From Caballeronia concitans (GTDB lineage: Bacteria; Pseudomonadota; Gammaproteobacteria; Burkholderiales; Burkholderiaceae): DNA of 64,000 nt. Below, in pieces: positions 1-64,000 of this stretch. The position numbers were made by a program, and so were the translations under genes. The stretch is taken from assembly GCF_001544615.1 (NCBI RefSeq), contig NZ_FCNV02000002.1, forward strand, positions 310,001 to 374,000, read 5' to 3'. The stretch's first letter is position 1; each line of letters opens with the position of its first letter. Below the pieces are notes generated by a model. The model saw only the letters and a program-made list of their open reading frames with translations, did not search any database and was not told the DNA's origin.

Positions 1-1086
1 CGCATCCGAGTCGATGTTGGACTTGTCGATCAGCATGGTCGGCCACGCATAGTTCGCGGGCACGTCCTTCTTCGCGTTGTAGTCCGCGATGAACTGCAGC
101 GACTTCGCCGCCATCTTGATGGGGTTCTGCGAGATGGTCGCGTCCTGCTTGCCCGCGCGAATGGCCGAGAGCGCCTGCGCGGTGCCGTCCGCGCCGATCA
201 CCATGATGTGCGCCTTGTCGTCGAGCGGCTTGTAGCGTCCCGCGTTGTCGATGGCCTTTTCCGCGCCCACCGTGTTGTCGTCATTCGCGCCGAACACCGC
301 GTCGATCTGCGGGTATTTCTGCAGGATGTTGGTCATCGCGTTGAGCGACTTCTCCTGATCGAATGCGCCTTCCTGACGCGCCACGACCTTGATGTCCGGA
401 TACTTCGCGATCTCGTCGCTGAAGCCCTTCTCGCGGTCGGTCGCGGCCGTGGTGCCGACGAGACCGATCAGATCGACGACGTTGCCCTTCTCCGATCCGT
501 AGCGCTTCTTCAACTGCTCCGCGATCCACTTCGCCGCCGTCTGCCCAAGCGCGACGTTGTCCGACGCGACGAACGACGTCACCTTGCCGCCGTCCGATCC
601 GCGATCCAGCGTGAACACCGGAATGTTCATCTGATTCGCCTTCTCGACCGCCGGAATGATGGCCTTCGAATCGATCGGATTCAGCACGAGCGCGGTCACG
701 CCCTGACTCAGCAGATTGAGCGCATCGTTGACCTGCTGTTGCGCATCGCCGTTCGCGTTGGTCTGCACGAGGTCGAAGCCCTGATCCTTCGAGCCGCGCT
801 CGACGCCGGCCTTCAGGCCCACGAAGAACGCGTTGTTCAGCGTCGCGATAGAGAAGCCGATCTTCGGCTTCGCACCGTTCGATGCCGCCGCTGCCGGCGC
901 GCTTGCCGGTGCGGCCGCCGGTGCGCTTGCGCTCGCGCTGTCGCTTGCGCGCTGGGCCGTGCTGCCGCCCGACGACGCGTTCTCGCTCTTGTTGCATCCC
1001 GCGAGCGCCGCTGCGCACAGCAGCAACGCGCCGGTGGACTTGCATAATGCGCCCCAACTATCGAACCGTGCCGAACTCCAGGCCAT
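1..1086 (-). CDS. Sugar-type ABC importer substrate-binding lipoprotein (3' end beyond window)
   Basis: Periplasmic binding protein of the RbsB/type 1 family, expected to capture a pentose or pentose derivative for an ABC importer. The frame is open from the ATG at 1086 to the window edge (362 codons seen). An AAGGAG box lies 7 bases before the start. The N-terminus has a hydrophobic stretch ending in the lipobox LAGC (Cys31), then an Ala/Ser-rich linker and the typical opening KIGFSIATLNNAFFVGL. It follows the mtnK-mtnA-aldolase genes on the same strand with a 57-base gap. The substrate is therefore inferred to be 5-methylthioribose, 5-deoxyribose or a similar 5-modified ribose. The stop codon and any permease/ATPase genes are outside the window. 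Confidence 0.85.
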   Translation of the reverse strand, partial: MAWSSARFDSWGALCKSTGALLLCAAALAGCNKSENASSGGSTAQRASDSASASAPAAAPASAPAAAASNGAKPKIGFSIATLNNAFFVGLKAGVERGSKDQGFDLVQTNANGDAQQQVNDALNLLSQGVTALVLNPIDSKAIIPAVEKANQMNIPVFTLDRGSDGGKVTSFVASDNVALGQTAAKWIAEQLKKRYGSEKGNVVDLIGLVGTTAATDREKGFSDEIAKYPDIKVVARQEGAFDQEKSLNAMTNILQKYPQIDAVFGANDDNTVGAEKAIDNAGRYKPLDDKAHIMVIGADGTAQALSAIRAGKQDATISQNPIKMAAKSLQFIADYNAKKDVPANYAWPTMLIDKSNIDSDA

Positions 1087-1143
1087 GACTGTCTCCTTTG
1101 TACGAGTTGTTCATTGCAGTGACTTGATGTCTTGTCGCGGATT

Positions 1144-1812
1144 TCAATCGTCCTTGCTGCGCTTGCCATACGTCTTGAATCTCTCCAGCACTTCATGCAT
1201 CTGTTCGTCCGTTAAGACCGGCGGCGCGCCGAATTGCAACGCCAGCAAATACTGCCTCGCGAGCACCTCCACTTCATGCGCGAGCCACACTGCGCGCGAA
1301 AGATCCGCACCGAGCGCAACGACACCGTGATGCGCGAGCAGGCACGCGCGCCTTCCTTGGAGCGCGGCGAGCGCATGATCCGACAGCGCCTGCGTGCCGA
1401 ACAGCGCATACGGCGCACAGCGAATCGATGTTCCGCCCGCCGCCGCGACCATGTAATGCACGGCCGGAATCTCGCGGCCATGCATGGCGAGCGCCGTTGC
1501 CGCCGTCGAATGCGTATGCACCACGGCATGCATGTCCGGACGCGCGCGCAGCAAGTCGCGATGGATGCGCCATTCCGATGAAGGCCTCGCAGTGCGAAGC
1601 ACGTCGTCACTGTCGGATACGTCGAGCGGCAGATAGACGATGCTTTCCACGCTCAGCTCGCGCGCGGGCACGCCGCTCGGCGTGATGAGGAAGCCATCGA
1701 GCAAGCGCGCGCTGACGTTGCCCGACGTGCCCTGATTGATGCCGAGCCGTTCCATGTCGAGCGCCGTATCGACGATGCCCCGGCGCAGCGCGCCCTCATC
1801 CGCCGCGCTCAT
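1144..1812 (-). CDS. Class II aldolase (methylthioribulose-1-P / 5-deoxyribulose-1-P aldolase)
   Basis: Zinc-dependent class II aldolase/adducin family protein of 222 aa. Glu80 (SSEWRIH), His99 and His101 (HTHS) and His162 (AHHG) match the FucA metal and acid/base residues. The phosphate-binding motifs GNVSAR (31-36) and TPSG (44-47) are present. The ATG overlaps the stop of mtnA (ATGA), so the two are translationally coupled. With mtnK and mtnA upstream, the expected reaction is cleavage of 5-methylthioribulose-1-phosphate (or 5-deoxyribulose-1-phosphate) to DHAP and (methylthio)acetaldehyde. That is the aldolase step of the DHAP shunt. A role as MtnB dehydratase, a homologous fold, cannot be fully excluded, but no MtnC/MtnD genes accompany it. 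Confidence 0.8.
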   Translation of the reverse strand: MSAADEGALRRGIVDTALDMERLGINQGTSGNVSARLLDGFLITPSGVPARELSVESIVYLPLDVSDSDDVLRTARPSSEWRIHRDLLRARPDMHAVVHTHSTAATALAMHGREIPAVHYMVAAAGGTSIRCAPYALFGTQALSDHALAALQGRRACLLAHHGVVALGADLSRAVWLAHEVEVLARQYLLALQFGAPPVLTDEQMHEVLERFKTYGKRSKDD

Positions 1813-2888
1813 GCCGCGTTGCCCTCGGCGGCGAAGAGGCTCTTGAGCGAGCGTTCGAACGGCGCTTTCACGATCCCGCGTTCCGTGATGAATCCGGTGA
1901 CGAGTTCATGCGGCGTCACATCGAAAGCGGGATTGCGCGCCTTGATGTTCTCCGGCGCGACACGCTGCCCCGCGAGATGCGTGACTTCGGTGCCGGACCG
2001 TTCTTCGATCTCGATGCGCTCGCCCGTCGCCGATGAAAAGTCCAGCGTCGATGACGGACACGCGACATAGAACGGAATGCCGTAATGGCGCGCGGCGATG
2101 GCGAGTCCCAGCGTGCCGATCTTGTTCGCGAAGTCGCCGTTGGCCGCGACGCGATCCGTGCCGACGATCACGAGATCCACCAAACCTTGCGACATGATCG
2201 ACGCGGCCGCGCCATCCATGATGAGCGTGACGTCCACGCCCGCCTGTTGCAGCTCGAACGCCGTGAGGCGCGCGCCCTGCAATAGAGGCCGCGTCTCGTC
2301 GGCAAAGACGCTGAACGCGATGCCCGCGCGATGCGCCGCATAGATCGGAGCCGTGGCCGTGCCGAGCCCGGTCGTCGCGAGCGCGCCCGCATTGCAGTGC
2401 GTGAGCACGCCGTTGCCCGGCGCGATCAGGGACATGCCGTGCTCACCGATGCCTTCGCATAGCGCGATATCTTCTTCATGGATGCGCCGCGCTTCATCGA
2501 CGAGCGCGTCGTAGAGCGCGGCGGAATCTTGCGCGTTGCATTCGCGCGCGCGCCTCGTCATGCGCCTGAGGCTCCAGCTCAGGTTCACCGCAGTGGGACG
2601 CGCGGTATCGAGCCAGGCCGCGCGCCGCTCCAGTTCCGCGCGAAACCCGGCGACAGGCAACCCACGCGCATCCTGCATCGCGACGCACAAGCCGTATGCC
2701 GCCGCCACGCCGATGGCAGGCGCGCCGCGCACGCGCAACTCGTGAATGGCGCGCCACACGGCGGCTGCATCGGTGACATGCTCCACGACGATCTCGTGCG
2801 GCAGGCGCGTCTGATCGAGCAGCAACAGCGTGTCGTCACGCCATTCGATGGTCGGGGCGAGCGTCGGGAACAAGGTCTGCGAATTCAT
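1809..2888 (-). CDS. mtnA: S-methyl-5-thioribose-1-phosphate isomerase
   Basis: Isomerises the aldose 5-methylthioribose-1-phosphate to the ketose 5-methylthioribulose-1-phosphate; 5-deoxyribose-1-phosphate is a known alternative substrate of such clusters. The protein is 359 aa, the normal family length. The catalytic pair is visible: Cys165 in THCNAGALATTG and Asp245 in GTDRVAANGD, followed by NKIGT. The aIF-2B-like fold motif FADETRPLLQGARLTAFEL is complete. The gene sits between mtnK (11-base gap) and the aldolase (4-base overlap), in the order the pathway needs. Confidence 0.93.
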   Translation of the reverse strand: MNSQTLFPTLAPTIEWRDDTLLLLDQTRLPHEIVVEHVTDAAAVWRAIHELRVRGAPAIGVAAAYGLCVAMQDARGLPVAGFRAELERRAAWLDTARPTAVNLSWSLRRMTRRARECNAQDSAALYDALVDEARRIHEEDIALCEGIGEHGMSLIAPGNGVLTHCNAGALATTGLGTATAPIYAAHRAGIAFSVFADETRPLLQGARLTAFELQQAGVDVTLIMDGAAASIMSQGLVDLVIVGTDRVAANGDFANKIGTLGLAIAARHYGIPFYVACPSSTLDFSSATGERIEIEERSGTEVTHLAGQRVAPENIKARNPAFDVTPHELVTGFITERGIVKAPFERSLKSLFAAEGNAA

Positions 2889-2899
2889 TCGTGCTCCGG

Positions 2900-4168
2900 T
2901 CAGCGTTGTGCGATGGCGTCGTGCTCCACGTCGCGCGCGAGCAGGACGACGTGTTCGATATCGGTCAAGGCGGTTCGCTGCACGAGCAACGCTTCGGCGC
3001 AGCGCAGCGCGCGCACTTCGATTTGCGCGCGCAGTTCGGCATCGGGAATGCGCGTGATTTCCGCGACCTTCGCCATGCCGACGATGCGCCGGATCATCTT
3101 GCAGCCCGCGAAGCCGAGCGTGTCCGCGAGGAGCCGCCGCATGAAGTGCGCGCGATACGCATCGACCGCGCGGCTATCCGCCGATCCGCCGATGAAGGGC
3201 CGACCGCTGCGGCTTTCGTGATCGCGCCACAACGCGAGAAACTTCCCGCTGAAGCCGTTCCAGATGCGCACGGTCTGATCGAGCAGCCATTCCTGATACG
3301 CGGCTGGATCGCCGCCATTGAGCCGCCCGTGATAGTCGCGCGAGAAGTACGCGAGCAGCAGATTGGCGATCAGCGCGCCGATGTCGAAGCCCATCGGTCC
3401 ATAGAAGGCGAACTCGGGATCGATGACATAGGTCTCGCGTTCGTTGACCATGATCGAGCCGGTGTGCAGATCGCCGTGCAGCAAGGTCTCGGCGTGATTC
3501 ATGAACGCCCATTTCATGTCGGCCGCGGCCATGCGCAACGCGTCGTTGGTACGAAGGCGTTCGAGCGCCGACTTCGGCAACGCCGGACTGTAGACGTTGG
3601 ACGGATGATCTTCGAACGGAAACGTGAAGACGAGGTCTTCCGTGATCTTGCACAGCTCGGCATTGACCGCGCCGCTCATCGCCTGCTTCTTGATGTCCGG
3701 CGCGAGGTACAGATCGGAGCCGAAGAAAAGCGTCTGCGCGAGATAGGTCGAGAGATGCTCGGCCATCAGCGGATACGTGACGCCATCCATCAATCCATGC
3801 CGCAGGATGCGATGCGACGAGAGATGCTGCATGACCATCAGGAAGCGCTTGCCGTCGGCGTGATAGACCTGCGGCACGTGCTGCGGACAGAGCGCGCCGA
3901 AGCGGCGCAACGCCGCGACTTCATGATCCATGCGCTGGCATGACAACGGCCAGTTCTTGCCGACGAGGCGCAGAAACGGCGGCGCCTGCTTGACGACGAC
4001 ACTGCGCTCGCGCGCCTTCGTATTGGTCACGAAGTACACGAAGTTCAGATTGCCGTCGCCTACTTCGACGATCTCGAGATCGGCGGGATCGCCCAGGCGA
4101 TCGCGCACCTCGGCGATGCCACCCAGGTAATCGGCGAGCGCCGATGCGGTGAATGCTTCGAACTCCAT
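2900..4168 (-). CDS. mtnK: S-methyl-5-thioribose kinase
   Basis: Phosphorylates 5-methylthioribose at C1 with ATP, a cytosolic step. The 422-aa protein has the aminoglycoside-phosphotransferase-like kinase fold. The catalytic loop HGDLHTGS is at 231-238 (Asp233) and the metal-binding DPEFAFYGPMGFD starts at Asp250, both as in characterised MtnK. The nucleotide-binding region VGDGNLNFVYFV lies near residue 37. This is the first enzyme gene after the GntR regulator. Its start codon lies in a small hairpin described separately. Its presence with mtnA and an aldolase, and without the mtnBCD salvage genes, points to the DHAP shunt rather than the methionine salvage cycle. Confidence 0.92.
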   Translation of the reverse strand: MEFEAFTASALADYLGGIAEVRDRLGDPADLEIVEVGDGNLNFVYFVTNTKARERSVVVKQAPPFLRLVGKNWPLSCQRMDHEVAALRRFGALCPQHVPQVYHADGKRFLMVMQHLSSHRILRHGLMDGVTYPLMAEHLSTYLAQTLFFGSDLYLAPDIKKQAMSGAVNAELCKITEDLVFTFPFEDHPSNVYSPALPKSALERLRTNDALRMAAADMKWAFMNHAETLLHGDLHTGSIMVNERETYVIDPEFAFYGPMGFDIGALIANLLLAYFSRDYHGRLNGGDPAAYQEWLLDQTVRIWNGFSGKFLALWRDHESRSGRPFIGGSADSRAVDAYRAHFMRRLLADTLGFAGCKMIRRIVGMAKVAEITRIPDAELRAQIEVRALRCAEALLVQRTALTDIEHVVLLARDVEHDAIAQR

Positions 4169-4185
4169 CGGTGTCTCCTCCGATG
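4166..4185 (-). promoter_or_regulatory. Hairpin enclosing the mtnK ribosome-binding site
   Basis: On the minus strand CATCGG and CCGATG form a 6-bp stem around an 8-base loop that holds the AGGAGA ribosome-binding site. The ATG start lies in the 3' arm. Such a structure could modulate translation initiation of mtnK after the GntR gene, but it is short and may be fortuitous. Confidence 0.3.
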
Positions 4186-4214
4186 TGTGATAGCGCGCGG
4201 CTCATCGAAACGCT

Positions 4215-4934
4215 TCAGCGACGTTTGCGCACCAGGTCGAACTTGAAGATGCTCGCGTTGTAGTAGTCGTTGCTATAGCAGAGCGGCTGGCCGCTCTGAT
4301 CGAAATCCACTTCGTCCAGCAGCAGAAACACACCGAAGCCATCGCCCAGTTCGGGCAGGTCGCGCGGCGTGAGAATGGTCGGCTGTATCGACGTATGCGT
4401 GTGCGACAAGCGCCGCCCGGTACGCGCGAACATGCCGAACAGCGACTCGCCCAGCTCACCATTCGCGGCATCGAAGAGCGTCTTCGGAATGGTGTCGATG
4501 CAATATGCCGCGATCGCCTCGTTCGCGCGACGCACGCGCTCGATGCGTACACATGCGTCGCCCACCGCGATGCCCAGCTTCTCCGCAAGACTCTCCGATG
4601 CCGCGATGGTGTCCGTCTGAATGCGGCTCGTCGAGGGTACTGCGCCCACGCTCTTGATCATGTCGGTCACGGACATCAGATCATCCAGCCCGCCGTGCAG
4701 CTTGAGCGAAATTTGTCTGATGAACGTGCCTCTTCCCTGCACGCGTTCGAGCAGCCCGTGCGAGATCATCTGGGCGACTGCTTCGCGCAAGCTGGAGCGC
4801 CCGACCCCGAGCAGCTCGCATAGCTCGATTTCCGTGGGAATCTGGTCGCCGGGCTTGAGCTTGCGCTCGCGGATCATCGTGAGAAGCGAGTCCTGAATCT
4901 TGTCGCTCATCGACCGTTCGACGCTTAGACGCAT
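4215..4934 (-). CDS. GntR-family regulator with UTRA sensor domain
   Basis: HutC/UTRA-type GntR repressor of about 239 aa. The N-terminal winged helix-turn-helix (roughly 10-75) contains PTEIELCELLGVGRSSLREA and the wing RVQGRGTF. The C-terminal part is a ligand-binding UTRA-like domain. I chose the ATG at 4934, since the longer frame back to 5045 would run through the promoter and operator. The gene lies 46 bases upstream of mtnK on the same strand and probably leads the operon. It is the likely local regulator, with a sugar phosphate of the pathway as inferred inducer. Confidence 0.85.
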   Translation of the reverse strand: MRLSVERSMSDKIQDSLLTMIRERKLKPGDQIPTEIELCELLGVGRSSLREAVAQMISHGLLERVQGRGTFIRQISLKLHGGLDDLMSVTDMIKSVGAVPSTSRIQTDTIAASESLAEKLGIAVGDACVRIERVRRANEAIAAYCIDTIPKTLFDAANGELGESLFGMFARTGRRLSHTHTSIQPTILTPRDLPELGDGFGVFLLLDEVDFDQSGQPLCYSNDYYNASIFKFDLVRKRR

Positions 4935-4961
4935 AGTGCTCTCGCAGGTGGCCTGGCGTGA

Positions 4962-4984
4962 AATATACATCCGACGTCTGATGT
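4962..4984 (-). promoter_or_regulatory. Promoter -10 and abutting palindromic operator for the GntR-mtn operon
   Basis: The minus strand carries a -10 box TATATT (4967-4962). Immediately upstream is an 18-bp palindrome, ACATCAGACGTCGGATGT (4984-4967), with 16 of 18 positions symmetric. It fills the space between -10 and -35, where a bound repressor would block RNA polymerase. Autoregulation by the GntR protein is inferred from position. Confidence 0.55.
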
Positions 4985-5132
4985 TTTTTCTAGGGCTTTC
5001 CCGTAGGTGCTTAGTATTTGCCAGTGAGTTTTTTATTTCGCACACGCAGCAATTTCACTCATGCAGCGACGCCGCTCCTGGTGCTCGCGGCTGCCGCAAT
5101 GCAATAAAGCGGGTTTTTATCTCTCAGCACGA

Positions 5133-5148
5133 TGTGCGGTAAAACACA
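5133..5148. promoter_or_regulatory. Weak CRP-like dyad upstream of the Crp/Fnr gene
   Basis: TGTG-N8-CACA lies about 130 bases before the start of the Crp/Fnr gene. It keeps the outer half of the TGTGA-N6-TCACA pattern but not the inner A/T. It may be an autoregulatory site; the match is weak. Confidence 0.2.
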
Positions 5149-5275
5149 CTCGCCGCCCATGCGCGAAAGAAAGTTCGGTGGGTAGAATGAGCGCGTTTTT
5201 CGGCAAGGCTCCTCATGCGATCGGTCAAGCGCGCGCTGAGAGCGTTGATCGAAAGGAAACCTTAAGGAGACGGCA

Positions 5276-5986
5276 ATGTGGTTTGTCGGCAAGAGCGAAC
5301 TGCTTTCTCTCATACAGCGACATTGCCTCGACGAGGTAATGCCCGCCTTCAGCGACCATCGCACGCTGCGCAAGAACAGCATCGTTTATCGTCCGGACGA
5401 ATCGAGCGAGCATGTCTATCTGCTCAAGAGCGGCAGCGTCAGGCTTTACCGGCTGACCGAGGACGGCCAGGAAATCACGCTTGCCTTCGTCAAGGCAGGC
5501 ATGATCTTCGGCGATGGCGACGTGCTCAATCAGGCGAATTACTCGCATCACGCGCAGACGCTCGCGCCGAGCATGGTCTGCTATATCCGCAAGCAGGACT
5601 TCAAGGATCTGCTCAAGCGCTATGACGTGATCAACCAGTTCGTGCTGCGCAACCATTATCTGCGCTGGCAGGAAGCGCAGCAGTTGATCGAGAACCTTTC
5701 GCTGCACGATGTGCGCAAGCGGCTCACGAACATACTCGTGATGTTCTCGGGGCAGGTCGGCACCGCGTGCGATTACGCCGAGCATGGCGATGCGATCCTC
5801 ATCGATTTGCCGATCGCGCAGGACAAGCTCGCGGAATTCATCGGCACGTCGCGCGAATCGGTGAACCGGCACTTCAGCGATCTCCGGGCCGAAGGTCTCG
5901 TCGATATGCGCGAACGCAGGATCGTGTTGACGCCTGCATTCGTTTCGCGTTTCATCGGCAGGACGCAGGCGCTCGCGACCGTTTAA
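5276..5986 (+). CDS. Crp/Fnr-family transcriptional regulator
   Basis: A 236-aa DNA-binding activator. An N-terminal cNMP-type beta-barrel (about 25-125) and a long dimerisation helix (about 128-155) precede a C-terminal Crp-type winged helix. The recognition helix SRESVNRHF has Arg193-Glu194 and Arg198, the RE...R set that reads TGTGA half-sites in E. coli CRP. The Arg-Ser phosphate-binding signature of the cAMP pocket is not visible near residues 80-95, and there are no N-terminal cysteines for an iron-sulfur cluster. The effector is therefore unknown. An AAGGAG box precedes the start. The gene ends in a 4-base convergent overlap with the racemase-like gene of the neighbouring transport operon. 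Confidence 0.9.
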   Translation: MWFVGKSELLSLIQRHCLDEVMPAFSDHRTLRKNSIVYRPDESSEHVYLLKSGSVRLYRLTEDGQEITLAFVKAGMIFGDGDVLNQANYSHHAQTLAPSMVCYIRKQDFKDLLKRYDVINQFVLRNHYLRWQEAQQLIENLSLHDVRKRLTNILVMFSGQVGTACDYAEHGDAILIDLPIAQDKLAEFIGTSRESVNRHFSDLRAEGLVDMRERRIVLTPAFVSRFIGRTQALATV

Positions 5987-6642
5987 GCGGCGCCCGTCAG
6001 TGCACGTCTGACCGCCGCAACGCCGCTCTGCGGACTCGATAAAACCGGCACCGGCAGCGAGCCGAGCGCGGGTACGAGCCGCGCCATCGACACTTGCGCG
6101 AGCACGATCACATCGACATGACCGGCGAGTTCGATGATCGCGCGCGTCACGATGTCGTCGTGCCGGGCCGCGTCGCCTGCGAGCAATGCGTCGAAGGCGC
6201 CTTGCGCGATGCATTCGGTGACATCGACTTCGCGCCCCTCTTCCGCCGCCTTCCGGCGAATGAGACGGACCGTCGGTTCGAGCGTCGTCGATACCGTCGC
6301 GACCACGCCGATACGCGCACCGAGGGCGCTCGCGGCTTCGGCCATCGCTTCATCGACCTTCACGATGGGCGTGCGAATGAGTCCGCGCAAAACATCCGTC
6401 GCTTCGCCGACCGACGAACACGCGTTCAGAATGATGTCCGCGCCCATGTCCTGCGCGCTCGACATGTACGCATAGAGACGCCGGCTGACTTCGGGCGTGA
6501 GGCGTCCGGCCGCGCGCACGTCGGCGAGCAGGCTGTCATCCACGATGTTCACCACGCGCGCATCGGGCATCTGCTCCGCGAATTGCACCTTGAGCGGCTC
6601 GACGGTCACGGGGCCGGTATGCACTACGACGATCTTGGTCAT
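5983..6642 (-). CDS. Asp/Glu/hydantoin racemase-family protein lacking the second catalytic Cys
   Basis: A 219-aa protein with the Asp/Glu racemase fold. The first catalytic cysteine is present (Cys75 in NACSSVGEATDV). The second, normally in a GCTH-like motif in the C-terminal half, is missing: the corresponding strand reads VLAQVSMARL. A two-base racemase mechanism is therefore unlikely, and an isomerase or lyase-like role is possible. It is the last gene of the ABC importer operon (29 bases after the ATPase), so it probably acts on the imported compound. Substrate unknown. Confidence 0.75.
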   Translation of the reverse strand: MTKIVVVHTGPVTVEPLKVQFAEQMPDARVVNIVDDSLLADVRAAGRLTPEVSRRLYAYMSSAQDMGADIILNACSSVGEATDVLRGLIRTPIVKVDEAMAEAASALGARIGVVATVSTTLEPTVRLIRRKAAEEGREVDVTECIAQGAFDALLAGDAARHDDIVTRAIIELAGHVDVIVLAQVSMARLVPALGSLPVPVLSSPQSGVAAVRRALTGAA

Positions 6643-6671
6643 GTTTCGCTCGACTGTTCTTCGGTTGGGAA

Positions 6672-8195
6672 TCAGGCCGTGGCAAGCGCCATCACTTTCT
6701 CTTGCGAGGCTTCCGCGCGGCGCAGCTCTCCGCTGATGCGTCCCTCGCGCACGGTCAGGATGCGATCGCTCACGGAGAGCACTTCCAGCAGATCGGATGA
6801 AATCACGATCACGCCGATGCCCTGCGCCGCCAGCCGCGCGATGAGCGCATGCACTTCCGCTTTCGCGCCGACGTCGATGCCGCGCGTGGGTTCATCGACG
6901 ATCAGCACTTTCGGATTGCGCGCCACCCATTTGGCGATGACGATCTTCTGCTGATTGCCGCCGCTCAGATTCACGACCTTCTGTTCGACGCCAGGCGTCT
7001 TGATGCCCAGCATGCGCACATATTCCATGCAGCTCGCACGCTCGCGCGCATGCTGCACGAACTGGAACGGCGAATAGCGCGAAAGATGCGTGAGGCTGAA
7101 GTTCTCGCGCACGCTCATGCCGAGCACGAGACCCTGCGCCTTGCGATCCTCCGTCACGAAGCCGATGCCCGCGCGAATCGCATCGTGCGGATTGCGAATG
7201 GAGACCGGCTTTCCTTCGATCAGGATCGAACCCGTCGATGGACGCATGCCGAAGATCATCTCCATGATTTCGGTGCGCCCCGATCCCACCAGCCCGGCAA
7301 TGCCCAGCACTTCGCCGCGATGCAGCGTGAAGCTGATGTCGCACAGGCGCGCATCGGCGGGCTTTCTTGCCTTGAGCGACAGATCGCGTACGTCGAGCAC
7401 CGGCTCTTCGCTCGCGTGCGATTGCGGTTCGCCGTATAGCTCGCTCAGTTCGCGGTCCACCATCTGGCGCACGAGCGTTTCGCGCGTGACCTCCCCAATG
7501 GGCATGGTGCTGACGGTGCGGCCATCGCGCAGCACGGTCACGCGGTCCGCCAGTTCGAAAATCTCTTCGAGCCGATGCGAGATGTACACGACCCCGATGC
7601 CTCTTTCGCGCAGGCGTTTCACGAGTCCGAGCAGCACGCTGGTTTCGTGATGACTGAGCGATGCGGTCGGCTCGTCCATGACGATGACTTTCGACTGCGC
7701 GGACAGCGCCTTGGCGATCTCGATCATCTGCCGCTGGCCGACGCTCAGATCGCTCACGCGCATCGCGGGATCGACGTCCATGTCGATCATGCGCAGGACG
7801 TCGCGTGCTTCGCGATACATGCGCGCACGATCGATGAGGCCGAAGCGCGTACGCGGCTCTTTCGCGAGAGAAATGTTCTCGCCGACCGTCAGATTTTCGA
7901 CGACGGCCAGTTCCTGATAGATGATGTTGATGCCGAGCGCACGCGCATGATGACTGTCCGCGATCATCACTTCGCGTCCTTCCACGACGATGACGCCACC
8001 GGGATCCGGCGCATGCACACCCGTCAGCACCTTCATGAGCGTGCTCTTGCCCGCGCCGTTCTCGCCCGCGAGCGCGAGCACTTCGCCCGGATAGATGTCG
8101 AGGTCGACGCGGTCCAGCGCCTTCACGCCGGGGAACGTCCTCGATATGCCGCGCATCGTCAGGAAAGGTGTCGCGCGATCGCGGGCGTCCGTCAT
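6672..8195 (-). CDS. Sugar ABC importer ATPase (RbsA-type, two nucleotide-binding domains)
   Basis: A 507-aa fused ATPase of the ribose/galactoside type that powers uptake through the adjoining permease. Domain 1 (about 10-245) has Walker A GENGAGKST, a signature DLSVGQRQ and Walker B VIVMDEPTASL. Domain 2 (about 260-505) has the family's degenerate Walker A GLVGSGRTE, signature LSGGNQQK and Walker B LIVDEPTRGID. It overlaps the binding-protein gene by 4 bases (ATGA), so the genes are co-translated. Confidence 0.93.
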   Translation of the reverse strand: MTDARDRATPFLTMRGISRTFPGVKALDRVDLDIYPGEVLALAGENGAGKSTLMKVLTGVHAPDPGGVIVVEGREVMIADSHHARALGINIIYQELAVVENLTVGENISLAKEPRTRFGLIDRARMYREARDVLRMIDMDVDPAMRVSDLSVGQRQMIEIAKALSAQSKVIVMDEPTASLSHHETSVLLGLVKRLRERGIGVVYISHRLEEIFELADRVTVLRDGRTVSTMPIGEVTRETLVRQMVDRELSELYGEPQSHASEEPVLDVRDLSLKARKPADARLCDISFTLHRGEVLGIAGLVGSGRTEIMEMIFGMRPSTGSILIEGKPVSIRNPHDAIRAGIGFVTEDRKAQGLVLGMSVRENFSLTHLSRYSPFQFVQHARERASCMEYVRMLGIKTPGVEQKVVNLSGGNQQKIVIAKWVARNPKVLIVDEPTRGIDVGAKAEVHALIARLAAQGIGVIVISSDLLEVLSVSDRILTVREGRISGELRRAEASQEKVMALATA

Positions 8196-9133
8196 TTCGT
8201 GTAGCTGCCGATGTTGTCCTTCGTCACCACCGTCACGCCCGTGTCGATGTCTTTCTCTTGCGTCTCCTTGCCCTGAATTTGCGCGACGAGATGCTGAACC
8301 GCGAGCGAGCCCATCGTCACCGGCCGCTGCACCATGATGCCCTGGATATAACCTTCCCTCAGACCCTTCAGCGTATCGGGCAGATCGTCGAAGGCCAGCA
8401 CTTCGAGCTTGCCTTTCATCGCGCCGAATTCCTTCGTATTGAGCACCTTCGCCACCGCCGGCCCGCCGACCTGACTCACGCCGAAGATGCCGTTGAGATT
8501 CGGATGCGCGCGCAGCGTCGTTTCCACGACCGACACGCCTCGCGCGAGATCGTCATCCGTGCCTTGCGTTTCGACTATCTTGATGCCCGGATACTTCGCC
8601 AGGCCCTTCTTGATGCCCGAGATGCGCTCGTTGAGGTTCACCGCGCCGAGCTGTCCGGTGATGATCGCCACTTCGCCCTTGCCGTTCAACGCGTGTCCCA
8701 TCGTGTCCGCCATCGTCTCGCCGGCCTGCACGTTGTTCGTGCCGATGTACATCGAACGCCCGCTGTTGGGCGAATCGGAATCGTAGGTCAGCACTTTCAC
8801 GCCGCTCTTGGCAGCGCGCTTCATCACGCTTTCGACCGACTTCGGCTCGTTCACCGAAATGGCAATGCCATCGACGTGACGCGAGATCAGATCCTCGATG
8901 ATCTGCACCTGTGTCGAGCCCTGCGTGTTCTGCGGCACGACCCACTGATACTTGACGCCCGCCTTGTCCGCGGCCGATTGCGCGCCCTTGTTGCAGTCGT
9001 CGAAGAACGGTACGGCCACCTTCGGTATGACGGCGACCGAGATGTCCTTGGCTTCCTTCGCGTTCGCGGCGTTGCCGAGCGCGGCGCACAGCGAAAGCGC
9101 CATGCTGGCGATGATCTTCGGCGTGTTTTTCAT
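8192..9133 (-). CDS. Sugar ABC importer periplasmic binding protein
   Basis: A 313-aa type 1 periplasmic binding protein with a Sec signal peptide (MKNTPKIIASMALSLCAALGNAANA). Two Rossmann-like lobes follow, with family motifs such as AISVNEPKSV and VLTYDSDSPNSGR. It belongs to the operon permease-binding protein-ATPase-racemase-like protein. The ligand cannot be told from sequence. The Asp/Glu-racemase-like and epimerase neighbours suggest a sugar acid or a modified sugar. Confidence 0.9.
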   Translation of the reverse strand: MKNTPKIIASMALSLCAALGNAANAKEAKDISVAVIPKVAVPFFDDCNKGAQSAADKAGVKYQWVVPQNTQGSTQVQIIEDLISRHVDGIAISVNEPKSVESVMKRAAKSGVKVLTYDSDSPNSGRSMYIGTNNVQAGETMADTMGHALNGKGEVAIITGQLGAVNLNERISGIKKGLAKYPGIKIVETQGTDDDLARGVSVVETTLRAHPNLNGIFGVSQVGGPAVAKVLNTKEFGAMKGKLEVLAFDDLPDTLKGLREGYIQGIMVQRPVTMGSLAVQHLVAQIQGKETQEKDIDTGVTVVTKDNIGSYTK

Positions 9134-9173
9134 GCTTCGTCTCCTCGTTGGAATAAACCGGAATCGACGGGAA

Positions 9174-10172
9174 TCAACGTCCCTTGCGGCGCACGCGCCA
9201 GATGTCGATGCTGACTGCGATCAGAATCACGCAGCCGGTAATGGCCTGCTGCGCATAGGTATCGATGTTGAGGAGCACCACGCCGTTCGTGATGATGCCC
9301 GCGAGCGCCGCGCCGATGATCGCGCCTTCCACGCTGCCCGCGCCGCCCGACAGGCTCGCACCGCCGATGGCCGCTGCCGCGATCACGTCCAGCTCCGCGC
9401 CGAAGCCCGACGCCGGCTCGGCCGAGACGAAGCGCGAGAACGCAATGACGCCCGCCATCGACGCGATGAATCCGGACAGCACGTAGACCGTGAACTTCAC
9501 GCGCGCGGTACGCACGCCCGAAAGCCGCGCGGCCACTTCGTTGCCGCCCGTCGCGTAGACATGACGGCCGAAGCGCGTCTGACGCATGACGACGGAGAAC
9601 ATCACGGTCATCGCCAACAGGATGACGACGGGAAACGGCACGAAGCCGATATAGCCCTGACCGATGAAGGTGAACGCATCGGACACGTCCGGCGTGACCG
9701 GCACGCCCTTGGTGATGATGTACATCAGCCCGCGGCCGATGGACAGCGTGCCGAGCGTCGCAATGAACGGCGGCAACTGTATCCACGTGATCATGAGGCC
9801 GTTGAAGGCACCCGCTATCACGCCCACCGCGAGCCCCGCCGGGACCGCGACGAGTGCGGACATGCCGTGTTGAAACGCGAGCGCCGTAACGAGCGACGAC
9901 AGGCCCATGACGGAGCCGACAGAAAGATCGATGCCGCCCGTGATGATGACGAGCATCATGCCGATGGACATCAGCGCCACGAGCGAGAACGAGCGGAACA
10001 CGCCCATCAGGTTGTTCGTGGTGAGGAAATACGGCGAGAAGAAGCTGATGAGAAGACCCACCAGCAGCAGCACGGACAGCACGTTCAATTCACGAATGCG
10101 CAGGCAGGCACGCAAGAATTCGAAGCTGCGTGACCCGTTGTTTGATGCCTTGTTCGACGATAGTGCGCTCAC
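9174..10172 (-). CDS. Sugar ABC importer permease (RbsC-type)
   Basis: A membrane subunit of about 332 aa with eight to ten hydrophobic segments and the RbsC signatures GGIDLSVGSVMGL, FIATLGTLSIGRG and GGASLSGGAGSVEG. I chose the GTG at 10172 because a clean GGAGG box sits 8 bases upstream; the in-frame ATG at 10220 would lie inside the predicted promoter. It is the first gene of the transport operon and is transcribed away from the epimerase gene across a region with two CRP-like sites. Confidence 0.9.
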   Translation of the reverse strand: MSALSSNKASNNGSRSFEFLRACLRIRELNVLSVLLLVGLLISFFSPYFLTTNNLMGVFRSFSLVALMSIGMMLVIITGGIDLSVGSVMGLSSLVTALAFQHGMSALVAVPAGLAVGVIAGAFNGLMITWIQLPPFIATLGTLSIGRGLMYIITKGVPVTPDVSDAFTFIGQGYIGFVPFPVVILLAMTVMFSVVMRQTRFGRHVYATGGNEVAARLSGVRTARVKFTVYVLSGFIASMAGVIAFSRFVSAEPASGFGAELDVIAAAAIGGASLSGGAGSVEGAIIGAALAGIITNGVVLLNIDTYAQQAITGCVILIAVSIDIWRVRRKGR

Positions 10173-10203
10173 CGGTCCGTCCTCCTGTTCAGGCTGGAAC
10201 CGA

Positions 10204-10332
10204 TGATAGGGGCGCGGCAAACGCGAAATCTGTGACGCGCGTCATAGTCGGGCATCGGGGTTGACCCGCAGTCGAAGGCGCACGCCGCTATGACGCGCGT
10301 CACAGAAATGAGATGCGAAGCGGGGCTACGAT
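10204..10332. promoter_or_regulatory. Divergent promoters with two inverted CRP-like sites (10229-10247 and 10288-10306)
   Basis: Two exact, mutually inverted 19-mers flank this region: TCTGTGACGCGCGTCATAG at 10229-10247 and its reverse complement at 10288-10306. Each has the core TGTGA-N6-TCAxA of CRP-family sites. For the permease, a minus-strand -10 TATCAT (10209-10204) puts the centre of the nearer box at about -41.5. For the epimerase, TACGAT (10327-10332) puts the other box at about -42. That is the geometry of class II CRP activation at both promoters. Confidence 0.6.
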
Positions 10333-10369
10333 GCACGCACACACTGTCGAACTCAAAAGGAGCCACAGC

Positions 10370-11263
10370 ATGACGAAGCGAGTGATTGTGACCGGCGGCA
10401 GCGGGCTGGCCGGCAAATGGGTGGTGGAAGATCTGGTCGCGCACGGCTACGAAGTGCTGAACGTGGACCGCGTGCCGATGGCGAAAGGCACCGCGCGAAC
10501 GCTCATTACCGACATCACCGATGCGGGGCAGGTCTTCAACGCGCTGGCCTCGAGCACGACGCCCCGCGAGTTCGACGACGACATCGAGCCGAAGCAGATC
10601 GACGCCATCGTGCATTTCGCGGCCATTCCGCGCATTCTCGTCACGACGGACAACGAGGTGTTCCGCATCAACGTGATGGGCACGTACAACATACTCGATG
10701 CGGCCTCGAAACTCGGCATTCGCAAGGTGATCGTCGCGTCGAGCGAGACGACGTATGGCGTGGTGTTCGCGCACCGCCATCGCGATCCCGTGTACTTTCC
10801 GCTCGATGAAGAATATCCCGTCGATCCGATGGACAGCTATGCCACGTCCAAGGTCATCAACGAGATCACGGCCAAGGCGTTTCATGCGCGCACGGGCGCG
10901 GACATTTACTGTTTCCGCATCGGCAACGTGCTCGATCCTGTCGATTACCAGAAATTCCCGACGTGGCTCGCGGACCCCGCGTTGAGAAAGCGCATTGCGT
11001 GGAGCTATATCGACGGTCGCGATCTCGCGACGGCGGCGCGCCTCGCCATCGAGAAAGACGGTCTGGGCTTTCAGGTGATGAACGTCGCCGCCGATGACGT
11101 GTCGTCCGACCTGCCCACGGCCGAGCTGCTGAAGCGGTTCTATCCGGACGTGCCGGTCAGGAAACAGTTGGGCGAATTCGAAACGCTGCTCAGCAATGAG
11201 AAGCTCAAGCGTTCGCTCGGCTGGGAGCAGGCGTACAAATGGCGCGAGCAAGTGGCGAAGTAA
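10370..11263 (+). CDS. NAD-dependent epimerase/dehydratase (extended SDR)
   Basis: A 297-aa extended short-chain dehydrogenase starting MTKRVIVTGGSGLAGKW, with the TGGSGLAG nucleotide-binding loop at 8-15. The SSETTYG serine region and the YATSK active-site Tyr/Lys are present. AAGGAG lies 7 bases before the ATG; an upstream in-frame ATG at 10313 overlaps the predicted promoter. It is divergent from the sugar importer and shares its CRP-like control region, so it should act on the imported compound, for example in sugar-acid oxidation or epimerisation. Related proteins include D-erythronate dehydrogenase and UDP-sugar epimerases. The exact reaction is unknown. Confidence 0.85.
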   Translation: MTKRVIVTGGSGLAGKWVVEDLVAHGYEVLNVDRVPMAKGTARTLITDITDAGQVFNALASSTTPREFDDDIEPKQIDAIVHFAAIPRILVTTDNEVFRINVMGTYNILDAASKLGIRKVIVASSETTYGVVFAHRHRDPVYFPLDEEYPVDPMDSYATSKVINEITAKAFHARTGADIYCFRIGNVLDPVDYQKFPTWLADPALRKRIAWSYIDGRDLATAARLAIEKDGLGFQVMNVAADDVSSDLPTAELLKRFYPDVPVRKQLGEFETLLSNEKLKRSLGWEQAYKWREQVAK

Positions 11264-11445
11264 CGCACGTGCCGCCGCCTGCCTGCTTGCAGCGCGGCGG
11301 ACAGAAAAGTATCGGCCCCGGTCGCTCCTTTCATTCGACGCTAAACCTTTGCGCGTGCCTGCCGTAAATCAGGCCAGAACATGCGCGCAATGGCGTGAAT
11401 AACCTCGCGCCGCTTCATCGCGGCGACCTTGGAAGGAGAAAGACC

Positions 11446-11553
11446 GTGAGTGGATTGGACTGGATGGTAGCGGGCGTTTATCTCGCCGCGCTCGTGAGCG
11501 GCACGCTGCTCATGAGCGTGCTCGCGCGGCGCAGCCTGAAACAAGGACACTAA
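11446..11553 (+). CDS. Putative 35-aa single-pass membrane protein
   Basis: A short frame starting at GTG with a strong GGAAGGAG box 7 bases upstream. The protein has one transmembrane segment (about residues 6-26, VAGVYLAALVSGTLLMSVLA) and a basic tail RRSLKQGH, so the C-terminus is probably cytoplasmic. It lies downstream of the epimerase gene, and its stop overlaps the end of the convergent thioesterase gene by a few bases. No family recognised. The ribosome-binding site and membrane-protein composition argue that it is real. Confidence 0.5.
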   Translation: MSGLDWMVAGVYLAALVSGTLLMSVLARRSLKQGH

Positions 11554-12017
11554 CCCGCACGACGCACCGGCAAGCCGATCACTCGACCCGCATGGCTTGC
11601 CTCCGTCGCTGCAATCGTCGCCTGCGCGGCGATGTTCGCAGCGATATCGTCGTCGAACGAAGCGGCTTTCGGCGCGCCGCTCGTGTCGATATGCATCAGC
11701 ATCTGTTCGCATGCGGATACGGCATCGCTACCCTCGCCTTCGAACATCTGCAGATACAGGTGGATGCGCTTAGCGTCCCGCGCGATGACGCGTGCATCGA
11801 CACGCACGGCCGCGCCTTCCTTCAACTCGCGCAAATAGCTGATATGCGCCTCCAGCGTGTACAGCGTGCGATGACGCGTGCGCCGCGCTGCATCGCCGAG
11901 ACCGATGGTGTCCATGAACGCATCGGTCGCGAGGCTGTAGATCAGCATGTAGTGCGCATCGCGCAAGTGGCCGTTGTAGTCGACCCATTCGGGCCTGACC
12001 GTGTCGCGGTAGATCAT
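11550..12017 (-). CDS. cdhB: Hot-dog thioesterase of the carnitine catabolic operon
   Basis: A 155-aa single hot-dog acyl-CoA thioesterase of the 4-hydroxybenzoyl-CoA type, with the motif VDYNGHLRDAHYM near residue 13. It is the last gene of the caiX-cdhC-cdhA-cdhB set. The Pseudomonas counterpart hydrolyses betainyl-CoA to glycine betaine after cleavage of dehydrocarnitine. Only 3 bases separate it from cdhA. The symbol follows the P. aeruginosa naming and rests on operon context plus fold. Confidence 0.8.
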   Translation of the reverse strand: MIYRDTVRPEWVDYNGHLRDAHYMLIYSLATDAFMDTIGLGDAARRTRHRTLYTLEAHISYLRELKEGAAVRVDARVIARDAKRIHLYLQMFEGEGSDAVSACEQMLMHIDTSGAPKAASFDDDIAANIAAQATIAATEASHAGRVIGLPVRRAG

Positions 12018-12020
12018 CGT

Positions 12021-12968
12021 TCAGTCCTCAATGCCGTGGCGCGCCTTTGCCTCAGCGATCGCCGCGATGACACTCGTGATGCAGTCGTCGCGATACCGTT
12101 CGAGATCCTTGATGCTACGCCCGTTCGTCTGCTTCGCGGTGCCATCCACGACGCGATCGATGAGTTCGTCGGTGAGCTTCGGCGCGACGAGTTTCGTCCA
12201 CGGCAATTCCAGCGCCGGCCCGAACTGCTGCATGAAGTGCCGCATGCCCGCTTCGCCGCCCGCAAGCGTATAGGTCAGGAACGTGCCCATGAACGACCAG
12301 CGAATGCCCGCGCCGTAGCGGATGGCGTCGTCGATCTCGCCGGTGGTCGCGACGCCCTCGTTCACGAGATGCAGCGCCTCGCGCCACAACGCTTCGAGCA
12401 ATCTGTCGGCGATGAACCCCGGCACTTCGGCACGCACGCGCAACGGCCGCATGCCGATGCTCGAATAGAACGTGATCGCATCATCGATCGACTCTTCCGA
12501 CGTATGCCCGCCGCCGAGCACTTCGACGAGCGGCAGCAGATAGACCGGATTGAACGGGTGTCCGACGATGCATCGCTCCGGGCGGACCGCGTTCGCATAG
12601 AAATCGCTCGGCAAAAGCCCCGACGTCGATGACGCGATGATGGCCTCGGGCTTCGCTGCGCGGCTCACGCGCTCATGCAGCGCGAGCTTGAGTTCCTCGC
12701 GCTCCGGCGCGCTTTCCTGAATGAAGTCCGCATCCGCGACGCATTCCTCGACTGTCGCGGCCACGCGCAGCCGTTCTTGTGATGCGCCCGGCGCCAGCCC
12801 CACGCGTTGCAGTGCAGGCCACGCATTCGCGACGTTCGCACGCACGATTGCTTCGGCGTCCGGCGACGGGTCCCACACGGTGACATCGAGACCATGCGCG
12901 AGCGCGCGAGAGACCCATCCGCTACCGATAACGCCCACGCCGAGCGCGGCGAATTGCTTAACTTGCAT
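12021..12968 (-). CDS. cdhA: L-carnitine dehydrogenase (3-hydroxyacyl-CoA dehydrogenase family)
   Basis: Oxidises L-carnitine to 3-dehydrocarnitine with NAD+. The protein is about 315 aa from the ATG at 12968 (MQVKQF), which is preceded by AGGAGAAAGGAC; the longer open frame runs into cdhC. The Rossmann motif GVGVIGSGW is near residue 10. The 3-hydroxyacyl-CoA dehydrogenase domain (about 5-185) carries the catalytic region [15 protein letters not shown], and a C-terminal helical dimerisation domain follows. It lies between cdhC and cdhB in the conserved carnitine order. Confidence 0.88.
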
Positions 12969-12987
12969 GTCCTTTCTCCTCTTGCTC

Positions 12988-13917
12988 TCAGGCGAATTGC
13001 TCGACTGCACGCTTTTCCAGCAGACGTTCGCCGCGCGGCGGCAAGCCGAGCTTCTTGCGTCCTTCGGCGGGCGTGAGCGCGCGGCCGCCCAGTCTTTCGA
13101 TGATCTCGATGGCGCGCTGAACCAGCGTTCCGTTGCTCGCGTGCACGCCGCGATCGAGCCACAGGTTGTCTTCGAGTCCCACGCGCACATGGCCGCCGAG
13201 GAGCATCGCCTGCGCGACCATCGGCATTTGCATCCGGCCTATACCGAAGCCCGCCCAATGCGCGCCGGGCGGCAGGTTGTCGACCATCGCCTTCATCGTG
13301 CCCGTGTCCGGCGGCGCACCCCACGGAATGCCCATGCAAAGTTGAAAGAGCGGCGGCGCATCGAGCAGGCCTTCTTTCAACAACTGATTCGCGAACCATA
13401 GATGGCCCGTGTCGAATATCTCCAGCTCGGGCTTGACGCCGAGTTCCTGGATGCGCTTCGCACCCGCGCGCAACTGCGCGGGCGTCGATACATAGATATA
13501 GTCGCCGTCGCCGAAATTGAGCGTGCCGCAATCGAGCGTGCAGATCTCGGGAAGCAAGTCTTCGACATGAGCAAGACGCGTGAGGCCCCCGACGAGATCC
13601 GTGCCCTTGCCGAAGCGCATCGGCTCTTCGCCTGCGCCGATCTCCAGATCGCCGCCCATGCCGGCCGTCAGATTGATGATGACATCGACATCCGACGAGC
13701 GAATGCGATCGACCACTTCGCGGTAAAGCGCGGGATCGCGGCTGCCGCGTCCGGTGCGCGGGTCGCGCACATGACAATGCGCGACGGTCGCGCCCGCACG
13801 CGCCGCTTCGATCGCAGCATCCGCGATCTGCTTCGGCGTGACGGGAATCGCGGGATGGCGGGAGGTGGTATCGCCCGCGCCGGTGACAGCACAGGTCACG
13901 ATGACGTCGTAGTTCAT
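12988..13917 (-). CDS. cdhC: 3-dehydrocarnitine cleavage enzyme (BKACE family)
   Basis: A 309-aa beta-keto acid cleavage enzyme. Members use acetyl-CoA to split a beta-keto acid into acetoacetate and an acyl-CoA; for dehydrocarnitine the products are acetoacetate and betainyl-CoA. Zinc-binding His47 and His49 lie in HCHVRDP. The conserved ITCAVTGAG-like N-terminus and the VGLEDNLW segment near the C-terminus carry further active-site residues. Its neighbours caiX, cdhA and cdhB fix the likely substrate. Confidence 0.88.
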
Positions 13918-13978
13918 GATTTGATTTGGATAGCTAATCGTTTGTGAAAGCCGGTGAACATGTCACCGGTCCGGCCAT

Positions 13979-14917
13979 TCAGAGTCCGAGATACTGCTTG
14001 ACGGCGGGCAGGCCGTCCTTTCCATCGACGGTCTTCACGCCGGCAAGCCATGAATCGAGCAATTGCGGATTGCTCTTCAGATAAGCCTTCGCGGCTTCGG
14101 CCGGACGCTCCTTGCTCATCACCGGCTGCATGAGGCGGTTCTCGAGGTCGGTCGTGAAGTGCAGGTTTCTGACCAGCTTGCCCGCATTCGGGCAGCGCGT
14201 GAGAAAGTCCGAGTTCGTCAGCGTGTAGACGCGCGCTTCGCCATAGTTGGGACCGAATACGTCGTCGCCGCCGGACAGATAGTTGATCTTCATCTGGATG
14301 TTCATCGGATGCGGCTCCCACGCGAGGAACACCACAGGCTTCTTCTCGCGAATCGCGCGCTCGACCGTCACCAGCATGCCCGCCTCGCTCGACTGCACCA
14401 GCTTGAAACCGCCGAGGCCGAACTGATTCGTGTCGATCATCTTCTGGATCTTGGCGTTGGCGCTGCTGCCCGGCTCGATGCCGTAGATCGTGCCGCCGAG
14501 TTCGTCCCTGTGCTTGGCGATGTCCGCGAAGGTCTTGATGCCGGCGTCGTATGCATAGCCCGGCACGGCGAGCGTCGCCTTCGCGCCCGAAAGGTTCGGC
14601 GGCTCGATCTTGTCGATGGTCTTCGCATCGAGGAACGGCTGCACCGCCTTTTCCTGCACTGGCCACCAGTAGCCGAGCGAGACATCGATCTGCTTGCTCT
14701 TCAGGCCCGCCAGCGAAATGGGCACCGACGCCACCGTCGTGCGTGGCGTATACCCGAGGCCTTCGAAGAGGACGGACGCGAGCGCGGTCGTCGAGGTGAT
14801 GTCGGTCCAGCCGATATCGACGAAACGCACGGTGCGGCAGGATGCGTCATCGTCGGCGTAAGCGACGTTGGCCGCGCAGAGCGATGCAACGAAAATCGAG
14901 AGCAGGCGAAGTTTCAT
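13979..14917 (-). CDS. caiX: Carnitine-binding periplasmic protein (CaiX/ChoX type)
   Basis: A 312-aa quaternary-amine binding protein of the ChoX/OpuAC family with a Sec signal peptide cut after about residue 22 (VAYA-DDD). Typical motifs are DIGWTDITSTTALA near the start and AWEPHPMN; the aromatic residues of such segments form the trimethylammonium cage in the family. It leads the carnitine operon and is divergent from cdhR. No permease or ATPase gene is adjacent, so it must share a transporter encoded elsewhere. A paralogue follows betA at 21341. Confidence 0.87.
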   Translation of the reverse strand: MKLRLLSIFVASLCAANVAYADDDASCRTVRFVDIGWTDITSTTALASVLFEGLGYTPRTTVASVPISLAGLKSKQIDVSLGYWWPVQEKAVQPFLDAKTIDKIEPPNLSGAKATLAVPGYAYDAGIKTFADIAKHRDELGGTIYGIEPGSSANAKIQKMIDTNQFGLGGFKLVQSSEAGMLVTVERAIREKKPVVFLAWEPHPMNIQMKINYLSGGDDVFGPNYGEARVYTLTNSDFLTRCPNAGKLVRNLHFTTDLENRLMQPVMSKERPAEAAKAYLKSNPQLLDSWLAGVKTVDGKDGLPAVKQYLGL

Positions 14918-14979
14918 GGTGGGGTGACCGTCGAAAGAACGTGAGTAGAAAGTACCGCCGCATTAAAACACCTGAACGA

Positions 14980-15042
14980 CCGATTGCGACTGCGAGTTGC
15001 CTGCCAGCGACGTCAGGGTTTTCAGGGGCATGCCCGATTGCG
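14980..15042. promoter_or_regulatory. Control region between caiX and cdhR: direct repeats and a palindrome
   Basis: The 9-mer CCGATTGCG occurs twice in the same orientation, at 14980-14988 and 15034-15042. They are 54 bases apart, about five helical turns. A perfect palindrome GGGCATGCCC lies at 15026-15035. AraC-type regulators such as CdhR often bind direct repeats, so this is a candidate CdhR region. The assignment is by position only. Confidence 0.3.
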
Positions 15043-15097
15043 CACTGTTTTTGCGCTTGCTACCGTCGAGTATCGCCGCCTGGTGCCCATTCCTTCG

Positions 15098-16069
15098 ATG
15101 CCCGTTCCTCAAGACTTCCACTTTCTCGTTCTGCCCCAGTTCTCGTCGATCGGCTTCATGTCGGCCATCGAGCCTTTGCGCGTCGCCAATCGCTTCCGGG
15201 GCGAGCTTTATCGCTGGCACATTCTGTCGGTCGATGGCGGGCCGGTCGTCGCGAGCAACGGCATTTCGCTGAACGCGGACTGCTCGATCGACGATGCAGC
15301 CGATGCGCGCACGGTCATCGTCGTGTCGGGATTCGAGCCGTTCGCACGGTACACGCGGGGCATCGGCGAGTGGTTGCGCCGGCTGGATCGCGCGGGCGCG
15401 ACGCTCGGCGGCATCGACACGGGCAGCTTCATTCTCGCCGAGGCGGGTCTGCTCGCAGGCAAGCGCGCGACCTTGCACTGGGAGGCGCTGGCTGCGTTCT
15501 CGGAGCGGTATCCGTCGATCGAAACGAGTCAGGAGCTGTTCGAGATCGACGCGCGGCGCATCACGTGTGCGGGCGGCACGGCGTCCATCGACATGATGCT
15601 GGATATCATCGCGCGCGATCACGGCGCGGAGCTTGCCGCGCAGGTGTCGGAGCAGTTCGTGCTCGGGCGCATCCGTCAGCGCAGCGACCATCAGCGCATG
15701 AAGATCGCGGCACGTTATGGCATCCACAATCGCAAGCTCATTCAGGTCATCGGCGTGATGGAGCAGCACATGGAAGAGCCGCTGGCGCCGGATGCGCTTG
15801 CCGAATCGATCGGTGTCACGCGGCGTCAGCTCGAACGATTATTCTGCTCGGCGCTGAAGGACACGCCGACGCATTTCTATCTGGGCTTGCGGCTCACGCG
15901 CGCGCGCGAACTGCTTCAGCAAACCGACATGTCCATTCTTGCGGTCTGTGTCGCGTGCGGCTTCGAATCGCCATCGCACTTTTCGCGGACGTATCGCGCG
16001 CGCTTCAATGCGAGTCCGCGGCAGGACCGCAGCGCATTGCGCGCCGTGGTCACCGCGCGGGCTGCGTGA
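15098..16069 (+). CDS. cdhR: AraC-family carnitine regulator with DJ-1/PfpI-like sensor domain
   Basis: An activator of about 323 aa. The N-terminal class I glutamine-amidotransferase-like domain (about 5-185) is non-enzymatic in this family. The C-terminal AraC DNA-binding domain has two helix-turn-helices, LAESIGVTRRQLERLF and ILAVCVACGFESPSHFSR. I chose the ATG at 15098 (MPVPQDFHFLVLPQF), which fits family N-termini, although the ribosome-binding site is poor and a GTG at 15083 is possible. It is divergent from the carnitine operon, as cdhR is in Pseudomonas. Confidence 0.85.
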   Translation: MPVPQDFHFLVLPQFSSIGFMSAIEPLRVANRFRGELYRWHILSVDGGPVVASNGISLNADCSIDDAADARTVIVVSGFEPFARYTRGIGEWLRRLDRAGATLGGIDTGSFILAEAGLLAGKRATLHWEALAAFSERYPSIETSQELFEIDARRITCAGGTASIDMMLDIIARDHGAELAAQVSEQFVLGRIRQRSDHQRMKIAARYGIHNRKLIQVIGVMEQHMEEPLAPDALAESIGVTRRQLERLFCSALKDTPTHFYLGLRLTRARELLQQTDMSILAVCVACGFESPSHFSRTYRARFNASPRQDRSALRAVVTARAA

Positions 16070-16072
16070 ACA

Positions 16073-17233
16073 CTAGAAGGAATGCCGCATGCCGACGCGG
16101 ACATCGGCCTGCGTGTTCGAGGTCGAGGGCGTGAAGCTATAGCCGATGACCGCATCCACGGGACCGGACGCGCGCAGGTAATCGCCGGAGATGTAGACGT
16201 CGGTGCGCTTCGACAGCAGATAATGCAGGCCGAGCGATCCCTGGTTCCAGTGATTGCCTTCGAAGCGCGTGTGCTGATAGCCGCCGTAGAGCGCGATGTC
16301 GGGCCTGAAGTTGTAGGACGCGCCTGCCTCATACACTTTCATGTACGAAGTCACGCCCAGTCCCTTGATGCTCGTCCACGTGAAATTGCCCGACAGCATC
16401 AGGTTGCCGATGGTCCACGCGCCGCCCACGGCCAGCGCGCCTTGCTTGTCGGTGGGGAACGCGTTGGTGGCATAGAGATCGGTGCGCGCGCCCGTGACCG
16501 GATCGATGGTGACGGTCGGCTGTCCGAGGAACGTATGAGCGCCGATCATCGCGTAAGGATCGAACGCATAGATGCCGTTCGGATTGTTCAGTTGCGTATA
16601 GGCGATGCCGAGATTGAACGTATTCGCCGCATAGTGCCCGCCCACGCTCCACGCGCTGTTGCGATGGAAGTTGCCCGCTACGTTGCCGAACGAATACATG
16701 CCGCCGAACGTGAAGCCGCCATAGTCCCTCGAGAGGAACTTGACCGAATTCGGCAAGCGGTCGCCGTTCATGCGGTCGAAGTCGCCCTGGTGAATCGCAT
16801 AGCCGCTCGCCCACGCGGAGATGTTGTACAGATACACGAACTCTTCGGTCATATCGAGCTGATTACCGAACGATACCTGGCCCCACTCATTGCTTTTCAG
16901 GCCCACATAAGCCTGACGTCCGAACTCCGCGCCGCCGAACGCGTAGCTTCCCGTGCCGAGATGGAAGCCCGATTCCAGCACGAATACCGCCTGCAAGCCA
17001 CCGCCCAGATCTTCCGTCCCACGAAAGCCGATACGGTTGCCGTAGGAGATGCCGTCATCGAACTTGAAGACGTGCGAACCGCCGCTGTTGTTCACATAGG
17101 TAATGCCTGCATCGAGAATGCCGTAGAGCGTCACGCTGCTTTGTGCGTGTGACGTTCCCGGTGCGAAGGCTGCGGCAAGTGCAAACGCTGTCATGAAGGA
17201 CAGGCGTCGTGGGGCGTATGGTTTCTTGTGCAT
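16073..17233 (-). CDS. Gram-negative porin (OmpC/Burkholderia type)
   Basis: A 386-aa trimeric outer-membrane porin. It starts at MHKKPYAP after an AGAGGAC box and has a signal peptide cut after SHA. The mature N-terminus QSSVTLYGILDAGITY is standard for betaproteobacterial porins. Alternating aromatic strands follow, and the C-terminal Phe (RVGMRHSF) is the BAM recognition signal. It lies between the carnitine and choline genes, convergent with cdhR. It may be the outer-membrane entry route for these cations, though the gene itself is of a general type. Confidence 0.92.
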   Translation of the reverse strand: MHKKPYAPRRLSFMTAFALAAAFAPGTSHAQSSVTLYGILDAGITYVNNSGGSHVFKFDDGISYGNRIGFRGTEDLGGGLQAVFVLESGFHLGTGSYAFGGAEFGRQAYVGLKSNEWGQVSFGNQLDMTEEFVYLYNISAWASGYAIHQGDFDRMNGDRLPNSVKFLSRDYGGFTFGGMYSFGNVAGNFHRNSAWSVGGHYAANTFNLGIAYTQLNNPNGIYAFDPYAMIGAHTFLGQPTVTIDPVTGARTDLYATNAFPTDKQGALAVGGAWTIGNLMLSGNFTWTSIKGLGVTSYMKVYEAGASYNFRPDIALYGGYQHTRFEGNHWNQGSLGLHYLLSKRTDVYISGDYLRASGPVDAVIGYSFTPSTSNTQADVRVGMRHSF

Positions 17234-17395
17234 CAGCGTGTCCTCTTGTTGTGGGCCGACACGTAAAAGTAAGTTGCCATATACGCGACGGCTCGACTGA
17301 TTGCGACACAAATCTGCCTACGTGCGACGGTCGATCCATCTCGACCATAGTCATGCTAACCATGAGGCTCAGACCAAGGGTATCGCCTGATTTTT

Positions 17396-17413
17396 ATTGA
17401 TTGACCGTTCAAT
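17396..17413. promoter_or_regulatory. BetI-type operator
   Basis: The dyad ATTGA-N8-TCAAT, in the AT-rich setting TTTTATTGATTGACC..., lies about 100 bases before betI. It closely resembles the BetI box known from bet operons of other proteobacteria. It should mediate choline-responsive repression of betIBA. Confidence 0.6.
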
Positions 17414-17515
17414 ATAAAAACCGTAGCATGGCCTCAACCGCTCGTAAACCCATGGCGCAAACGGGTGGTCCGAACATGGATTTCTCCGCTGCGTCATTTG
17501 CCAAAGGCGAACGTC

Positions 17516-18103
17516 ATGCCAAAAGTCGGAATGCGGGAAGTGCGCCGCGCACAGCTCATCGATGCCACGTTGCTCACCATCGACGAGGTCGGACTGAATG
17601 GAGCCACGCTCGCCTCAGTGGCGCAGCGCGCGAGCATCTCGACGGGCATCGTGAGCCATTACTTCGGCGACAAGGACGGCCTGCTCGAAGCCACCATGCG
17701 CCACGTGCTGCGGTCGCTGTGGCAAGGCACGTCGCGCCGGCGCAGAGCCGCGAAGGCTGATCCGCGCTCGAAGCTGCGCGCGGTCGTCGCGGCGAACTTC
17801 GATGTCGAGCAGGTCAACGGGCCGGTCATGAAAACATGGCTCGCGTTCTGGTCGGAAAGCATGCACAAGGACAGCCTGCAGCGTTTGCAGTATGTGAACA
17901 CGCGGCGTCTCTACTCGAATCTCTGCGCCGAATTCTCGCGCGTGCTGAGCCGGGCCGCTGCCCGCCGCGCCGCGACGGGACTCGCCGCGTTGATCGACGG
18001 CCTGTGGCTGCGGGGCGCGCTCGCGGGCGGACCTTTCGATACGAAGACCGCATTGCGCGTCTCATACGACTACATCGACCTGATGATTCAGCCGCAAAAC
18101 TGA
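17516..18103 (+). CDS. betI: TetR-family choline-responsive repressor
   Basis: A 195-aa TetR repressor starting [18 protein letters not shown], the usual BetI N-terminus; a longer frame from 17465 lacks family support. The helix-turn-helix lies around residues 25-50 ([19 protein letters not shown]). The C-terminal ligand domain ends in the typical GLWLRGAL segment. BetI represses betB and betA and releases DNA when choline is present. A BetI-type operator lies upstream. Confidence 0.92.
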
Positions 18104-18135
18104 TCTCGTTCATACACACCAGGGAGACGGACGCC

Positions 18136-19605
18136 ATGCCTGCATTCGAAGAGCAACGGCTTCATATCGGCGGCGAATATGTCGATGCGACCAGCGGCGA
18201 AACCTTCGAGACGCTCAATCCCGCTTCGGGCGAAACGCTCGCACGCGTGCAGCAGGCGTCCCAGGCGGACATCGACCGCGCGGTTCAAGCAGCGCGAGCG
18301 GGACAGCGCGAATGGGCCGCGATGACCGCGATGGAGCGCTCGCGCATCCTGCGACGCGCGGTGGACCTGCTGCGCGCGCGTAACGACGAGCTCGCCGCAC
18401 TCGAAACACTCGACACCGGCAAGCCGATCGCGGAGACGTGCGCCGTCGATATCGTCACGGGCGCGGATGTCATCGAGTACTACGCGGGCCTCGCGACCGC
18501 CATCGAAGGCGAGCAGATACCGCTGCGCGAATCGTCGTTCGTCTATACGCGGCGCGAGCCGATCGGCGTGTGCGCCGGCATCGGCGCGTGGAACTATCCC
18601 ATTCAGATTGCATGCTGGAAGTCCGCGCCCGCGCTCGCGGCGGGCAACGCCATGATCTTCAAGCCGAGTGAGATCACGCCTTTGAGTGCGCTCAAGCTCG
18701 CGGAGATCTATGTCGAAGCGGGCGTTCCGCGAGGCGTCTTCAACGTCGTGCAGGGCGATGCCCGCGTCGGCGCGATGCTCGCCGCGCATCCCGGCATCGA
18801 CAAGATATCGTTCACGGGCGGCGTCGAGACGGGCAAGAAGGTAATGGCAAGCGCGGGTGGATCGACGCTCAAGGAAGTGACGATGGAACTCGGCGGCAAG
18901 TCGCCGCTGATCGTGTTCGACGACTCGAACCTCGAACGCGCCGCCGATATCGCGATGAGCGCGAACTTCTTCAGCTCGGGCCAGGTATGCACGAACGGCA
19001 CGCGCGTGTTCGTTCAGCGCGGTGTCGTCGAACAGTTCGAAGCCTTGATCTCCGAGCGCGTGAAGCGCATTCGCATCGGCGCGCCGGATGATCCCGACAC
19101 GAACTTCGGCCCGCTCGCCAGCGCGGCGCAATTGCAGAAGGTGCTCGCCTATATCGACAGCGGCAAGCGCGAAGGCGCGCGGCTCGTCGCGGGCGGTGCG
19201 CGCCTGACCGATGGCGCATTCGCGCGCGGCCATTACGTCGAGCCGACCGTGTTCGCGGATTGCCGCGACGACATGCGCATCGTGCGTGAAGAGATATTCG
19301 GCCCCGTCATGTGCCTGCTCGCTTTCGACGATGAGGACGAGGCCATCGCTCGCGCCAACGATACCGCCTATGGACTCGCGGCGGGCGTCGTGACCGAGAA
19401 CCTGTCGCGTGCGCATCGCGTGATTCATCGGCTGGATGCGGGTATCTGCTGGATCAATACGTGGGGCGAGTCGCCGGCCGAGATGCCCGTGGGCGGATAC
19501 AAACAGTCGGGCATCGGCCGCGAGAATGGCATCGTGACCTTGAACGCCTATACGCGCATCAAGTCGGTGCAAGTCGAACTCGGACCGTATCGAGCCGTGT
19601 TTTAA
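18136..19605 (+). CDS. betB: Betaine aldehyde dehydrogenase
   Basis: Oxidises betaine aldehyde to glycine betaine with NAD(P)+. At 489 aa it has the standard BetB length. Catalytic Glu251 (ELGGKSP) and nucleophile Cys285 (GQVCTNGTR) are present, with the cofactor motif FTGGVETGK. The ATG at 18136 follows an AGGGAGA box 33 bases after betI. The frame remains open far upstream, but that part overlaps betI out of frame. Confidence 0.95.
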
Positions 19606-19616
19606 GGAGCTTTTCG

Positions 19617-21344
19617 ATGAGCGCGAAGGAATACGACTACATCATCGTCGGTGCGGGATCGGCGGGCAATGTGCTCGCGTCGCGCCTGACCGAAGACGAG
19701 GACGTGACCGTGCTGCTGCTCGAAGCGGGCGGGCCGGACTATCGCTTCGACTTTCGCACGCAGATGCCCGCGGCACTCGCGTATCCGCTGCAAGGACGCC
19801 GCTATAACTGGGCTTATGAAACCGAACCCGAGCCACACATGAACAATCGCCGCATGGAATGCGGGCGCGGCAAGGGGCTGGGGGGATCGTCGCTGATCAA
19901 CGGCATGTGCTACATACGCGGCAATGCGCTCGACTACGACAACTGGGCATCGATGCCGGGCCTCGAAAACTGGGGCTATCTCGACTGCCTGCCGTATTTC
20001 CGCAAGGCGGAGACGCGCGATATCGGACCGAACGAATATCACGGCGGCGATGGCCCCGTTCATGTGACGACGAGCAAGCCCGGCAACAATCCCCTCTTCG
20101 CCGCGATGGTCGAGGCGGGCGTGCAGGCGGGCTACGCGCGCACGGACGATCTCAACGGCTATCGGCAAGAAGGCTTCGGCCCGATGGACCGCACGGTCAC
20201 CGCGAACGGACGGCGCGCGAGCACGGCGCGCGGCTATCTGGACCGCGCGAGGCATCGTGCGAATCTGACGATCGTGACGCATGCCACCACCGACCGCGTG
20301 CTGTTCTCGGGCAAGCGCGCGATAGGCGTTGCATATCTGGAAAGCGGCCAGCGCGCGACCGTGCATGCCCGGCGCGAAGTGCTCGTGTGCTGCGGCGCGA
20401 TTGCATCGCCCCAATTGTTGCAGCGCTCGGGCGTCGGACGGTCATCGTGGCTGAAGGAGTTGGAGATTCCGGTCGTGCACGATCTGCCGGGCGTCGGCGA
20501 GAACCTGCAGGATCATCTCGAGATGTACATGCAGTACGCGTGCAAGGAACCGGTGTCGCTTTACCCTGCATTGCAGTGGTGGAATCAGCCCGCCATCGGC
20601 CTCGAATGGCTCACGAAGGGGACGGGCGTCGGCGCGACGAATCACTTCGAGGCGGGCGGCTTTATCCGCACCCGCGACGATGACCTCTGGCCCAACATCC
20701 AGTATCACTTCCTGCCGGTTGCGATCAATTACAACGGCTCCAACGCGATCAAGATGCATGGCTTCCAGGCGCATGTCGGATCGATGCGTTCGCCGAGCCG
20801 CGGGCGCGTGAAGCTCAAGTCGCGCGATCCAAACGCGCATCCGAGCATTCTCTTCAACTACATGGCCGATCCTTTGGACTGGCGTGAGTTCCGCGACGCG
20901 ATCCGCATCACGCGGGACATCATGCGTCAGCCCGCACTCGCTCGCTATCGCGGAGAAGAGCTTCATCCCGGCGACGACGCAGCGAGCGATGCCGAACTCG
21001 ATGCCTTCGTGCGCGCCAAAGCCGAGACCGCTTATCACCCGTCGTGCTCATGCAAGATGGGCTATGACGATATGGCTGTCGTCGACGGCGAAGGCCGCGT
21101 TCATGGCATGCAAGGGTTGCGCGTAGTGGATGCGTCGATCATGCCGCAGATCACGACGGGCAATCTCAATGCGCCGACGATCATGCTCGCGGAAAAGATC
21201 GCGGATCGCATTCGCGGCATCGAGGCACTCGATAAGGCTAACGCGCCCTACTACGTCGCGGGCCGCACCGGTAGACGAACGGATGCCTCTGCCGCGAAGA
21301 CGGCAAGCACGCAGAATCAACCCACTCATCTGGAGCAGCGATGA
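19617..21344 (+). CDS. betA: Choline dehydrogenase
   Basis: An FAD-dependent GMC oxidoreductase of 575 aa that oxidises choline to betaine aldehyde and passes electrons to the respiratory chain. The N-terminal FAD motif is [20 protein letters not shown] signature 1 is [14 protein letters not shown], and the C-terminal active-site region is [10 protein letters not shown] ... [18 protein letters not shown] lies just before the ATG, 11 bases after betB. Its stop overlaps the next gene (ATGA). Confidence 0.95.
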
Positions 21345-22291
21345 AACAAATCTTGGCCTGGACGGCACGTACCCTTGCAATCGCCAGCAGCTTCGTCGTG
21401 AGTGCGCACGCGGCAGACCCCGCGACATGCCGCGCCATTCGCATGGCCGACATCGGATGGTCCGATATCGCCGCAACGACGGGTCTCGCCACCAACGTCT
21501 TGCAGGGCTTAGGCTATGCGCCTTCGAAGATCATCGCGTCCGAACCCATCACGTTTGCAGGCGTGAAATCGAAACAGATCGACGCGTTCCTCGGCTATTG
21601 GTCGCCTTCCATGGACCCGGTCATCGAACCGTTCGTCAAGGGTGGAACGATCAAGGTGGTGAATCCGCCCAATCTCACTGGCGCCAAATACACGCTGGCC
21701 GTTCCCGACTATGTTTATCAGGCGGGCATCCGTAGTTTCGCGGACATCGCGAAGAATGCGGACAAGCTGCATTACAAGATCTACGGCATCGAGCCGGGGA
21801 ACGAGGCGAATGGCCTGATCGACAAGATGATCAAGACGAATCAGTTCGGCCTCGGCAAATTCAAGCTCGTCGAATCGAGCGAAGCCGGAATGCTGGTGCA
21901 GGTGAATCGGGCGGTGCAGAACAAGGAGTGGATTGTCTTTCTCGGCTGGGAACCTCATCCGATGAACGTGCGGATGAAGATGAATTATTTGTCGGGCGGC
22001 GACGATGTCTTCGGACCGAACTATGGCGAAGCGAAGGTGTACACGGTGCAGCCGACCGATTACGCCGCGCGATGCCCGAATGCGGCCAAGCTATTCGCCA
22101 ATCTGCGATTCACCACGTCCATGGAGAATCAGATCATGACTCACATCATGGACAAGGAAGACCCGAACAAGGCAACGCTGGACTGGCTGAAAGCAAATCC
22201 TTCAGTGCTCGACAGCTGGCTTGCCGGCGTGACCACTTTGGATGGAAAGCCGGGACTGCCCGCGGTGAAAGCCTATCTGGCGAACCACTGA
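21341..22291 (+). CDS. Choline/betaine-binding periplasmic protein (ChoX type)
   Basis: A 316-aa quaternary-amine binding protein with a signal peptide cut after about residue 24 (SAHA-ADPA). It is clearly paralogous to the carnitine-operon protein at 13979: both share DIGW(S/T)DI, SEAGMLV, EPHPMN and [15 protein letters not shown]. It overlaps betA by 4 bases, so its synthesis is tied to choline oxidation and choline is the probable ligand. No permease or ATPase is present nearby. Confidence 0.87.
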
Positions 22292-22298
22292 GCATGCG

Positions 22299-22335
22299 GC
22301 GGCTCTGGTTCCTGCGCATGACGGGCCAGAGCCGC
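22299..22335 (+). terminator. Hairpin after the bet operon, without a clear U-tract
   Basis: GCGGCTCTGG (22299-22308) and CCAGAGCCGC (22326-22335) form a perfect 10-bp stem with a 17-base loop, 8 bases after the stop. No T-run follows. It may be a 3'-end stabiliser or partial terminator before the EmrE-type gene. Confidence 0.4.
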
Positions 22336-22366
22336 AGCGCATCGTGACAAGCACGTTCCCGCTACC

Positions 22367-22714
22367 ATGACCAACGAAAAAATGTCGGCGTACGGAGCGC
22401 TTTTCATAGCGATCCTGCTTGAGATTGCCGGGACGACTTGCCTGCAGAAGTCGGATCAGTTCACGAAGCTCGCGCCGACCGTTGCGATGGCCACGTGTTA
22501 TCTCGGCGCGTTCTATTTCCTTTCCGTCGTTTTAAAGACGATTCCTGTAGGGCTCGCTTACGCGATATGGAGCGGGCTCGGCATCGTTCTCATTTCTACC
22601 GTGAGCTTCTTCGTCTTCCGTCAGCGCCTGGATGCGCCTGCCGTGCTCGGCCTTGGCTTCATCGTGGTGGGCGTGGTCATCATCAATGTGTTCTCCACGG
22701 CGAAAGTGCATTGA
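22367..22714 (+). CDS. SMR-family quaternary cation exporter (EmrE type)
   Basis: A four-helix proton-coupled antiporter of 115 aa that works as a dimer in the inner membrane. The essential membrane Glu is Glu19 (ILLEIAGTT), equivalent to EmrE Glu14. The conserved YAIWSGLGIVLIS loop contains Trp68. EmrE-type proteins also export betaine and choline, so placement after the choline operon suggests a role in quaternary-amine balance rather than drug resistance alone; that is inference. Confidence 0.9.
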   Translation: MTNEKMSAYGALFIAILLEIAGTTCLQKSDQFTKLAPTVAMATCYLGAFYFLSVVLKTIPVGLAYAIWSGLGIVLISTVSFFVFRQRLDAPAVLGLGFIVVGVVIINVFSTAKVH

Positions 22715-22723
22715 GCGCGGAAA

Positions 22724-23275
22724 TCACTTCTTGATTTCCGCGTCCGTCTGCTTCGCAAGCTGAAGATGCTCGCGCAAGGTCGCCAGTCCGTCGCCGGCGA
22801 GCGCACGGACGTCCTCATCGCTGGCATGGACCGCCTGATCGCTGAAGAGCTTGATATCGGACTCGTGGTCGGAGACATTGTGCTTCATGAACATGCTGTC
22901 GAACGCATGTCCGCTCAGCGGCTTGAGCGCGGTGTAGGTCGCGCGTTGAGTCACGGTGAGTTTGTCGGGCATGCGGTAGCCCTTTTGTTTCGCTAACGCG
23001 ACGATCCGGTCATTCATCGCCTGATGATCCTGAATCATGCGTTTAGCGAAAGCTTGCACCGCCGCATCGTGCGACGATTTCAACGCGAGCTGGCAAGTCT
23101 CTACTTCCGCGCGGCCATCCTGCAGCGCATCGGCGAGGAATTTTTCGGGACTATCGTTGGTGGCCGCTTGCGACAGCGAAGCCGACGTCGCCATCAACGC
23201 GAATATCGATGCACGGCAAAAAGCACTCATACGATGCCGGCCAGTGCGAAGCGTGAAAGACCTGTTCAGGCGCAT
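22724..23275 (-). CDS. DUF4142 family exported protein
   Basis: About 183 aa from the ATG at 23275 (MRLNRSF), with a signal peptide ending near SQA-ATNDSP. The mature part is a helical, ferritin-like DUF4142 domain, with repeated pattern LADALQDGRAEVETCQLALKSS ... FAKRMIQDHQAMNDRI. The family is periplasmic or outer-membrane associated and of uncertain function, often linked to envelope stress. It is convergent with the EmrE-type gene. Confidence 0.85.
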   Translation of the reverse strand: MRLNRSFTLRTGRHRMSAFCRASIFALMATSASLSQAATNDSPEKFLADALQDGRAEVETCQLALKSSHDAAVQAFAKRMIQDHQAMNDRIVALAKQKGYRMPDKLTVTQRATYTALKPLSGHAFDSMFMKHNVSDHESDIKLFSDQAVHASDEDVRALAGDGLATLREHLQLAKQTDAEIKK

Positions 23276-23413
23276 CTTGCAATCCTCTCTATTGGGCTTC
23301 ATTGGACGACGCACGCGTTATCGCGCTGGAAAGAAAGCGTCGAGCAAGAGACACACTTGAGGACAGCAATATCCATTCCGCGCACCGGCTGCGCAAACGC
23401 AGCAGGCGCGCGT

Positions 23414-23773
23414 TTATCCCGCCTTCAGAACGTGCAAATTGGAATCACTGTAGGAGACCGCCGAAGCCGAAGGGGCACGCGCATCCGGCTTCGCGACAGG
23501 CTTTTTTGCTTCACGCATCGAAAGATAACGCAGACAGCACACGCGTAAAAACGATGCGAAATTGGTCGGCATTTCGCCGCGCAACGCGACGAGTTCGTCA
23601 TAGAGTTTCGCGGCGAACTGACTCGTCGTCAGATTCTCGAGACCGGCAATTTCCTGCAGCACGTCCCAGAACAGATTCTCCAGCCGGACCGTGGTGATCA
23701 CGCCGTGAATACGCAGCGAACGAGTGCGCGATTCGTAGAGAATCGGGTCCGCGTTGATATAAACCCCACACAT
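23414..23773 (-). CDS. Ribbon-helix-helix domain protein
   Basis: A 119-aa protein with an RHH_4-type DNA-binding-like domain (about residues 18-75). The strand SLRIHGVITTVRLE is followed by helices LFWDVLQEIAGLENLTTSQF and AAKLYDEL. Proteins of this type are small, cytoplasmic and mostly uncharacterised in Burkholderiales. The C-terminal 30 residues look disordered. It stands alone between two minus-strand genes. Confidence 0.75.
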   Translation of the reverse strand: MCGVYINADPILYESRTRSLRIHGVITTVRLENLFWDVLQEIAGLENLTTSQFAAKLYDELVALRGEMPTNFASFLRVCCLRYLSMREAKKPVAKPDARAPSASAVSYSDSNLHVLKAG

Positions 23774-23886
23774 GGCGTCGTCTCCGTGCGTTCAGGAGCC
23801 GGGCCCGCGCGGACCCGGCGTCGATTTTCAAGGCTAGCGCAACATGCGGCTACGAACAATCGGGCATAGTCCGGAGCACGCCGGAC

Positions 23887-25470
23887 CTACACACGCCGCG
23901 CCTTCATTTGCTGCGCGATGTAATCCGCCTGCCGGATCGCCAGCGTGACGATGGTGAGCGTCGGATTCTCGGCCGCGCCGGTGGTGAACTGACTGCCATC
24001 GGAAATAAAAAGGTTCGTCACTTCGTGCGTCTGACCGTGCGAATTGCACACGCCGTCTTCCGCCTTCGCACTCATGCGCGCCGTGCCGAGATTGTGCGTC
24101 GAAGGATACGGCGGCACGATGTAGGTCGCCTTCGCGCCCGCCGCCTCGTACACGGCGCTGCCCTGCTTGTAGGCGTGAGTGCGCATCGCTTCGTCGTTCG
24201 GGTGATCGTCGAAGTGCACGTTCGGCACCGGCATGCCGTACTGGTCCTTGACATCGCTATTCAGCGTGATGCGATTGCTCTCGCGCGGCATGTCCTCGCC
24301 GACGATCCACATGCCCGCCGTGTACGCGTATTCGTCCATGACCTGCGTGAAGCTCGGGCCCCATGCGCCCGGATCGACGAACGCGGCATAGAACGGCAAG
24401 CCGAGCGAAATGGTCTCCATGTGATAGCCGCCCGCGAAGCCGCGCTTCGGATCGAACTTCGCCTCGTCTTCAATAATGCCCGCCATCGTCGTGCCCTTGA
24501 ACATCTCGACCTTCTCGTTGAACACGCCGTAGACGGAACCCGTCGTATGCCGCATGTAGTTGCGGCCCACTTGCCCCGAGCCATTCGCGAGGCCATCGGG
24601 GAACTTGCTCGAATTCGAGTTGAGCAACAGACGCGGCGTTTCGATCGAATTGCCCGCCACCGCCACGATGCGCGCCTTCTGCCGCTGTATCTTGCCGTCC
24701 TTGTCGAAATACACGACGCCCGTTGCCTTGCCGCGCGCGTCATGCTCGATCTTCACGACATGCGATTGCGGACGCAGTTCCATGCGGCCTGTCGTTTGCG
24801 CGCGCGGAATCTCGGTGTAGAGGGTGGACCACTTCGCGCCCATGCGGCAGCCCTGAAAGCAGAAGCCGCGCTGAAAGCAGTGCGTGCGATCGTCGCGCAC
24901 GGTGCTGTTGATCGCCATGTGACCCGTGTTGCACTCTTTGTAGCCGACCTTCATCGCGCCTGCCGACATCACCTTGAAGTTGTTGTTGCCGGGAAGCCCC
25001 GGCAAGCCGTTGGTGCGCGTCACGCCCATCTTTTTTTCGGCGCGATCGTAGTACGGGTCGAGTTCTGCGCGGCTCACGGGCCAGTCGAGCAGGTTGGCGT
25101 CCTTGATGTCGCCATACGTGCTTTTGGCCTTGAATTCATAGGGCTGAATGCGCAGGCTCGCGCCCGCCCAATGCACCGTCGTGCCGCCGACGGTCTTGCA
25201 GATCCACGCGGGCAGATTCGGAAAGTCTTTCGCGACGCGCCACGAACCCGATGTCGTGCGCTTGTCGAGCCATGAGAGCTGTTTGAACGCGTTCCATTCT
25301 TCCGTCGAAAAATCGCCTTGCGTATGCATCGCGCCGGCTTCGAGCACGACCACGTCGATGCCCTTCTGCGCGAGTTCGTTGGCAAGCGTGCCGCCGCCCG
25401 CACCCGATCCGATGACCACCACGACATGATCGTCGCCGTGTTTGAACTGCACTTTGTTCTCTGCGTACAT
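23887..25470 (-). CDS. GMC oxidoreductase, large subunit of a membrane sugar/alcohol dehydrogenase
   Basis: A 527-aa flavoprotein starting at the ATG at 25470 (MYAENKVQF), with GGGAGACAG before it. The FAD motif VVVIGSGAGGGTLANEL is at about 17-33. The C-terminal active site has the His of HNLGTARM and the Asn of AENPTLTIVTLA. It is related to the large subunit of gluconate 2-dehydrogenase/sorbitol dehydrogenase. It lacks its own signal peptide, which fits co-export with the Tat-bearing small subunit encoded just upstream. The usual cytochrome c subunit gene is not next to it. Confidence 0.87.
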   Translation of the reverse strand: MYAENKVQFKHGDDHVVVVIGSGAGGGTLANELAQKGIDVVVLEAGAMHTQGDFSTEEWNAFKQLSWLDKRTTSGSWRVAKDFPNLPAWICKTVGGTTVHWAGASLRIQPYEFKAKSTYGDIKDANLLDWPVSRAELDPYYDRAEKKMGVTRTNGLPGLPGNNNFKVMSAGAMKVGYKECNTGHMAINSTVRDDRTHCFQRGFCFQGCRMGAKWSTLYTEIPRAQTTGRMELRPQSHVVKIEHDARGKATGVVYFDKDGKIQRQKARIVAVAGNSIETPRLLLNSNSSKFPDGLANGSGQVGRNYMRHTTGSVYGVFNEKVEMFKGTTMAGIIEDEAKFDPKRGFAGGYHMETISLGLPFYAAFVDPGAWGPSFTQVMDEYAYTAGMWIVGEDMPRESNRITLNSDVKDQYGMPVPNVHFDDHPNDEAMRTHAYKQGSAVYEAAGAKATYIVPPYPSTHNLGTARMSAKAEDGVCNSHGQTHEVTNLFISDGSQFTTGAAENPTLTIVTLAIRQADYIAQQMKARRV

Positions 25471-25525
25471 GACTGTCTCCCTCAACCGTTGTCCGTTTCC
25501 GTTCGATGCCGCGAGGCTCGCGCCT

Positions 25526-26161
25526 TTAGCTATCTTTCGGGATCGGACCACTGTCACCAGCGGGCGGGTCGGGCAGCCACGACAGATTATTGAAGCCTTG
25601 ATAGAGATACCCGCCATCGCCCTGCGATGCGCCGTATCCGAAGTGCGCGTAGGCCATCGCGTTGCTGTAGAGCGAGACGACACCGGTGGTTCGCACGGTC
25701 TCGAAGAACGGCGTGCCGGCGAGCGCCGCGACGTCGCTTGCCTGCTGATCGGGCGCGCGCTTGCTCCAGTCGGAGCCTGCGCCTGCATCGAGCTTCGCGA
25801 TGGCGTCGGCAATTTGCTGGCGCACCGCGGGATCGGCCTTGGCTTTCGCGTCGATGTCCTTCACGGCGAGCGCATACACGGCATCGTCGAGCGTCTTGTG
25901 CGGAAACACTTGCTTCGTGAACGCGAGCAGCACTTCGCCCTGATGCGTATCGAGACCCTGCAATTCCAGCGCCCATACGCGGCTCGGCGCGAGGCTCGCG
26001 AATATCGACGTGAACGCAAGCGTCCCGACGAGCACGCCCGATCCGCGCAGGAATTCGCGGCGCGTCAGTGCGATTCGCGGCGACGCGGATGGTTGGGCAT
26101 GACTATGCTGACCGTCGTGCGCGCGAGCCGGCGCGACGATCGGGATGATCGTGTCTCGCAT
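25526..26161 (-). CDS. Gluconate 2-dehydrogenase subunit 3 family protein (Tat-exported small subunit)
   Basis: A 211-aa small subunit with the twin-arginine signal LTRREFLRGSGVLVG (about 32-46), preceded by a His-rich leader. The mature domain is the helical GADH subunit 3 fold. It precedes the GMC large subunit by 55 bases. Together they should form a periplasmic or membrane-anchored dehydrogenase for a polyol or sugar. Confidence 0.87.
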   Translation of the reverse strand: MRDTIIPIVAPARAHDGQHSHAQPSASPRIALTRREFLRGSGVLVGTLAFTSIFASLAPSRVWALELQGLDTHQGEVLLAFTKQVFPHKTLDDAVYALAVKDIDAKAKADPAVRQQIADAIAKLDAGAGSDWSKRAPDQQASDVAALAGTPFFETVRTTGVVSLYSNAMAYAHFGYGASQGDGGYLYQGFNNLSWLPDPPAGDSGPIPKDS

Positions 26162-26222
26162 GTCTCTCTCCTTGTGGGGTAACGCTCCAGCTTATGTATG
26201 GCGTCTTTTTTTTTAGCGTGTC

Positions 26223-26621
26223 TTATTCGTAATGCCCGTGACGCTCGAGCACTTCGATCTTGTATCCGTCGGGGTCCAGAATGAAGAAGAAGCGCGCGAT
26301 GAGTTGGCCATCCTCGCCCTTGAATTCCTTCAGGTCGAGCGGCTCCATGCCGAGACCGATCAATCGTTCGCGTTCCACTTTCGCATCCTCGACGCTCACC
26401 GCCACATGGCCGTAACCGTCGCCGTGCGTATAAGGCTCGGTGCGTCCTTTGTTCCACGTGAGTTCGAGTTCGGTCGCGGTCTCATCGTTACGCAGATAGG
26501 CGAGCGTGAAGTCCGGAAAATCCAGCCGATGCGCAACGCCCAATTGCAACGCGTCCTGATAGAAGCGCAGTGACTTGTCGAGGTCACGCACGCGGATCAT
26601 CGTGTGAATCAGTTTCGACAT
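26223..26621 (-). CDS. gloA: Glyoxalase I (lactoylglutathione lyase)
   Basis: Converts the methylglyoxal-glutathione hemithioacetal to S-lactoylglutathione. The protein is 132 aa. The four metal ligands of the family are His6, Glu53, His72 (YGHVAVSV) and Glu123 (DPDGYKIEVLE). A strong AAGGAGGAAC box precedes the ATG. It is downstream of, and probably separate from, the region carrying the TAGGG repeats. Confidence 0.92.
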   Translation of the reverse strand: MSKLIHTMIRVRDLDKSLRFYQDALQLGVAHRLDFPDFTLAYLRNDETATELELTWNKGRTEPYTHGDGYGHVAVSVEDAKVERERLIGLGMEPLDLKEFKGEDGQLIARFFFILDPDGYKIEVLERHGHYE

Positions 26622-26688
26622 GAGTTCGTTCCTCCTTTCGTTGCCAAGTGTAGGGGGGCGCTAACGGGTAAGGTAATGGCCGGTTAAA

Positions 26689-26727
26689 TAGGGACTAGGG
26701 CTTGTACTAGGGACGGTGTAATCCCTA
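26689..26727. repeat. Cluster of four TAGGG motifs
   Basis: TAGGG occurs at 26689-26693, 26696-26700 and 26708-26712, with an inverted copy CCCTA at 26723-26727. The two ACTAGGG heptamers start 12 bases apart and the inverted unit faces the third copy. This could be a multi-site binding region for a response regulator. The controlled gene is uncertain: gloA to the left or the unknown transcript to the right. Confidence 0.4.
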
Positions 26728-27042
26728 CCGGTATCGGGGGAAGGGGCGTGTCGTGGGCTGAAGATTACAAGGCTTTCAGTGGGGTGATATGTCGAAGAGG
26801 CGGCGCTTCTTCTTTCGAGTTGGCCCGACACGCGCTTGCAAGGACTAATTTTCCGTTCCGTATTACTTAGGCAATCGCATGCAAGCCCTCGTCGCGCTCC
26901 ATGCTGGTGTGCTGGAACTTAGTCATCCTATTTACATTATTGTTTGTCCGTTTGCCAGTCTCGCGATCAGCCCTGCGCGCCCGGGATCGAAGCCGGGATA
27001 ACAATGGAAATTGATCCTGTCTTGCATCACCTCAATGAGACG

Positions 27043-27070
27043 AAGGCTGCGCGATGAGTGCGGCCTTTTT
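27043..27070 (+). terminator. Rho-independent terminator with no obvious upstream gene
   Basis: A 10-bp stem, AAGGCTGCGC against GTGCGGCCTT (two G-T pairs) with loop GATGA, is followed by TTT. It reads best on the plus strand, yet the nearest plus-strand gene upstream ends more than 4 kb away. This suggests an unannotated small transcript. Confidence 0.55.
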
Positions 27071-27269
27071 CGCTTGACTTCCTGTGTGCGCATTAGCGTG
27101 ACGATCGCAACGCCTCAACTGATCGCACGTTCATTCCATACTCAAGACACTTCTCTTTCCCCATCCTTGCTTTTTTCGCGTCTTGTTTTATTACTGAAGT
27201 AAATGGCCCCGCGCGCGCAAACGAATCCGCGCAATCAAGCTTCTTCCTACGTTCATGGGAGGGCTGAAA

Positions 27270-28292
27270 ATGCCAGGCTTATGTTGGTTGCGGCTTGCTC
27301 TCGTGCTCACGGCAAACGTGACGCTCACTAACCTTGTCCGCGCCGACGACTGCAGTGCCGTTCGTGCAGTCAGCGCATCCGCGCAACACGACTTCGTCGC
27401 GCATATCGTCGGAGAAGACCCGCGCCATACGGAACGAGTCGATGGCGAGGCAACCTATCATCTCGCGCGCTCGCCAATGCCCGAGCTGTTGCGTTGCGAT
27501 GTCACCGCGCTCGTCTTGCCGCCAGCGCTCGAATGCATGCCTGCCGAAAGCAATCTCATTCCGTCGGTCGCGCGAATGCGCGCTCAGTCCGCATTGAGGA
27601 AGATCGCGGCGTGCCTGAACGAACCGGTGGTCGGCCCCAGCCGCGTAAGCGGATCGGCGAAGCTGCTGCAATGGGTCGTCACCGATTGGCGCGAGCCTTG
27701 GCCCACGCAATATCGCGTCGTATGGAACGCATCCTTGTCGGACCCTGCATGGACGCTGCGAGCCGTGCCGCTTGTCGATGATGTGATCGACGACGTCGGC
27801 CGCACGGCTCGCAAACACAAGTCGAAAGAACGCGCGTGCGGCCAGATTCTTGCGATCATCGCGGCCGCGCAGACCGACTTTCGCTCGACGCTCGGGCGCA
27901 TCACCGAGACAGGCTCCGACATGTCCCTGCACGCATCGTCACTGCGCCTGCTCGATTTCGATGTCAAGGTCGGCGCGGGCGGCGAGTGGCCGAACATGTT
28001 GTTCGCAGAACGGCCCGCGTCATCGGCGATGAGCCTGGACGATGCGCAAAGCATGGGCGCTGCGGCGAGCCGTGCGATCAGCTCATGTCTTCAGACTCGC
28101 GCACTAAGGCTTGCCGACAAGGTATATACCGACGGCCAGCTCGACATGATCTGGCGATTGACGGATCGTTATAAGGGCAAGCCGATTCTCGTCTTCGCGG
28201 TGGTTCGATACGATCAGACCAAACAGTCGGTCAGCCGCACCGCGATTCGCGTCGCGCGGCAGACGATGCCCGATGCGCCGCCGGACGACTGA
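27270..28292 (+). CDS. Hypothetical exported protein
   Basis: A 340-aa protein of unknown family. GGAGGG lies 7 bases before the ATG at 27270; an in-frame ATG at 27255 sits upstream of this box and is less likely. A signal peptide (MPGLCWLRLALVLTANVTLTNLVRA) is followed by a mature protein with six or seven cysteines and mixed alpha/beta composition. It is probably periplasmic. It stands alone between the terminator region and a convergent SDR gene. Confidence 0.65.
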   Translation: MPGLCWLRLALVLTANVTLTNLVRADDCSAVRAVSASAQHDFVAHIVGEDPRHTERVDGEATYHLARSPMPELLRCDVTALVLPPALECMPAESNLIPSVARMRAQSALRKIAACLNEPVVGPSRVSGSAKLLQWVVTDWREPWPTQYRVVWNASLSDPAWTLRAVPLVDDVIDDVGRTARKHKSKERACGQILAIIAAAQTDFRSTLGRITETGSDMSLHASSLRLLDFDVKVGAGGEWPNMLFAERPASSAMSLDDAQSMGAAASRAISSCLQTRALRLADKVYTDGQLDMIWRLTDRYKGKPILVFAVVRYDQTKQSVSRTAIRVARQTMPDAPPDD

Positions 28293-28325
28293 CCTTGCCT
28301 TCGCCCGATGCACCGCGAGCCTCCG

Positions 28326-29021
28326 CTAAAGCGTCTCCTCATACCGGCAGTTGACGAGCAGTTCCGCCACGCTCGTCGTATTCGGCAACTCGATGGTATT
28401 GACCACCAGAAGCGCCAGGTCTTGCGGCTGCGTCATCGCCATCGGTTCGATATCGGCGATGCCGGCGGCCATGTCGGTATTCACGAAGCCGGGGCACACC
28501 GCAGTCGCGCGCACGCCATCGTCCCAGCCGGCGCGCCGCACCGCATGGGTGAGCGCCACCATCGCGTGCTTCGACATTTGATAGCCGACGTTCAGGTTCT
28601 TGACGCGCTTGCCTGAGAGCGACGCAAGCTGCACGAAGCGTCCGGCCCCCGCGCGGCGCAAATGCGGCAGCGCCGCCTGCACGAGCCGGAAAGGCGCGTT
28701 GACGTTGATCTCGAAAGTCTCGGTCAGGAGCGCATCGGTGCCGGTATCGAAGTCGATCATGCGGCAGATGCCCGCGTTGCTTACCAGCACGTCGATGCGG
28801 CCGAAGCGCGCGATCGTCGCGTCCACCCAGGCGCGGGCGGCGTCGGGATCGCGCGCCTCGTAGGGATGCAGCAACGCATCCGGCACGCCATCGCAGGCGT
28901 TCGTATCGCGCAGGCCGAGCGACAGCCTGTAGCCGCGCCGCGCCAGTTCCAGCGCGATCTCACGTCCGATGCCGCGGCTCGCACCCGACACCATCGCCAC
29001 TTTGTCCATATGCCATCCCAT
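28326..29021 (-). CDS. Short-chain dehydrogenase/reductase
   Basis: A classical SDR of about 231 aa: TGxxxGxG loop VSGASRGIGRE near the N-terminus, NAG motif VSNAGICRM, and active-site Ser, Tyr and Lys in LASLSGKR and YQMSK. It is the last gene of the LysR-controlled oxidation operon, 20 bases after the FAD oxidoreductase. It probably reduces or oxidises a product of that enzyme. The start is chosen at 29021 (MGWHMDKV), with 29009 as alternative. Confidence 0.82.
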   Translation of the reverse strand: MGWHMDKVAMVSGASRGIGREIALELARRGYRLSLGLRDTNACDGVPDALLHPYEARDPDAARAWVDATIARFGRIDVLVSNAGICRMIDFDTGTDALLTETFEINVNAPFRLVQAALPHLRRAGAGRFVQLASLSGKRVKNLNVGYQMSKHAMVALTHAVRRAGWDDGVRATAVCPGFVNTDMAAGIADIEPMAMTQPQDLALLVVNTIELPNTTSVAELLVNCRYEETL

Positions 29022-29041
29022 GTGCTGTCGGTCCTTGCGTA

Positions 29042-30382
29042 TCAGAAGCCCGCGTCGATGGTGATTTTCGAGCCGTCGCTGAAGCGCTCGAGACGGAACG
29101 CGTGCGGATCGACGAGCGGTGCGTCGCCGTTCACGAGGTCCGCCATCAGCCTGCCCGCGCCCGGCCCGATACCGAAGCCGTGTCCCGAGAACCCGGTGCC
29201 GATGAACATGCCCGGCACGCGCGCCACGCCGGAGATGACGGGAATGGCGTCCGGCGTCACGTCGATATAGCCGGCCCAACGCTGCGCGATGCGCGCGCCC
29301 GACAACTGCGGAAACGCTTCGGTAAAGGCCTTGAGACCCTTGTCGACGTAAGGCACCACGGGGTCCGGATCGAGCGTGCGGACATGCTCGAAAACCGTCG
29401 ATTCGTTCAGCGCCCAGCGGCGCGGCCGCTTGAGTTCATCGAAGAAACGCTTGCCGATGTGAATCTGCAGCGCGCCCATCTGGCTCTTCAATGCTTCGAT
29501 GTATTTGAAGAAGAGGCGGAAGGAATCGGGCGTGAGATCGGCGTGCGTGCGCATGCCATACGCGACCGTGTAGCCGCCGTCCGCGCGCTTGCGAAACGCG
29601 AATTCCTCGTTATTGGCGCTGCATGTGGGACCGCCTTCGAGCGGTTCGGTACGCAGCACGGACGCACGCGTGAGCAGTTGCGGCAGTTCCACGCCGAGAT
29701 TGCCGCAGAAATAACGCGTCCATGCGCCGCCCGCCACGACGACCGCATCGCAGCGAATCGTCCCGTGTTCGGTGACGACCGCGCTCGCGCGACCGCCGCT
29801 CGTCTCGATGCCGCGCACCGCGCACGGCGTGAGAATGCTGACGCCCTTGCGTCGCAGCGCATTTGCGATGGCGGGCGCGGCCTTTTGCGGTTCGGCGCGG
29901 GCATCGCCCGGCGTGAAGATGCCGCCCTTGAACGTCTGCGTCGCGCCGGGCAGCAGCCGCGAGATTTCATGCGTGTCCACTTCGCGTGTGTCGAAGGCAT
30001 CGTCGCCGGCCATCTCGCGAGCGCGCTTCAGCCAGTCACGATGACGTTCGAGCACGGCGTCATCGTTCGATACGTACAGGATGCCGCATTGATTGAAGCC
30101 CGTGTCGATGCCGAGCTTTCTGTCGAGCGTGCGCCAGATCTTGAGGCTTTCGATGCTGAGCAGGAATTCGCGGGGATCGCGCCTTGTCACGCGCACCCAG
30201 CCCCAATTGCGGCTCGACTGCTCGCCCGCGATGTGCCCCTTCTCGCACAGCGCGACGGACAGCCCTTTTTCGTGCAGCGCAAGCGCCGTTGATACGCCGA
30301 TGATGCCGCCGCCGATCACGACTACATCGGCGCGTTCGGGCAGCTTGATATCGTCGGCGACGGTGTCGACTTTAGGACCCAT
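29042..30382 (-). CDS. FAD-dependent oxidoreductase (DAO/DadA-like)
   Basis: A 446-aa D-amino-acid-oxidase-fold flavoprotein. The FAD motif VVVIGGGIIGVSTALALHEKG is near residue 20. A second conserved region, GEQSSRNWGWVR, marks a subgroup distinct from DadA and typical of opine- or amine-oxidising relatives. The C-terminal flavin contact is GTGFSGHGFGIGPG. It follows the amino-acid permease by 23 bases. The likely role is oxidative deamination or opine cleavage of the imported compound. Confidence 0.82.
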   Translation of the reverse strand: MGPKVDTVADDIKLPERADVVVIGGGIIGVSTALALHEKGLSVALCEKGHIAGEQSSRNWGWVRVTRRDPREFLLSIESLKIWRTLDRKLGIDTGFNQCGILYVSNDDAVLERHRDWLKRAREMAGDDAFDTREVDTHEISRLLPGATQTFKGGIFTPGDARAEPQKAAPAIANALRRKGVSILTPCAVRGIETSGGRASAVVTEHGTIRCDAVVVAGGAWTRYFCGNLGVELPQLLTRASVLRTEPLEGGPTCSANNEEFAFRKRADGGYTVAYGMRTHADLTPDSFRLFFKYIEALKSQMGALQIHIGKRFFDELKRPRRWALNESTVFEHVRTLDPDPVVPYVDKGLKAFTEAFPQLSGARIAQRWAGYIDVTPDAIPVISGVARVPGMFIGTGFSGHGFGIGPGAGRLMADLVNGDAPLVDPHAFRLERFSDGSKITIDAGF

Positions 30383-30405
30383 GGTTTCTTTTGTCGAAGT
30401 GAGAG

Positions 30406-31203
30406 TTACGGACGACGCTCGGCCACGGCCGCCGTCTGCGATTGCAGCGCTTCTTCAGCGCGCACGTTGCGCAGGGCGCGCGAGTTCTTTTGCTGGCGCG
30501 CGGCGGGATTGATGAAGCGATTGGTCCAGCGGTCCAGATGATTGATCGCGTGCGTGAGCGGCACGGTGATGAGCAGATACACGGCGCCTGCCGCGACGAG
30601 CGGCGACAGGTTGGCCGTATTGACCGCCGCATTCTGCCCGATGGTGAACAGATCGCGCTGCGAAGTGAGCAGCCCGAGGAAGTACACGAGGCTCGAATCC
30701 TTGACGATGGAGATGAACTGATTTGCGAGCGCGGGCAGAATGCGCCGCACGCCCTGCGGCACGATCACATGACGCATGCCGCTCCAGTATGTCATGCCGA
30801 GCGCCTGGCACGCCGACATCTGTCCGCGCCCGACGCTCTGAATCCCCGACCGGAAAATCTCCGCGATATACGCCGACGAAACGAGCGCCAGCGCGACGAT
30901 CGCAAGCGGATACGGATTCGGCCCGAACAGCGAGAGTCCGACGGGCGCGAGCCCCTGCCCGACCACGAGGATGACCAGCGCGGCGGGCAGGCCGCGGAAG
31001 ACATCCACGAAAACGCGCACGGGCCAGGTCAGCCAGCGCGTATGCGATACGGCGCACAGCGCCAGCGCCATGCCTGCCACGATGCCGAGCGCAGTGGAGA
31101 TCACCGACAGGATCAGCGTGTTGACGAGACCCGTGCCGATCAGCGTCGGCAGCGATTCGACGAGCAGCGGCCAATCCAGGAAGTTCTGCAGGAACGCATT
31201 CAT
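30406..31203 (-). CDS. Polar amino acid ABC importer permease
   Basis: A 265-aa His/Glu/Gln/Arg-type permease with about five membrane helices and the EAA-like loop QALGMTYWSGMRHVIVPQGVRRILPA. FISIVKDSSLVYFLG is typical. Only one permease gene is present, so it probably works as a homodimer with the adjoining binding protein and ATPase. The C-terminal 40 residues are hydrophilic. Confidence 0.9.
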   Translation of the reverse strand: MNAFLQNFLDWPLLVESLPTLIGTGLVNTLILSVISTALGIVAGMALALCAVSHTRWLTWPVRVFVDVFRGLPAALVILVVGQGLAPVGLSLFGPNPYPLAIVALALVSSAYIAEIFRSGIQSVGRGQMSACQALGMTYWSGMRHVIVPQGVRRILPALANQFISIVKDSSLVYFLGLLTSQRDLFTIGQNAAVNTANLSPLVAAGAVYLLITVPLTHAINHLDRWTNRFINPAARQQKNSRALRNVRAEEALQSQTAAVAERRP

Positions 31204-31257
31204 GAGGACTCTCTCCTTGCGCTTGACGAGGCGTGACGAAGCAACGTTGGCGGGCGG

Positions 31258-32070
31258 TTACTTCATCGCATACGGCGGCATCGGATCAGGCTTCGGATAG
31301 CCGGGATTGAACTGCTGATAGAGCTTGAGCCACGTGCCGTCCGCCACCAGTTCGCCGATGGCCTTGTTCACCGCCGCTTCGAGCTTCGCGTTGCCCTTGC
31401 GGATAGGGAAACCGGCGGGCAAATTCGAAGCGGAGATATCGAGCTTGTCGGCGAGCTTCAGGTCCGGATACTTCCCTTGCAGGCCTTCGAGCAAGGTCTT
31501 GTCGATGAAGTAGCCGTCGATGTACTTGTTGCGCAACGCGAGAAAGCCCGCGTTGATATTCGGAAAGCGGACGATCTGCGCGCCCGGCAGATAGCTCTGC
31601 GAATACGTGTCTTCGATGGTCCCCTGCACCACTCCGATGCGCTTGTCCTTCACCGATGCCACATCCGCGCCGATCGTGCTGTCCGGCAGCGTGCCGACGC
31701 TCAATAGACCCGTCAGGTAGCCTTCCGAGAAATCCACCATCTTCAGGCGTTCCTTCGTGATCGAGATCGAGCCCGCCGCAAGATCGACCTGCTGATTCGC
31801 CACGCTCGGCAAGAGACCCGCGAAGTCCTGCGCGCGGAAGTCGGCCGTGAGCCCGAGCTTCGCTGCAATGGCGCGCACCAACTCTACGTCGAAGCCCGTC
31901 ATCTTGCCGTTGTCGATGTACGAGTACGGCTTGTTGTTCGCATCGACACCGGCGACGATCTTCCCCGGCGTCAATGTGCCGACATCATCGGCGGCGTGGG
32001 CGGCGGTCGTCGCGCCGACCAGGAACGATGCGGCCACGGCGAGATGGCGTGCGAGACGAAGTAATCGCAT
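31258..32070 (-). CDS. Amino acid ABC importer periplasmic binding protein
   Basis: A 270-aa family-3 solute-binding protein with a signal peptide cut near ATTAAHA-ADDV. The family opening KIVAGVDANNKPYSYIDNGKMTGFDVEL and the motif LAAGSISITKERLKMVDFS are clear. The ligand is probably an amino acid or opine-like derivative, given two FAD oxidoreductases in the same operon. Confidence 0.9.
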   Translation of the reverse strand: MRLLRLARHLAVAASFLVGATTAAHAADDVGTLTPGKIVAGVDANNKPYSYIDNGKMTGFDVELVRAIAAKLGLTADFRAQDFAGLLPSVANQQVDLAAGSISITKERLKMVDFSEGYLTGLLSVGTLPDSTIGADVASVKDKRIGVVQGTIEDTYSQSYLPGAQIVRFPNINAGFLALRNKYIDGYFIDKTLLEGLQGKYPDLKLADKLDISASNLPAGFPIRKGNAKLEAAVNKAIGELVADGTWLKLYQQFNPGYPKPDPMPPYAMK

Positions 32071-32103
32071 GGTGAGGCTCCCTTGGATTGGACAGCGGTT
32101 GGA

Positions 32104-32829
32104 TCAATGCAGGATGCGCGAGAGAAAGTCTCTTGCGCGCTCGGAGCGCGGACGCTCGAAGAAGGCTTCGCGCGTATCGTCTTCCACGATGACGCCGCGG
32201 TCCATGAACAGCACGCGGTCGGCCACGCGCTTCGCGAAGCCCATCTCGTGCGTGACGCACAGCATGGTCATGCCGTCCTGCGCGAGCGCGGTCATCACGT
32301 CGAGCACTTCGTTGACCATCTCGGGATCGAGCGCGGATGTCGGTTCGTCGAACAGCATCGCGACGGGGTCCATCGAAAGCGCCCGCGCGATCGCCACGCG
32401 CTGCTGCTGGCCGCCCGACAATTGCGCCGGATATTTGTGCTCGTGACCGCTCAGGCCCACGCGACGCAACAACGAGCGTGCGCGCTCAGCGGCTTCGTCG
32501 CGTGCGCGGCCGAGCACGTTCATCTGCGCGAGCATCAGGTTGCGCTGCACCGAGAGATGCGGAAAGAGTTCGAAATGCTGGAACACCATGCCGACGCGCG
32601 CCCGTAGCCGCGAAAGATTCGCGTGCTTCGCCGTCACGTCGATGCCGTCCACGACGATCTGCCCGCTCTGCACCGCCTCCAGCCCATTGACTGACTTGAT
32701 GAGCGTGGACTTGCCGGACCCGGACGGCCCGCAGATCACGACCACTTCACCGCGCGCAATGTTCGCCGTGCAGTCGTTCAATACGCGATTGCCGCCATAC
32801 CATTTCGACACCTTGTTCAGCTCGATCAT
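32104..32829 (-). CDS. Amino acid ABC importer ATPase (GlnQ type)
   Basis: A 241-aa ABC ATPase with Walker [11 protein letters not shown]-loop QHFELFPHL, signature [15 protein letters not shown], Walker [14 protein letters not shown] and the switch His in VTHEMGFA. The genes for binding protein, permease and oxidoreductase follow at short spacing. Confidence 0.93.
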
Positions 32830-32881
32830 TGCGGCTCCTTTTAATGCTTCGCGATCCTAGGTTACGGTGTTCGTCTTCTCT

Positions 32882-34207
32882 TCAAGAGAGCGCTGCTCGC
32901 ACACGGCCGTGCCACATATCGCCGATACGGTACATCGCACTGCCGACGGGCACCGCGAGCGTGCTGGCCATTCCCGCGCCCGAGAGAGGAAACGCGCCTT
33001 CGCCGAACGCACCGACATCCTGCTCGACGCCGACCATGTGTTTGCCGATGCGATGCCCGAGATAGCTCATCAGCGCAACGCCGTTGCCGTTGCAGCCGAG
33101 CGCGTAATGCACGCCGTCGTGCTGGCCGATGTGCGCGAGCCTGTCCCCGGTCATCGCGACGAAGCCTTTCCACGCATGCGTGACGCGGACGTCCCGCAGC
33201 GCGGGCCACAATTGCACGAGCCTCGCATACAGCCGACGCGCGGCCTCGCGTTCGTCGATCTCGCGGATGGCGGGCCGCGAACCGAAGATCATGCGCGTGC
33301 CGTCCGGCGACGGGCGCGTGTAGAAGAGATTGCGCTTCGAATCGCTGATCATGCGGCGGCCCGGATTGAGCACGTTCATGAGGCCTTCGGGCAGCGGCTC
33401 GGTGGCGATCTGATAACTCTCAACCGGCAACACACGGCGCGAGAAGAACGGCAGCAGCGGACCGGTATAGCCGTTGGTGGCCACCAGCACCTGCTGCGCG
33501 TTGCACACGCCGCGCGCGGTGCGCACGCGAAAGCACGCATTTCCCGTTCGTTCGATGCGCTGCACCGCTGCGTGCGAATGCAGCGTCGCGCCGCGCCGCC
33601 GCGCGAGATCGCGCAGCGCACGATGATATTTCGCGGTATGCAGCCCGCCGTATTCGTCGACGAGAATGCCGCCGTAGTAATAGTCGGAGCCGATGATGCC
33701 GCGCTGCGCATCGCGCTCGATCACATGCACCGTGACGCCGGTCTTGTCGCGCAACAACTGGCCCTGGCGACGCAGCATGTTGAAATGCGCGGGCGTATAG
33801 GCGCCGAAGAAGCGGCCGGTGATGCGCAGGTCTGCGTCGAGCGATTCGTCGGCGATGATCTGCTTGAGATAGTCGAAGCTCGCCATCGACTCCTGCATCA
33901 GACGCGTGAGACGTTCGGCGGACACGCCGCGAATCGCGTTGGTCAACGCGAGCTTCTGGCCGCTCGACACCATGCCGCCGCTGCGCGTGCTGCCGCCCGC
34001 GCCGATCTCGGCGGCATCCAGCACCGCGACGCGCGCGCCGTGCTTCGCGGCCTCCGCCGCCGCCGACAGCCCGCAGTATCCGCTGCCGACGATCGCCAGG
34101 TCCACGTTCGCCGGCAACGGCTCCGGCGCGCCCTCGGGAGGTGCCGCATCCCACCAGTACGGGGTGCAGCGGAAGGTTTCGTGAAACAGCAACGCATCGG
34201 GACGCAT
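32882..34207 (-). CDS. FAD-dependent oxidoreductase (PuuB/OrdL-like)
   Basis: A 441-aa DAO-fold flavoprotein of the gamma-glutamylputrescine-oxidase group. The FAD motif LAIVGSGYCGLSAAAEAAKHG is near residue 36, followed by GAGGSTRSGGMVSSG. The C-terminal flavin region is GCNGNGVALMSYLG. It is the first gene after the promoter divergent from the LysR gene. It probably oxidises a secondary amine or N-substituted amino acid taken up by the downstream importer. Substrate unknown. Confidence 0.83.
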   Translation of the reverse strand: MRPDALLFHETFRCTPYWWDAAPPEGAPEPLPANVDLAIVGSGYCGLSAAAEAAKHGARVAVLDAAEIGAGGSTRSGGMVSSGQKLALTNAIRGVSAERLTRLMQESMASFDYLKQIIADESLDADLRITGRFFGAYTPAHFNMLRRQGQLLRDKTGVTVHVIERDAQRGIIGSDYYYGGILVDEYGGLHTAKYHRALRDLARRRGATLHSHAAVQRIERTGNACFRVRTARGVCNAQQVLVATNGYTGPLLPFFSRRVLPVESYQIATEPLPEGLMNVLNPGRRMISDSKRNLFYTRPSPDGTRMIFGSRPAIREIDEREAARRLYARLVQLWPALRDVRVTHAWKGFVAMTGDRLAHIGQHDGVHYALGCNGNGVALMSYLGHRIGKHMVGVEQDVGAFGEGAFPLSGAGMASTLAVPVGSAMYRIGDMWHGRVRAALS

Positions 34208-34266
34208 GGACTCAACCCTGTTCGCTTGATTCGAGTCCAGTGTCGCCCTCGCAAATCATCCGGTCA

Positions 34267-34291
34267 AATAGCGCCAAAAACGGCTTCTATT
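34267..34291. promoter_or_regulatory. Imperfect palindrome in the LysR divergent promoter
   Basis: AATAGCGCC and GGCTTCTATT form an interrupted dyad around an A-rich centre, about 65 bases before the LysR gene. Long, AT-rich dyads at this position are typical LysR recognition sites. The assignment is by location. Confidence 0.35.
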
Positions 34292-34356
34292 CATTTCTGA
34301 TATGGCAAGCTGACGGCTTCGGCCGATGCTTGCGCGGCCCACGCCCGGAGAAAACG

Positions 34357-35259
34357 ATGAATCTCAGGCAGGTCGAGGCGTTTCGGCTAGTCATGCTGCG
34401 CGGTTCGATGACGGCCGCCGCCGAAGAACTCGGCACATCGCAACCGAGCATCAGCCGCTTGATCGCGGAGCTGGAAGCCGCGACGGGATTGACGCTGTTC
34501 GTGCGCAATGGCGGACGCATTCACGCCACGGATGCGGGCAGTGCGTTCTATCGCGAGGTGGATCGCAGCTTCGTCGGCCTCGAGAAACTGCAGCATTCGG
34601 CGCGCGAGATTCTCGAGCTCGGCAGCGGGCGGCTGCGCATCGTGGCAGCGCCGGTGCTCGCGTTGTCGTTTCTGCCTGCCGTCATCGCGCGCTTCGCGGA
34701 CGCCCATCCGCGCGTCGCGGTATCGCTCGAAATGCGCAGCGAGAGCACGATCCAGCGCTGGGTGTCGTCGGGACACTGCGACGTGGGCTTCGCGACCACC
34801 ACGCCCGATGCGTTCGGCGTGACGAGCGTGGAACTCTATGAACTCGCGGGGCTATGCGCGTTGCCCGCGCGTCACGCGCTCGCGGCGCGCACGCGGATTC
34901 GCGCGGCGGACCTGCGTGGCGAACGGCTCATCCTGCCTTCTTATGCGGACGATACGCGCGCCGCGCTCGATCGCGCGCTGCGTCCGGCGGGCGCGGATCA
35001 GGTGCCTGCCATCGAGACGCCGTATGGCGCGACCATCTGCGCGCTCGTGACGCGCGGCGCGGGCGTGGGCATCGTCAATCCGCTCGCGACCGTGGATGCC
35101 GACCCGGCACGCATTGTGTTCCGGCCGTTCGCGCCGGAGATATGGTTTCGCGGCTTCACGCTTTATCCGCAGACGCCGCGCGGCAATCCGGTCGTCGGCG
35201 CGTTTCTCGAACTCGTCCATGAAGAGATGGCGGCGTTGACGGCGGGCGCGCGCATCTGA
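34357..35259 (+). CDS. LysR-family regulator (OccR/NocR-like)
   Basis: A 300-aa LysR activator starting MNLRQVEAFRLVMLRGSMTAAA, which strongly resembles the N-termini of opine regulators OccR and NocR. The helix-turn-helix (about 18-40) includes ELGTSQPSISRLI. The C-terminal co-inducer domain spans about 92-290. It is divergent from the oxidoreductase-transport operon and presumably activates it in response to the imported substrate. Confidence 0.88.
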   Translation: MNLRQVEAFRLVMLRGSMTAAAEELGTSQPSISRLIAELEAATGLTLFVRNGGRIHATDAGSAFYREVDRSFVGLEKLQHSAREILELGSGRLRIVAAPVLALSFLPAVIARFADAHPRVAVSLEMRSESTIQRWVSSGHCDVGFATTTPDAFGVTSVELYELAGLCALPARHALAARTRIRAADLRGERLILPSYADDTRAALDRALRPAGADQVPAIETPYGATICALVTRGAGVGIVNPLATVDADPARIVFRPFAPEIWFRGFTLYPQTPRGNPVVGAFLELVHEEMAALTAGARI

Positions 35260-35278
35260 GTCCTCATCCTCACCGCGA

Positions 35279-35520
35279 ACGACGCAGCCGCGCCAAGGTC
35301 ATCGCCCCGCTCCTGGAATTGAGCCACAAGAGCAGCATGCCATTGACGAACGTGACCGGCTGCGCGGAACCGCCCGCCGCGTTGGGCCGGCCGCTTCGCG
35401 CCACGCGCCAGGCGAGCCACAGCAAGATACGCGGAACCCAGCGCCTTCACGATGCGTTACAGCGCGGGCATCGCCAAGGGAATGCCGCCGAGTCCCAGTG
35501 CGGCGACGGCTGCAAGCAAA
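35279..35520 (-). pseudogene. Remnant of a LysE/RhtB-family exporter gene
   Basis: On the minus strand, combining frames gives ALGLGGIPLAMPAL, then VKALGSAYL, then LWLAWRVARSGRPN and QPVTFVNGMLLLWLN. This is the membrane pattern of LysE/RhtB amino-acid exporters, interrupted by an in-frame stop (near 35458) and at least one frameshift (near 35420). The N-terminal part is not recognisable. It sits beside an amino-acid uptake operon. Confidence 0.6.
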
Positions 35521-36287
35521 CATTGATGAAGCGCGCATGCGTTTGGTTCGTGAGACGCTCCGCGCACGGCTGGATGCGCTCTTAGCGATGAGCCGATTCG
35601 TTAGCGCAAGCAGAATGCCGGTGATTATGCGATTCCCGCGCTTACCTTGCGGGATGAAGTTGCGGGAGGACAGTCGGAGTTTGCGGCGCGTATTGCGTGA
35701 GGCGCATGTCATTGCAAGCCGATTGGACGATTATTGCGCCTTGCGCTGATAACGGACCTTCAACGCATCGAGCACCCAGCAGAGTTCGTAACAATTCTCG
35801 CAACGATATCCGAGTGAATTTCTCGAAACACAGTTTTTAGCTGGCCGAACCATTGCCTCTCTGGGCGGAGGAATGCTCATCGGACGGCACGATCCGCAAA
35901 CACTGACACCGCCACCTCCGCCTCACAGTCGTGAGTCACCGTCGCTCAAACTGCTCCCGCACCGCCCCATCCCATATCAAGCGTTTAAATAGAAAGACTA
36001 TTTCCCATGCGATCACCGGGAAAACGCTAATCGAAACCCGAAAAGACCCTGCATATAGTTTGCCTAATTCAAAAAGAACGCCGCCTCGAAGCGAAATCCG
36101 AAATGTGGGATTTAGTGAATTTAGCTAAACGTCCACACTATTTCTTTCAAGCGCGCATCACCTGCTAAATGCAAGCCGCTGCAAGCCATCGCTAAGCAGC
36201 GCCGATCACCAGCCAGCATCCGAAAGAGATCGACGACGAGTCGACCGATCGACCAACGACTAACCAAGAACAGGACCGGAGGAAGAC
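35521..36287. other. Non-coding stretch before the FrcBCA-type importer
   Basis: No credible protein gene. The left third still has GC-rich codon-like composition, with an 83-codon frame at 35498-35749 lacking a ribosome-binding site, so it is probably decayed sequence. From about 35980 the DNA becomes AT-richer. It contains a small inverted repeat AAATAG-AAAGA-CTATTT (35987-36003) and TTTAG...CTAAA near 36112. This is probably the promoter region of the sugar importer at 36288. Confidence 0.45.
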
Positions 36288-37406
36288 ATGGCGCAGAAAC
36301 GGGACGACTCGCAAGAGGACAGCACGAACGGCAGCGGCATCGTCAATGCAGGCCGGCGCGGCCTGATGCAAGGCGCGGGACTCGGCGCCGCGCTGTCGCT
36401 GCTCGGCGCGGCCGGCGGCGCGGGCGGCTTGATCTCCAGCGCGCAAGCCGCGGAAGCGGCATTCCCGCAACACAAGCGCTGGAAGATCGTCTTCGTGAAC
36501 CACGTCACCACGAACCCGTTCTTCGTCCCGACGCAATACGGCATTCAGGACGCATGTTCGCTGCTCGGCATGGATTATCAGTGGACAGGATCGGCCACAT
36601 CGGATGCCGGCGAAATGGTGCGCGCCGTGAATTCGGCCATTGCTGCGAAAGCCGACGCCATCGCCGTGCCTATCGTCGATCCGAACGCATTCGACAAGCC
36701 GATTCAGGCCGCGCTCGATGCGGGCATTCCCGTGTTCGCTTACAACGCCGATGCGCCGCGCGGCAAGACGAGCCCGCGCCTCGCGTACATCGGGCAGGAC
36801 CTGTATCTGTCGGGCTATCAGATGGGCGAGCGTATCGCGAGTCTCATCGACAGCGGTCTTGTCGCGCTCTTCATCGCGACGCCGGGTCAGCTCAACATCC
36901 AGCCGCGTCTCGATGGCGCGAGCGACGCCATCAAGAAGTCCGGCAAGAAGATCGACATTCAAACGGTGGCGACGGGCGCGACCGTCAACGAAGAACTCTC
37001 GAAGATCAAGGCGTTCTATCTCGGCCACCAGGACCTCAAAGGCATGTTCGCCGTCGATGCCGGCAGCACGCAGGGCGTCGCGCAAGTGATGAAGGAATCG
37101 AACCTGCCGTCGAAGGGCGTGCATGGCGGCGGCTTCGATTTGCTGCCGCAGACCATCCAGCTCATTCAGGAAGGATTCCTCGATTTCACCATCGACCAGC
37201 AGCCGTATGTACAAGGCTTCTATACGGTGATGGAAGCGTTCACCTTCCTCGCGTCGGGCGGACTGGTCGGGCCTGCCAACATCAACACCGGTCTCAAGTT
37301 CGTGACGAAGAGCACCGTCGAGCCGTATCTCAACACCTCGACGCGCTATGAAGGCAAGACCACCAAGCCGCAGATCGTTCCGATGCACGGCGCCATCAAA
37401 TCGTAA
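36288..37406 (+). CDS. Sugar ABC importer binding protein with Tat-like signal
   Basis: A 372-aa type 1 periplasmic binding protein of the FrcB/RbsB kind. The N-terminus has a hydrophilic leader, then AGRRGLMQGAGLGAALSLLG, a twin-arginine-like signal, with cleavage likely after AQA near residue 54. Motifs AIAVPIVDPNAFDKP and VFAYNADAPRG are typical of the family. GGAGGAAG precedes the ATG. Its stop shares one base with the permease start (TAATG). Confidence 0.88.
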   Translation: MAQKRDDSQEDSTNGSGIVNAGRRGLMQGAGLGAALSLLGAAGGAGGLISSAQAAEAAFPQHKRWKIVFVNHVTTNPFFVPTQYGIQDACSLLGMDYQWTGSATSDAGEMVRAVNSAIAAKADAIAVPIVDPNAFDKPIQAALDAGIPVFAYNADAPRGKTSPRLAYIGQDLYLSGYQMGERIASLIDSGLVALFIATPGQLNIQPRLDGASDAIKKSGKKIDIQTVATGATVNEELSKIKAFYLGHQDLKGMFAVDAGSTQGVAQVMKESNLPSKGVHGGGFDLLPQTIQLIQEGFLDFTIDQQPYVQGFYTVMEAFTFLASGGLVGPANINTGLKFVTKSTVEPYLNTSTRYEGKTTKPQIVPMHGAIKS

Positions 37407-38416
37407 TGAACACGGTCAATCAATCCGGCAAGACAGAGACGCCCGCGCGGCTTCAACGGCCGCGCGGCGCATGGACGTCGCACTGGGCCGCGGAGTTGCG
37501 CATCTTTCTCGTGGCGATCCTGTTGGCCGCGTATTTCCAGATCGTCAATCACGACTTCCTGCTGTCCAACGCGAGCCTCGTGAACCTGTCGCAGTTCATC
37601 GCGCCGGTGGCGATCATCGCGTTCGGCGAGATCATGCTGATGATCGGCGGCGACATCGATCTTTCAGCAGGCATGGTGTTCGCGTTCGCGCCGTTCATCA
37701 TGGTGTTCGCGAACGAAGCGGGCGCGCCGATGTGGCTCGCGGTCATCGCAGGACTCATCGCCGCGGCGATCATCGGCTTCGTGAACGGCGCGGTGACCGT
37801 GTTTCTGCGCTTGCCCTCGTTCGTCACGACGCTCGGCACGCTGTTTCTCATCAACGGCATCACGCTCACCATGTCGCGCGGCACGCCCGCCGCCACGCCG
37901 GGCTCGCCCGAGTTCGCTGCAATCATGGGTTCGTGGGGCTATAGCGAGATCATCTGGACGATCGCGCTCGCGTTCATCATGCATGTTTTGCTGCGGCATA
38001 CGCGATGGGGCTTGCACACGCAAGCGGCCGGCGCGAATGCGCTCGGCGCGAGCGAAGCGGGCATTCATGTGAATCGCCTGCGCCTCGGAAACTTCGTGCT
38101 GGCCGCCGTGCTTGCCGGTTTGACCGGCATTCTCGAAGGCTTTCGCATCACGTCCATCGATCCTCAAGCGGGCGGCAATCAGATCATGTTTCTTGCTGTC
38201 GCTGCGGCGGTGATCGGCGGCACGCCTCTGACGGGCGGCTCGGGCACCATCGTCGGCGGTCTGCTGGGCGCGGCGGTGCTCGGCATTCTGAGCGACGGCT
38301 TCACGCTCATCGGCATCAACGCCTTCACGTTCAACATCATTCTCGGAGCTGCGATTCTCGCCGCGATGATCTTCAATATCCACGTCGGACGCATCCGGCG
38401 CAAAGGGGCACGATGA
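37406..38416 (+). CDS. Sugar ABC importer permease (FrcC/RbsC type)
   Basis: A 336-aa permease with the signatures GGDIDLSAGMVFAFAPF, SFVTTLGTLFLING and GGTPLTGGSGTIVGG, and about nine membrane helices. It overlaps the binding-protein stop by one base and the ATPase start by four (ATGA), so the three are translationally coupled. Confidence 0.9.
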   Translation: MNTVNQSGKTETPARLQRPRGAWTSHWAAELRIFLVAILLAAYFQIVNHDFLLSNASLVNLSQFIAPVAIIAFGEIMLMIGGDIDLSAGMVFAFAPFIMVFANEAGAPMWLAVIAGLIAAAIIGFVNGAVTVFLRLPSFVTTLGTLFLINGITLTMSRGTPAATPGSPEFAAIMGSWGYSEIIWTIALAFIMHVLLRHTRWGLHTQAAGANALGASEAGIHVNRLRLGNFVLAAVLAGLTGILEGFRITSIDPQAGGNQIMFLAVAAAVIGGTPLTGGSGTIVGGLLGAAVLGILSDGFTLIGINAFTFNIILGAAILAAMIFNIHVGRIRRKGAR

Positions 38417-39213
38417 TGGATGCATCGCAAGTCGCGCCCGCCGGTCTCGCGCTACGCGGCGATTCGCTCGTCAAGCGCTTTGGCGCCGTGACCGCGCTCG
38501 ACGGCGTATCGCTCACGCTCGGCAAAGGCGAAATTCTCGGCATACTCGGCGACAACGGCGCGGGCAAGTCCACGCTCGTCAAGATACTCACGGGCTTTCA
38601 TCAGCAGACGAGCGGCACGCTGCATGTGCACGGCGAAGAAACGCTGCTGCGCAACGTCGATCATGCGCGCGCGCTCGGCATCGAATGCGTGTATCAGGAC
38701 CTCGCGCTCGCGAACTCGCTGTCGATCTATCACAACATGTTCCTGAACCGCGAGATCGTGCGGAACGGGCCCGCGCGTCTGTTGCGTCTCGTCGATCACA
38801 AGCAGATGCGCGAGCGCGCGGCGCAATGTCTCGACGATATCGGCGTGCACGTGCCTTCCGTCGATCTGCCGGTTGAACGGCTTTCGGGCGGACAGCGTCA
38901 GGCGATCGCCGTGGCGCGCGCGGTCAATTCGAACGCGAAGATCCTGCTGCTCGACGAACCGCTCGCCGCGATGGGCGCGCGCGAAGCAGCGCTCATCATC
39001 GATCTCGTCATGCGGCTGAAAGAGAAAGGCGGCCTGTCGATCATCATGATCATGCACAACTACGCGCAGACGCTCGACATCGCGGATCGCATCATGTTGA
39101 TGCAGCGCGGACGCGTGACTTACGAACAGCGCAGCGCGAATACTTCGGTCGCCGAACTAATGGACATCGTGCGGCGCGAGTATCGCGCGATGCGCGCGAC
39201 GACTGCGAGTTAA
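38413..39213 (+). CDS. Sugar ABC importer ATPase, single domain (FrcA type)
   Basis: A 266-aa ATPase with one nucleotide-binding domain instead of the fused RbsA pair: Walker A GDNGAGKST, signature RLSGGQRQAIAVARAV and Walker B ILLLDEPLAAMG. Single-domain ATPases are a feature of FrcBCA-type fructose/ribose/mannose importers. The substrate is not identifiable, since no sugar-metabolic gene is attached. Confidence 0.9.
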   Translation: MMDASQVAPAGLALRGDSLVKRFGAVTALDGVSLTLGKGEILGILGDNGAGKSTLVKILTGFHQQTSGTLHVHGEETLLRNVDHARALGIECVYQDLALANSLSIYHNMFLNREIVRNGPARLLRLVDHKQMRERAAQCLDDIGVHVPSVDLPVERLSGGQRQAIAVARAVNSNAKILLLDEPLAAMGAREAALIIDLVMRLKEKGGLSIIMIMHNYAQTLDIADRIMLMQRGRVTYEQRSANTSVAELMDIVRREYRAMRATTAS

Positions 39214-39261
39214 GGAAAGCCCTTCTTTCGCAGCCGTATCGCGCGCATCGTCAAAGGCGCA

Positions 39262-40650
39262 TCACACGATCTTGCCGGGATTGAGCAGGCCGAGCGGATC
39301 GAGTGCGCTCTTGATCGCACGCATTGCATCGATGTCGGTCTCGCGGCGACTTTGCGGGAGGAAGTGCCGCTTCTTCACGCCGATGCCGTGCTCCGCCGAA
39401 ATCGAACCGTTCAGTTCGCGCGTGACGTCGTAGATCACGTGGTCGATGTCGTCGTGATCGTGCTTGCCCAGCCCCGGCACGTCCACGACGATATGGATGT
39501 TCCCATCGCCCAGATGCCCGTAGATGAGAATGAGCGCTTGCGGCCAGCGTTCGCGCAGCCGCGCTTCGCAACGCGCGGCCGCATCTCCCACCTGCGCGAT
39601 GGAAAAGCTGACATCGTAAGCCGCGTGGTTCGGAATGAAGCGCTGATATTCGCCGGGCGCATCGCGGATGGCCCAGAACGCGAGCGCATGCGCTTCGGAC
39701 GACGCGATCGCCGCATCCGTCACGACGCCCTCTTCCAGCATCGCGCCGAGGAACTCTTCGAACGCCTCGTTGTGTCGAACGGGATCGGTGCCGACGCTTT
39801 CCAGCAGCACGTAGAACGGATGCGACGACCCGAGCGGCGCGCGCAGATTCGGCAGATTGCCGAGGACGGCATCGTGATAACCGGCCCACATGACTTCGAA
39901 CGCCGATACGCCCGGCGCGAGTCCGGCCTGCGCGCGCGTGAGCAGCGTCGTCACGGCCTTGAAGTCCGGCAGGCCGCACCATGCGGTCGCGGTCGCCGTG
40001 GGCTTCGGACGCAGGCGCAGCACGACGCGCGTGATGACCGCAAGCGTGCCTTCGCTGCCGATCAATAGATGGCGCAGGTCGTAGCCGCTGTTGTTCTTGA
40101 TCATCTTGGAGAGGCCGCCTACGACCGCGCCGCTCGCGAGCACCGCTTCGAGGCCGAGCACCTGATCGCGCATCATGCCGTACTTGATGACGCGATTGCC
40201 GCCCGCGTTCGTCGCGAGGTTGCCGCCGATGGTGCAACTGCCGCGCGCGCCCAGATCGAGCGGAAAGTAGAAGCCCGCCGCGCTCGCCGCTTCCTGCACG
40301 TTTTGCAGCACCGCGCCGGCTTCGACCGTCATGGTGCCCGAGACTTCATCAATCTCGACGATGCGGTTCATGCGGTCCAGACTCAGCGCCACTTCGCCGC
40401 CGCGCGCGTTCGCCCCGCCGACGAGGCCCGTCAACCCGCCCTGCGTCACCATGGGTTGCTGATAGCGCGTGCAGATGGCCAGCGCCTGTGCCACTTCTTC
40501 CGTATTGCGCGGACGAATGACCGCGAGCGGCACTTCGCCCGGCAAGCCGCTCCAGTCGACCACGCGCCGGTCGCCGAATTCATCGGGCAGCGCGACCACG
40601 TCCGCGCCGAGGGTTTCGCGCAATGCGCTTACAGCTTCGCCTGCCGTCAT
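39262..40650 (-). CDS. FAD-linked D-2-hydroxyacid dehydrogenase (GlcD/D2HGDH type)
   Basis: A 462-aa vanillyl-alcohol-oxidase-fold flavoprotein. The PCMH FAD-binding domain (about 35-215) has PMVTQGGLTGLVGG and GSCTIGGNLATNAGGNRVIKYG. The C-terminal FAD-oxidase domain has the metal-binding GHLGDGNIH and AEHGIGVKK. Candidate substrates are D-lactate, glycolate or D-2-hydroxyglutarate; the sequence does not decide. It is convergent with the sugar importer, separated by about 50 bases. Confidence 0.87.
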   Translation of the reverse strand: MTAGEAVSALRETLGADVVALPDEFGDRRVVDWSGLPGEVPLAVIRPRNTEEVAQALAICTRYQQPMVTQGGLTGLVGGANARGGEVALSLDRMNRIVEIDEVSGTMTVEAGAVLQNVQEAASAAGFYFPLDLGARGSCTIGGNLATNAGGNRVIKYGMMRDQVLGLEAVLASGAVVGGLSKMIKNNSGYDLRHLLIGSEGTLAVITRVVLRLRPKPTATATAWCGLPDFKAVTTLLTRAQAGLAPGVSAFEVMWAGYHDAVLGNLPNLRAPLGSSHPFYVLLESVGTDPVRHNEAFEEFLGAMLEEGVVTDAAIASSEAHALAFWAIRDAPGEYQRFIPNHAAYDVSFSIAQVGDAAARCEARLRERWPQALILIYGHLGDGNIHIVVDVPGLGKHDHDDIDHVIYDVTRELNGSISAEHGIGVKKRHFLPQSRRETDIDAMRAIKSALDPLGLLNPGKIV

Positions 40651-40820
40651 GTGCTGCGTGTCTCCATGTCGATGTCGATGGTTCGCCGGATCGCATGAAC
40701 GCGATCCTTCATTCGCGGCCTATGCCGCGTGGCGCCATGACATGAATAGAACACGTCGTCGCGATTCATGGCAAGCATTTCCGCCAGCGAAATGCTGGCA
40801 GGCGTGAGCAGGCCGAAGCG

Positions 40821-41123
40821 CTACTGCGCCGCGCTGCCCCCTATGCCTGCTTTCTTCTGCGCGTTCTGCAGGTTTTGCGGATAGTCGGGATCGTTCCCCC
40901 TCGACGGGTTGTAGCCCGCATCCTCCAGCTTCTTGAGCTCGGCGTTCTTCTTCGCGCGCGCCTGCTTGCGCGCCGCCTTCTTCTGTTCCTTCGTCATGGG
41001 CGCGGCTTGCGTCGTTGCAGTCGCACCGGAAGCGCTGGTCTGCGCGTAGGCAGGCGACACGGCGAACGCGCCCGCAGCCGGCACGATGAACGACAAGGCA
41101 ATAATGGCGATTCTGTTTTTCAT
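40821..41123 (-). CDS. Small DUF4148-like exported protein
   Basis: A 100-aa protein starting MKNRIAIIALSF, with a signal peptide cut after PAYA. The mature part is a basic, coiled region MTKEQKKAARKQARAKKNAELKK followed by LEDAGYNP ... DYPQNLQNAQKKAG. The last segment matches the 'aGYnP...YP..lQ.A' pattern of DUF4148 proteins, which are abundant in Burkholderiales and of unknown role. A longer frame upstream lacks a signal peptide. Confidence 0.72.
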   Translation of the reverse strand: MKNRIAIIALSFIVPAAGAFAVSPAYAQTSASGATATTQAAPMTKEQKKAARKQARAKKNAELKKLEDAGYNPSRGNDPDYPQNLQNAQKKAGIGGSAAQ

Positions 41124-41245
41124 GACGACCCCGTTTTTGGATGAGATGCTGCGTCCGAGTATAGAAGCAAAACATGCCCTTCGCTGCGGTATGCGGCGTC
41201 TGGTCGTACAAGCGTGTTCAGCCGCAGTGAACAGTCGCAATTAAA

Positions 41246-41278
41246 AAGCCGCCGTTCCTGCAAAGGAATCGGCAGCTT
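41246..41278 (-). terminator. Rho-independent terminator after the udh-MFS operon
   Basis: Read on the minus strand, a stem of about 13 bp (one mismatch, one bulge) with loop TTGC ends in GGCTTTTTAATT. It lies about 40 bases after the MFS stop. The T-run on the minus strand sets its direction. Confidence 0.8.
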
Positions 41279-41315
41279 GAAACAATAGGCCGATACGTCA
41301 CGCATCGGCGCAACG

Positions 41316-42608
41316 TTATTTTGCCGCTGCGCCCGCTGCGACCCACTGCGGTTGCGCGGTCTTGTCGTCGCGTCTTGCGAGCAGACACACGACGCCCGCC
41401 GCGATGATGTCGAACACGGCCAGCACCACGAACAACGGGCTATAGCCGATCTGCGTCACCAGCACGCCGAACAGCGCCGTGAACGCCGCCGCGCCGAGAT
41501 AACCCGCCATGCCGCCCATGCCCGTCGCGGTCGCGACTTCGTTCTTGCCGAACATGTCGGATGTGATCGCATACAACGCGCCCGACAAGGTCTGATGCGC
41601 GAAGCCGCCGACGCACAGCAATGCCACCGCGGCATAAGGGCTCGCCACGAGGCCGACGCACGCCGGTCCGATCATGCACAGCGCGCCCACCACGAACACC
41701 ATCTTGCGCGACGTGAACAGCGAGACCTTCGCGTACTTGTGAAACAGCGGGCTCAGATAGCCGCCCAGCACGCAGCCGATATCCGCCGCGAGGAACGGCA
41801 TCCATGCGTACATCGCGACTTCCTTCAGGTTCATGTGACGCTCGGTCATCATATAGAGCGGAATCCACGCATTGAACGTCTGCCACGCCGGCTCGGAAAG
41901 AATGCGCGGAATGCCGATCGCCCAGAAGTCGCGGGTGCGCAGCATCGCAAGCCGGCTGCGCTTCACGCCGCCCGCATCGGCATGGATCGCTTCCTGGCCG
42001 CTCAGGATGTAGTCGCGCTCGCCGTCGCCCAGCATCTTTTGCTTGCGCGGATGCTGATACAGCGCCATCCACAGCACGCACCAGATCACGCCCGCCACGC
42101 CGACCATCACGAACGCCAATTGCCATTCGCCGTGCATCAGCGCCCACACGACGAGCGGCGGTGCGAGCAGTGCGCCGATGGACGAGCCGATGTTGAACCA
42201 GCCGATCGCCACCGACCGCTCTTTCGCCGGAAACCACTCGCTCGTCGCCTTGACGCCGGCCGGAATGCCCGCCGCCTCGGCCACGCCGAGCAGGCCGCGG
42301 AAGAACGCGAGGCTGCGCCAGCCCGTCGACCACGCCGCCGCCGCGCAGGCGAGCGACCACGCGAGGGCGAACGCCACGAAGCCGAGCTTGGTGCCGATGG
42401 TATCGAGCACGAAGCCCGCCACCGGCTGCATGAACGCATAACAGAGCTGCCACGCCACCACGACGTGCGCGTATTGCTCGGTGGTGATGTGCAGGTCCTT
42501 CATGAGGCTCGGCGCCGCGACCGACAGCGTATTGCGAGCCAGATAGTTGATGATGAGGCCAGCCGCGACGAGGCTGACCATCCACCAGCGAATGCCTTTG
42601 ATTTTCAT
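41316..42608 (-). CDS. MFS transporter of the hexuronate/aldarate (ExuT/GudP) type
   Basis: A 430-aa, 12-helix anion:cation symporter. The N-terminus RWWMVSLVAAGLIINYLARNTLSVAAPSLMKDL and the motif GLLGVAEAAGIPAGVKATSEWFPAKERSVAIGWFN are characteristic of uptake systems for hexuronates, glucarate/galactarate and related acids. It lies 27 bases after uronate dehydrogenase on the same strand, so it probably imports galacturonate or glucuronate. Confidence 0.9.
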   Translation of the reverse strand: MKIKGIRWWMVSLVAAGLIINYLARNTLSVAAPSLMKDLHITTEQYAHVVVAWQLCYAFMQPVAGFVLDTIGTKLGFVAFALAWSLACAAAAWSTGWRSLAFFRGLLGVAEAAGIPAGVKATSEWFPAKERSVAIGWFNIGSSIGALLAPPLVVWALMHGEWQLAFVMVGVAGVIWCVLWMALYQHPRKQKMLGDGERDYILSGQEAIHADAGGVKRSRLAMLRTRDFWAIGIPRILSEPAWQTFNAWIPLYMMTERHMNLKEVAMYAWMPFLAADIGCVLGGYLSPLFHKYAKVSLFTSRKMVFVVGALCMIGPACVGLVASPYAAVALLCVGGFAHQTLSGALYAITSDMFGKNEVATATGMGGMAGYLGAAAFTALFGVLVTQIGYSPLFVVLAVFDIIAAGVVCLLARRDDKTAQPQWVAAGAAAK

Positions 42609-42626
42609 GTGAAGTCTCCTCCCGAC

Positions 42627-42640
42627 CCTGACCGGTCAGG
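42627..42640. promoter_or_regulatory. 14-bp perfect palindrome at the udh/MFS junction
   Basis: CCTGACCGGTCAGG covers the udh stop codon and lies just upstream of the MFS ribosome-binding site. It could be an operator or a small RNA hairpin that tunes MFS expression. Confidence 0.3.
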
Positions 42641-43472
42641 ACTGTGCTGCCGGCGAAGCGGACTCGCCGCTCGCGGTCGTATCGTTACGTGAATAGTCGA
42701 TGCCGACGAAGCTGCCGCCCTGGAAGCGCTGACCGAGCGCATCGAGCGGATTCGGACGCGCGAGAATCTCGTCGGCGTAGTCCTCGGCGTTCTGCATCGG
42801 CTCATAACCGAGGCGCGCCGCGCCGCTGTTGTCCCACCAGCTGCGCGTGTTCGCGGACACGCCCCACACGGTCAGAAAGCCGATGTCCTCCGTTTCGATG
42901 CAGCGGTCGAGGAAATGCATCAGATCGCGATGACCGAACCACGTGCTCAGATGCCGCGGCTCGGTCGGCCGCTCGAGGCAACTGCCGATCCGCACGCATA
43001 CGCTTTCGATGCCGTGCTTGTCCCAGTACATGCGCGCGAGCGACTCGCCCCACACCTTGCTCAGGCCATAGAAGCCGTCCGGGCGCAGTTCGCAATCGAG
43101 GCCGAGGCGCTCGGTCACCGGATACATGCCGATCGCGTGATTGGAGCTTGCGAACACGATGCGCTTCACGCCGTGGCGGCGCGCGCCTTCGTACACTTCC
43201 ACGAGGCCGCGCAAGTTGTTCTCGATGATTTCGGGCAACGGACGCTCGACGCTCGTGCCGGCGAAGTGGATCAGCACATCGACGCCGTCGAGCAGGCGGT
43301 CCACCACGGCGGGATCGCGAAGATCGCCGTGCATGACGTCTTCACCTTCGACGAGCGGCGTGAGCGCGCGGGAGCCCGCGGCTGAACGTAACGGGATGCC
43401 ACGTTCGATGAACGCGGCGCGGACGACGCAGCCAAGCTGCCCTCCGGCGCCGCTCAGGGCGATCTTCTTCAT
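42636..43472 (-). CDS. udh: Uronate dehydrogenase
   Basis: An NAD+-dependent extended SDR of 278 aa that oxidises D-galacturonate or D-glucuronate to the aldarolactone. The nucleotide loop is SGAGGQLG (7-14) and the active site has Ser110 (FASSNHAIG), Tyr135 and Lys139 (YGLSK). Segments ERLG, VRIGSC, LSTWF and WGVSANTRSWWDN agree closely with Agrobacterium Udh. The ATG at 43472 (MKKIALSG) fits family N-termini. It is co-transcribed with the ExuT-type transporter. No dedicated regulator is adjacent. Confidence 0.88.
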   Translation of the reverse strand: MKKIALSGAGGQLGCVVRAAFIERGIPLRSAAGSRALTPLVEGEDVMHGDLRDPAVVDRLLDGVDVLIHFAGTSVERPLPEIIENNLRGLVEVYEGARRHGVKRIVFASSNHAIGMYPVTERLGLDCELRPDGFYGLSKVWGESLARMYWDKHGIESVCVRIGSCLERPTEPRHLSTWFGHRDLMHFLDRCIETEDIGFLTVWGVSANTRSWWDNSGAARLGYEPMQNAEDYADEILARPNPLDALGQRFQGGSFVGIDYSRNDTTASGESASPAAQS

Positions 43473-43725
43473 GGTTATCTTCGGGAAAAGCGATGGCCGT
43501 TGCTTTGCCATCGTCGTGTTCGGATAGTCGTACGATGACATACTATGCGTGCCGCGAAACTAGGCGATTACCCGTACGGTTGCGTCGTTAGGTAACCGTT
43601 TTCTTTCATCGGCTAGACCGCCGATTGCTTCGATTATCATGAGATGTCATATCTCTTACGGCTCAGTTGCGACGAGCTTTCGTATTCATCTTGTCGTCGT
43701 CGCGATGGCGAGCCGCCGCTTCGCG

Positions 43726-44184
43726 CTACTCCGCAGCCGGCAAAAGCGCCGACAACAGCCGCCGCAATTCCCTACCCTCGGCCGGCGTCAGCTTCGCCGT
43801 GAGAATGCGCTCCACCTGCTCCACGCGCGGACGCAACGCCGAAAGCTGCTTCTTGCCCGCCGGCGTCAGAAACAGCACGTAGCTGCGCTTGTCGACAGGA
43901 TCGTCGGAGCGTTCGATGAGTTCGTTGCGAACCATCCGCGCGACGAGATCGGCGATGGTCGACCGGTCCACGTCGAGTTCGTCGCCGAGCTGACGCTGAT
44001 TGACGCCCGGCGTCCGATGCAGAATCTCGAGCGCCGCATACTGTACGCTCGTGATCTCCGTGGACACCTCGCTTTGCCACACAGCCAGATGGCGCTGCTG
44101 CGCGCGGCGCACGAGGCTGCCGGTGAATTTTGAAAGCTCGTCGGGATGGTCGATTTTGGCCGGCACTATCTGGCGGTTCCGCAA
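43726..44184 (-). CDS. MarR-family regulator of 3-hydroxybenzoate hydroxylation
   Basis: A 152-aa MarR repressor with a winged helix at about 45-110 (VNQRQLGDELDVDRSTIADLVARM and wing DDPVDKRSYVLFLT). Its start overlaps the end of the mobA gene by 19 bases on the same strand, so it is read from the mobA promoter. MobR of Comamonas, which controls mobA in response to 3-hydroxybenzoate, is the natural comparison. Confidence 0.85.
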   Translation of the reverse strand: MRNRQIVPAKIDHPDELSKFTGSLVRRAQQRHLAVWQSEVSTEITSVQYAALEILHRTPGVNQRQLGDELDVDRSTIADLVARMVRNELIERSDDPVDKRSYVLFLTPAGKKQLSALRPRVEQVERILTAKLTPAEGRELRRLLSALLPAAE

Positions 44185-46079
44185 GTGGAATGAGTTCGGA
44201 AAGCGGGCCGCAGGAACGCATTCAATTCGGCGAAGGCGTCGAGCGGAAGCACATGCGCGACGTACTGGTCCGGACGAACGACGACCAGCGCACCGCGCTC
44301 GCGGTCGATACCGCGCTCATCGAAGATATCAGACGATGCGTCGCTCGAAAACGCCTTCTCGTAGTCGATCAAGCCGTAACGCCCCTTGCGCGGCAGCAAC
44401 GCCGCGTGCAGATCTTCCAGCCGCACATCACGATGCGGCGTCTGCACCACGGCGCGCAAATCGATGACGCTGTCCGCATCGGCGTCGTGCGGCGTCACGC
44501 GACGCATGATCGATTCCGGCGACGCGGCGAGATGATCGCACAGCGCATCGAGCGCCTTGCCGCTGGCGTCGGAGAACGCGTACAGGCGCCAGCGGCCGTC
44601 CGCGCGCGCGACGTGACCGAGATGCATCGGCCTGGCATCGGCAATGCGGATAACGGGCGATGAGTGAAAGCGCGTGCCGATCTCGAAGCCGCTTGCGAGC
44701 GATTGATGCGTGGCTTCGCCCGTCAGCGCGCCAGGCCGATAACGCGTGGCCACGCCCGCCGTGTACCGGCCCGCGCGAACGAAATACGCCTGCAGTTCCG
44801 CCGGATCGACGCCGCCCGCTTCGGGGCGCGCCGGATCTTTCGGCGGCGCGGCCATCATCGCGGACCATTCCTTGTCGAAGTCGATCAGTTCTTGCGCGAC
44901 CGGCTGCCGCTCGTCGGAATACGTGCGCAACAGGCTCGCGTCGCTGCGCCCCCGCAGCACCGCGCCGAGCTTCCAGCCGAGATTGAAGCCGTCCTGCATC
45001 GATACGTTCATGCCCTGACCGGCCTTCGCGCTGTGCGTATGACACGCATCGCCCGCGATGAACACGCGCGGCTCGCGCGCGCCGTGCTCCGTGATGGCGT
45101 CGTCGAAACGTTCGGTGAGGCGCTGCCCCACTTCATACACCGAGAACCACGCGACCTCTTTCACGTCGAGCGTATACGGCTGCAGAATGCTTCGCGCAGT
45201 CTCGATGATCCGCTCGACCCGAGTCTGCTTGATGCCGTCGCGATTCTCCGGCGTGATCTCGCCGAGATCGACGTAAAAGCGCACGAGATAGCCGCCTTCA
45301 CGCGGAATGATGAGCAGGTTGCCCTTGGTCGCGGACTGGATCGCCGCCTTCAGGCGAATGTCCGGAAAGTCGGTCACGGCGAGCGCATCCATCACGCCCC
45401 ACGCGTGGTTCGCGGCATCGCCCTTCAACGTCTGGCCGATGGCCGCCCGCACGCGGCTTCGCGCGCCGTCGCAACCCACCACGTAACGGGCGCGCACGGT
45501 GACCTCTTCGCCGAGCCGCGCTTCGTCCGTGCGACGCAACGTGACATACACGGGATATTCGTCCGTGTCGTCGCGCTTCATGTCGGCTAATTCGAGGCCG
45601 TAATCGGGTTCGAGGCGTCTTGCGGACCGGCGCATCAAGTCGAGCAGATATTCCTGCACGCGCGCCTGGTTCACGATCACATGCGGAAATTCGGACAGAC
45701 CTGCTTCGGTGTCCTGAACGCGTCCGGTACGCCGGATCGCGCCACGGTCATCTGCACTCGGTCTCCAGAACACGGTCTCGTTGACCCAATACGCTTCACG
45801 CAGCATGCGTTCGCTGAGACCGAACGCGTTGAACATTTCAACCGTTCGGCAAGCGACGCCATCGGCCTGTCCCATCAGCAACGGGCCCGCGCGACGTTCG
45901 ACGATACGCGTGGTGATCGACGGAAACTGCGACAACTGCGCCGCGAGCACGAGCCCCGCCGGCCCGCTTCCGACGATGAGCACATCCACTGCATCGGGCA
46001 TCTCGATGTGCGGCGCGCCGTCGATTGCCGGTTCGATCATCGGATCGTCCGTGCGAAAACCGTTCAGATGAAACTGCAT
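44166..46079 (-). CDS. mobA: 3-hydroxybenzoate 4-monooxygenase
   Basis: An FAD/NADPH aromatic hydroxylase of 637 aa converting 3-hydroxybenzoate to protocatechuate. The FAD motif is VDVLIVGSGPAGLVLAAQL near residue 31. The DG motif is YVVGCDGARSRVRAAIG and the GD motif FIAGDACHTHSAKAGQGMN. The C-terminal thioredoxin-like domain (about 440-637) and the total length match MobA, longer than phenol hydroxylase-like relatives of about 400 aa. A GGAGGA box precedes the ATG. Protocatechuate ring-cleavage genes are not in the window. Confidence 0.87.
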   Translation of the reverse strand: MQFHLNGFRTDDPMIEPAIDGAPHIEMPDAVDVLIVGSGPAGLVLAAQLSQFPSITTRIVERRAGPLLMGQADGVACRTVEMFNAFGLSERMLREAYWVNETVFWRPSADDRGAIRRTGRVQDTEAGLSEFPHVIVNQARVQEYLLDLMRRSARRLEPDYGLELADMKRDDTDEYPVYVTLRRTDEARLGEEVTVRARYVVGCDGARSRVRAAIGQTLKGDAANHAWGVMDALAVTDFPDIRLKAAIQSATKGNLLIIPREGGYLVRFYVDLGEITPENRDGIKQTRVERIIETARSILQPYTLDVKEVAWFSVYEVGQRLTERFDDAITEHGAREPRVFIAGDACHTHSAKAGQGMNVSMQDGFNLGWKLGAVLRGRSDASLLRTYSDERQPVAQELIDFDKEWSAMMAAPPKDPARPEAGGVDPAELQAYFVRAGRYTAGVATRYRPGALTGEATHQSLASGFEIGTRFHSSPVIRIADARPMHLGHVARADGRWRLYAFSDASGKALDALCDHLAASPESIMRRVTPHDADADSVIDLRAVVQTPHRDVRLEDLHAALLPRKGRYGLIDYEKAFSSDASSDIFDERGIDRERGALVVVRPDQYVAHVLPLDAFAELNAFLRPAFRTHSTCGTAR

Positions 46080-46119
46080 GACGTCTTCCTCCAGATGGTC
46101 TCGATCAACCCTGGGTTCG

Positions 46120-46147
46120 AATATACTCCGTATGCCAACTATCTCAA
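46120..46147 (-). promoter_or_regulatory. mobA promoter with a dyad over the -10 region
   Basis: Minus strand: -35 TTGAGA (46147-46142), a 16-bp spacer and -10 TATATT (46125-46120), about 40 bases before the mobA start. An ATAC-N3-GTAT dyad (46123-46133) overlaps the -10 box and is a candidate site for the MarR-type repressor encoded in the same operon. Confidence 0.55.
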
Positions 46148-46191
46148 AGATTTAATCGTGACCCTGCTGTTTACCCTGATATGGCGATAAA

Positions 46192-46213
46192 TCCGGCCCT
46201 GAAGCGGGCCGGA
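46192..46213 (-). terminator. Terminator after the halogenase-like gene
   Basis: TCCGGCCC and GGGCCGGA form a perfect 8-bp stem with a 6-base loop. On the minus strand it is followed by TTTATC. It lies about 35 bases after the stop of the halogenase-like gene and separates it from the mobA promoter. Confidence 0.65.
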
Positions 46214-46247
46214 GAGTTCAGGAATTTGAGCAGCAGCTCGGCTTTCG

Positions 46248-47495
46248 TCAGTCTCGCAGCATGCACGCTTCATGCAGCGTATCGAGCCGACGCGCGGCAT
46301 CCGCGACATACGGATTCGTTTCGTCCCAGGCATAACCCGCGAGCACCGCGCAGACCAGGCGACGAATCGCCGGCGTCTGATCGGGCGTGAAGATGATGTC
46401 CTGCAGCTTGCCCGAATACCAGCGTTCGACGAACGCGCGGAACGTGTCGATGCCCTTGCGCAAGGGCGCGTCGTAGTGCGCGTGCCAGTCGATGACTTCG
46501 CCATTCAACTGACGTTCCAGCGTCTGAACCGCGAGATGCGCGGAACGCAATGCAATGGTCACGCCCGACGAGAACACGGGGTCCAGGAATTCGCCCGCAT
46601 TGCCGAGCAGCGCGTAGCCCGCGCCATGCAGCTTCTCCACGTTCGCGGAATAACCGCCGATATGCCGCACGGGCATCAGGAACGGCGCATTGCCGATCAA
46701 GCGGTTCAGCGTCGGTTCGCTTTGGATCAGCGTACGCAACTTCTCTTCGCGCTCGGCTTCATCGACATCGAGAAACGCCGCTTCGGCCACGCATCCCACG
46801 GAGGATCGGCCATTTGCGAGTGGAATCATCCAGTACCACACGTCGCGATGCTCGGGATGCACGGCTACCGTGATCTTGTTGCGATCATGCGCCTCGACGG
46901 GAATGCCGTCGCGCACATGCGTGAAGATGGCGGCGCGCGTGGCGAGGCGTGTCGGCGCTTCGAGATTCAGGAGGCGCGGCAGCACACGGCCGAAGCCGCT
47001 CGCGTCGAGCACGAAGCGCGCATGCACCTGATACTGCGTGCCGGCTTCGTCGATGACATCGAGCACGGGCGCATCGCCCGTTTTCATGGCGAGCACGGTG
47101 TGACCGAAGCGTACGTCGGCGCCCTGCTCCATCGCGCAGCGGATCAACAGATCGTCGAACACGGCGCGCTCGACCTGATACGTCGTGCCCCATCCCTTCG
47201 AATGCTTGTCGCGGAAGTCGTAAGCCGAGGCCTGATCGCGATACACGAACTGCGCGCCGTTCTTGTACTGAAAGCCCGCTTCGACGACCGCGCGCAACAT
47301 GCCCGCCTCTTCGAGATACGCCATGCTTTGCGGCAACAGACTTTCGCCGATGGAAAAGCGCGGGAAATGCTGGCGTTCGAGCACGAGCACCGAGCGCCCG
47401 GCTTTTCGCAACAGCGCGGCAGCCACCGCGCCCGACGGTCCTGCGCCGATGATGGCGACATCGACTTCGGCGTTCATCGAATCTTCTTTGTTCAT
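46248..47495 (-). CDS. Flavin-dependent halogenase-like FAD oxidoreductase at the aryl polyene border
   Basis: A 415-aa FAD protein. The dinucleotide motif GAGPSG is at 17-22 and GES at 50-52. A lysine at position 78 in GFQYKNGAQF corresponds to the catalytic lysine of flavin-dependent halogenases. The halogenase signature WxWxIP is complete at 220-225 (WYWMIP), and AGEFLDPVFSSGV matches the second flavin/halide loop. Related enzymes brominate xanthomonadin-type polyenes, whereas geranylgeranyl-reductase-like members lack WxWxIP. It is divergent from the methyltransferase and lies at the left end of the APE cluster. A halogenating role on the aryl head is inferred. Confidence 0.75.
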   Translation of the reverse strand: MNKEDSMNAEVDVAIIGAGPSGAVAAALLRKAGRSVLVLERQHFPRFSIGESLLPQSMAYLEEAGMLRAVVEAGFQYKNGAQFVYRDQASAYDFRDKHSKGWGTTYQVERAVFDDLLIRCAMEQGADVRFGHTVLAMKTGDAPVLDVIDEAGTQYQVHARFVLDASGFGRVLPRLLNLEAPTRLATRAAIFTHVRDGIPVEAHDRNKITVAVHPEHRDVWYWMIPLANGRSSVGCVAEAAFLDVDEAEREEKLRTLIQSEPTLNRLIGNAPFLMPVRHIGGYSANVEKLHGAGYALLGNAGEFLDPVFSSGVTIALRSAHLAVQTLERQLNGEVIDWHAHYDAPLRKGIDTFRAFVERWYSGKLQDIIFTPDQTPAIRRLVCAVLAGYAWDETNPYVADAARRLDTLHEACMLRD

Positions 47496-47622
47496 TCTCT
47501 ACATCCCTTCGTTGCACGCAGCAACAATTGCAAACACGACACATGCACCGCGCATCAGCGATTACAATCACACGCGGACCATGCATCAATAACATCAAAA
47601 CACTTCTTTACCGGATTCAATC

Positions 47623-48363
47623 GTGCAGTTGACCGAAACATCCAATGTGCCGTTCGTTCCCGAAACGTCTTTCGGCATCTGGTTCCTGCGCACGCATACG
47701 TGGGAACATCATGTGCTGCGTGTCGCCATCAACGACCTCGAACGCCTCATCGACTTTCCGATGCCCGCGGCACCCGTCATCGTCGATGTCGGCTGCGGAC
47801 AGGGCCTCTCGTTCCGTCTGCTTGCGCAAGCGTTCAAGCCGCAGCGCATCGTCGGTATCGATTTCCATGAGCCGTCGCTCTCGCTTGCGGCGCAATCCGC
47901 GCAAGCGTGCCGGCAACGCGCCGATACCGCCGCAACTGAAATCGAACTGCATCACGGCGACTGCGCGAATCTGCCGCTTCAGGACGCAAGCGCCGATATC
48001 GTCTTCTGTCACCAGACGTTTCATCACCTCGTCGAACAGGAACGCGCGCTCGCCGAATTCCGCCGCGTGCTCAAACCGGGCGGTGTGCTGATGTTCGCCG
48101 AATCGACGGATGCGTATATCAAGTCTTGGGTCATCCGTCTGCTGTTTCGTCATCCGATGCAGGTACAAAAGAGCGCCGACGGCTATCTCGACATGATCCG
48201 CAACGGCGGTTTCAGCTTCGGGCCGCACCACGTGTCGCTGCCTTATCTGTGGTGGAGCCGTGCGAAGGATTTCGGGCTGCTGGAGCGCATCGGCCTTTAC
48301 ACGCCGAAGCCCGGCAAGCGACGCGAAACGCTCGTCAACGTGGTCGCAAGAAAAGCATCCTGA
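47623..48363 (+). CDS. SAM-dependent methyltransferase of the aryl polyene cluster
   Basis: A 246-aa class I methyltransferase with the SAM-binding motif VIVDVGCGQGLSFRLL (about 51-66), the acidic loop GIDFHE and post-motif HHGDCANLPLQDASADIVFCHQTFHHL. APE pigments often carry an O-methylated aryl head, and a methyltransferase is a usual cluster member. It is the only plus-strand gene of the cluster and is divergent from the halogenase-like gene over a 127-base promoter region. Confidence 0.8.
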   Translation: MQLTETSNVPFVPETSFGIWFLRTHTWEHHVLRVAINDLERLIDFPMPAAPVIVDVGCGQGLSFRLLAQAFKPQRIVGIDFHEPSLSLAAQSAQACRQRADTAATEIELHHGDCANLPLQDASADIVFCHQTFHHLVEQERALAEFRRVLKPGGVLMFAESTDAYIKSWVIRLLFRHPMQVQKSADGYLDMIRNGGFSFGPHHVSLPYLWWSRAKDFGLLERIGLYTPKPGKRRETLVNVVARKAS

Positions 48364-48380
48364 CGAAAAGCTTGACCAAG

Positions 48381-48412
48381 AAGCGGCGCATGCATCAGCG
48401 CGCGCGCCGCTT
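48381..48412. terminator. Hairpin between convergent genes
   Basis: AAGCGGCGC (48381-48389) and GCGCCGCTT (48404-48412) form a 9-bp GC-rich stem with a 14-base loop. It lies between the methyltransferase stop and the convergent small exported protein. T-runs are weak on both strands, so termination is plausible but not certain. Confidence 0.45.
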
Positions 48413-48424
48413 TCAGTTTCGGCC

Positions 48425-48859
48425 TCAGTTCTTCAGCTTGACCACTTCCCCTTTCAACGCGACGCCCGCGATCACAGCGCCCGCGCCGCACGTGAACTCG
48501 GTTGCGCTCTCGCGCTCCACGTTCTCGTAGTTGCTCTTGATGTTGATGACCGCGTCGCCGCCTTCCTTGCGTGCACGCTCCTGCAACTCGATCACAGCCG
48601 AAAGAAACACGTGCTTGCACGCGTCCTCGTCGCTCTTGCCGAACGCGTTGGTCTTCTTGTTGGTCGCGAACACGCCGAGCGATTTCACGACCGCCGGATG
48701 CGTTTGCCCCGCGAAATACAGCGGAATGTCCTTGTCGACCTTGTCGGGTTCGCTGACCAGCGCGGACGCCACGGGATAGAACCGGATCGTATTGCGTGCG
48801 AACGCTTGCGACGAGAACAGCATTGCGACGGCTGCCGCATAAATGAAAAGACGCTTCAT
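48425..48859 (-). CDS. Small exported protein, paralogue of the next gene
   Basis: A 144-aa protein with signal peptide MKRLFIYAAAVAMLFSSQAFA. The mature domain contains VPLYFAGQ-like and DAVINIKSNYENVERESATEFTCGAG segments shared with the protein at 48887. Such proteins are often database-labelled 'excinuclease ATPase subunit', but no ATPase motif is present and the name is misleading. Function unknown; it lies at the downstream end of the APE operon. Confidence 0.75.
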   Translation of the reverse strand: MKRLFIYAAAVAMLFSSQAFARNTIRFYPVASALVSEPDKVDKDIPLYFAGQTHPAVVKSLGVFATNKKTNAFGKSDEDACKHVFLSAVIELQERARKEGGDAVINIKSNYENVERESATEFTCGAGAVIAGVALKGEVVKLKN

Positions 48860-48886
48860 GTTTTCCCCGAGTTCGTGGTTGATCGC

Positions 48887-49312
48887 TTATTCGACGTCCA
48901 GCTTCACGACATCGCCGCGCACGGCGAGCGTCGAGCCGTTGTTGCTCGATCCGCAGATGAACTCGGTCCCCGACGTGGTCTCCGTGTGCTGGAAGCGCGT
49001 CCTGACGTTGATGACGGCATCCGCGTGCTGCTCGCGGGCATAGTCGCGCAACTGATCGAGCGCCTTCGCGAACGCGATATTGCAGGTCGCATCCTGACCG
49101 TCCATCGTGCGGGCCACGCGCACCGCCACTTCCTTCTTGCCGAGCATCGTCTTGACGTTCGCGTGCTTCTGATCGCCGAAATACAACGTGACGTCCTTCG
49201 CGCTTTGCGTCTGCGCCGAGGGGGGCATCGGCAGCGAGCGGACCTGCGTCGTACAGCCTGCTTGCGTGATCAGCACGCCGGCCATCATTGCCAGAACGAT
49301 TTTTCTTTTCAT
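48887..49312 (-). CDS. Small lipoprotein, paralogue of the preceding one
   Basis: A 141-aa protein with a lipoprotein signal MKRKIVLAMMAGVLITQAGC (Cys20). The domain has VTLYFGDQKH, ADAVINVRTRFQHTETTSGTEFICG and a closing VRGDVVKL, closely parallel to the 48425 protein. One copy is lipidated and one is not, suggesting an outer-membrane/periplasm pair. It follows the last ketosynthase by 39 bases, probably in the same transcript. Confidence 0.75.
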   Translation of the reverse strand: MKRKIVLAMMAGVLITQAGCTTQVRSLPMPPSAQTQSAKDVTLYFGDQKHANVKTMLGKKEVAVRVARTMDGQDATCNIAFAKALDQLRDYAREQHADAVINVRTRFQHTETTSGTEFICGSSNNGSTLAVRGDVVKLDVE

Positions 49313-49351
49313 GGTGCGGTTTCGCTTCTGTTTATTTATGGATTGCGCCCG

Positions 49352-50599
49352 TTATTCGCCGACGGGCAGCGGCTGAATCTTCTCGAACATGAGGCTCGCG
49401 GAACTTCCGCCGAAACCGAACGACACCGACATCGCGCGCTCGATGCGCGCCTCGCGTGTCTCGCGCACGAGCGGCATGCCTTGCGCGAGCGGTTCGGGCG
49501 AGCCGACAGTACCCGTTCCCGCGATGAAACCGTCGCGCATCATCAGCAACGTGTAGATCGCCTCGTGCACGCCGCTTGCGCCGAGCGGATGTCCCGTCAG
49601 TCCTTTCGTCGATGAAAACGGCGGCACGTCCGCACCGAACACCGCCCGCAATGCGCGGAGTTCTTCGGCATCGCCGAGCGGCGTGGAAGGTGCGTGCGTG
49701 TTGATGTAATCGGGCGATGCGCCCGCTTCGTCGAGCGCCATGCGCATGGCCCGCGCGATGCCGTCCGCGTGCGGCGACACCATGCCCGCGCCGTCCGTGC
49801 TCTGGCCGAAGCCCGTGAGTTCCGCGTAGATGTGCGCGCCGCGTGCGAGCGCGTGGTCGAGCGCTTCGAGCACGAGCACGCCCGCACCGGAGCCGATCAC
49901 GAAGCCGTCGCGCGCGTTGTCGTAAGGACGCGAGGCTTGCCACGGCGTGTCGTTGAAGCCGCTCGACAGCGCGTGCATCGCGTCGAACATGAGCGTCATG
50001 TTGTCGTGCAGCGCTTCGCTGCCGCCCGCGAGCACGATCTGCTGGCGTCCGGTCTGGATCAACTGCATGGCCTGACCGATGGCGAGCGCGGATGTCGTGC
50101 ACGCCGACGAAGGCGAATACGCGACGCCCTCGATGCCGAACGCCTGCGCGACGTTCGCGGACGCGGTGCTGCTCATCGCCTTCGGCACCGTGTACGGCGG
50201 CGTTCTTTCGATACCGCGCGCCACCGCGATGCCGAGCGCCACGTCGTATTCGGCCATTGCGCCGACGCCCGAGCCGATCACCGCGCCGGCCTTCGGCGAA
50301 TGCAGCATGGCGTGATCGAGCCGCGCATCGTCGATGGCCTTGCGCGCCGCGTGACACGCGAAGCGCGCCGTCTCGCCCATGAAGCGTTCCAGCTTGCGAT
50401 CGAAGGGCGGCTCGTCCGCCACCGACGCCACCGCCGCCACTTGCGAGCCGAAGCCGCGCTCGCGCCACGCGTCGATGCGCGTGATGCGGGAGCGCCCCGC
50501 CTTCAACGCGGCGCTGACCGTATCGAGCGAATTGCCGAGACACGAGACGATGCCCATGCCCGTGACGACGACGCGTTGCATGCCGTGCGCCTTCTTCAT
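49352..50599 (-). CDS. Beta-ketoacyl-ACP synthase (additional KS of the APE cluster)
   Basis: A 415-aa FabB/F-type ketosynthase with the full Cys-His-His triad: Cys167 (SSACTTS), His302 (NTHAPST) and His337 (GLTGHPLG). The typical Thr of HGT is replaced by Ala in NTHAPST, as in the FabB-like subgroup. It overlaps the preceding ketosynthase by 4 bases (ATGA). The canonical APE set has one elongating and one further KS; this is a third with complete catalytic residues. It may prime or shorten the chain. Confidence 0.85.
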   Translation of the reverse strand: MKKAHGMQRVVVTGMGIVSCLGNSLDTVSAALKAGRSRITRIDAWRERGFGSQVAAVASVADEPPFDRKLERFMGETARFACHAARKAIDDARLDHAMLHSPKAGAVIGSGVGAMAEYDVALGIAVARGIERTPPYTVPKAMSSTASANVAQAFGIEGVAYSPSSACTTSALAIGQAMQLIQTGRQQIVLAGGSEALHDNMTLMFDAMHALSSGFNDTPWQASRPYDNARDGFVIGSGAGVLVLEALDHALARGAHIYAELTGFGQSTDGAGMVSPHADGIARAMRMALDEAGASPDYINTHAPSTPLGDAEELRALRAVFGADVPPFSSTKGLTGHPLGASGVHEAIYTLLMMRDGFIAGTGTVGSPEPLAQGMPLVRETREARIERAMSVSFGFGGSSASLMFEKIQPLPVGE

Positions 50600-51822
50600 C
50601 GAACGCGCCGGAAGATGAGCGACGTATTGATGCCGCCGAACGCGAAGTTGTTGCTCATCACGTATTCGGCGTCGATCGTGCGCGCCTCGCCCGCGATGTA
50701 ATCGAGCGGCGCGCAGGCGGCATCGACTTCGGTGAGATTGAGCGTCGGCGCGTACCAGTTGCGCTTCATCATCTCGATGGTCCACCACGCTTCGAGCGCA
50801 CCGCATGCGCCCAGCGTATGTCCGACGTAGCTCTTGAGCGAACTGATCGGCATGCGCTCGCCGAACGTCTGCGCGGTCGCATGACTTTCCGCGACATCGC
50901 CGCGATCCGTGGACGTGCCGTGCGCATTCACATAGGCGATGGCTTGCGGATCGAGCCGCGCGTCGTGCAACGCAAGCTGCATGGCGCGCGCCATGGTGCT
51001 GGCGGTCGGCTGCGTCATGTGCGCGCCGTCCGAGTTGCAGCCGAAGCCGACGATCTCCGCGTGAATCGTCGCGCCGCGCGCCACGGCGTGCTCGTACTCT
51101 TCGAGCACCAGCGTCGCCGCGCCCTCGCCGACGACGAGACCGTCGCGCTTCGCATCGAACGGACGCGGCGTGAGATGCGGCTCCTCGTTGCGCGTGCTCG
51201 TCGCGTAGAGCGTGTCGAACACGGCGACGGCCGGACCGGAGAGTTCTTCCGCGCCGCCCGCGAGCATCATCGTCTGCTTGCCCGTCGCGATGGCTTCGTA
51301 CGCGAAGCCGATCGCCTGACTGCCCGACGCGCACGCCGACGACGTCGGCAAGATGCGGCCCTTCAGGTCCCAGAAGAGGCCGACGTTCACGGCGGTCGTG
51401 TGCGGCATCATCTGCACGTAGCTGTTCGATGTCACATCGGTCATCGAACCGGTTCGCAGCATCGTGCCGAACGCGCGGATAGGCTCGACCGATCCCGACG
51501 ACGATCCGTACGCGACGCCCATGCGTCCGTCGCTGATCGACGCATCGCCGGCGAGGCCAGCATCGGCCAGCGCCAGTTCGCTCGCGCGCACCGCGTACAT
51601 CGAGACGATGCCCATCGACCGCGTCTTCTTGCGCGGCCACGCCGAAGGCTGTTCGAACGCGGGCAGCGGACACGCGAGGCGCGTGTGCAGCCCTTCGAAG
51701 AAGTCCCACTCCGGCATGCGGCGCACCGCGTTGCGGCCGCTTTTCAGCGCGGCTTCGATTTCATCCCAGCGGCTGCCGAGCGCCGTGACGCCGCCCATGC
51801 CCGTAACGACGACTCGCTTCAT
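50596..51822 (-). CDS. apeR: APE beta-ketoacyl-ACP synthase
   Basis: A 408-aa ketosynthase with Cys164 (TSSACASG), His301 (NAHGTST) and His335 (YVGHTLGA). In APE clusters the KS following the ketoreductase (ApeR) is thought to serve priming or early elongation. The start overlaps the ketoreductase stop (TGATG). The symbol follows Ape lettering by position and family. Confidence 0.85.
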   Translation of the reverse strand: MKRVVVTGMGGVTALGSRWDEIEAALKSGRNAVRRMPEWDFFEGLHTRLACPLPAFEQPSAWPRKKTRSMGIVSMYAVRASELALADAGLAGDASISDGRMGVAYGSSSGSVEPIRAFGTMLRTGSMTDVTSNSYVQMMPHTTAVNVGLFWDLKGRILPTSSACASGSQAIGFAYEAIATGKQTMMLAGGAEELSGPAVAVFDTLYATSTRNEEPHLTPRPFDAKRDGLVVGEGAATLVLEEYEHAVARGATIHAEIVGFGCNSDGAHMTQPTASTMARAMQLALHDARLDPQAIAYVNAHGTSTDRGDVAESHATAQTFGERMPISSLKSYVGHTLGACGALEAWWTIEMMKRNWYAPTLNLTEVDAACAPLDYIAGEARTIDAEYVMSNNFAFGGINTSLIFRRVR

Positions 51823-52547
51823 CAGATCATTCCGCCATTCACGCCGATCACCTGGCGCGTCACATAGGAAGCCGCATCCGACATGAGGAAGCTGACGACA
51901 GCGGCCACTTCGTTCGGCTGGCCGACGCGATTCATCGGCACCGTCTTCAGCGCGTGTTCGACGGGAACGTCGTCGAGCATGCCGGTATCGATCAATCCGG
52001 GCGCGACGCAATTCGCCGTGATGTTGCGCGATGCGAGTTCGACGGCGAGCGCCTTGGTCGCGCCGATCAGGCCGGCTTTCGCCGCGCTGTAGTTCACCTG
52101 TCCGCGATTGCCCATCACGCCCGACACCGACGCAATGGTCACGATGCGGCCGCCCTTCTTCGCGCGCACCATCGGCATGGTCAGCGGATGGATCACGTTG
52201 TAGAACGAATCGAGACCGGTTTCGATCACGACGTCCCAGTCTTCGTCGGTCAGTGCGGGAAACGCCGCATCACGCGTCACGCCCGCGCTGCACACGATGC
52301 CGTAATACGCGCCGTGCGCGGCGACGTCGGCTTCGAGCGCTTCACGGCACGCGGCACGGTCGCGCACGTCGAACTGCACGACGCGCGCCGCGCCGCCCTG
52401 CGCGACGATGCCCGCCGTCACCGCTTCGGCTTCGGCGCGTCCGGTGCGGCAATGCACGGTGACCGCGAAGCCGTCGGCGGCCAGTTGGTACGCAATCGCC
52501 CGGCCAATGCCGCGGCTTGCGCCGGTTACGAGGACTCGCCGGCTCAT
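51822..52547 (-). CDS. apeQ: APE 3-ketoacyl-ACP reductase (FabG type)
   Basis: A 241-aa SDR reducing 3-ketoacyl-ACP intermediates with NADPH. It has the TGASRGIG loop at 8-15, the CSAGVTRD motif, and catalytic Ser140, Tyr153 and Lys157 (YSAAK). Overlaps with ApeP upstream (ATGA) and ApeR downstream (TGATG) show tight coupling. Confidence 0.92.
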   Translation of the reverse strand: MSRRVLVTGASRGIGRAIAYQLAADGFAVTVHCRTGRAEAEAVTAGIVAQGGAARVVQFDVRDRAACREALEADVAAHGAYYGIVCSAGVTRDAAFPALTDEDWDVVIETGLDSFYNVIHPLTMPMVRAKKGGRIVTIASVSGVMGNRGQVNYSAAKAGLIGATKALAVELASRNITANCVAPGLIDTGMLDDVPVEHALKTVPMNRVGQPNEVAAVVSFLMSDAASYVTRQVIGVNGGMI

Positions 52548-53032
52548 GAACTGAAGCTCCCTTCGATGAATGTCTGAAAATCGCGTGGCTGAAACACCTT
52601 GATGACGGCTTGTGCATGACGCTCGCCGTCGTGGTCGATCGTGCATTCGTACGCGCCGTGGCCCTCTTCGCTGCGCAGCACTTCTTCCACGCGGATGGCG
52701 AGCCGCGCATCGCGCGCGAAGGCGCTCACATGCGCGCGATAACTGCGCGTGCCGAGCAGCACGCCGGGACGCGCACGGCCGCCCGCTCGCATCGCGATCA
52801 GCGCGACATGCGCGGCCACCGCCTGCGCCATCAATTCGATGCCGATCCACGCGGGCATCGCGCTGTGTTCGTCCGCGTACCACGCGTCGGCGCGCACGGT
52901 GGCGAGCGCGGTGAGCGCGGCGTCGCTGCACGCGACGACTTCGTCCACCAGCAGCATCGTGCCGCGATGAGGAATGATCGTTTCGATCGGCGCAAACGCG
53001 CCCTTGTCGTCGATGTGTGTGTGTCCGGTCAT
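52544..53032 (-). CDS. apeP: APE hot-dog dehydratase
   Basis: A 162-aa hot-dog protein with IPHRGTMLLVDEVVAC near the N-terminus and PAWIGIELMAQAVAAHVAL as the helix, the form seen in ApeP-type 3-hydroxyacyl-ACP dehydratases. It should dehydrate intermediates to build the conjugated double bonds, together with the ApeI-like domain at 59456. Six bases separate it from the ketosynthase upstream. Confidence 0.85.
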   Translation of the reverse strand: MTGHTHIDDKGAFAPIETIIPHRGTMLLVDEVVACSDAALTALATVRADAWYADEHSAMPAWIGIELMAQAVAAHVALIAMRAGGRARPGVLLGTRSYRAHVSAFARDARLAIRVEEVLRSEEGHGAYECTIDHDGERHAQAVIKVFQPRDFQTFIEGSFSS

Positions 53033-53038
53033 CGTGCG

Positions 53039-54223
53039 TCAACCCGCGAGAATGAGGCTGACATTGCTGCCGCCAAACGCGAAAGAATTGCTCATGACAT
53101 GGCGCGTGCCCGCTTCGTGCGCGAGATAGCGCGCTTCCTGAACCAGATCGAGCGCGGGCAGATCGGCGTCGGCTTCGCCGTCCCATCGATGCAGCGGCAA
53201 CGGCAAGCCGGATCGCGTGAGCGTGAGCCACGCAAAGGCGAGTTCCGTCGCGCCCGCCGCGCCGAGCAGATGCCCTGTGAACGGCTTCGTGCCGCTCGTC
53301 GGCACGCCCTCTGGAAAGACGCGCGCCATCAGATGCGCTTCCATCTCGTCGTTCTTGCGCGTGGCCGTCGCGTGCAGGTTCACGTAACCGATATCGGCGG
53401 GCGCGACGCCTGCATCCGCGAGCGCCGCGCGCAGCGCGAGTTCGCCGCCGACACCGCGCGGGTCCGGCGCGGACACGTGATGCGCATCGCTGGATTCGCC
53501 CGCGCCCGCAAGACGCACGGCGGCTTCGTCGCGCGTCATCAGGAACACGGCCGCGCCTTCGCCGATGTTGATGCCGTTGCGATTGCGGCTCATCGGATTG
53601 GTGCGTTCGATGCTCGTGGATTCGAGCGACGCGAAGCCCTGCAGCGTGAGTTCGCACAAGGTATCGACGCCGCCGACGACGATCGCATCGCACAAGTCGA
53701 GTTGCAAGAGCCGCCGCGCCGCGACGAACGCCTTGGCGCTCGACGTGCATGCCGTCGAGAGCGTGAACGCCGGACCTTGCACGTTCAGCGCGGCCGCGGC
53801 GAACGGCGCGGCCGTGCCGATCTCCATCTGGCGATAATCGAAACGCTCGGGCAAGCAGCCCGCCTTCGCGCGATGCAAAAACGCCTCTTCCGCCTCGCCG
53901 ATGCCCGACGTGCTCGTCCCCAGCACCACGCCGATGCGCGCCGAGCCGTAACGCTCGCGCGCCGCTTCGATGTCGGGGCGGATCTGTTCGAGCGCGGCGA
54001 GCAGCAGCCGGTTGTTGCGGCAATCGAAGCGTGCGACGGATGCGGGCGGCGCGATGTCGAGCGGATCGAGCACGCGGCCGACGAACGCATCGCCACGGCG
54101 CGTGCGCATCAGTCCCATGCCCGGCGATTGCGCCGAAGCCAGCGAGGTCGCGATCGAATCGACGTCGCCGCCGAGCGCATTGACCATGCCGAGCGCATGC
54201 AGATAAACAGATGGCAGCGTCAC
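53039..54223 (-). CDS. apeO: APE elongating ketosynthase
   Basis: A 394-aa ketosynthase with Cys159 (STACTSS), His284 (NLHATAT) and His318 (FTGHLLGA). ApeO forms the elongation KS with the chain-length-factor-like ApeC in the characterised type II system. It overlaps the MMPL exporter gene by 4 bases. Note Ala in place of Gly in the HATAT motif, as in relatives. Confidence 0.87.
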   Translation of the reverse strand: MTLPSVYLHALGMVNALGGDVDSIATSLASAQSPGMGLMRTRRGDAFVGRVLDPLDIAPPASVARFDCRNNRLLLAALEQIRPDIEAARERYGSARIGVVLGTSTSGIGEAEEAFLHRAKAGCLPERFDYRQMEIGTAAPFAAAALNVQGPAFTLSTACTSSAKAFVAARRLLQLDLCDAIVVGGVDTLCELTLQGFASLESTSIERTNPMSRNRNGINIGEGAAVFLMTRDEAAVRLAGAGESSDAHHVSAPDPRGVGGELALRAALADAGVAPADIGYVNLHATATRKNDEMEAHLMARVFPEGVPTSGTKPFTGHLLGAAGATELAFAWLTLTRSGLPLPLHRWDGEADADLPALDLVQEARYLAHEAGTRHVMSNSFAFGGSNVSLILAG

Positions 54224-56616
54224 GCGTGGTTTCTCCTTTCAGGCGGCATGCTCATCGGCGCGAGCAGCACCGAAACCAGGATGCCGAGCGCGAGCGTCGC
54301 GCCGAAGCTCTTCAATGCGGGCATCGCGCTCATGCCGAGCAGGCCGAACGACAACAGCGTCGTCGCCGCCGAGAGCAGCACGCCCGCCCACACCGCGCCG
54401 AGATCGGCGTCGCTGCGGAGGCACCCTTCGCGCAGGAACACGGCGTAATTCGCGCCCACGCCGAGCACGAGCATCAGCGCGAGGCAGTTGAACAGATTGA
54501 GCGGCACGCGCGCATAGCCGAATGCCGCGAGCGTCACGCCGACGGCGAGCAGCACGGGCAGCGTCGTCGCGATGCCGCCGCGCGGCCGGTAGCGCGCCAT
54601 CAGCAGGACGAGCACGAGCAGCAGCGCGCCGCCGAGCCACAGGCCGCTATCCACGCGATACGCGCCGAAGAGCTTCGACACGCTCGCCGCCTTGTCGACG
54701 AACGTCACGCCCTCGATTGCGCGCGCCGTTTCGATCAGCGCGGACTCGTTCTTCGGCGTCACGCGGCGCGGCATGACGATGGCCGCGTAGCCGCGCTGAC
54801 CGGCTGCATCGAATGCGCCGATCCACAAATGCCGATACGGCTGCGACCACGGCGCGGCGAGCCAGCGCTCGACCGTCAGCGGCGCGGCGTTCGCATGGCC
54901 GAACGAAGCGATCCACGCGTCGGCGATTTCATCGCGGAAGCCCGCGTGCAAGAGCGTCGCGCGCAAGGCGGCCGGATCGGCGAATACGTGCTGCGCGAAG
55001 AGCGCGCGCGCTTGCGCCTGACGCTGCGCCGACGGCACGAATTGCGTGACCGAGCGCCAGCCATCGACTGATCGGTCGCCTGTGAGCGCATCGAGCCGCG
55101 CGCCGAGCGCTTCGGCGCGTTCGAGCACGGCTTCTTCGGACGCGCCGCGCACCACGAAGAACTGCGCGGTGTCATCGACGCCGACTGCCGCGCGCACCTC
55201 GTTTTCCTGCGCCACGAGCGACGGATCGCGCTGGATCAGCAGATGGATGTCGTCGTCGCTCGTGAGACGCAGCCAGCCCGGCAGCGCGATCGCGACGAGC
55301 ACCGCCGCGACGAGCCACGCGCGCTTCCCGCCGATAGCGCCGCGCCAGCGTGCGAGCAGCGTCGCGGCGGACGCGAAGAGACGCCGGCGCGCGGCCTTCG
55401 GTCCCTTCACGAGCAGCGCGGGCAAGAGCGACATGACGGACGCGAACGCCACGCCGATGCCGGCCATCGCGAAACACGCGATCTGCTTGAGCGCGGGAAA
55501 CGGCACCCACGCGAGAATGGCGTAGCCGAGCAGACTCGTCGCGAGCGCGACGCTCAGCGCGGGCCGCACCGATCGCGCGCCGCTTCGCGCATCCCAGCCG
55601 CGCTGCGCGCCGAGATAGACGACGAAGTATTGGATCGAATAATCGACGGCCTCGCCGATCAGGCTCGCGCCGAACACGAGCGTCAGCAGATGCAGCTTGC
55701 CGAACACGAGCATCGTGAAGGCGAGCGCGCATACGATGCCGAGCGCCGTCGACAAGAAACCGAGCAGCAGGAGACGCGGCGAACGGAACACCCAGAGCAT
55801 CAGCAGCGCGATGCCGCACGCCGACACGACGCCGATCAGATGCACCTCGCGTTCCGACGCGCTGCGCGCCGCCTGCGCGTAAAACACCGCACCGGCGCGC
55901 GCGACCGTGGCATCGGGCCATGCCGCTTTCACCGATGCCTCCGCCTGCGCCGCCGCCGCGAGCACCGCGCGCTGCGTGGCCGATTCATACGCCGAGCCAT
56001 GCAGCGTTGTGACGACGAGCACGCTCGCGATATCGCCGCGATGCGCGACCAGCAGATTGTCTTCGAGATCGAGGCCAGACGTGGCGAGCGGCAAGTCCGA
56101 AAGCCAGTGTTCGAGCCAGCCGAAGGGATCGTCGGCGAGTTGCGTCGCGAGCGGCCCGCGCACGGGGTTGTAGATGCGCTGCATCAGCGCATCGTCGAGC
56201 GGCTGCGTGAGCGCGTCGCGGTCATCGCGCGTCAACAGCCCGAAGCGATATGGCGCATACAGTGCGCCGATCTGGGCGACGTCGAATGGCGGCAGTTCCG
56301 CCGTCACCGATGCGAACGCGCCGCTATTTTTCAGCGCCGCGCCGAAGCGTTTGGCCGCAGCCTTCGCGTGGTCGGCGTCGCGGCTCGACACGAGGAACAC
56401 GGTGCGGTCGCCGAGCGCATCGGCCAGTCGATCGACGGCTTTCTCGGCAACCGGATCCGCTTCTGTCGCGGGCAAAAGCGCGAGGAGATTCGTCTCCAGA
56501 GGCGACGGTCCTTCGAAGCGATGGACGCAATACAGCGCAGCGACGAGCGCGAGCACGAACCACGCGGCCCGTATCGCGAGAAGCGTCGCGCGGCTGCGCT
56601 GCCGTTCCTTCAGCAT
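54220..56616 (-). CDS. apeM: APE MMPL/RND-type lipid exporter
   Basis: A 798-aa inner-membrane transporter with two repeats, each of one helix, a large periplasmic loop and five helices. It starts MLKERQRSRATLLAIRAAWFVLALVAALY. The second repeat begins around residue 420 (RAWLVAAVLVAIALPGWLRL). The conserved polar segment FGASLIGEAVDYSIQYFVV fits MMPL family proton-relay helices. It should move the aryl polyene lipid across the inner membrane. The lipoprotein ApeN, which usually follows, is absent here. Confidence 0.88.
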   Translation of the reverse strand: MLKERQRSRATLLAIRAAWFVLALVAALYCVHRFEGPSPLETNLLALLPATEADPVAEKAVDRLADALGDRTVFLVSSRDADHAKAAAKRFGAALKNSGAFASVTAELPPFDVAQIGALYAPYRFGLLTRDDRDALTQPLDDALMQRIYNPVRGPLATQLADDPFGWLEHWLSDLPLATSGLDLEDNLLVAHRGDIASVLVVTTLHGSAYESATQRAVLAAAAQAEASVKAAWPDATVARAGAVFYAQAARSASEREVHLIGVVSACGIALLMLWVFRSPRLLLLGFLSTALGIVCALAFTMLVFGKLHLLTLVFGASLIGEAVDYSIQYFVVYLGAQRGWDARSGARSVRPALSVALATSLLGYAILAWVPFPALKQIACFAMAGIGVAFASVMSLLPALLVKGPKAARRRLFASAATLLARWRGAIGGKRAWLVAAVLVAIALPGWLRLTSDDDIHLLIQRDPSLVAQENEVRAAVGVDDTAQFFVVRGASEEAVLERAEALGARLDALTGDRSVDGWRSVTQFVPSAQRQAQARALFAQHVFADPAALRATLLHAGFRDEIADAWIASFGHANAAPLTVERWLAAPWSQPYRHLWIGAFDAAGQRGYAAIVMPRRVTPKNESALIETARAIEGVTFVDKAASVSKLFGAYRVDSGLWLGGALLLVLVLLMARYRPRGGIATTLPVLLAVGVTLAAFGYARVPLNLFNCLALMLVLGVGANYAVFLREGCLRSDADLGAVWAGVLLSAATTLLSFGLLGMSAMPALKSFGATLALGILVSVLLAPMSMPPERRNHA

Positions 56617-57278
56617 CACGGCGCTCCCAGCAAGCTGCGTTCGGCGGCGGGCAGTTCGTCGAGCGCTTCGCTCTTCGTGAAGTCGATCTGCGTGACGTCG
56701 CCGTTCGCGAGATCGATCCGCAAGCTCTGCAAAAACGCGCCGCCCTTCATTTGCAGCCCTTTGACGGCCTGCGCGAGCTGCGGCTGATTCGGCTTGAGGT
56801 TCAGCGTCCATTGCGATGGCGAGCCTTCTGCATCGACATCGAATTGCGAGTAAAGCGCGGACACGTCGCCGCCGAGCATGGCGCGCATCATCTTCGAGAC
56901 CTGCGCAACGCCCCGCACGCCTTGCGCGCTTCTAGTACCGACGCGCTTGCCGTTCGCATCGACTTCCGTGACGCCCGTGTCCGTGATGACGAACGTGGCC
57001 TTGTACGGCGTAAGCACACGCCAGATCACGCCGCGCTCGCGATAGAACACGAGCGTGCCCGTGCTCACGAGCGGCTGCTTCATGGCCGAAAGCGTCTGCG
57101 TCTGCGTGAATTGCGCGCGCACGCCCTTGATCTGTCCGAGCCGCGAAGCCACTTGCGATACCAGCGCCGCATCATTGCTGGCGGTCTGTGCGAGCGCAGG
57201 CGCGGCTGCATGAAGCAAGCCGGCGTTCGCCGTCAGCAGCAACGCGATGAGCGCCGTGCGCCCGCAGCGAAGTTTCAT
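56616..57278 (-). CDS. apeL: APE LolA-like periplasmic lipoprotein/lipid carrier
   Basis: A 220-aa LolA-fold protein with a signal peptide (MKLRCGRTALIALLLTANAGLLHA). VRAQFTQTQTLSAMKQPLVSTGTLVFYRERGVIWRV is the LolA-family opening. It probably ferries the pigment lipid through the periplasm. I chose the start at 57278, which overlaps the thioesterase stop (ATGA); an in-frame ATG at 57290 is possible. The stop joins apeM by TGATG. Confidence 0.88.
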   Translation of the reverse strand: MKLRCGRTALIALLLTANAGLLHAAAPALAQTASNDAALVSQVASRLGQIKGVRAQFTQTQTLSAMKQPLVSTGTLVFYRERGVIWRVLTPYKATFVITDTGVTEVDANGKRVGTRSAQGVRGVAQVSKMMRAMLGGDVSALYSQFDVDAEGSPSQWTLNLKPNQPQLAQAVKGLQMKGGAFLQSLRIDLANGDVTQIDFTKSEALDELPAAERSLLGAP

Positions 57279-57715
57279 GAACGCGACCATACGCGCTCCA
57301 GCTTCTCGAACACCACGGGCGGCGATACGAATTGCAGTTCCTGCGTGGCGGCATCGACGGCGACTTGAATGGTATAGCCCTTCGTCAGCCGGTCGCCCGT
57401 CACGCAATCGACGATTTCATACGCTATTTTCAGGCGATTTTCATATTCGAGCAGTTCCGTTCGCACGTCGATGCGCTGGCCGTATCGCGCGGGACGCACG
57501 TATTTCAGATGCGCCTCGACGATGGGCCACGCATAGCCCGACGCCAGCATGTCGCCGTAGTCATAATCGAACGCACGCAGCAGCGCGGCGCGGCCCGCCT
57601 CGAAATACTTCAGATAGTGGCCGTGCCAGCATACGTGCATGGCGTCGACATCATGAAACGGCACTTCGACGATCGCGCTCGCCGTGAGCGTCTTGTTGTT
57701 CTTCAGTTCAGCCAT
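57275..57715 (-). CDS. apeK: APE hot-dog thioesterase
   Basis: A 146-aa 4-hydroxybenzoyl-CoA-type thioesterase with the signature FHDVDAMHVCWHGHYLKYFE near residue 20, where Asp is the usual catalytic residue. It may release or edit aryl polyene acyl chains. It overlaps the glycosyltransferase/acyltransferase gene by 8 bases and apeL by 4. Confidence 0.87.
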   Translation of the reverse strand: MAELKNNKTLTASAIVEVPFHDVDAMHVCWHGHYLKYFEAGRAALLRAFDYDYGDMLASGYAWPIVEAHLKYVRPARYGQRIDVRTELLEYENRLKIAYEIVDCVTGDRLTKGYTIQVAVDAATQELQFVSPPVVFEKLERVWSRS

Positions 57716-59459
57716 GACGCGTGCTGTCGGTGAAATCGGATACGGGCGTCGGCGCGGTTTTGCCTGCGCGCGCCCAGAAATCGAAGAAATTGAACCATTG
57801 ATACGGCGCCTTGCGGCAATAGTATTCGAGACGCGACGCGTAGCGCTGCGCCCACGCCGCGATGTGCTGCGCGCGTTCGCGGCGCGGCAGCTCGATGCGA
57901 TCGGCAAATCGTTCGAAGTACAAACGATATTTCCCTGCGCGCTCTTTAAGACAGAAGAACAGATACACGGGACAACCGAGCGCGTGCGCGAGCACATACG
58001 GGCCTTGCGCGAACGGAGCGGTCGCGCCGAGGAAGCGCGCGTCGGTCGTGCGGCTGGACTCGTGCGCCGGCACGCGGTCGCCGACGATCACGAGCAGTTC
58101 GCCCGCGTCGATGCGCGCCTGCATCATCATCGACGTCTCGGGGCCGAAGTCGCTCACGTGAATCAGATGCTTCGCGAAGTCGCCATTCGCCGACGACAGC
58201 ACGCTGTTGAAGCGCTTCGCGTGCTCCGTATAGACGATGGCCGTGACCTTCGCGCGGCCGTTGCGTGCGGCGAGCGCCCGCGTCATTTCGAGGTTGCCGA
58301 GATGCGCGCCGATCACGAGCGCGCCGCGTCCGCTCGCGATGAGCGCTTCGAACGGCGCGGGGTCGTCGAACACGGCTTCGTGATCGGTGATCCGGCCGGA
58401 CCACGCCGCGAGCTTGTCGAGCCCGGACTGCGCGAACGCGAGCATCTGCCGATACGCGGAACGCCAGCCCGGACGCGGCGTGCCTTCGCCCGGCGCAACC
58501 TCGGCGAGATGCGCGAAATAACGGTGCGAAGCCGCGCGCGCATCGCGTCCCGTGAGCAGAAAATAGCCGACGACAGGATGCAGCCACAGCCCCGTGAATC
58601 GCATGCCGAACACGCGGCAACTGAGCGCGAGCAAGGACATGCCGATGCGGCTGCCGCGCTCCGCGACGCGCCACCAGCCGTGCCCGGCGTGCGCGGCTGC
58701 GGTCTTGCACGGCATCAGCTTGTGCGCGAGGAGCATCGGCGAGCGCAGCAGCATGCCGCACGCGAGCCGCGTATGACTCGCGCTGATGCGCACGTTGTCC
58801 CAGAGCACGTCGAAGTGCGATACGCCGTCCGTCGCATAGACCACGCGGGTCGGGATCGAGCGGAACGCAAGACGCCGCCAGTAGAGACGCACGAGGATTT
58901 CGATATCGAAGTCCATGCGCGTGCCGAGCCGCACGCTGTCGATCAGCGCGCAGGCGGCATCGAGCGGATAGAGGCGAAAGCCGCACATCGAATCGCGGAT
59001 AGTGAACGACAGCGTTTCGATCCACACCCAGACGTGCGTCAGATAGCGGCCATACAAGCGCGATTTCGGCACGCTTTCGTCATAGACGGGGCGGCCCAGA
59101 ATGACCGCGCCCGGCTCCGCGCGCGCCGCGTCGAGAAAGAGCGGCACGTCGTTGGCGTCGTGCTGTCCGTCGGCGTCGATCTGCAATGCGTGCGTGAAGC
59201 CCGCGCGCCGCGCCGCGCGCAAGCCCGCCATCACGGCCGCGCCCTTGCCGCCGTTCACCGGCAGACGCAGGAGCGTCATCTGCTTGCGATAGTGGCACGC
59301 GAGCTTGCCGAGCACGGCTTGCGTCGCGGCGTCGCTGCCGTCGTCGACGACGAACATCGGCAAGCCGTGAACGCTCAGGCGCGCGACGGTATCGCCGATC
59401 GCGTCCTTGTGGTTGTAAATCGGAATGACGATGCACGCCGCGATGTTCGCACCGCTCAT
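57708..59459 (-). CDS. apeJ: APE glycosyltransferase-acyltransferase fusion
   Basis: A 583-aa two-domain protein. The N-terminal GT2 glycosyltransferase (about 1-235) has VIPIYNHKDAI, VVDDGSD and the metal-binding DAD at 95-97 (QIDADGQHD). The C-terminal part (about 280-560) is LpxL/HtrB-like lipid acyltransferase with GAHLGNLEM and VGDRVPAHES. The pair fits assembly of the sugar-containing lipid anchor to which the polyene is esterified. The start overlaps the ligase gene (ATGA). Confidence 0.88.
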   Translation of the reverse strand: MSGANIAACIVIPIYNHKDAIGDTVARLSVHGLPMFVVDDGSDAATQAVLGKLACHYRKQMTLLRLPVNGGKGAAVMAGLRAARRAGFTHALQIDADGQHDANDVPLFLDAARAEPGAVILGRPVYDESVPKSRLYGRYLTHVWVWIETLSFTIRDSMCGFRLYPLDAACALIDSVRLGTRMDFDIEILVRLYWRRLAFRSIPTRVVYATDGVSHFDVLWDNVRISASHTRLACGMLLRSPMLLAHKLMPCKTAAAHAGHGWWRVAERGSRIGMSLLALSCRVFGMRFTGLWLHPVVGYFLLTGRDARAASHRYFAHLAEVAPGEGTPRPGWRSAYRQMLAFAQSGLDKLAAWSGRITDHEAVFDDPAPFEALIASGRGALVIGAHLGNLEMTRALAARNGRAKVTAIVYTEHAKRFNSVLSSANGDFAKHLIHVSDFGPETSMMMQARIDAGELLVIVGDRVPAHESSRTTDARFLGATAPFAQGPYVLAHALGCPVYLFFCLKERAGKYRLYFERFADRIELPRRERAQHIAAWAQRYASRLEYYCRKAPYQWFNFFDFWARAGKTAPTPVSDFTDSTRHG

Positions 59460-61153
59460 GCGTCCTCCCGATACACGATCGCGCCCGACGCGCATTCGCG
59501 TCCGTTCATTCGATACGCGAACTGCACGCGCCGACGCGCGGCGTCGTGCGCGAGCCGCAGTTCGAGCACCGCGCCGGGCGGCACGGGCGCCATGAACTTG
59601 AGACGATCGACGCTTTCGACCGCGCGCGCCGCCGCGACGTGTTCCGACGCGAGCCGGATCGCCCAGTCGACCTGCACGACGCCGGGCAGGATCGGCAAGC
59701 CCGGAAAGTGGCCGGCGAAATGATCGAGCGCGGGCGGCACGCGGATTTCATGGCGCAACGCGTCGCCATCGCGCGATTCCGCGAGCAACTCGAAGCCTTC
59801 GGCGCGCGGACCGAAGGCCGCTGCGACCGCCGACACCGGCAGCTTGCCGCGCGCATCGAACGGCAGCGCGATGCGAAAGCGCCAGAAGCGCGGCAACAGC
59901 ACGACGTCGAAATAAGCGGCGAGATGCCGGCGCAAGGTTTTCGCGAGCGCCACGCGGCCCGTGTCATGGAGCGCGGCGCGGCCTTCGTCCGAGAGCGCGA
60001 TCACCGCGCCGACGCGTTCGCGCGTCGTGCCCGCGAGCGGCACCACGCTGGCCTGCGCGACATACGGATGCAGCGCGAGACGCGCTTCGAGTTCGGGCAG
60101 CGAGACGCGCTTGCCGTCCAACTTGACGACGCGATCGAGGCGGCCTTGCAAGCGAAAGCGGCCGTCGTCGTCGAAGGCGATGGCGTCGTCGGTGCGATGC
60201 CAGTCGTCGTGGCCGAGATGCGGCGAGCGCACTTCGAGCGCGCCGTCATCGGCACGACGCACTTGCACGCCGCTGACCGGATACCACGCCGGCGTTTCAT
60301 TCTGTCTGCGCCACGCAATGCCGCCCGTTTCGGTGCTGCCGTAGATTTCGACGGGCGCGTCGCCGAACGCGGCCGCGTAGTCGAGGGCCGTGTCCGCCGC
60401 AAGTGGCCCACCCGACGAGAAGAACACGCGCGGCGCCGGCGTGAGCGAATCGAAACCGGCGAGTCCGGTCCAGCGCATGAGCTGCGCGGGCGACGACACC
60501 ATCGCGGTCGCGCCGCACCGTGCGATGCGCGCCTGAATCTGCTGCGGCTCCACGCAGAGCGCGCGGTCGAACGCGCGGCCCGCCGCGAGCGGCCACATCA
60601 CGCGAAACAAGAGGCCATAAATATGCCGATGCGGCACGCTCGCGAGCATCGTCGCGTCGCCGATCAGCGCGCCCCAGTCGCGTTCGAGCGTGCGCACTTC
60701 GGCGTCGAACTGGGCGAGCGTCTTGTGGATCGGCTTCGGCGCGCCGCTGCTGCCCGATGTGTAGAGCGTGAGCGGCGCGTGCGGATCGATGCGCAGCGTA
60801 AGCGTATCGAGCGCTTCGTGCGCGCGGGCGTCGGCTGCCGCGGCGACGTCGGCATCGGTGAGGACGGCGTCGTAGGCGTCGGCGAGATCGGCGAGATAGC
60901 CGGGCGCGGCACTCGCGGGGATCACCGGCGTCTTGCCGCACGCGAGGAGCGCGAACAGCGCGCAGGCGAAATCGAAGGGATCGTCGATACACAGCGCATG
61001 GCGACGTTCCTCGCCTTCGCGCAATCGAAGCGCGAGCGACGCCACGCGCGCGCGGAACGCGGCATGCGTGACCATGGCGCCGGTCGCGTCATCGTGACAG
61101 ACGGGTGTATGCGCATCGCATTGCGCGGAAAAGAGTTCGTGCAGCGCGATCAT
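59456..61153 (-). CDS. apeH: APE aryl acyl-ACP ligase fused to an ApeI-type dehydratase
   Basis: A 565-aa fusion. The N-terminal adenylate-forming ligase (about 1-440) has the ATP loop YTSGSSGAPKPIHK at 131-144 and the IYGSTETGGIAWR motif. It should load a hydroxycinnamic or hydroxybenzoic acid starter onto the ACP. The C-terminal hot-dog domain (about 454-565) has DHFAGHFPGLPILPG, with His482 as the FabZ-type catalytic His. In the well-studied clusters ApeH and ApeI are separate genes; here there is a single frame with no frameshift. Confidence 0.88.
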   Translation of the reverse strand: MIALHELFSAQCDAHTPVCHDDATGAMVTHAAFRARVASLALRLREGEERRHALCIDDPFDFACALFALLACGKTPVIPASAAPGYLADLADAYDAVLTDADVAAAADARAHEALDTLTLRIDPHAPLTLYTSGSSGAPKPIHKTLAQFDAEVRTLERDWGALIGDATMLASVPHRHIYGLLFRVMWPLAAGRAFDRALCVEPQQIQARIARCGATAMVSSPAQLMRWTGLAGFDSLTPAPRVFFSSGGPLAADTALDYAAAFGDAPVEIYGSTETGGIAWRRQNETPAWYPVSGVQVRRADDGALEVRSPHLGHDDWHRTDDAIAFDDDGRFRLQGRLDRVVKLDGKRVSLPELEARLALHPYVAQASVVPLAGTTRERVGAVIALSDEGRAALHDTGRVALAKTLRRHLAAYFDVVLLPRFWRFRIALPFDARGKLPVSAVAAAFGPRAEGFELLAESRDGDALRHEIRVPPALDHFAGHFPGLPILPGVVQVDWAIRLASEHVAAARAVESVDRLKFMAPVPPGAVLELRLAHDAARRRVQFAYRMNGRECASGAIVYREDA

Positions 61154-61788
61154 GACGCCTCCGCTTCCATCCGCCGGGCGCGCGGCAGGATCACGAGATA
61201 ACGCCACACGATCTCACCCACGAGCAGCACGCCGATCAAACCATACGCAATCGCGCCGTTGTACAGCGACCATGCCTCGCGCGGCCAGTACAGCGCGGTG
61301 TAGAGCGAGAACAGACCGTTCGCGGCGAAGAACGCGCACCAGATCTGCGTGACGCGGCGCGTGTGGCGCACGGCCGGTTCGCTCAGATCGGGCGTGCGGA
61401 TGCGCGCGAATTTTTCGATCATCGACGGACCGCGCACGAGCGTCGAACCGAATGCAATCAGCAAGCCGAGATTCACGAGAGACGGATAGATATGAAGCAG
61501 GCGCTCGCTGTCGGTCCATACGATCGCAGCGGACGCCGCGCTCAGCATGAACCCGACCGCCCAGTCGACGCGCGTGAGCGTGCGCAACGATGCCCCCACG
61601 ACGCCCGTGCCCGCGCAGCGCTGCAGCCAGATCAGCACGAACAGCAGGCAGCCGATATAGCGCGGCGCGTTCCAGAACCAGCCGCACAGAATGACGGCGG
61701 GATACGCGAGCTTGAACACGACGTTCAGCGCGAGGCCGGTCCAACTCCGATGCGCGTCGTCGCCGGTCCGGGCGGTCTGCGGCTGCAT
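61150..61788 (-). CDS. apeG: APE integral membrane protein (COG4648 type)
   Basis: A 212-aa inner-membrane protein with about six helices: LNVVFKLAYPAVILCGW, CLLFVLIW, WAVGFMLSAASAAIVW, LVNLGLLIAFGSTLV, WCAFFAANGLFSLY and GAIAYGLIGVLLVGEIVW. It is a constant member of APE clusters. Its molecular role is unknown, possibly in lipid anchoring or translocation. It overlaps the ligase gene (ATGA) and the ACP gene (TGATG). Confidence 0.85.
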   Translation of the reverse strand: MQPQTARTGDDAHRSWTGLALNVVFKLAYPAVILCGWFWNAPRYIGCLLFVLIWLQRCAGTGVVGASLRTLTRVDWAVGFMLSAASAAIVWTDSERLLHIYPSLVNLGLLIAFGSTLVRGPSMIEKFARIRTPDLSEPAVRHTRRVTQIWCAFFAANGLFSLYTALYWPREAWSLYNGAIAYGLIGVLLVGEIVWRYLVILPRARRMEAEAS

Positions 61789-62045
61789 CAGTCCTGCGCT
61801 GCCAGCAGCGATTCGACAGCGGCGATCACGTCGCCGACCGTGCGCACGGACTTGAACTCCTCGGGCTTGATGCGGCGGCCCGTCATCTCCTGCAGCTTGA
61901 TCGCGAGATCGACGGCATCGATGCTGTCCAGATCGAGTTCTTCGAACAGATGCGCTTGCGGCGTCACGCGCTCCGGCTCGATGCCGAAGTTCTCTTTGAA
62001 GATCGCGCGGATGCGCTCAAGGATTTCGATGTCGGTCACGGTCAT
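61788..62045 (-). CDS. apeF: APE acyl carrier protein 2
   Basis: An 85-aa ACP with the phosphopantetheine serine at Ser41 in DLDSIDAVDLAI. It overlaps the first ACP by 4 bases. One ACP is thought to carry the growing chain and the other to support initiation or transfer; which is which cannot be read from sequence. Confidence 0.93.
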   Translation of the reverse strand: MTVTDIEILERIRAIFKENFGIEPERVTPQAHLFEELDLDSIDAVDLAIKLQEMTGRRIKPEEFKSVRTVGDVIAAVESLLAAQD

Positions 62046-62341
62046 TCCCCTTTCGTTGCAGTGTCGCCCGATGCGCGCGCGGCCTCGCGCTGGCTCGCGA
62101 CGAGTTCGGCGAGCGTGTTGATCGAACGGAAGTGCTCGCGCGTGCGCTCGTCGTTGGCGGCGATCGTCAATTGATAGTGTTTGCGCAGCACGATGCCGAT
62201 TTCGAGCGCGTCGATGGAGTCGAGACCGACGCCATCGGTGGAAAAGAGCGGCGCATCGTCGTCGATGTCGGCGGGCGTCAGGTCTTCGAGATCGAGTGCT
62301 TCGATCAGAAGCTGTTTGATTTCAAGCTTTAAAGAATCCAT
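62042..62341 (-). CDS. apeE: APE acyl carrier protein 1
   Basis: A 99-aa ACP with phosphopantetheine Ser42 in GLDSIDALEIG. It has a longer C-terminal tail than its neighbour. It overlaps the acyltransferase gene by 20 bases and the second ACP by 4. Confidence 0.92.
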   Translation of the reverse strand: MDSLKLEIKQLLIEALDLEDLTPADIDDDAPLFSTDGVGLDSIDALEIGIVLRKHYQLTIAANDERTREHFRSINTLAELVASQREAARASGDTATKGE

Positions 62342-63113
62342 GGTCGATCAAATGCCGGGTAATGTGGGCTTGCACCGCGTTCGTCACGGTGCGTGCGGCG
62401 AGCGCGGGCGGCTCGTCCTGGGCGGCGAGCGCATCGGCGCCGACCGGGTCGAGCACGTTCACGCGCATGTGAAACGCGCGCTCGGGCACGTCGTGCCAGC
62501 GCATGCTTTTGGTGAAGGCGGGTGGATCGCAGTCCATCAGCACCGGGAGAATCGGCGCGCCGGATTGCAGCGCCATGTGCGCGAAACCGCGCGAGAACGC
62601 ATGCAGCCGGTTGCGCGCGGGACTGCGCGTGCCTTCGGGGAAGATGATCATCGTGTAGCCGCGCGCGAGTTGCCGCGCGCCCGCTTCCACGAGTTCGACG
62701 GGATCGGCATTGCTCACGTAATCCGCCGCGCGCATGACGCCCCAGAAGAACGGATTGCCCCAGTGCGCGCTTTTCACGACGCAGCACGCGCGCGGCGTGA
62801 GCGATAGCAGCACCATGACGTCGAGCCAGGTCGGATGATTGGCGACCACGATCGCGGCGTGCTGCGCCTGACGATGGAGCGCGTGAGCGCCGTCGACGTC
62901 GAGCTTCATCACGCGCACGGCCACGAGCACGGCGACGAGCGCGCGGAAGAACGCGTGAATGATCGCCGCGATGATGCGCTGCTTCGACGCGCGATGCGGC
63001 CAGATGCACGCGAGCGGAAACACGATCAGCGAGAAGCCGAGACCGCAGATGCCGAAGGCGGTGAAAGCCAGCGCCGTCGCGACGAGGCGCCAGTAGTAGT
63101 CAAGCGCCTTCAT
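62322..63113 (-). CDS. apeD: APE 1-acylglycerol-phosphate-type acyltransferase
   Basis: A 263-aa PlsC-family acyltransferase with an N-terminal membrane helix. The catalytic NHPTWLD (HxxxxD) lies near residue 92 and FPEGTRS further on. It probably helps build the lipid part of the pigment. I chose the start at 63113; it overlaps the upstream chain-length-factor-like gene by 14 bases. Confidence 0.88.
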   Translation of the reverse strand: MKALDYYWRLVATALAFTAFGICGLGFSLIVFPLACIWPHRASKQRIIAAIIHAFFRALVAVLVAVRVMKLDVDGAHALHRQAQHAAIVVANHPTWLDVMVLLSLTPRACCVVKSAHWGNPFFWGVMRAADYVSNADPVELVEAGARQLARGYTMIIFPEGTRSPARNRLHAFSRGFAHMALQSGAPILPVLMDCDPPAFTKSMRWHDVPERAFHMRVNVLDPVGADALAAQDEPPALAARTVTNAVQAHITRHLIDHGFFKA

Positions 63114-63819
63114 GCCAGCTCCATTGCCATAGCGAGGACGGTCCGCGCCACTGAACCGGCGCTTTCGCATCGAGGCATTGCCGGACCGCTTCGCTTTGCG
63201 TGGCGAACCGGGCGGGCGTGGCGGCATCGGCGTCGAACGGTGCGTGGGCGGCGGCGTCGGCAAAGGCCGTGCGCGCGCATTCCAGGCGTCCGGTTTGCGC
63301 GGACGCATCGAGCAGGATCGCGAGCGCGCCGCCTTCCACTTCGTCTTCTATCGTGCCGAATGCGGGATCGGCGGGTTCGTCGGCGTAGACGAGCAGAACG
63401 GGCGACGAGGCATCCGTCGCGTATTGCGCGTGCGCTTCGAGCAGCGCATAACCGAGCGTCTGCGCCCCCGCCGACACGGCGCTGGCCGGCGCGCGATCGC
63501 CCCGCGCGATGCCGAAGACGCCGGTCATCGCGTTGAGAACGGAAAGGCTGAAGGATGTCGGCGAGACCGGTTCTCCCGCGCTGATATCGCACAGGATGTC
63601 GGTGGTGCGCCGCAGTTCGCCGTGGCGCGACGCGAACACGACGCGCACCGTGGGCAGCGACGCGGCGCAGTCGTGCGCGACCTTCAGCGCGACCCGCGAC
63701 AGCGCGCTGAGCCGGCGCCGCGCCATCGGATCGATGAAGCGGATGTCGGGCGCGACGGACGCGGAGGCGGGCCAGAAAGACCAGCGAGCAACCGGAATGG
63801 TCCAGTGCAGATCGGGCAT
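63100..63819 (-). CDS. apeC: APE chain-length-factor-like ketosynthase fragment
   Basis: A 239-aa protein of the 'ketoacyl-synt_2' type, shorter than a full KS. The region SPTSFSLSVLNAMTGVFGIA and SAVSAGAQTLGYALLEA aligns with the KS active-site helix, but no cysteine is present at the nucleophile position. It is therefore probably the non-catalytic partner of ApeO. I chose the ATG at 63819 (MPDLHW); the ribosome-binding site is weak. It is the first gene of the operon seen here. About 180 bases of non-coding sequence follow to the window edge, with no clear promoter. Confidence 0.8.
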   Translation of the reverse strand: MPDLHWTIPVARWSFWPASASVAPDIRFIDPMARRRLSALSRVALKVAHDCAASLPTVRVVFASRHGELRRTTDILCDISAGEPVSPTSFSLSVLNAMTGVFGIARGDRAPASAVSAGAQTLGYALLEAHAQYATDASSPVLLVYADEPADPAFGTIEDEVEGGALAILLDASAQTGRLECARTAFADAAAHAPFDADAATPARFATQSEAVRQCLDAKAPVQWRGPSSLWQWSWHEGA

Positions 63820-64000
63820 ATCGGTGTTCGCGTTTTGGAAACTTTTAGCACCCGGCAGGACGACCGACGACTGCACGACAAGGCGCGCTCGGTCCGGCGG
63901 TGGCCCACCCGATACTTGCTCAATAGGTAAGTGAACCGTCGAATTAACGGCACGAGACAGCAACTATTTAGCGATAAGACGCAAAACGCGGCTCGGCACG

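Follow-up and report, generated by a model that had tools for sequence, protein, structure and literature searches.

An aryl polyene (APE) cluster in Caballeronia concitans carries at its border a gene for a halogenase-like flavoprotein, FDH-A, which we consider, with a probability of roughly 0.6, to be a FAD-dependent halogenase of carrier-bound aromatic substrates, with an optional tailoring role in aryl polyene biosynthesis. The observation of the gene is sound, and its product is plausible but predicted. The legend to a published figure 5 already mentions that halogenase genes are conserved close to the APE ketosynthase pair in selected genomes, so the association as such was known. What is new here is the survival of FDH-A without its own synthase, alone or with the ketoreductase FabG-A, and it is the complementarity between two clusters that deserves pursuit. 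A more tentative proposal, held at somewhat less than even confidence, is that FDH-A and FabG-A form a portable tailoring unit common to two aryl polyene pathways. Several Burkholderiaceae lineages would have lost the E. coli-type cluster and kept FDH-A, with FabG-A where the xanthomonadin-type cluster is without a ketoreductase, so that an unlinked second cluster would yield a halogenated aryl polyene in trans.

FDH-A lies in the window, by which we mean the whole stretch of 64,000 nucleotides that was analysed. The APE cluster spans from the FDH-A edge to about 64 kb, which bears out the earlier placement of the gene at a cluster border in a Burkholderiaceae host, here a Caballeronia. The features are given below with position, strand and description; named loci refer throughout to the best 80 of 330 stretches with an FDH-A relative.

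46248..47495, minus: FDH-A, FAD-dependent halogenase-like flavoprotein of the APE cluster, 415 aa (from profile, structure matches, tree and model)
47496..47622, no strand: gap of 127 bp separating FDH-A from the divergent methyltransferase gene, counted from listed start to listed start (from coordinates)
47623..48363, plus: SAM-dependent methyltransferase (Methyltransf_11, Pfam), divergent from FDH-A, earliest start
48425..48859, minus: small protein with a YbjQ match under the cut-off; in 63 of 80 named loci (best 80 of 330)
48887..49312, minus: small protein, lipoprotein-like by its N-terminus; in 67 of 80 named loci (best 80 of 330)
49352..50581, minus: ketosynthase KSa (FabB-like), approximate start
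50596..51837, minus: ketosynthase KSb (PRK09116 over cut-off; ApeR-like by position), approximate start
51822..52544, minus: 3-ketoacyl-ACP reductase FabG-A (FabG2 equivalog over cut-off; ApeQ-like by position), approximate start
52544..53032, minus: dehydratase with a weak FabZ match under the cut-off; ApeP-like by position
53039..54223, minus: ketosynthase KSc (PRK09185 over cut-off; ApeO-like by position), marker of the type-A cluster
54220..56811, minus: MMPL/RND exporter (ApeM-like), start unsettled
56616..57407, minus: LolA-like carrier, start unsettled
57275..57700, minus: YbgC/4HBT thioesterase (ApeK-like), approximate start
57708..59495, minus: glycosyltransferase-2 / lipid A acyltransferase-like fusion (ApeJ-like)
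59456..61207, minus: fusion of AMP ligase and ApeI-like dehydratase
61150..61788, minus: membrane protein without a family match (ApeG-like by position)
61788..62045, minus: acyl carrier protein-like, from reading of the sequence only
62042..62341, minus: phosphopantetheine-binding protein (PRK09184 over cut-off)
62322..63308, minus: acyltransferase (ApeD-like), start unsettled
63100..63963, minus: Ketoacyl-synt_2 domain protein (ApeC-like by position), final APE gene before the type VI secretion genes

The E. coli-type APE gene set is present together, with ketosynthases, ketoreductase, dehydratase, AMP ligase/ApeI, carrier proteins, acyltransferases, MMPL, LolA and thioesterase. The divergent methyltransferase, 127 bp away between starts, had been recognized by the sequence-only reading and accompanies FDH-A in 67 of the 80 named loci (best 80 of 330). 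The APE cluster of E. coli CFT073 (apeA-R) likewise contains a methyltransferase, ketosynthases, acyltransferases, a thioesterase, an RND transporter and Lol-like proteins, whereas the main text of the paper that describes it mentions neither FAD nor flavin, unlike the FDH-A-bearing cluster of the window; the same text describes the E. coli head group as methylated and names halogenation for xanthomonadin (PMC8253772). No flavin reductase was found among the cluster ORFs scanned, and no polysaccharide deacetylase, which together with a type-B halogenase-like gene would mark a cluster of the xanthomonadin/arcuflavin type, among the window ORFs scanned. Directly after the APE cluster follow type VI secretion genes (TssJ, TssG, TssF, ImpA-like), which lie just outside the window (L099 2728-8003, G000:C12). 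A 637-aa flavin hydroxylase encoded at 44166-46079 on the minus strand has the 3-hydroxybenzoate hydroxylase 2dkh as its best solved match (787 bits), and together with a nearby MFS transporter (41316-42608) it probably belongs to aromatic catabolism, outside the APE cluster. This phenol hydroxylase neighbor was rejected as a member of the system, being seen in 0 of the 80 named loci (best 80 of 330).

The FDH-A reading frame starts with ATG in the ORF list of the window and encodes the motifs GAGPSG (17-22), K78, WYWMIP (220-225) and FLDPVFSSG (303-311). It scores 87.9 bits with the Pfam profile Trp_halogenase (PF04820), the cut-off being 21, and its GC3 is 0.77 versus 0.61 in an antiparallel ORF of 532 aa. 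Because of the Pfam match, a full-length match to the solved structure 3nix, and relatives encoded in 330 stretches of the genome collection, we do not regard FDH-A as a chance ORF, and the earlier identification of the gene with its Lys78, its WxWxIP motif and its halide/flavin loop stands. The top named locus is in C. grimmiae (92%, among the best 80 of 330), and a record of Caballeronia sp. M1242 holds a relative at 94%. The NCBIfam equivalog CmlS gave 156.9 bits, below its cut-off of 900, and models for geranylgeranyl reductase, QhpG, GoxB and LodB gave 80-121 bits, each under its own cut-off.

In a sequence search of solved structures, 3nix came first over its full length (345 bits), followed at 122-148 bits by Mpy16, ChlB4, CndH, FasV, PltA, a Bmp2 mutant and CmlS. 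An AlphaFold2 model of FDH-A, built from 24 sequences and with a mean pLDDT of 81.7, was compared with the PDB using Foldseek. Ranks 1-6 were occupied by 3nix and ranks 7-20 by halogenase entries, with p-hydroxybenzoate hydroxylase appearing from rank 21, interspersed with more halogenases; RadH was likewise among the neighbors ranked before the hydroxybenzoate hydroxylases in the sequence and fold searches. 3nix is a structural genomics entry described as a "flavoprotein/dehydrogenase" from Cytophaga hutchinsonii (Bacteroidota), and although its host belongs to another phylum it is a full-length homolog with 41-42% identity, a TM score of 0.87-0.88 to the model and the same motifs. PltA, Mpy16, ChlB4 and Bmp2 are halogenases using carrier-bound substrates. 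They share the fold, and the two that were aligned, Mpy16 and ChlB4, also have the lysine, WxWxIP and FxxPxxSxG, whereas all four are 24-29% identical to FDH-A in the fold search and belong to other pathways, and Mpy16 and ChlB4 fall on a separate branch of the tree. The predicted fold of FDH-A is of the halogenase type, and profile, motifs and nearest folds place the protein in the Trp_halogenase family.

The catalytic lysine, WxWxIP and the FxxPxxSxG loop are hallmarks of halogenases. We aligned 148 distinct relatives and five solved structures, among them 129 type-A sequences, the window protein included, and 17 sequences of a second type, type B. K78, W220, W222, I224, P225, S309 and G311 are invariant in 129/129 distinct type-A and 17/17 type-B sequences, many of the 129 being close relatives, with identities to the window protein down to 42%. 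F303 is kept in 128 of the 129 and replaced by V in the remaining one, and the halogenase-like motifs are also kept in 3nix in this alignment.

Type B shares its Pfam family and motifs with FDH-A and also occurs in an APE-type cluster, but it differs in being 30-36% identical and longer (435-446 aa in 17 sequences), in belonging to another cluster type and in forming a separate branch. Within the genus, a second KSc homolog (47-50%) was found in 20 of 58 genomes, and the same 20 carry a second halogenase-like protein with 32-34% identity, encoded usually 10-14 kb from the second KSc (3 kb in G017, on another contig in G019). The second cluster at L188 contains a polysaccharide deacetylase, MMPL, AMP ligase, FabG, glycosyltransferase-2 and acyltransferase, which recur in other type-B regions, and an annotated cluster of this kind in Azospirillum ramasamyi adds MipA and a chain length factor. 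The gene content of these two clusters resembles the table given for the arcuflavin cluster of Azoarcus (PMC3949708), and type B is equated with ArcA by this gene content rather than by sequence. In a tree of 74 rows, which is midpoint-rooted and for which the program warns of long branches, a branch with 100/100 support separates type A and 3nix from the remaining four solved halogenases, type B and a third type. The window host (G000) has the first, type-A, cluster only, with one KSc and one FDH match. By sequence, FDH-A is therefore not nearest to the halogenase-like protein of xanthomonadin-type clusters: type B, a separate branch that is about 33% identical and an extra in some Caballeronia, is the paralog found in xanthomonadin/arcuflavin-type clusters, and the xanthomonadin analogy for FDH-A is for this reason indirect. 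Two halogenase-like genes, H and XanB1, are named for the Xanthomonas cluster in the text of PMC3838355. The third halogenase-like type is represented by L200 8173-9471 and L201 from 6940 (in G004 and G015); these proteins are 29-32% identical to FDH-A with intact motifs, and their genes have no matches to the APE query set nearby.

FDH-A seldom occurs in genomes without APE genes. In the genus sample of 58 genomes, with FDH-A called at ≥72% and KSc at ≥66% identity, both were present in exactly the same 26 genomes, including that of the window. In the order sample (300 genomes), KSb, called at ≥50% identity with the next matches at ≤43%, was found in 38 genomes, FDH-A in 24 and both in 22; in the two genomes with FDH-A and no KSb (G156, G294), FDH-A is accompanied by other APE genes. 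For the 369 genomes of the class sample the numbers were 32, 18 and 14, and the four genomes with FDH-A and no KSb comprise one with other APE genes adjacent (G625), two that are fragmented or incomplete (G477, G591) and one whose protein is 36% identical and groups with type B (G638). All such co-occurrence counts ignore the relatedness of the genomes, and since each genome of the order, class and family samples had 4-7 candidates scored, second copies may be missed. KSb genomes without FDH-A number 16 of 38 in the order and 18 of 32 in the class. In beta- and gammaproteobacteria alike, FDH-A is thus an optional but common component of E. coli-type APE clusters, as expected for a tailoring enzyme, and not peculiar to the cluster of the window.

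KSc or the exporter adjoins FDH-A in 36 of 40 wider regions, the exceptions being L164, L176, L178 (a 4.9-kb contig) and L180 (G638). L164 (G258:C1:360200-380100) holds a second FDH-A-like copy, 48% identical, and shows no other APE match in its stretch; the genome (G258) also has a copy beside KSc. In Pseudoalteromonas, FDH-A is flanked by a transporter and by genes for DUF3261 and a ketosynthase. In a 3.9-Mb genome of the same genus as the window, the APE cluster has decayed (L202, G050:C106): FDH-A is in pieces with stops, KSa and KSb matches remain with a methyltransferase in two pieces, and there is no KSc match.

If FDH-A is a halogenase, it would attach chlorine or bromine to a yellow membrane pigment. 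A general reductase of the cell would supply it with reduced flavin, which with O2 and halide would give HOCl or HOBr. Lys78 would then hand the halogen to the electron-rich (hydroxy)aryl head group of an ACP-bound starter or polyene. We infer this chemistry, together with substrate, halide, position and timing, and a carrier-bound substrate is proposed because the nearest characterized relatives use such substrates. The parts of the aryl polyene literature covered here describe no product of a type-A cluster with FDH-A, and halogenation of the Caballeronia pigment by this enzyme is a plausible prediction. The strongest counter-evidence is arcuflavin, which according to the text of PMC3949708 is C41H52O4 and non-halogenated, though the Azoarcus cluster has an annotated "halogenase", arcA; a halogenase gene in an APE cluster is therefore no guarantee of a halogenated pigment. 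The low CmlS score, the matches to geranylgeranyl-reductase and QhpG models and the lack of a flavin reductase among the cluster ORFs scanned also count against the halogenase reading. Furthermore, the characterized halogenases group with type B and not with type A in the midpoint-rooted tree with its long branches.

This deep separation, the halogen-free arcuflavin and the matches of non-halogenating flavoprotein models under their cut-offs would also be accounted for if FDH-A were an APE flavin monooxygenase or oxidase that hydroxylates or oxidizes the aryl head or the polyene and has lost the halogenation activity. We consider this unlikely, if still the alternative to be taken most seriously, because the lysine and both motifs are kept, but for the one V at position 303, throughout the type-A sequences and 3nix, from Bacteroidota to Burkholderiaceae. 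Another explanation is that FDH-A halogenates only an aryl starter or a small phenol outside the pigment, or acts only with bromide, such that the pigment is normally plain. This would agree with arcuflavin and with the non-brominated pigments found even in xanthomonads, as indicated by the title of Jenkins and Starr (1982), cited in PMC3949708, but it is quite improbable given the tight linkage of FDH-A to polyene synthase and export genes.

Some copies of FDH-A have outlived their synthase. In seven of the 80 named loci (best 80 of 330) no ketosynthase lies beside FDH-A, and with all candidates scored these seven genomes have a second KSc in 7/7, a type-A KSc in 0/7 and a type-B match in 0/7. 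FDH-A was found in 99 of the 259 genomes of the family sample, and inspection of the neighborhoods placed 80 in linkage with a type-A cluster and left 19 unlinked; of these 19, all have a second KSc and none a type-B match. The 19 include five of the seven named genomes, giving 21 lone-copy genomes in total, and G834 adds a 22nd lone copy on top of its linked one. A second APE-type ketosynthase is present and a second halogenase match absent in 21/21, the second KSc of G754 and G818 being called by E-value alone. A missing KSc was rejected as sufficient evidence that a copy is lone: both G871 and G738 carry type-A clusters (L222 and L228) and were counted as linked, L222 missing the KSc match only, and G858 was scored as linked across a contig break.

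In a tree of 120 sequences including the 22 lone copies, the lone label needs nine changes, at least seven of them forced by well-supported branches; loss of the synthase is thus frequent. The dN/dS values were 0.03-0.16 for pairs of lone copies (n=12) versus 0.04-0.11 for linked pairs (n=8), part of the pair divergence possibly predating the loss of the synthase. FDH-A is under purifying selection, lone copies included. Among the 160 family genomes without FDH-A, a KSc match of either kind was found in 58, and of these 37 lack any halogenase-like match and the other 21 match type B or the third type. APE clusters of either kind are therefore often without a halogenase, and the second cluster needs none, which counts against the halogenase reading.

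The cluster-A ketoreductase FabG-A is found beside 17 of the 22 lone FDH-A copies and is absent beside five. After seeing the pattern in three genomes, we noted the hypothesis that FabG-A is kept where the xanthomonadin-type cluster has lost FabG-B. Second clusters were examined for 15 of the 17 pair genomes (all except G818 and G834), and FabG-B is absent in 15/15; for the five copies without FabG-A the cluster was examined in four (all except G754), and FabG-B is present in 4/4. Five further clusters are without FabG-B (L244, L245, L256, L257 and L261), and the five genomes all have FabG-A elsewhere (79-84%), that of G864 being a partial match in an open frame of 157 aa. L210 is a cluster without FabG-B in a genome whose cluster A has FabG-A. 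Clusters without FabG-B thus coincide with FabG-A in the genome in 21/21 cases, while FabG-B is present in 33 other examined clusters, with the incomplete L255 left out of the count. In G921, G754 and G721 the only FabG-A match is a 52% protein, which is FabG-B in G921 and G721 and, we infer, in G754 likewise. There is no strict rule for the retention of FDH-A, since G793 and G864 retain FabG-A although no FDH-A was detected there, and G739, G757 and G740 have FabG-A in trans plus a type-B halogenase of their own.

We conclude that FabG-A probably works in trans for the xanthomonadin-type cluster, and that FDH-A, kept alongside it, may serve that cluster too. The complementarity between the clusters suggests such service in trans and ties FDH-A to aryl polyene tailoring; its likeliest target would be the aryl head of a carrier-bound intermediate shared by the two pathways. 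Retention together with a ketoreductase could also hint at another redox role for FDH-A. Ralstonia solanacearum has both pig-like and ape-like clusters, and AcpP4, a carrier protein of its ape-like cluster, restored xanthomonadin in a Xanthomonas mutant, as described in the text of PMC9542644; parts of one pathway can therefore serve another. That the lone copies are mere remnants of the decay of cluster A and uninformative on function is very improbable, for although frequent synthase loss, the broken FDH-A of G050 and the 37 of 58 KSc-positive genomes that manage without any halogenase-like match would fit, the lone pairs have dN/dS values near those of linked pairs, all 19 family genomes with only a lone copy have a second KSc and no type-B match, and FabG-A is retained according to need.

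Should FDH-A be a true halogenase, membrane pigments that carry halogen may be much more widespread than one would suppose from the xanthomonads. With an arrangement in trans, pigment prediction from one cluster can err, as the ketoreductase and the halogenase may sit elsewhere in the genome.

Relatives of FDH-A also appear outside these samples. A plasmid gene of Aureispira (L181 10821-12074) encodes a protein 42% identical to FDH-A. Genes for a trifunctional MMPL/acyltransferase/methyltransferase protein, an AMP-binding protein and a C45 peptidase lie in the same stretch, which may represent a flexirubin-like cluster. Relatives in the plasmid collection (H8-H10, H21, H22) have 54% identity in Acinetobacter baumannii and 50% in Neisseria gonorrhoeae records, the latter in two pieces covering 90%; one of these relatives is annotated as an oxidoreductase and the others have no listed gene.
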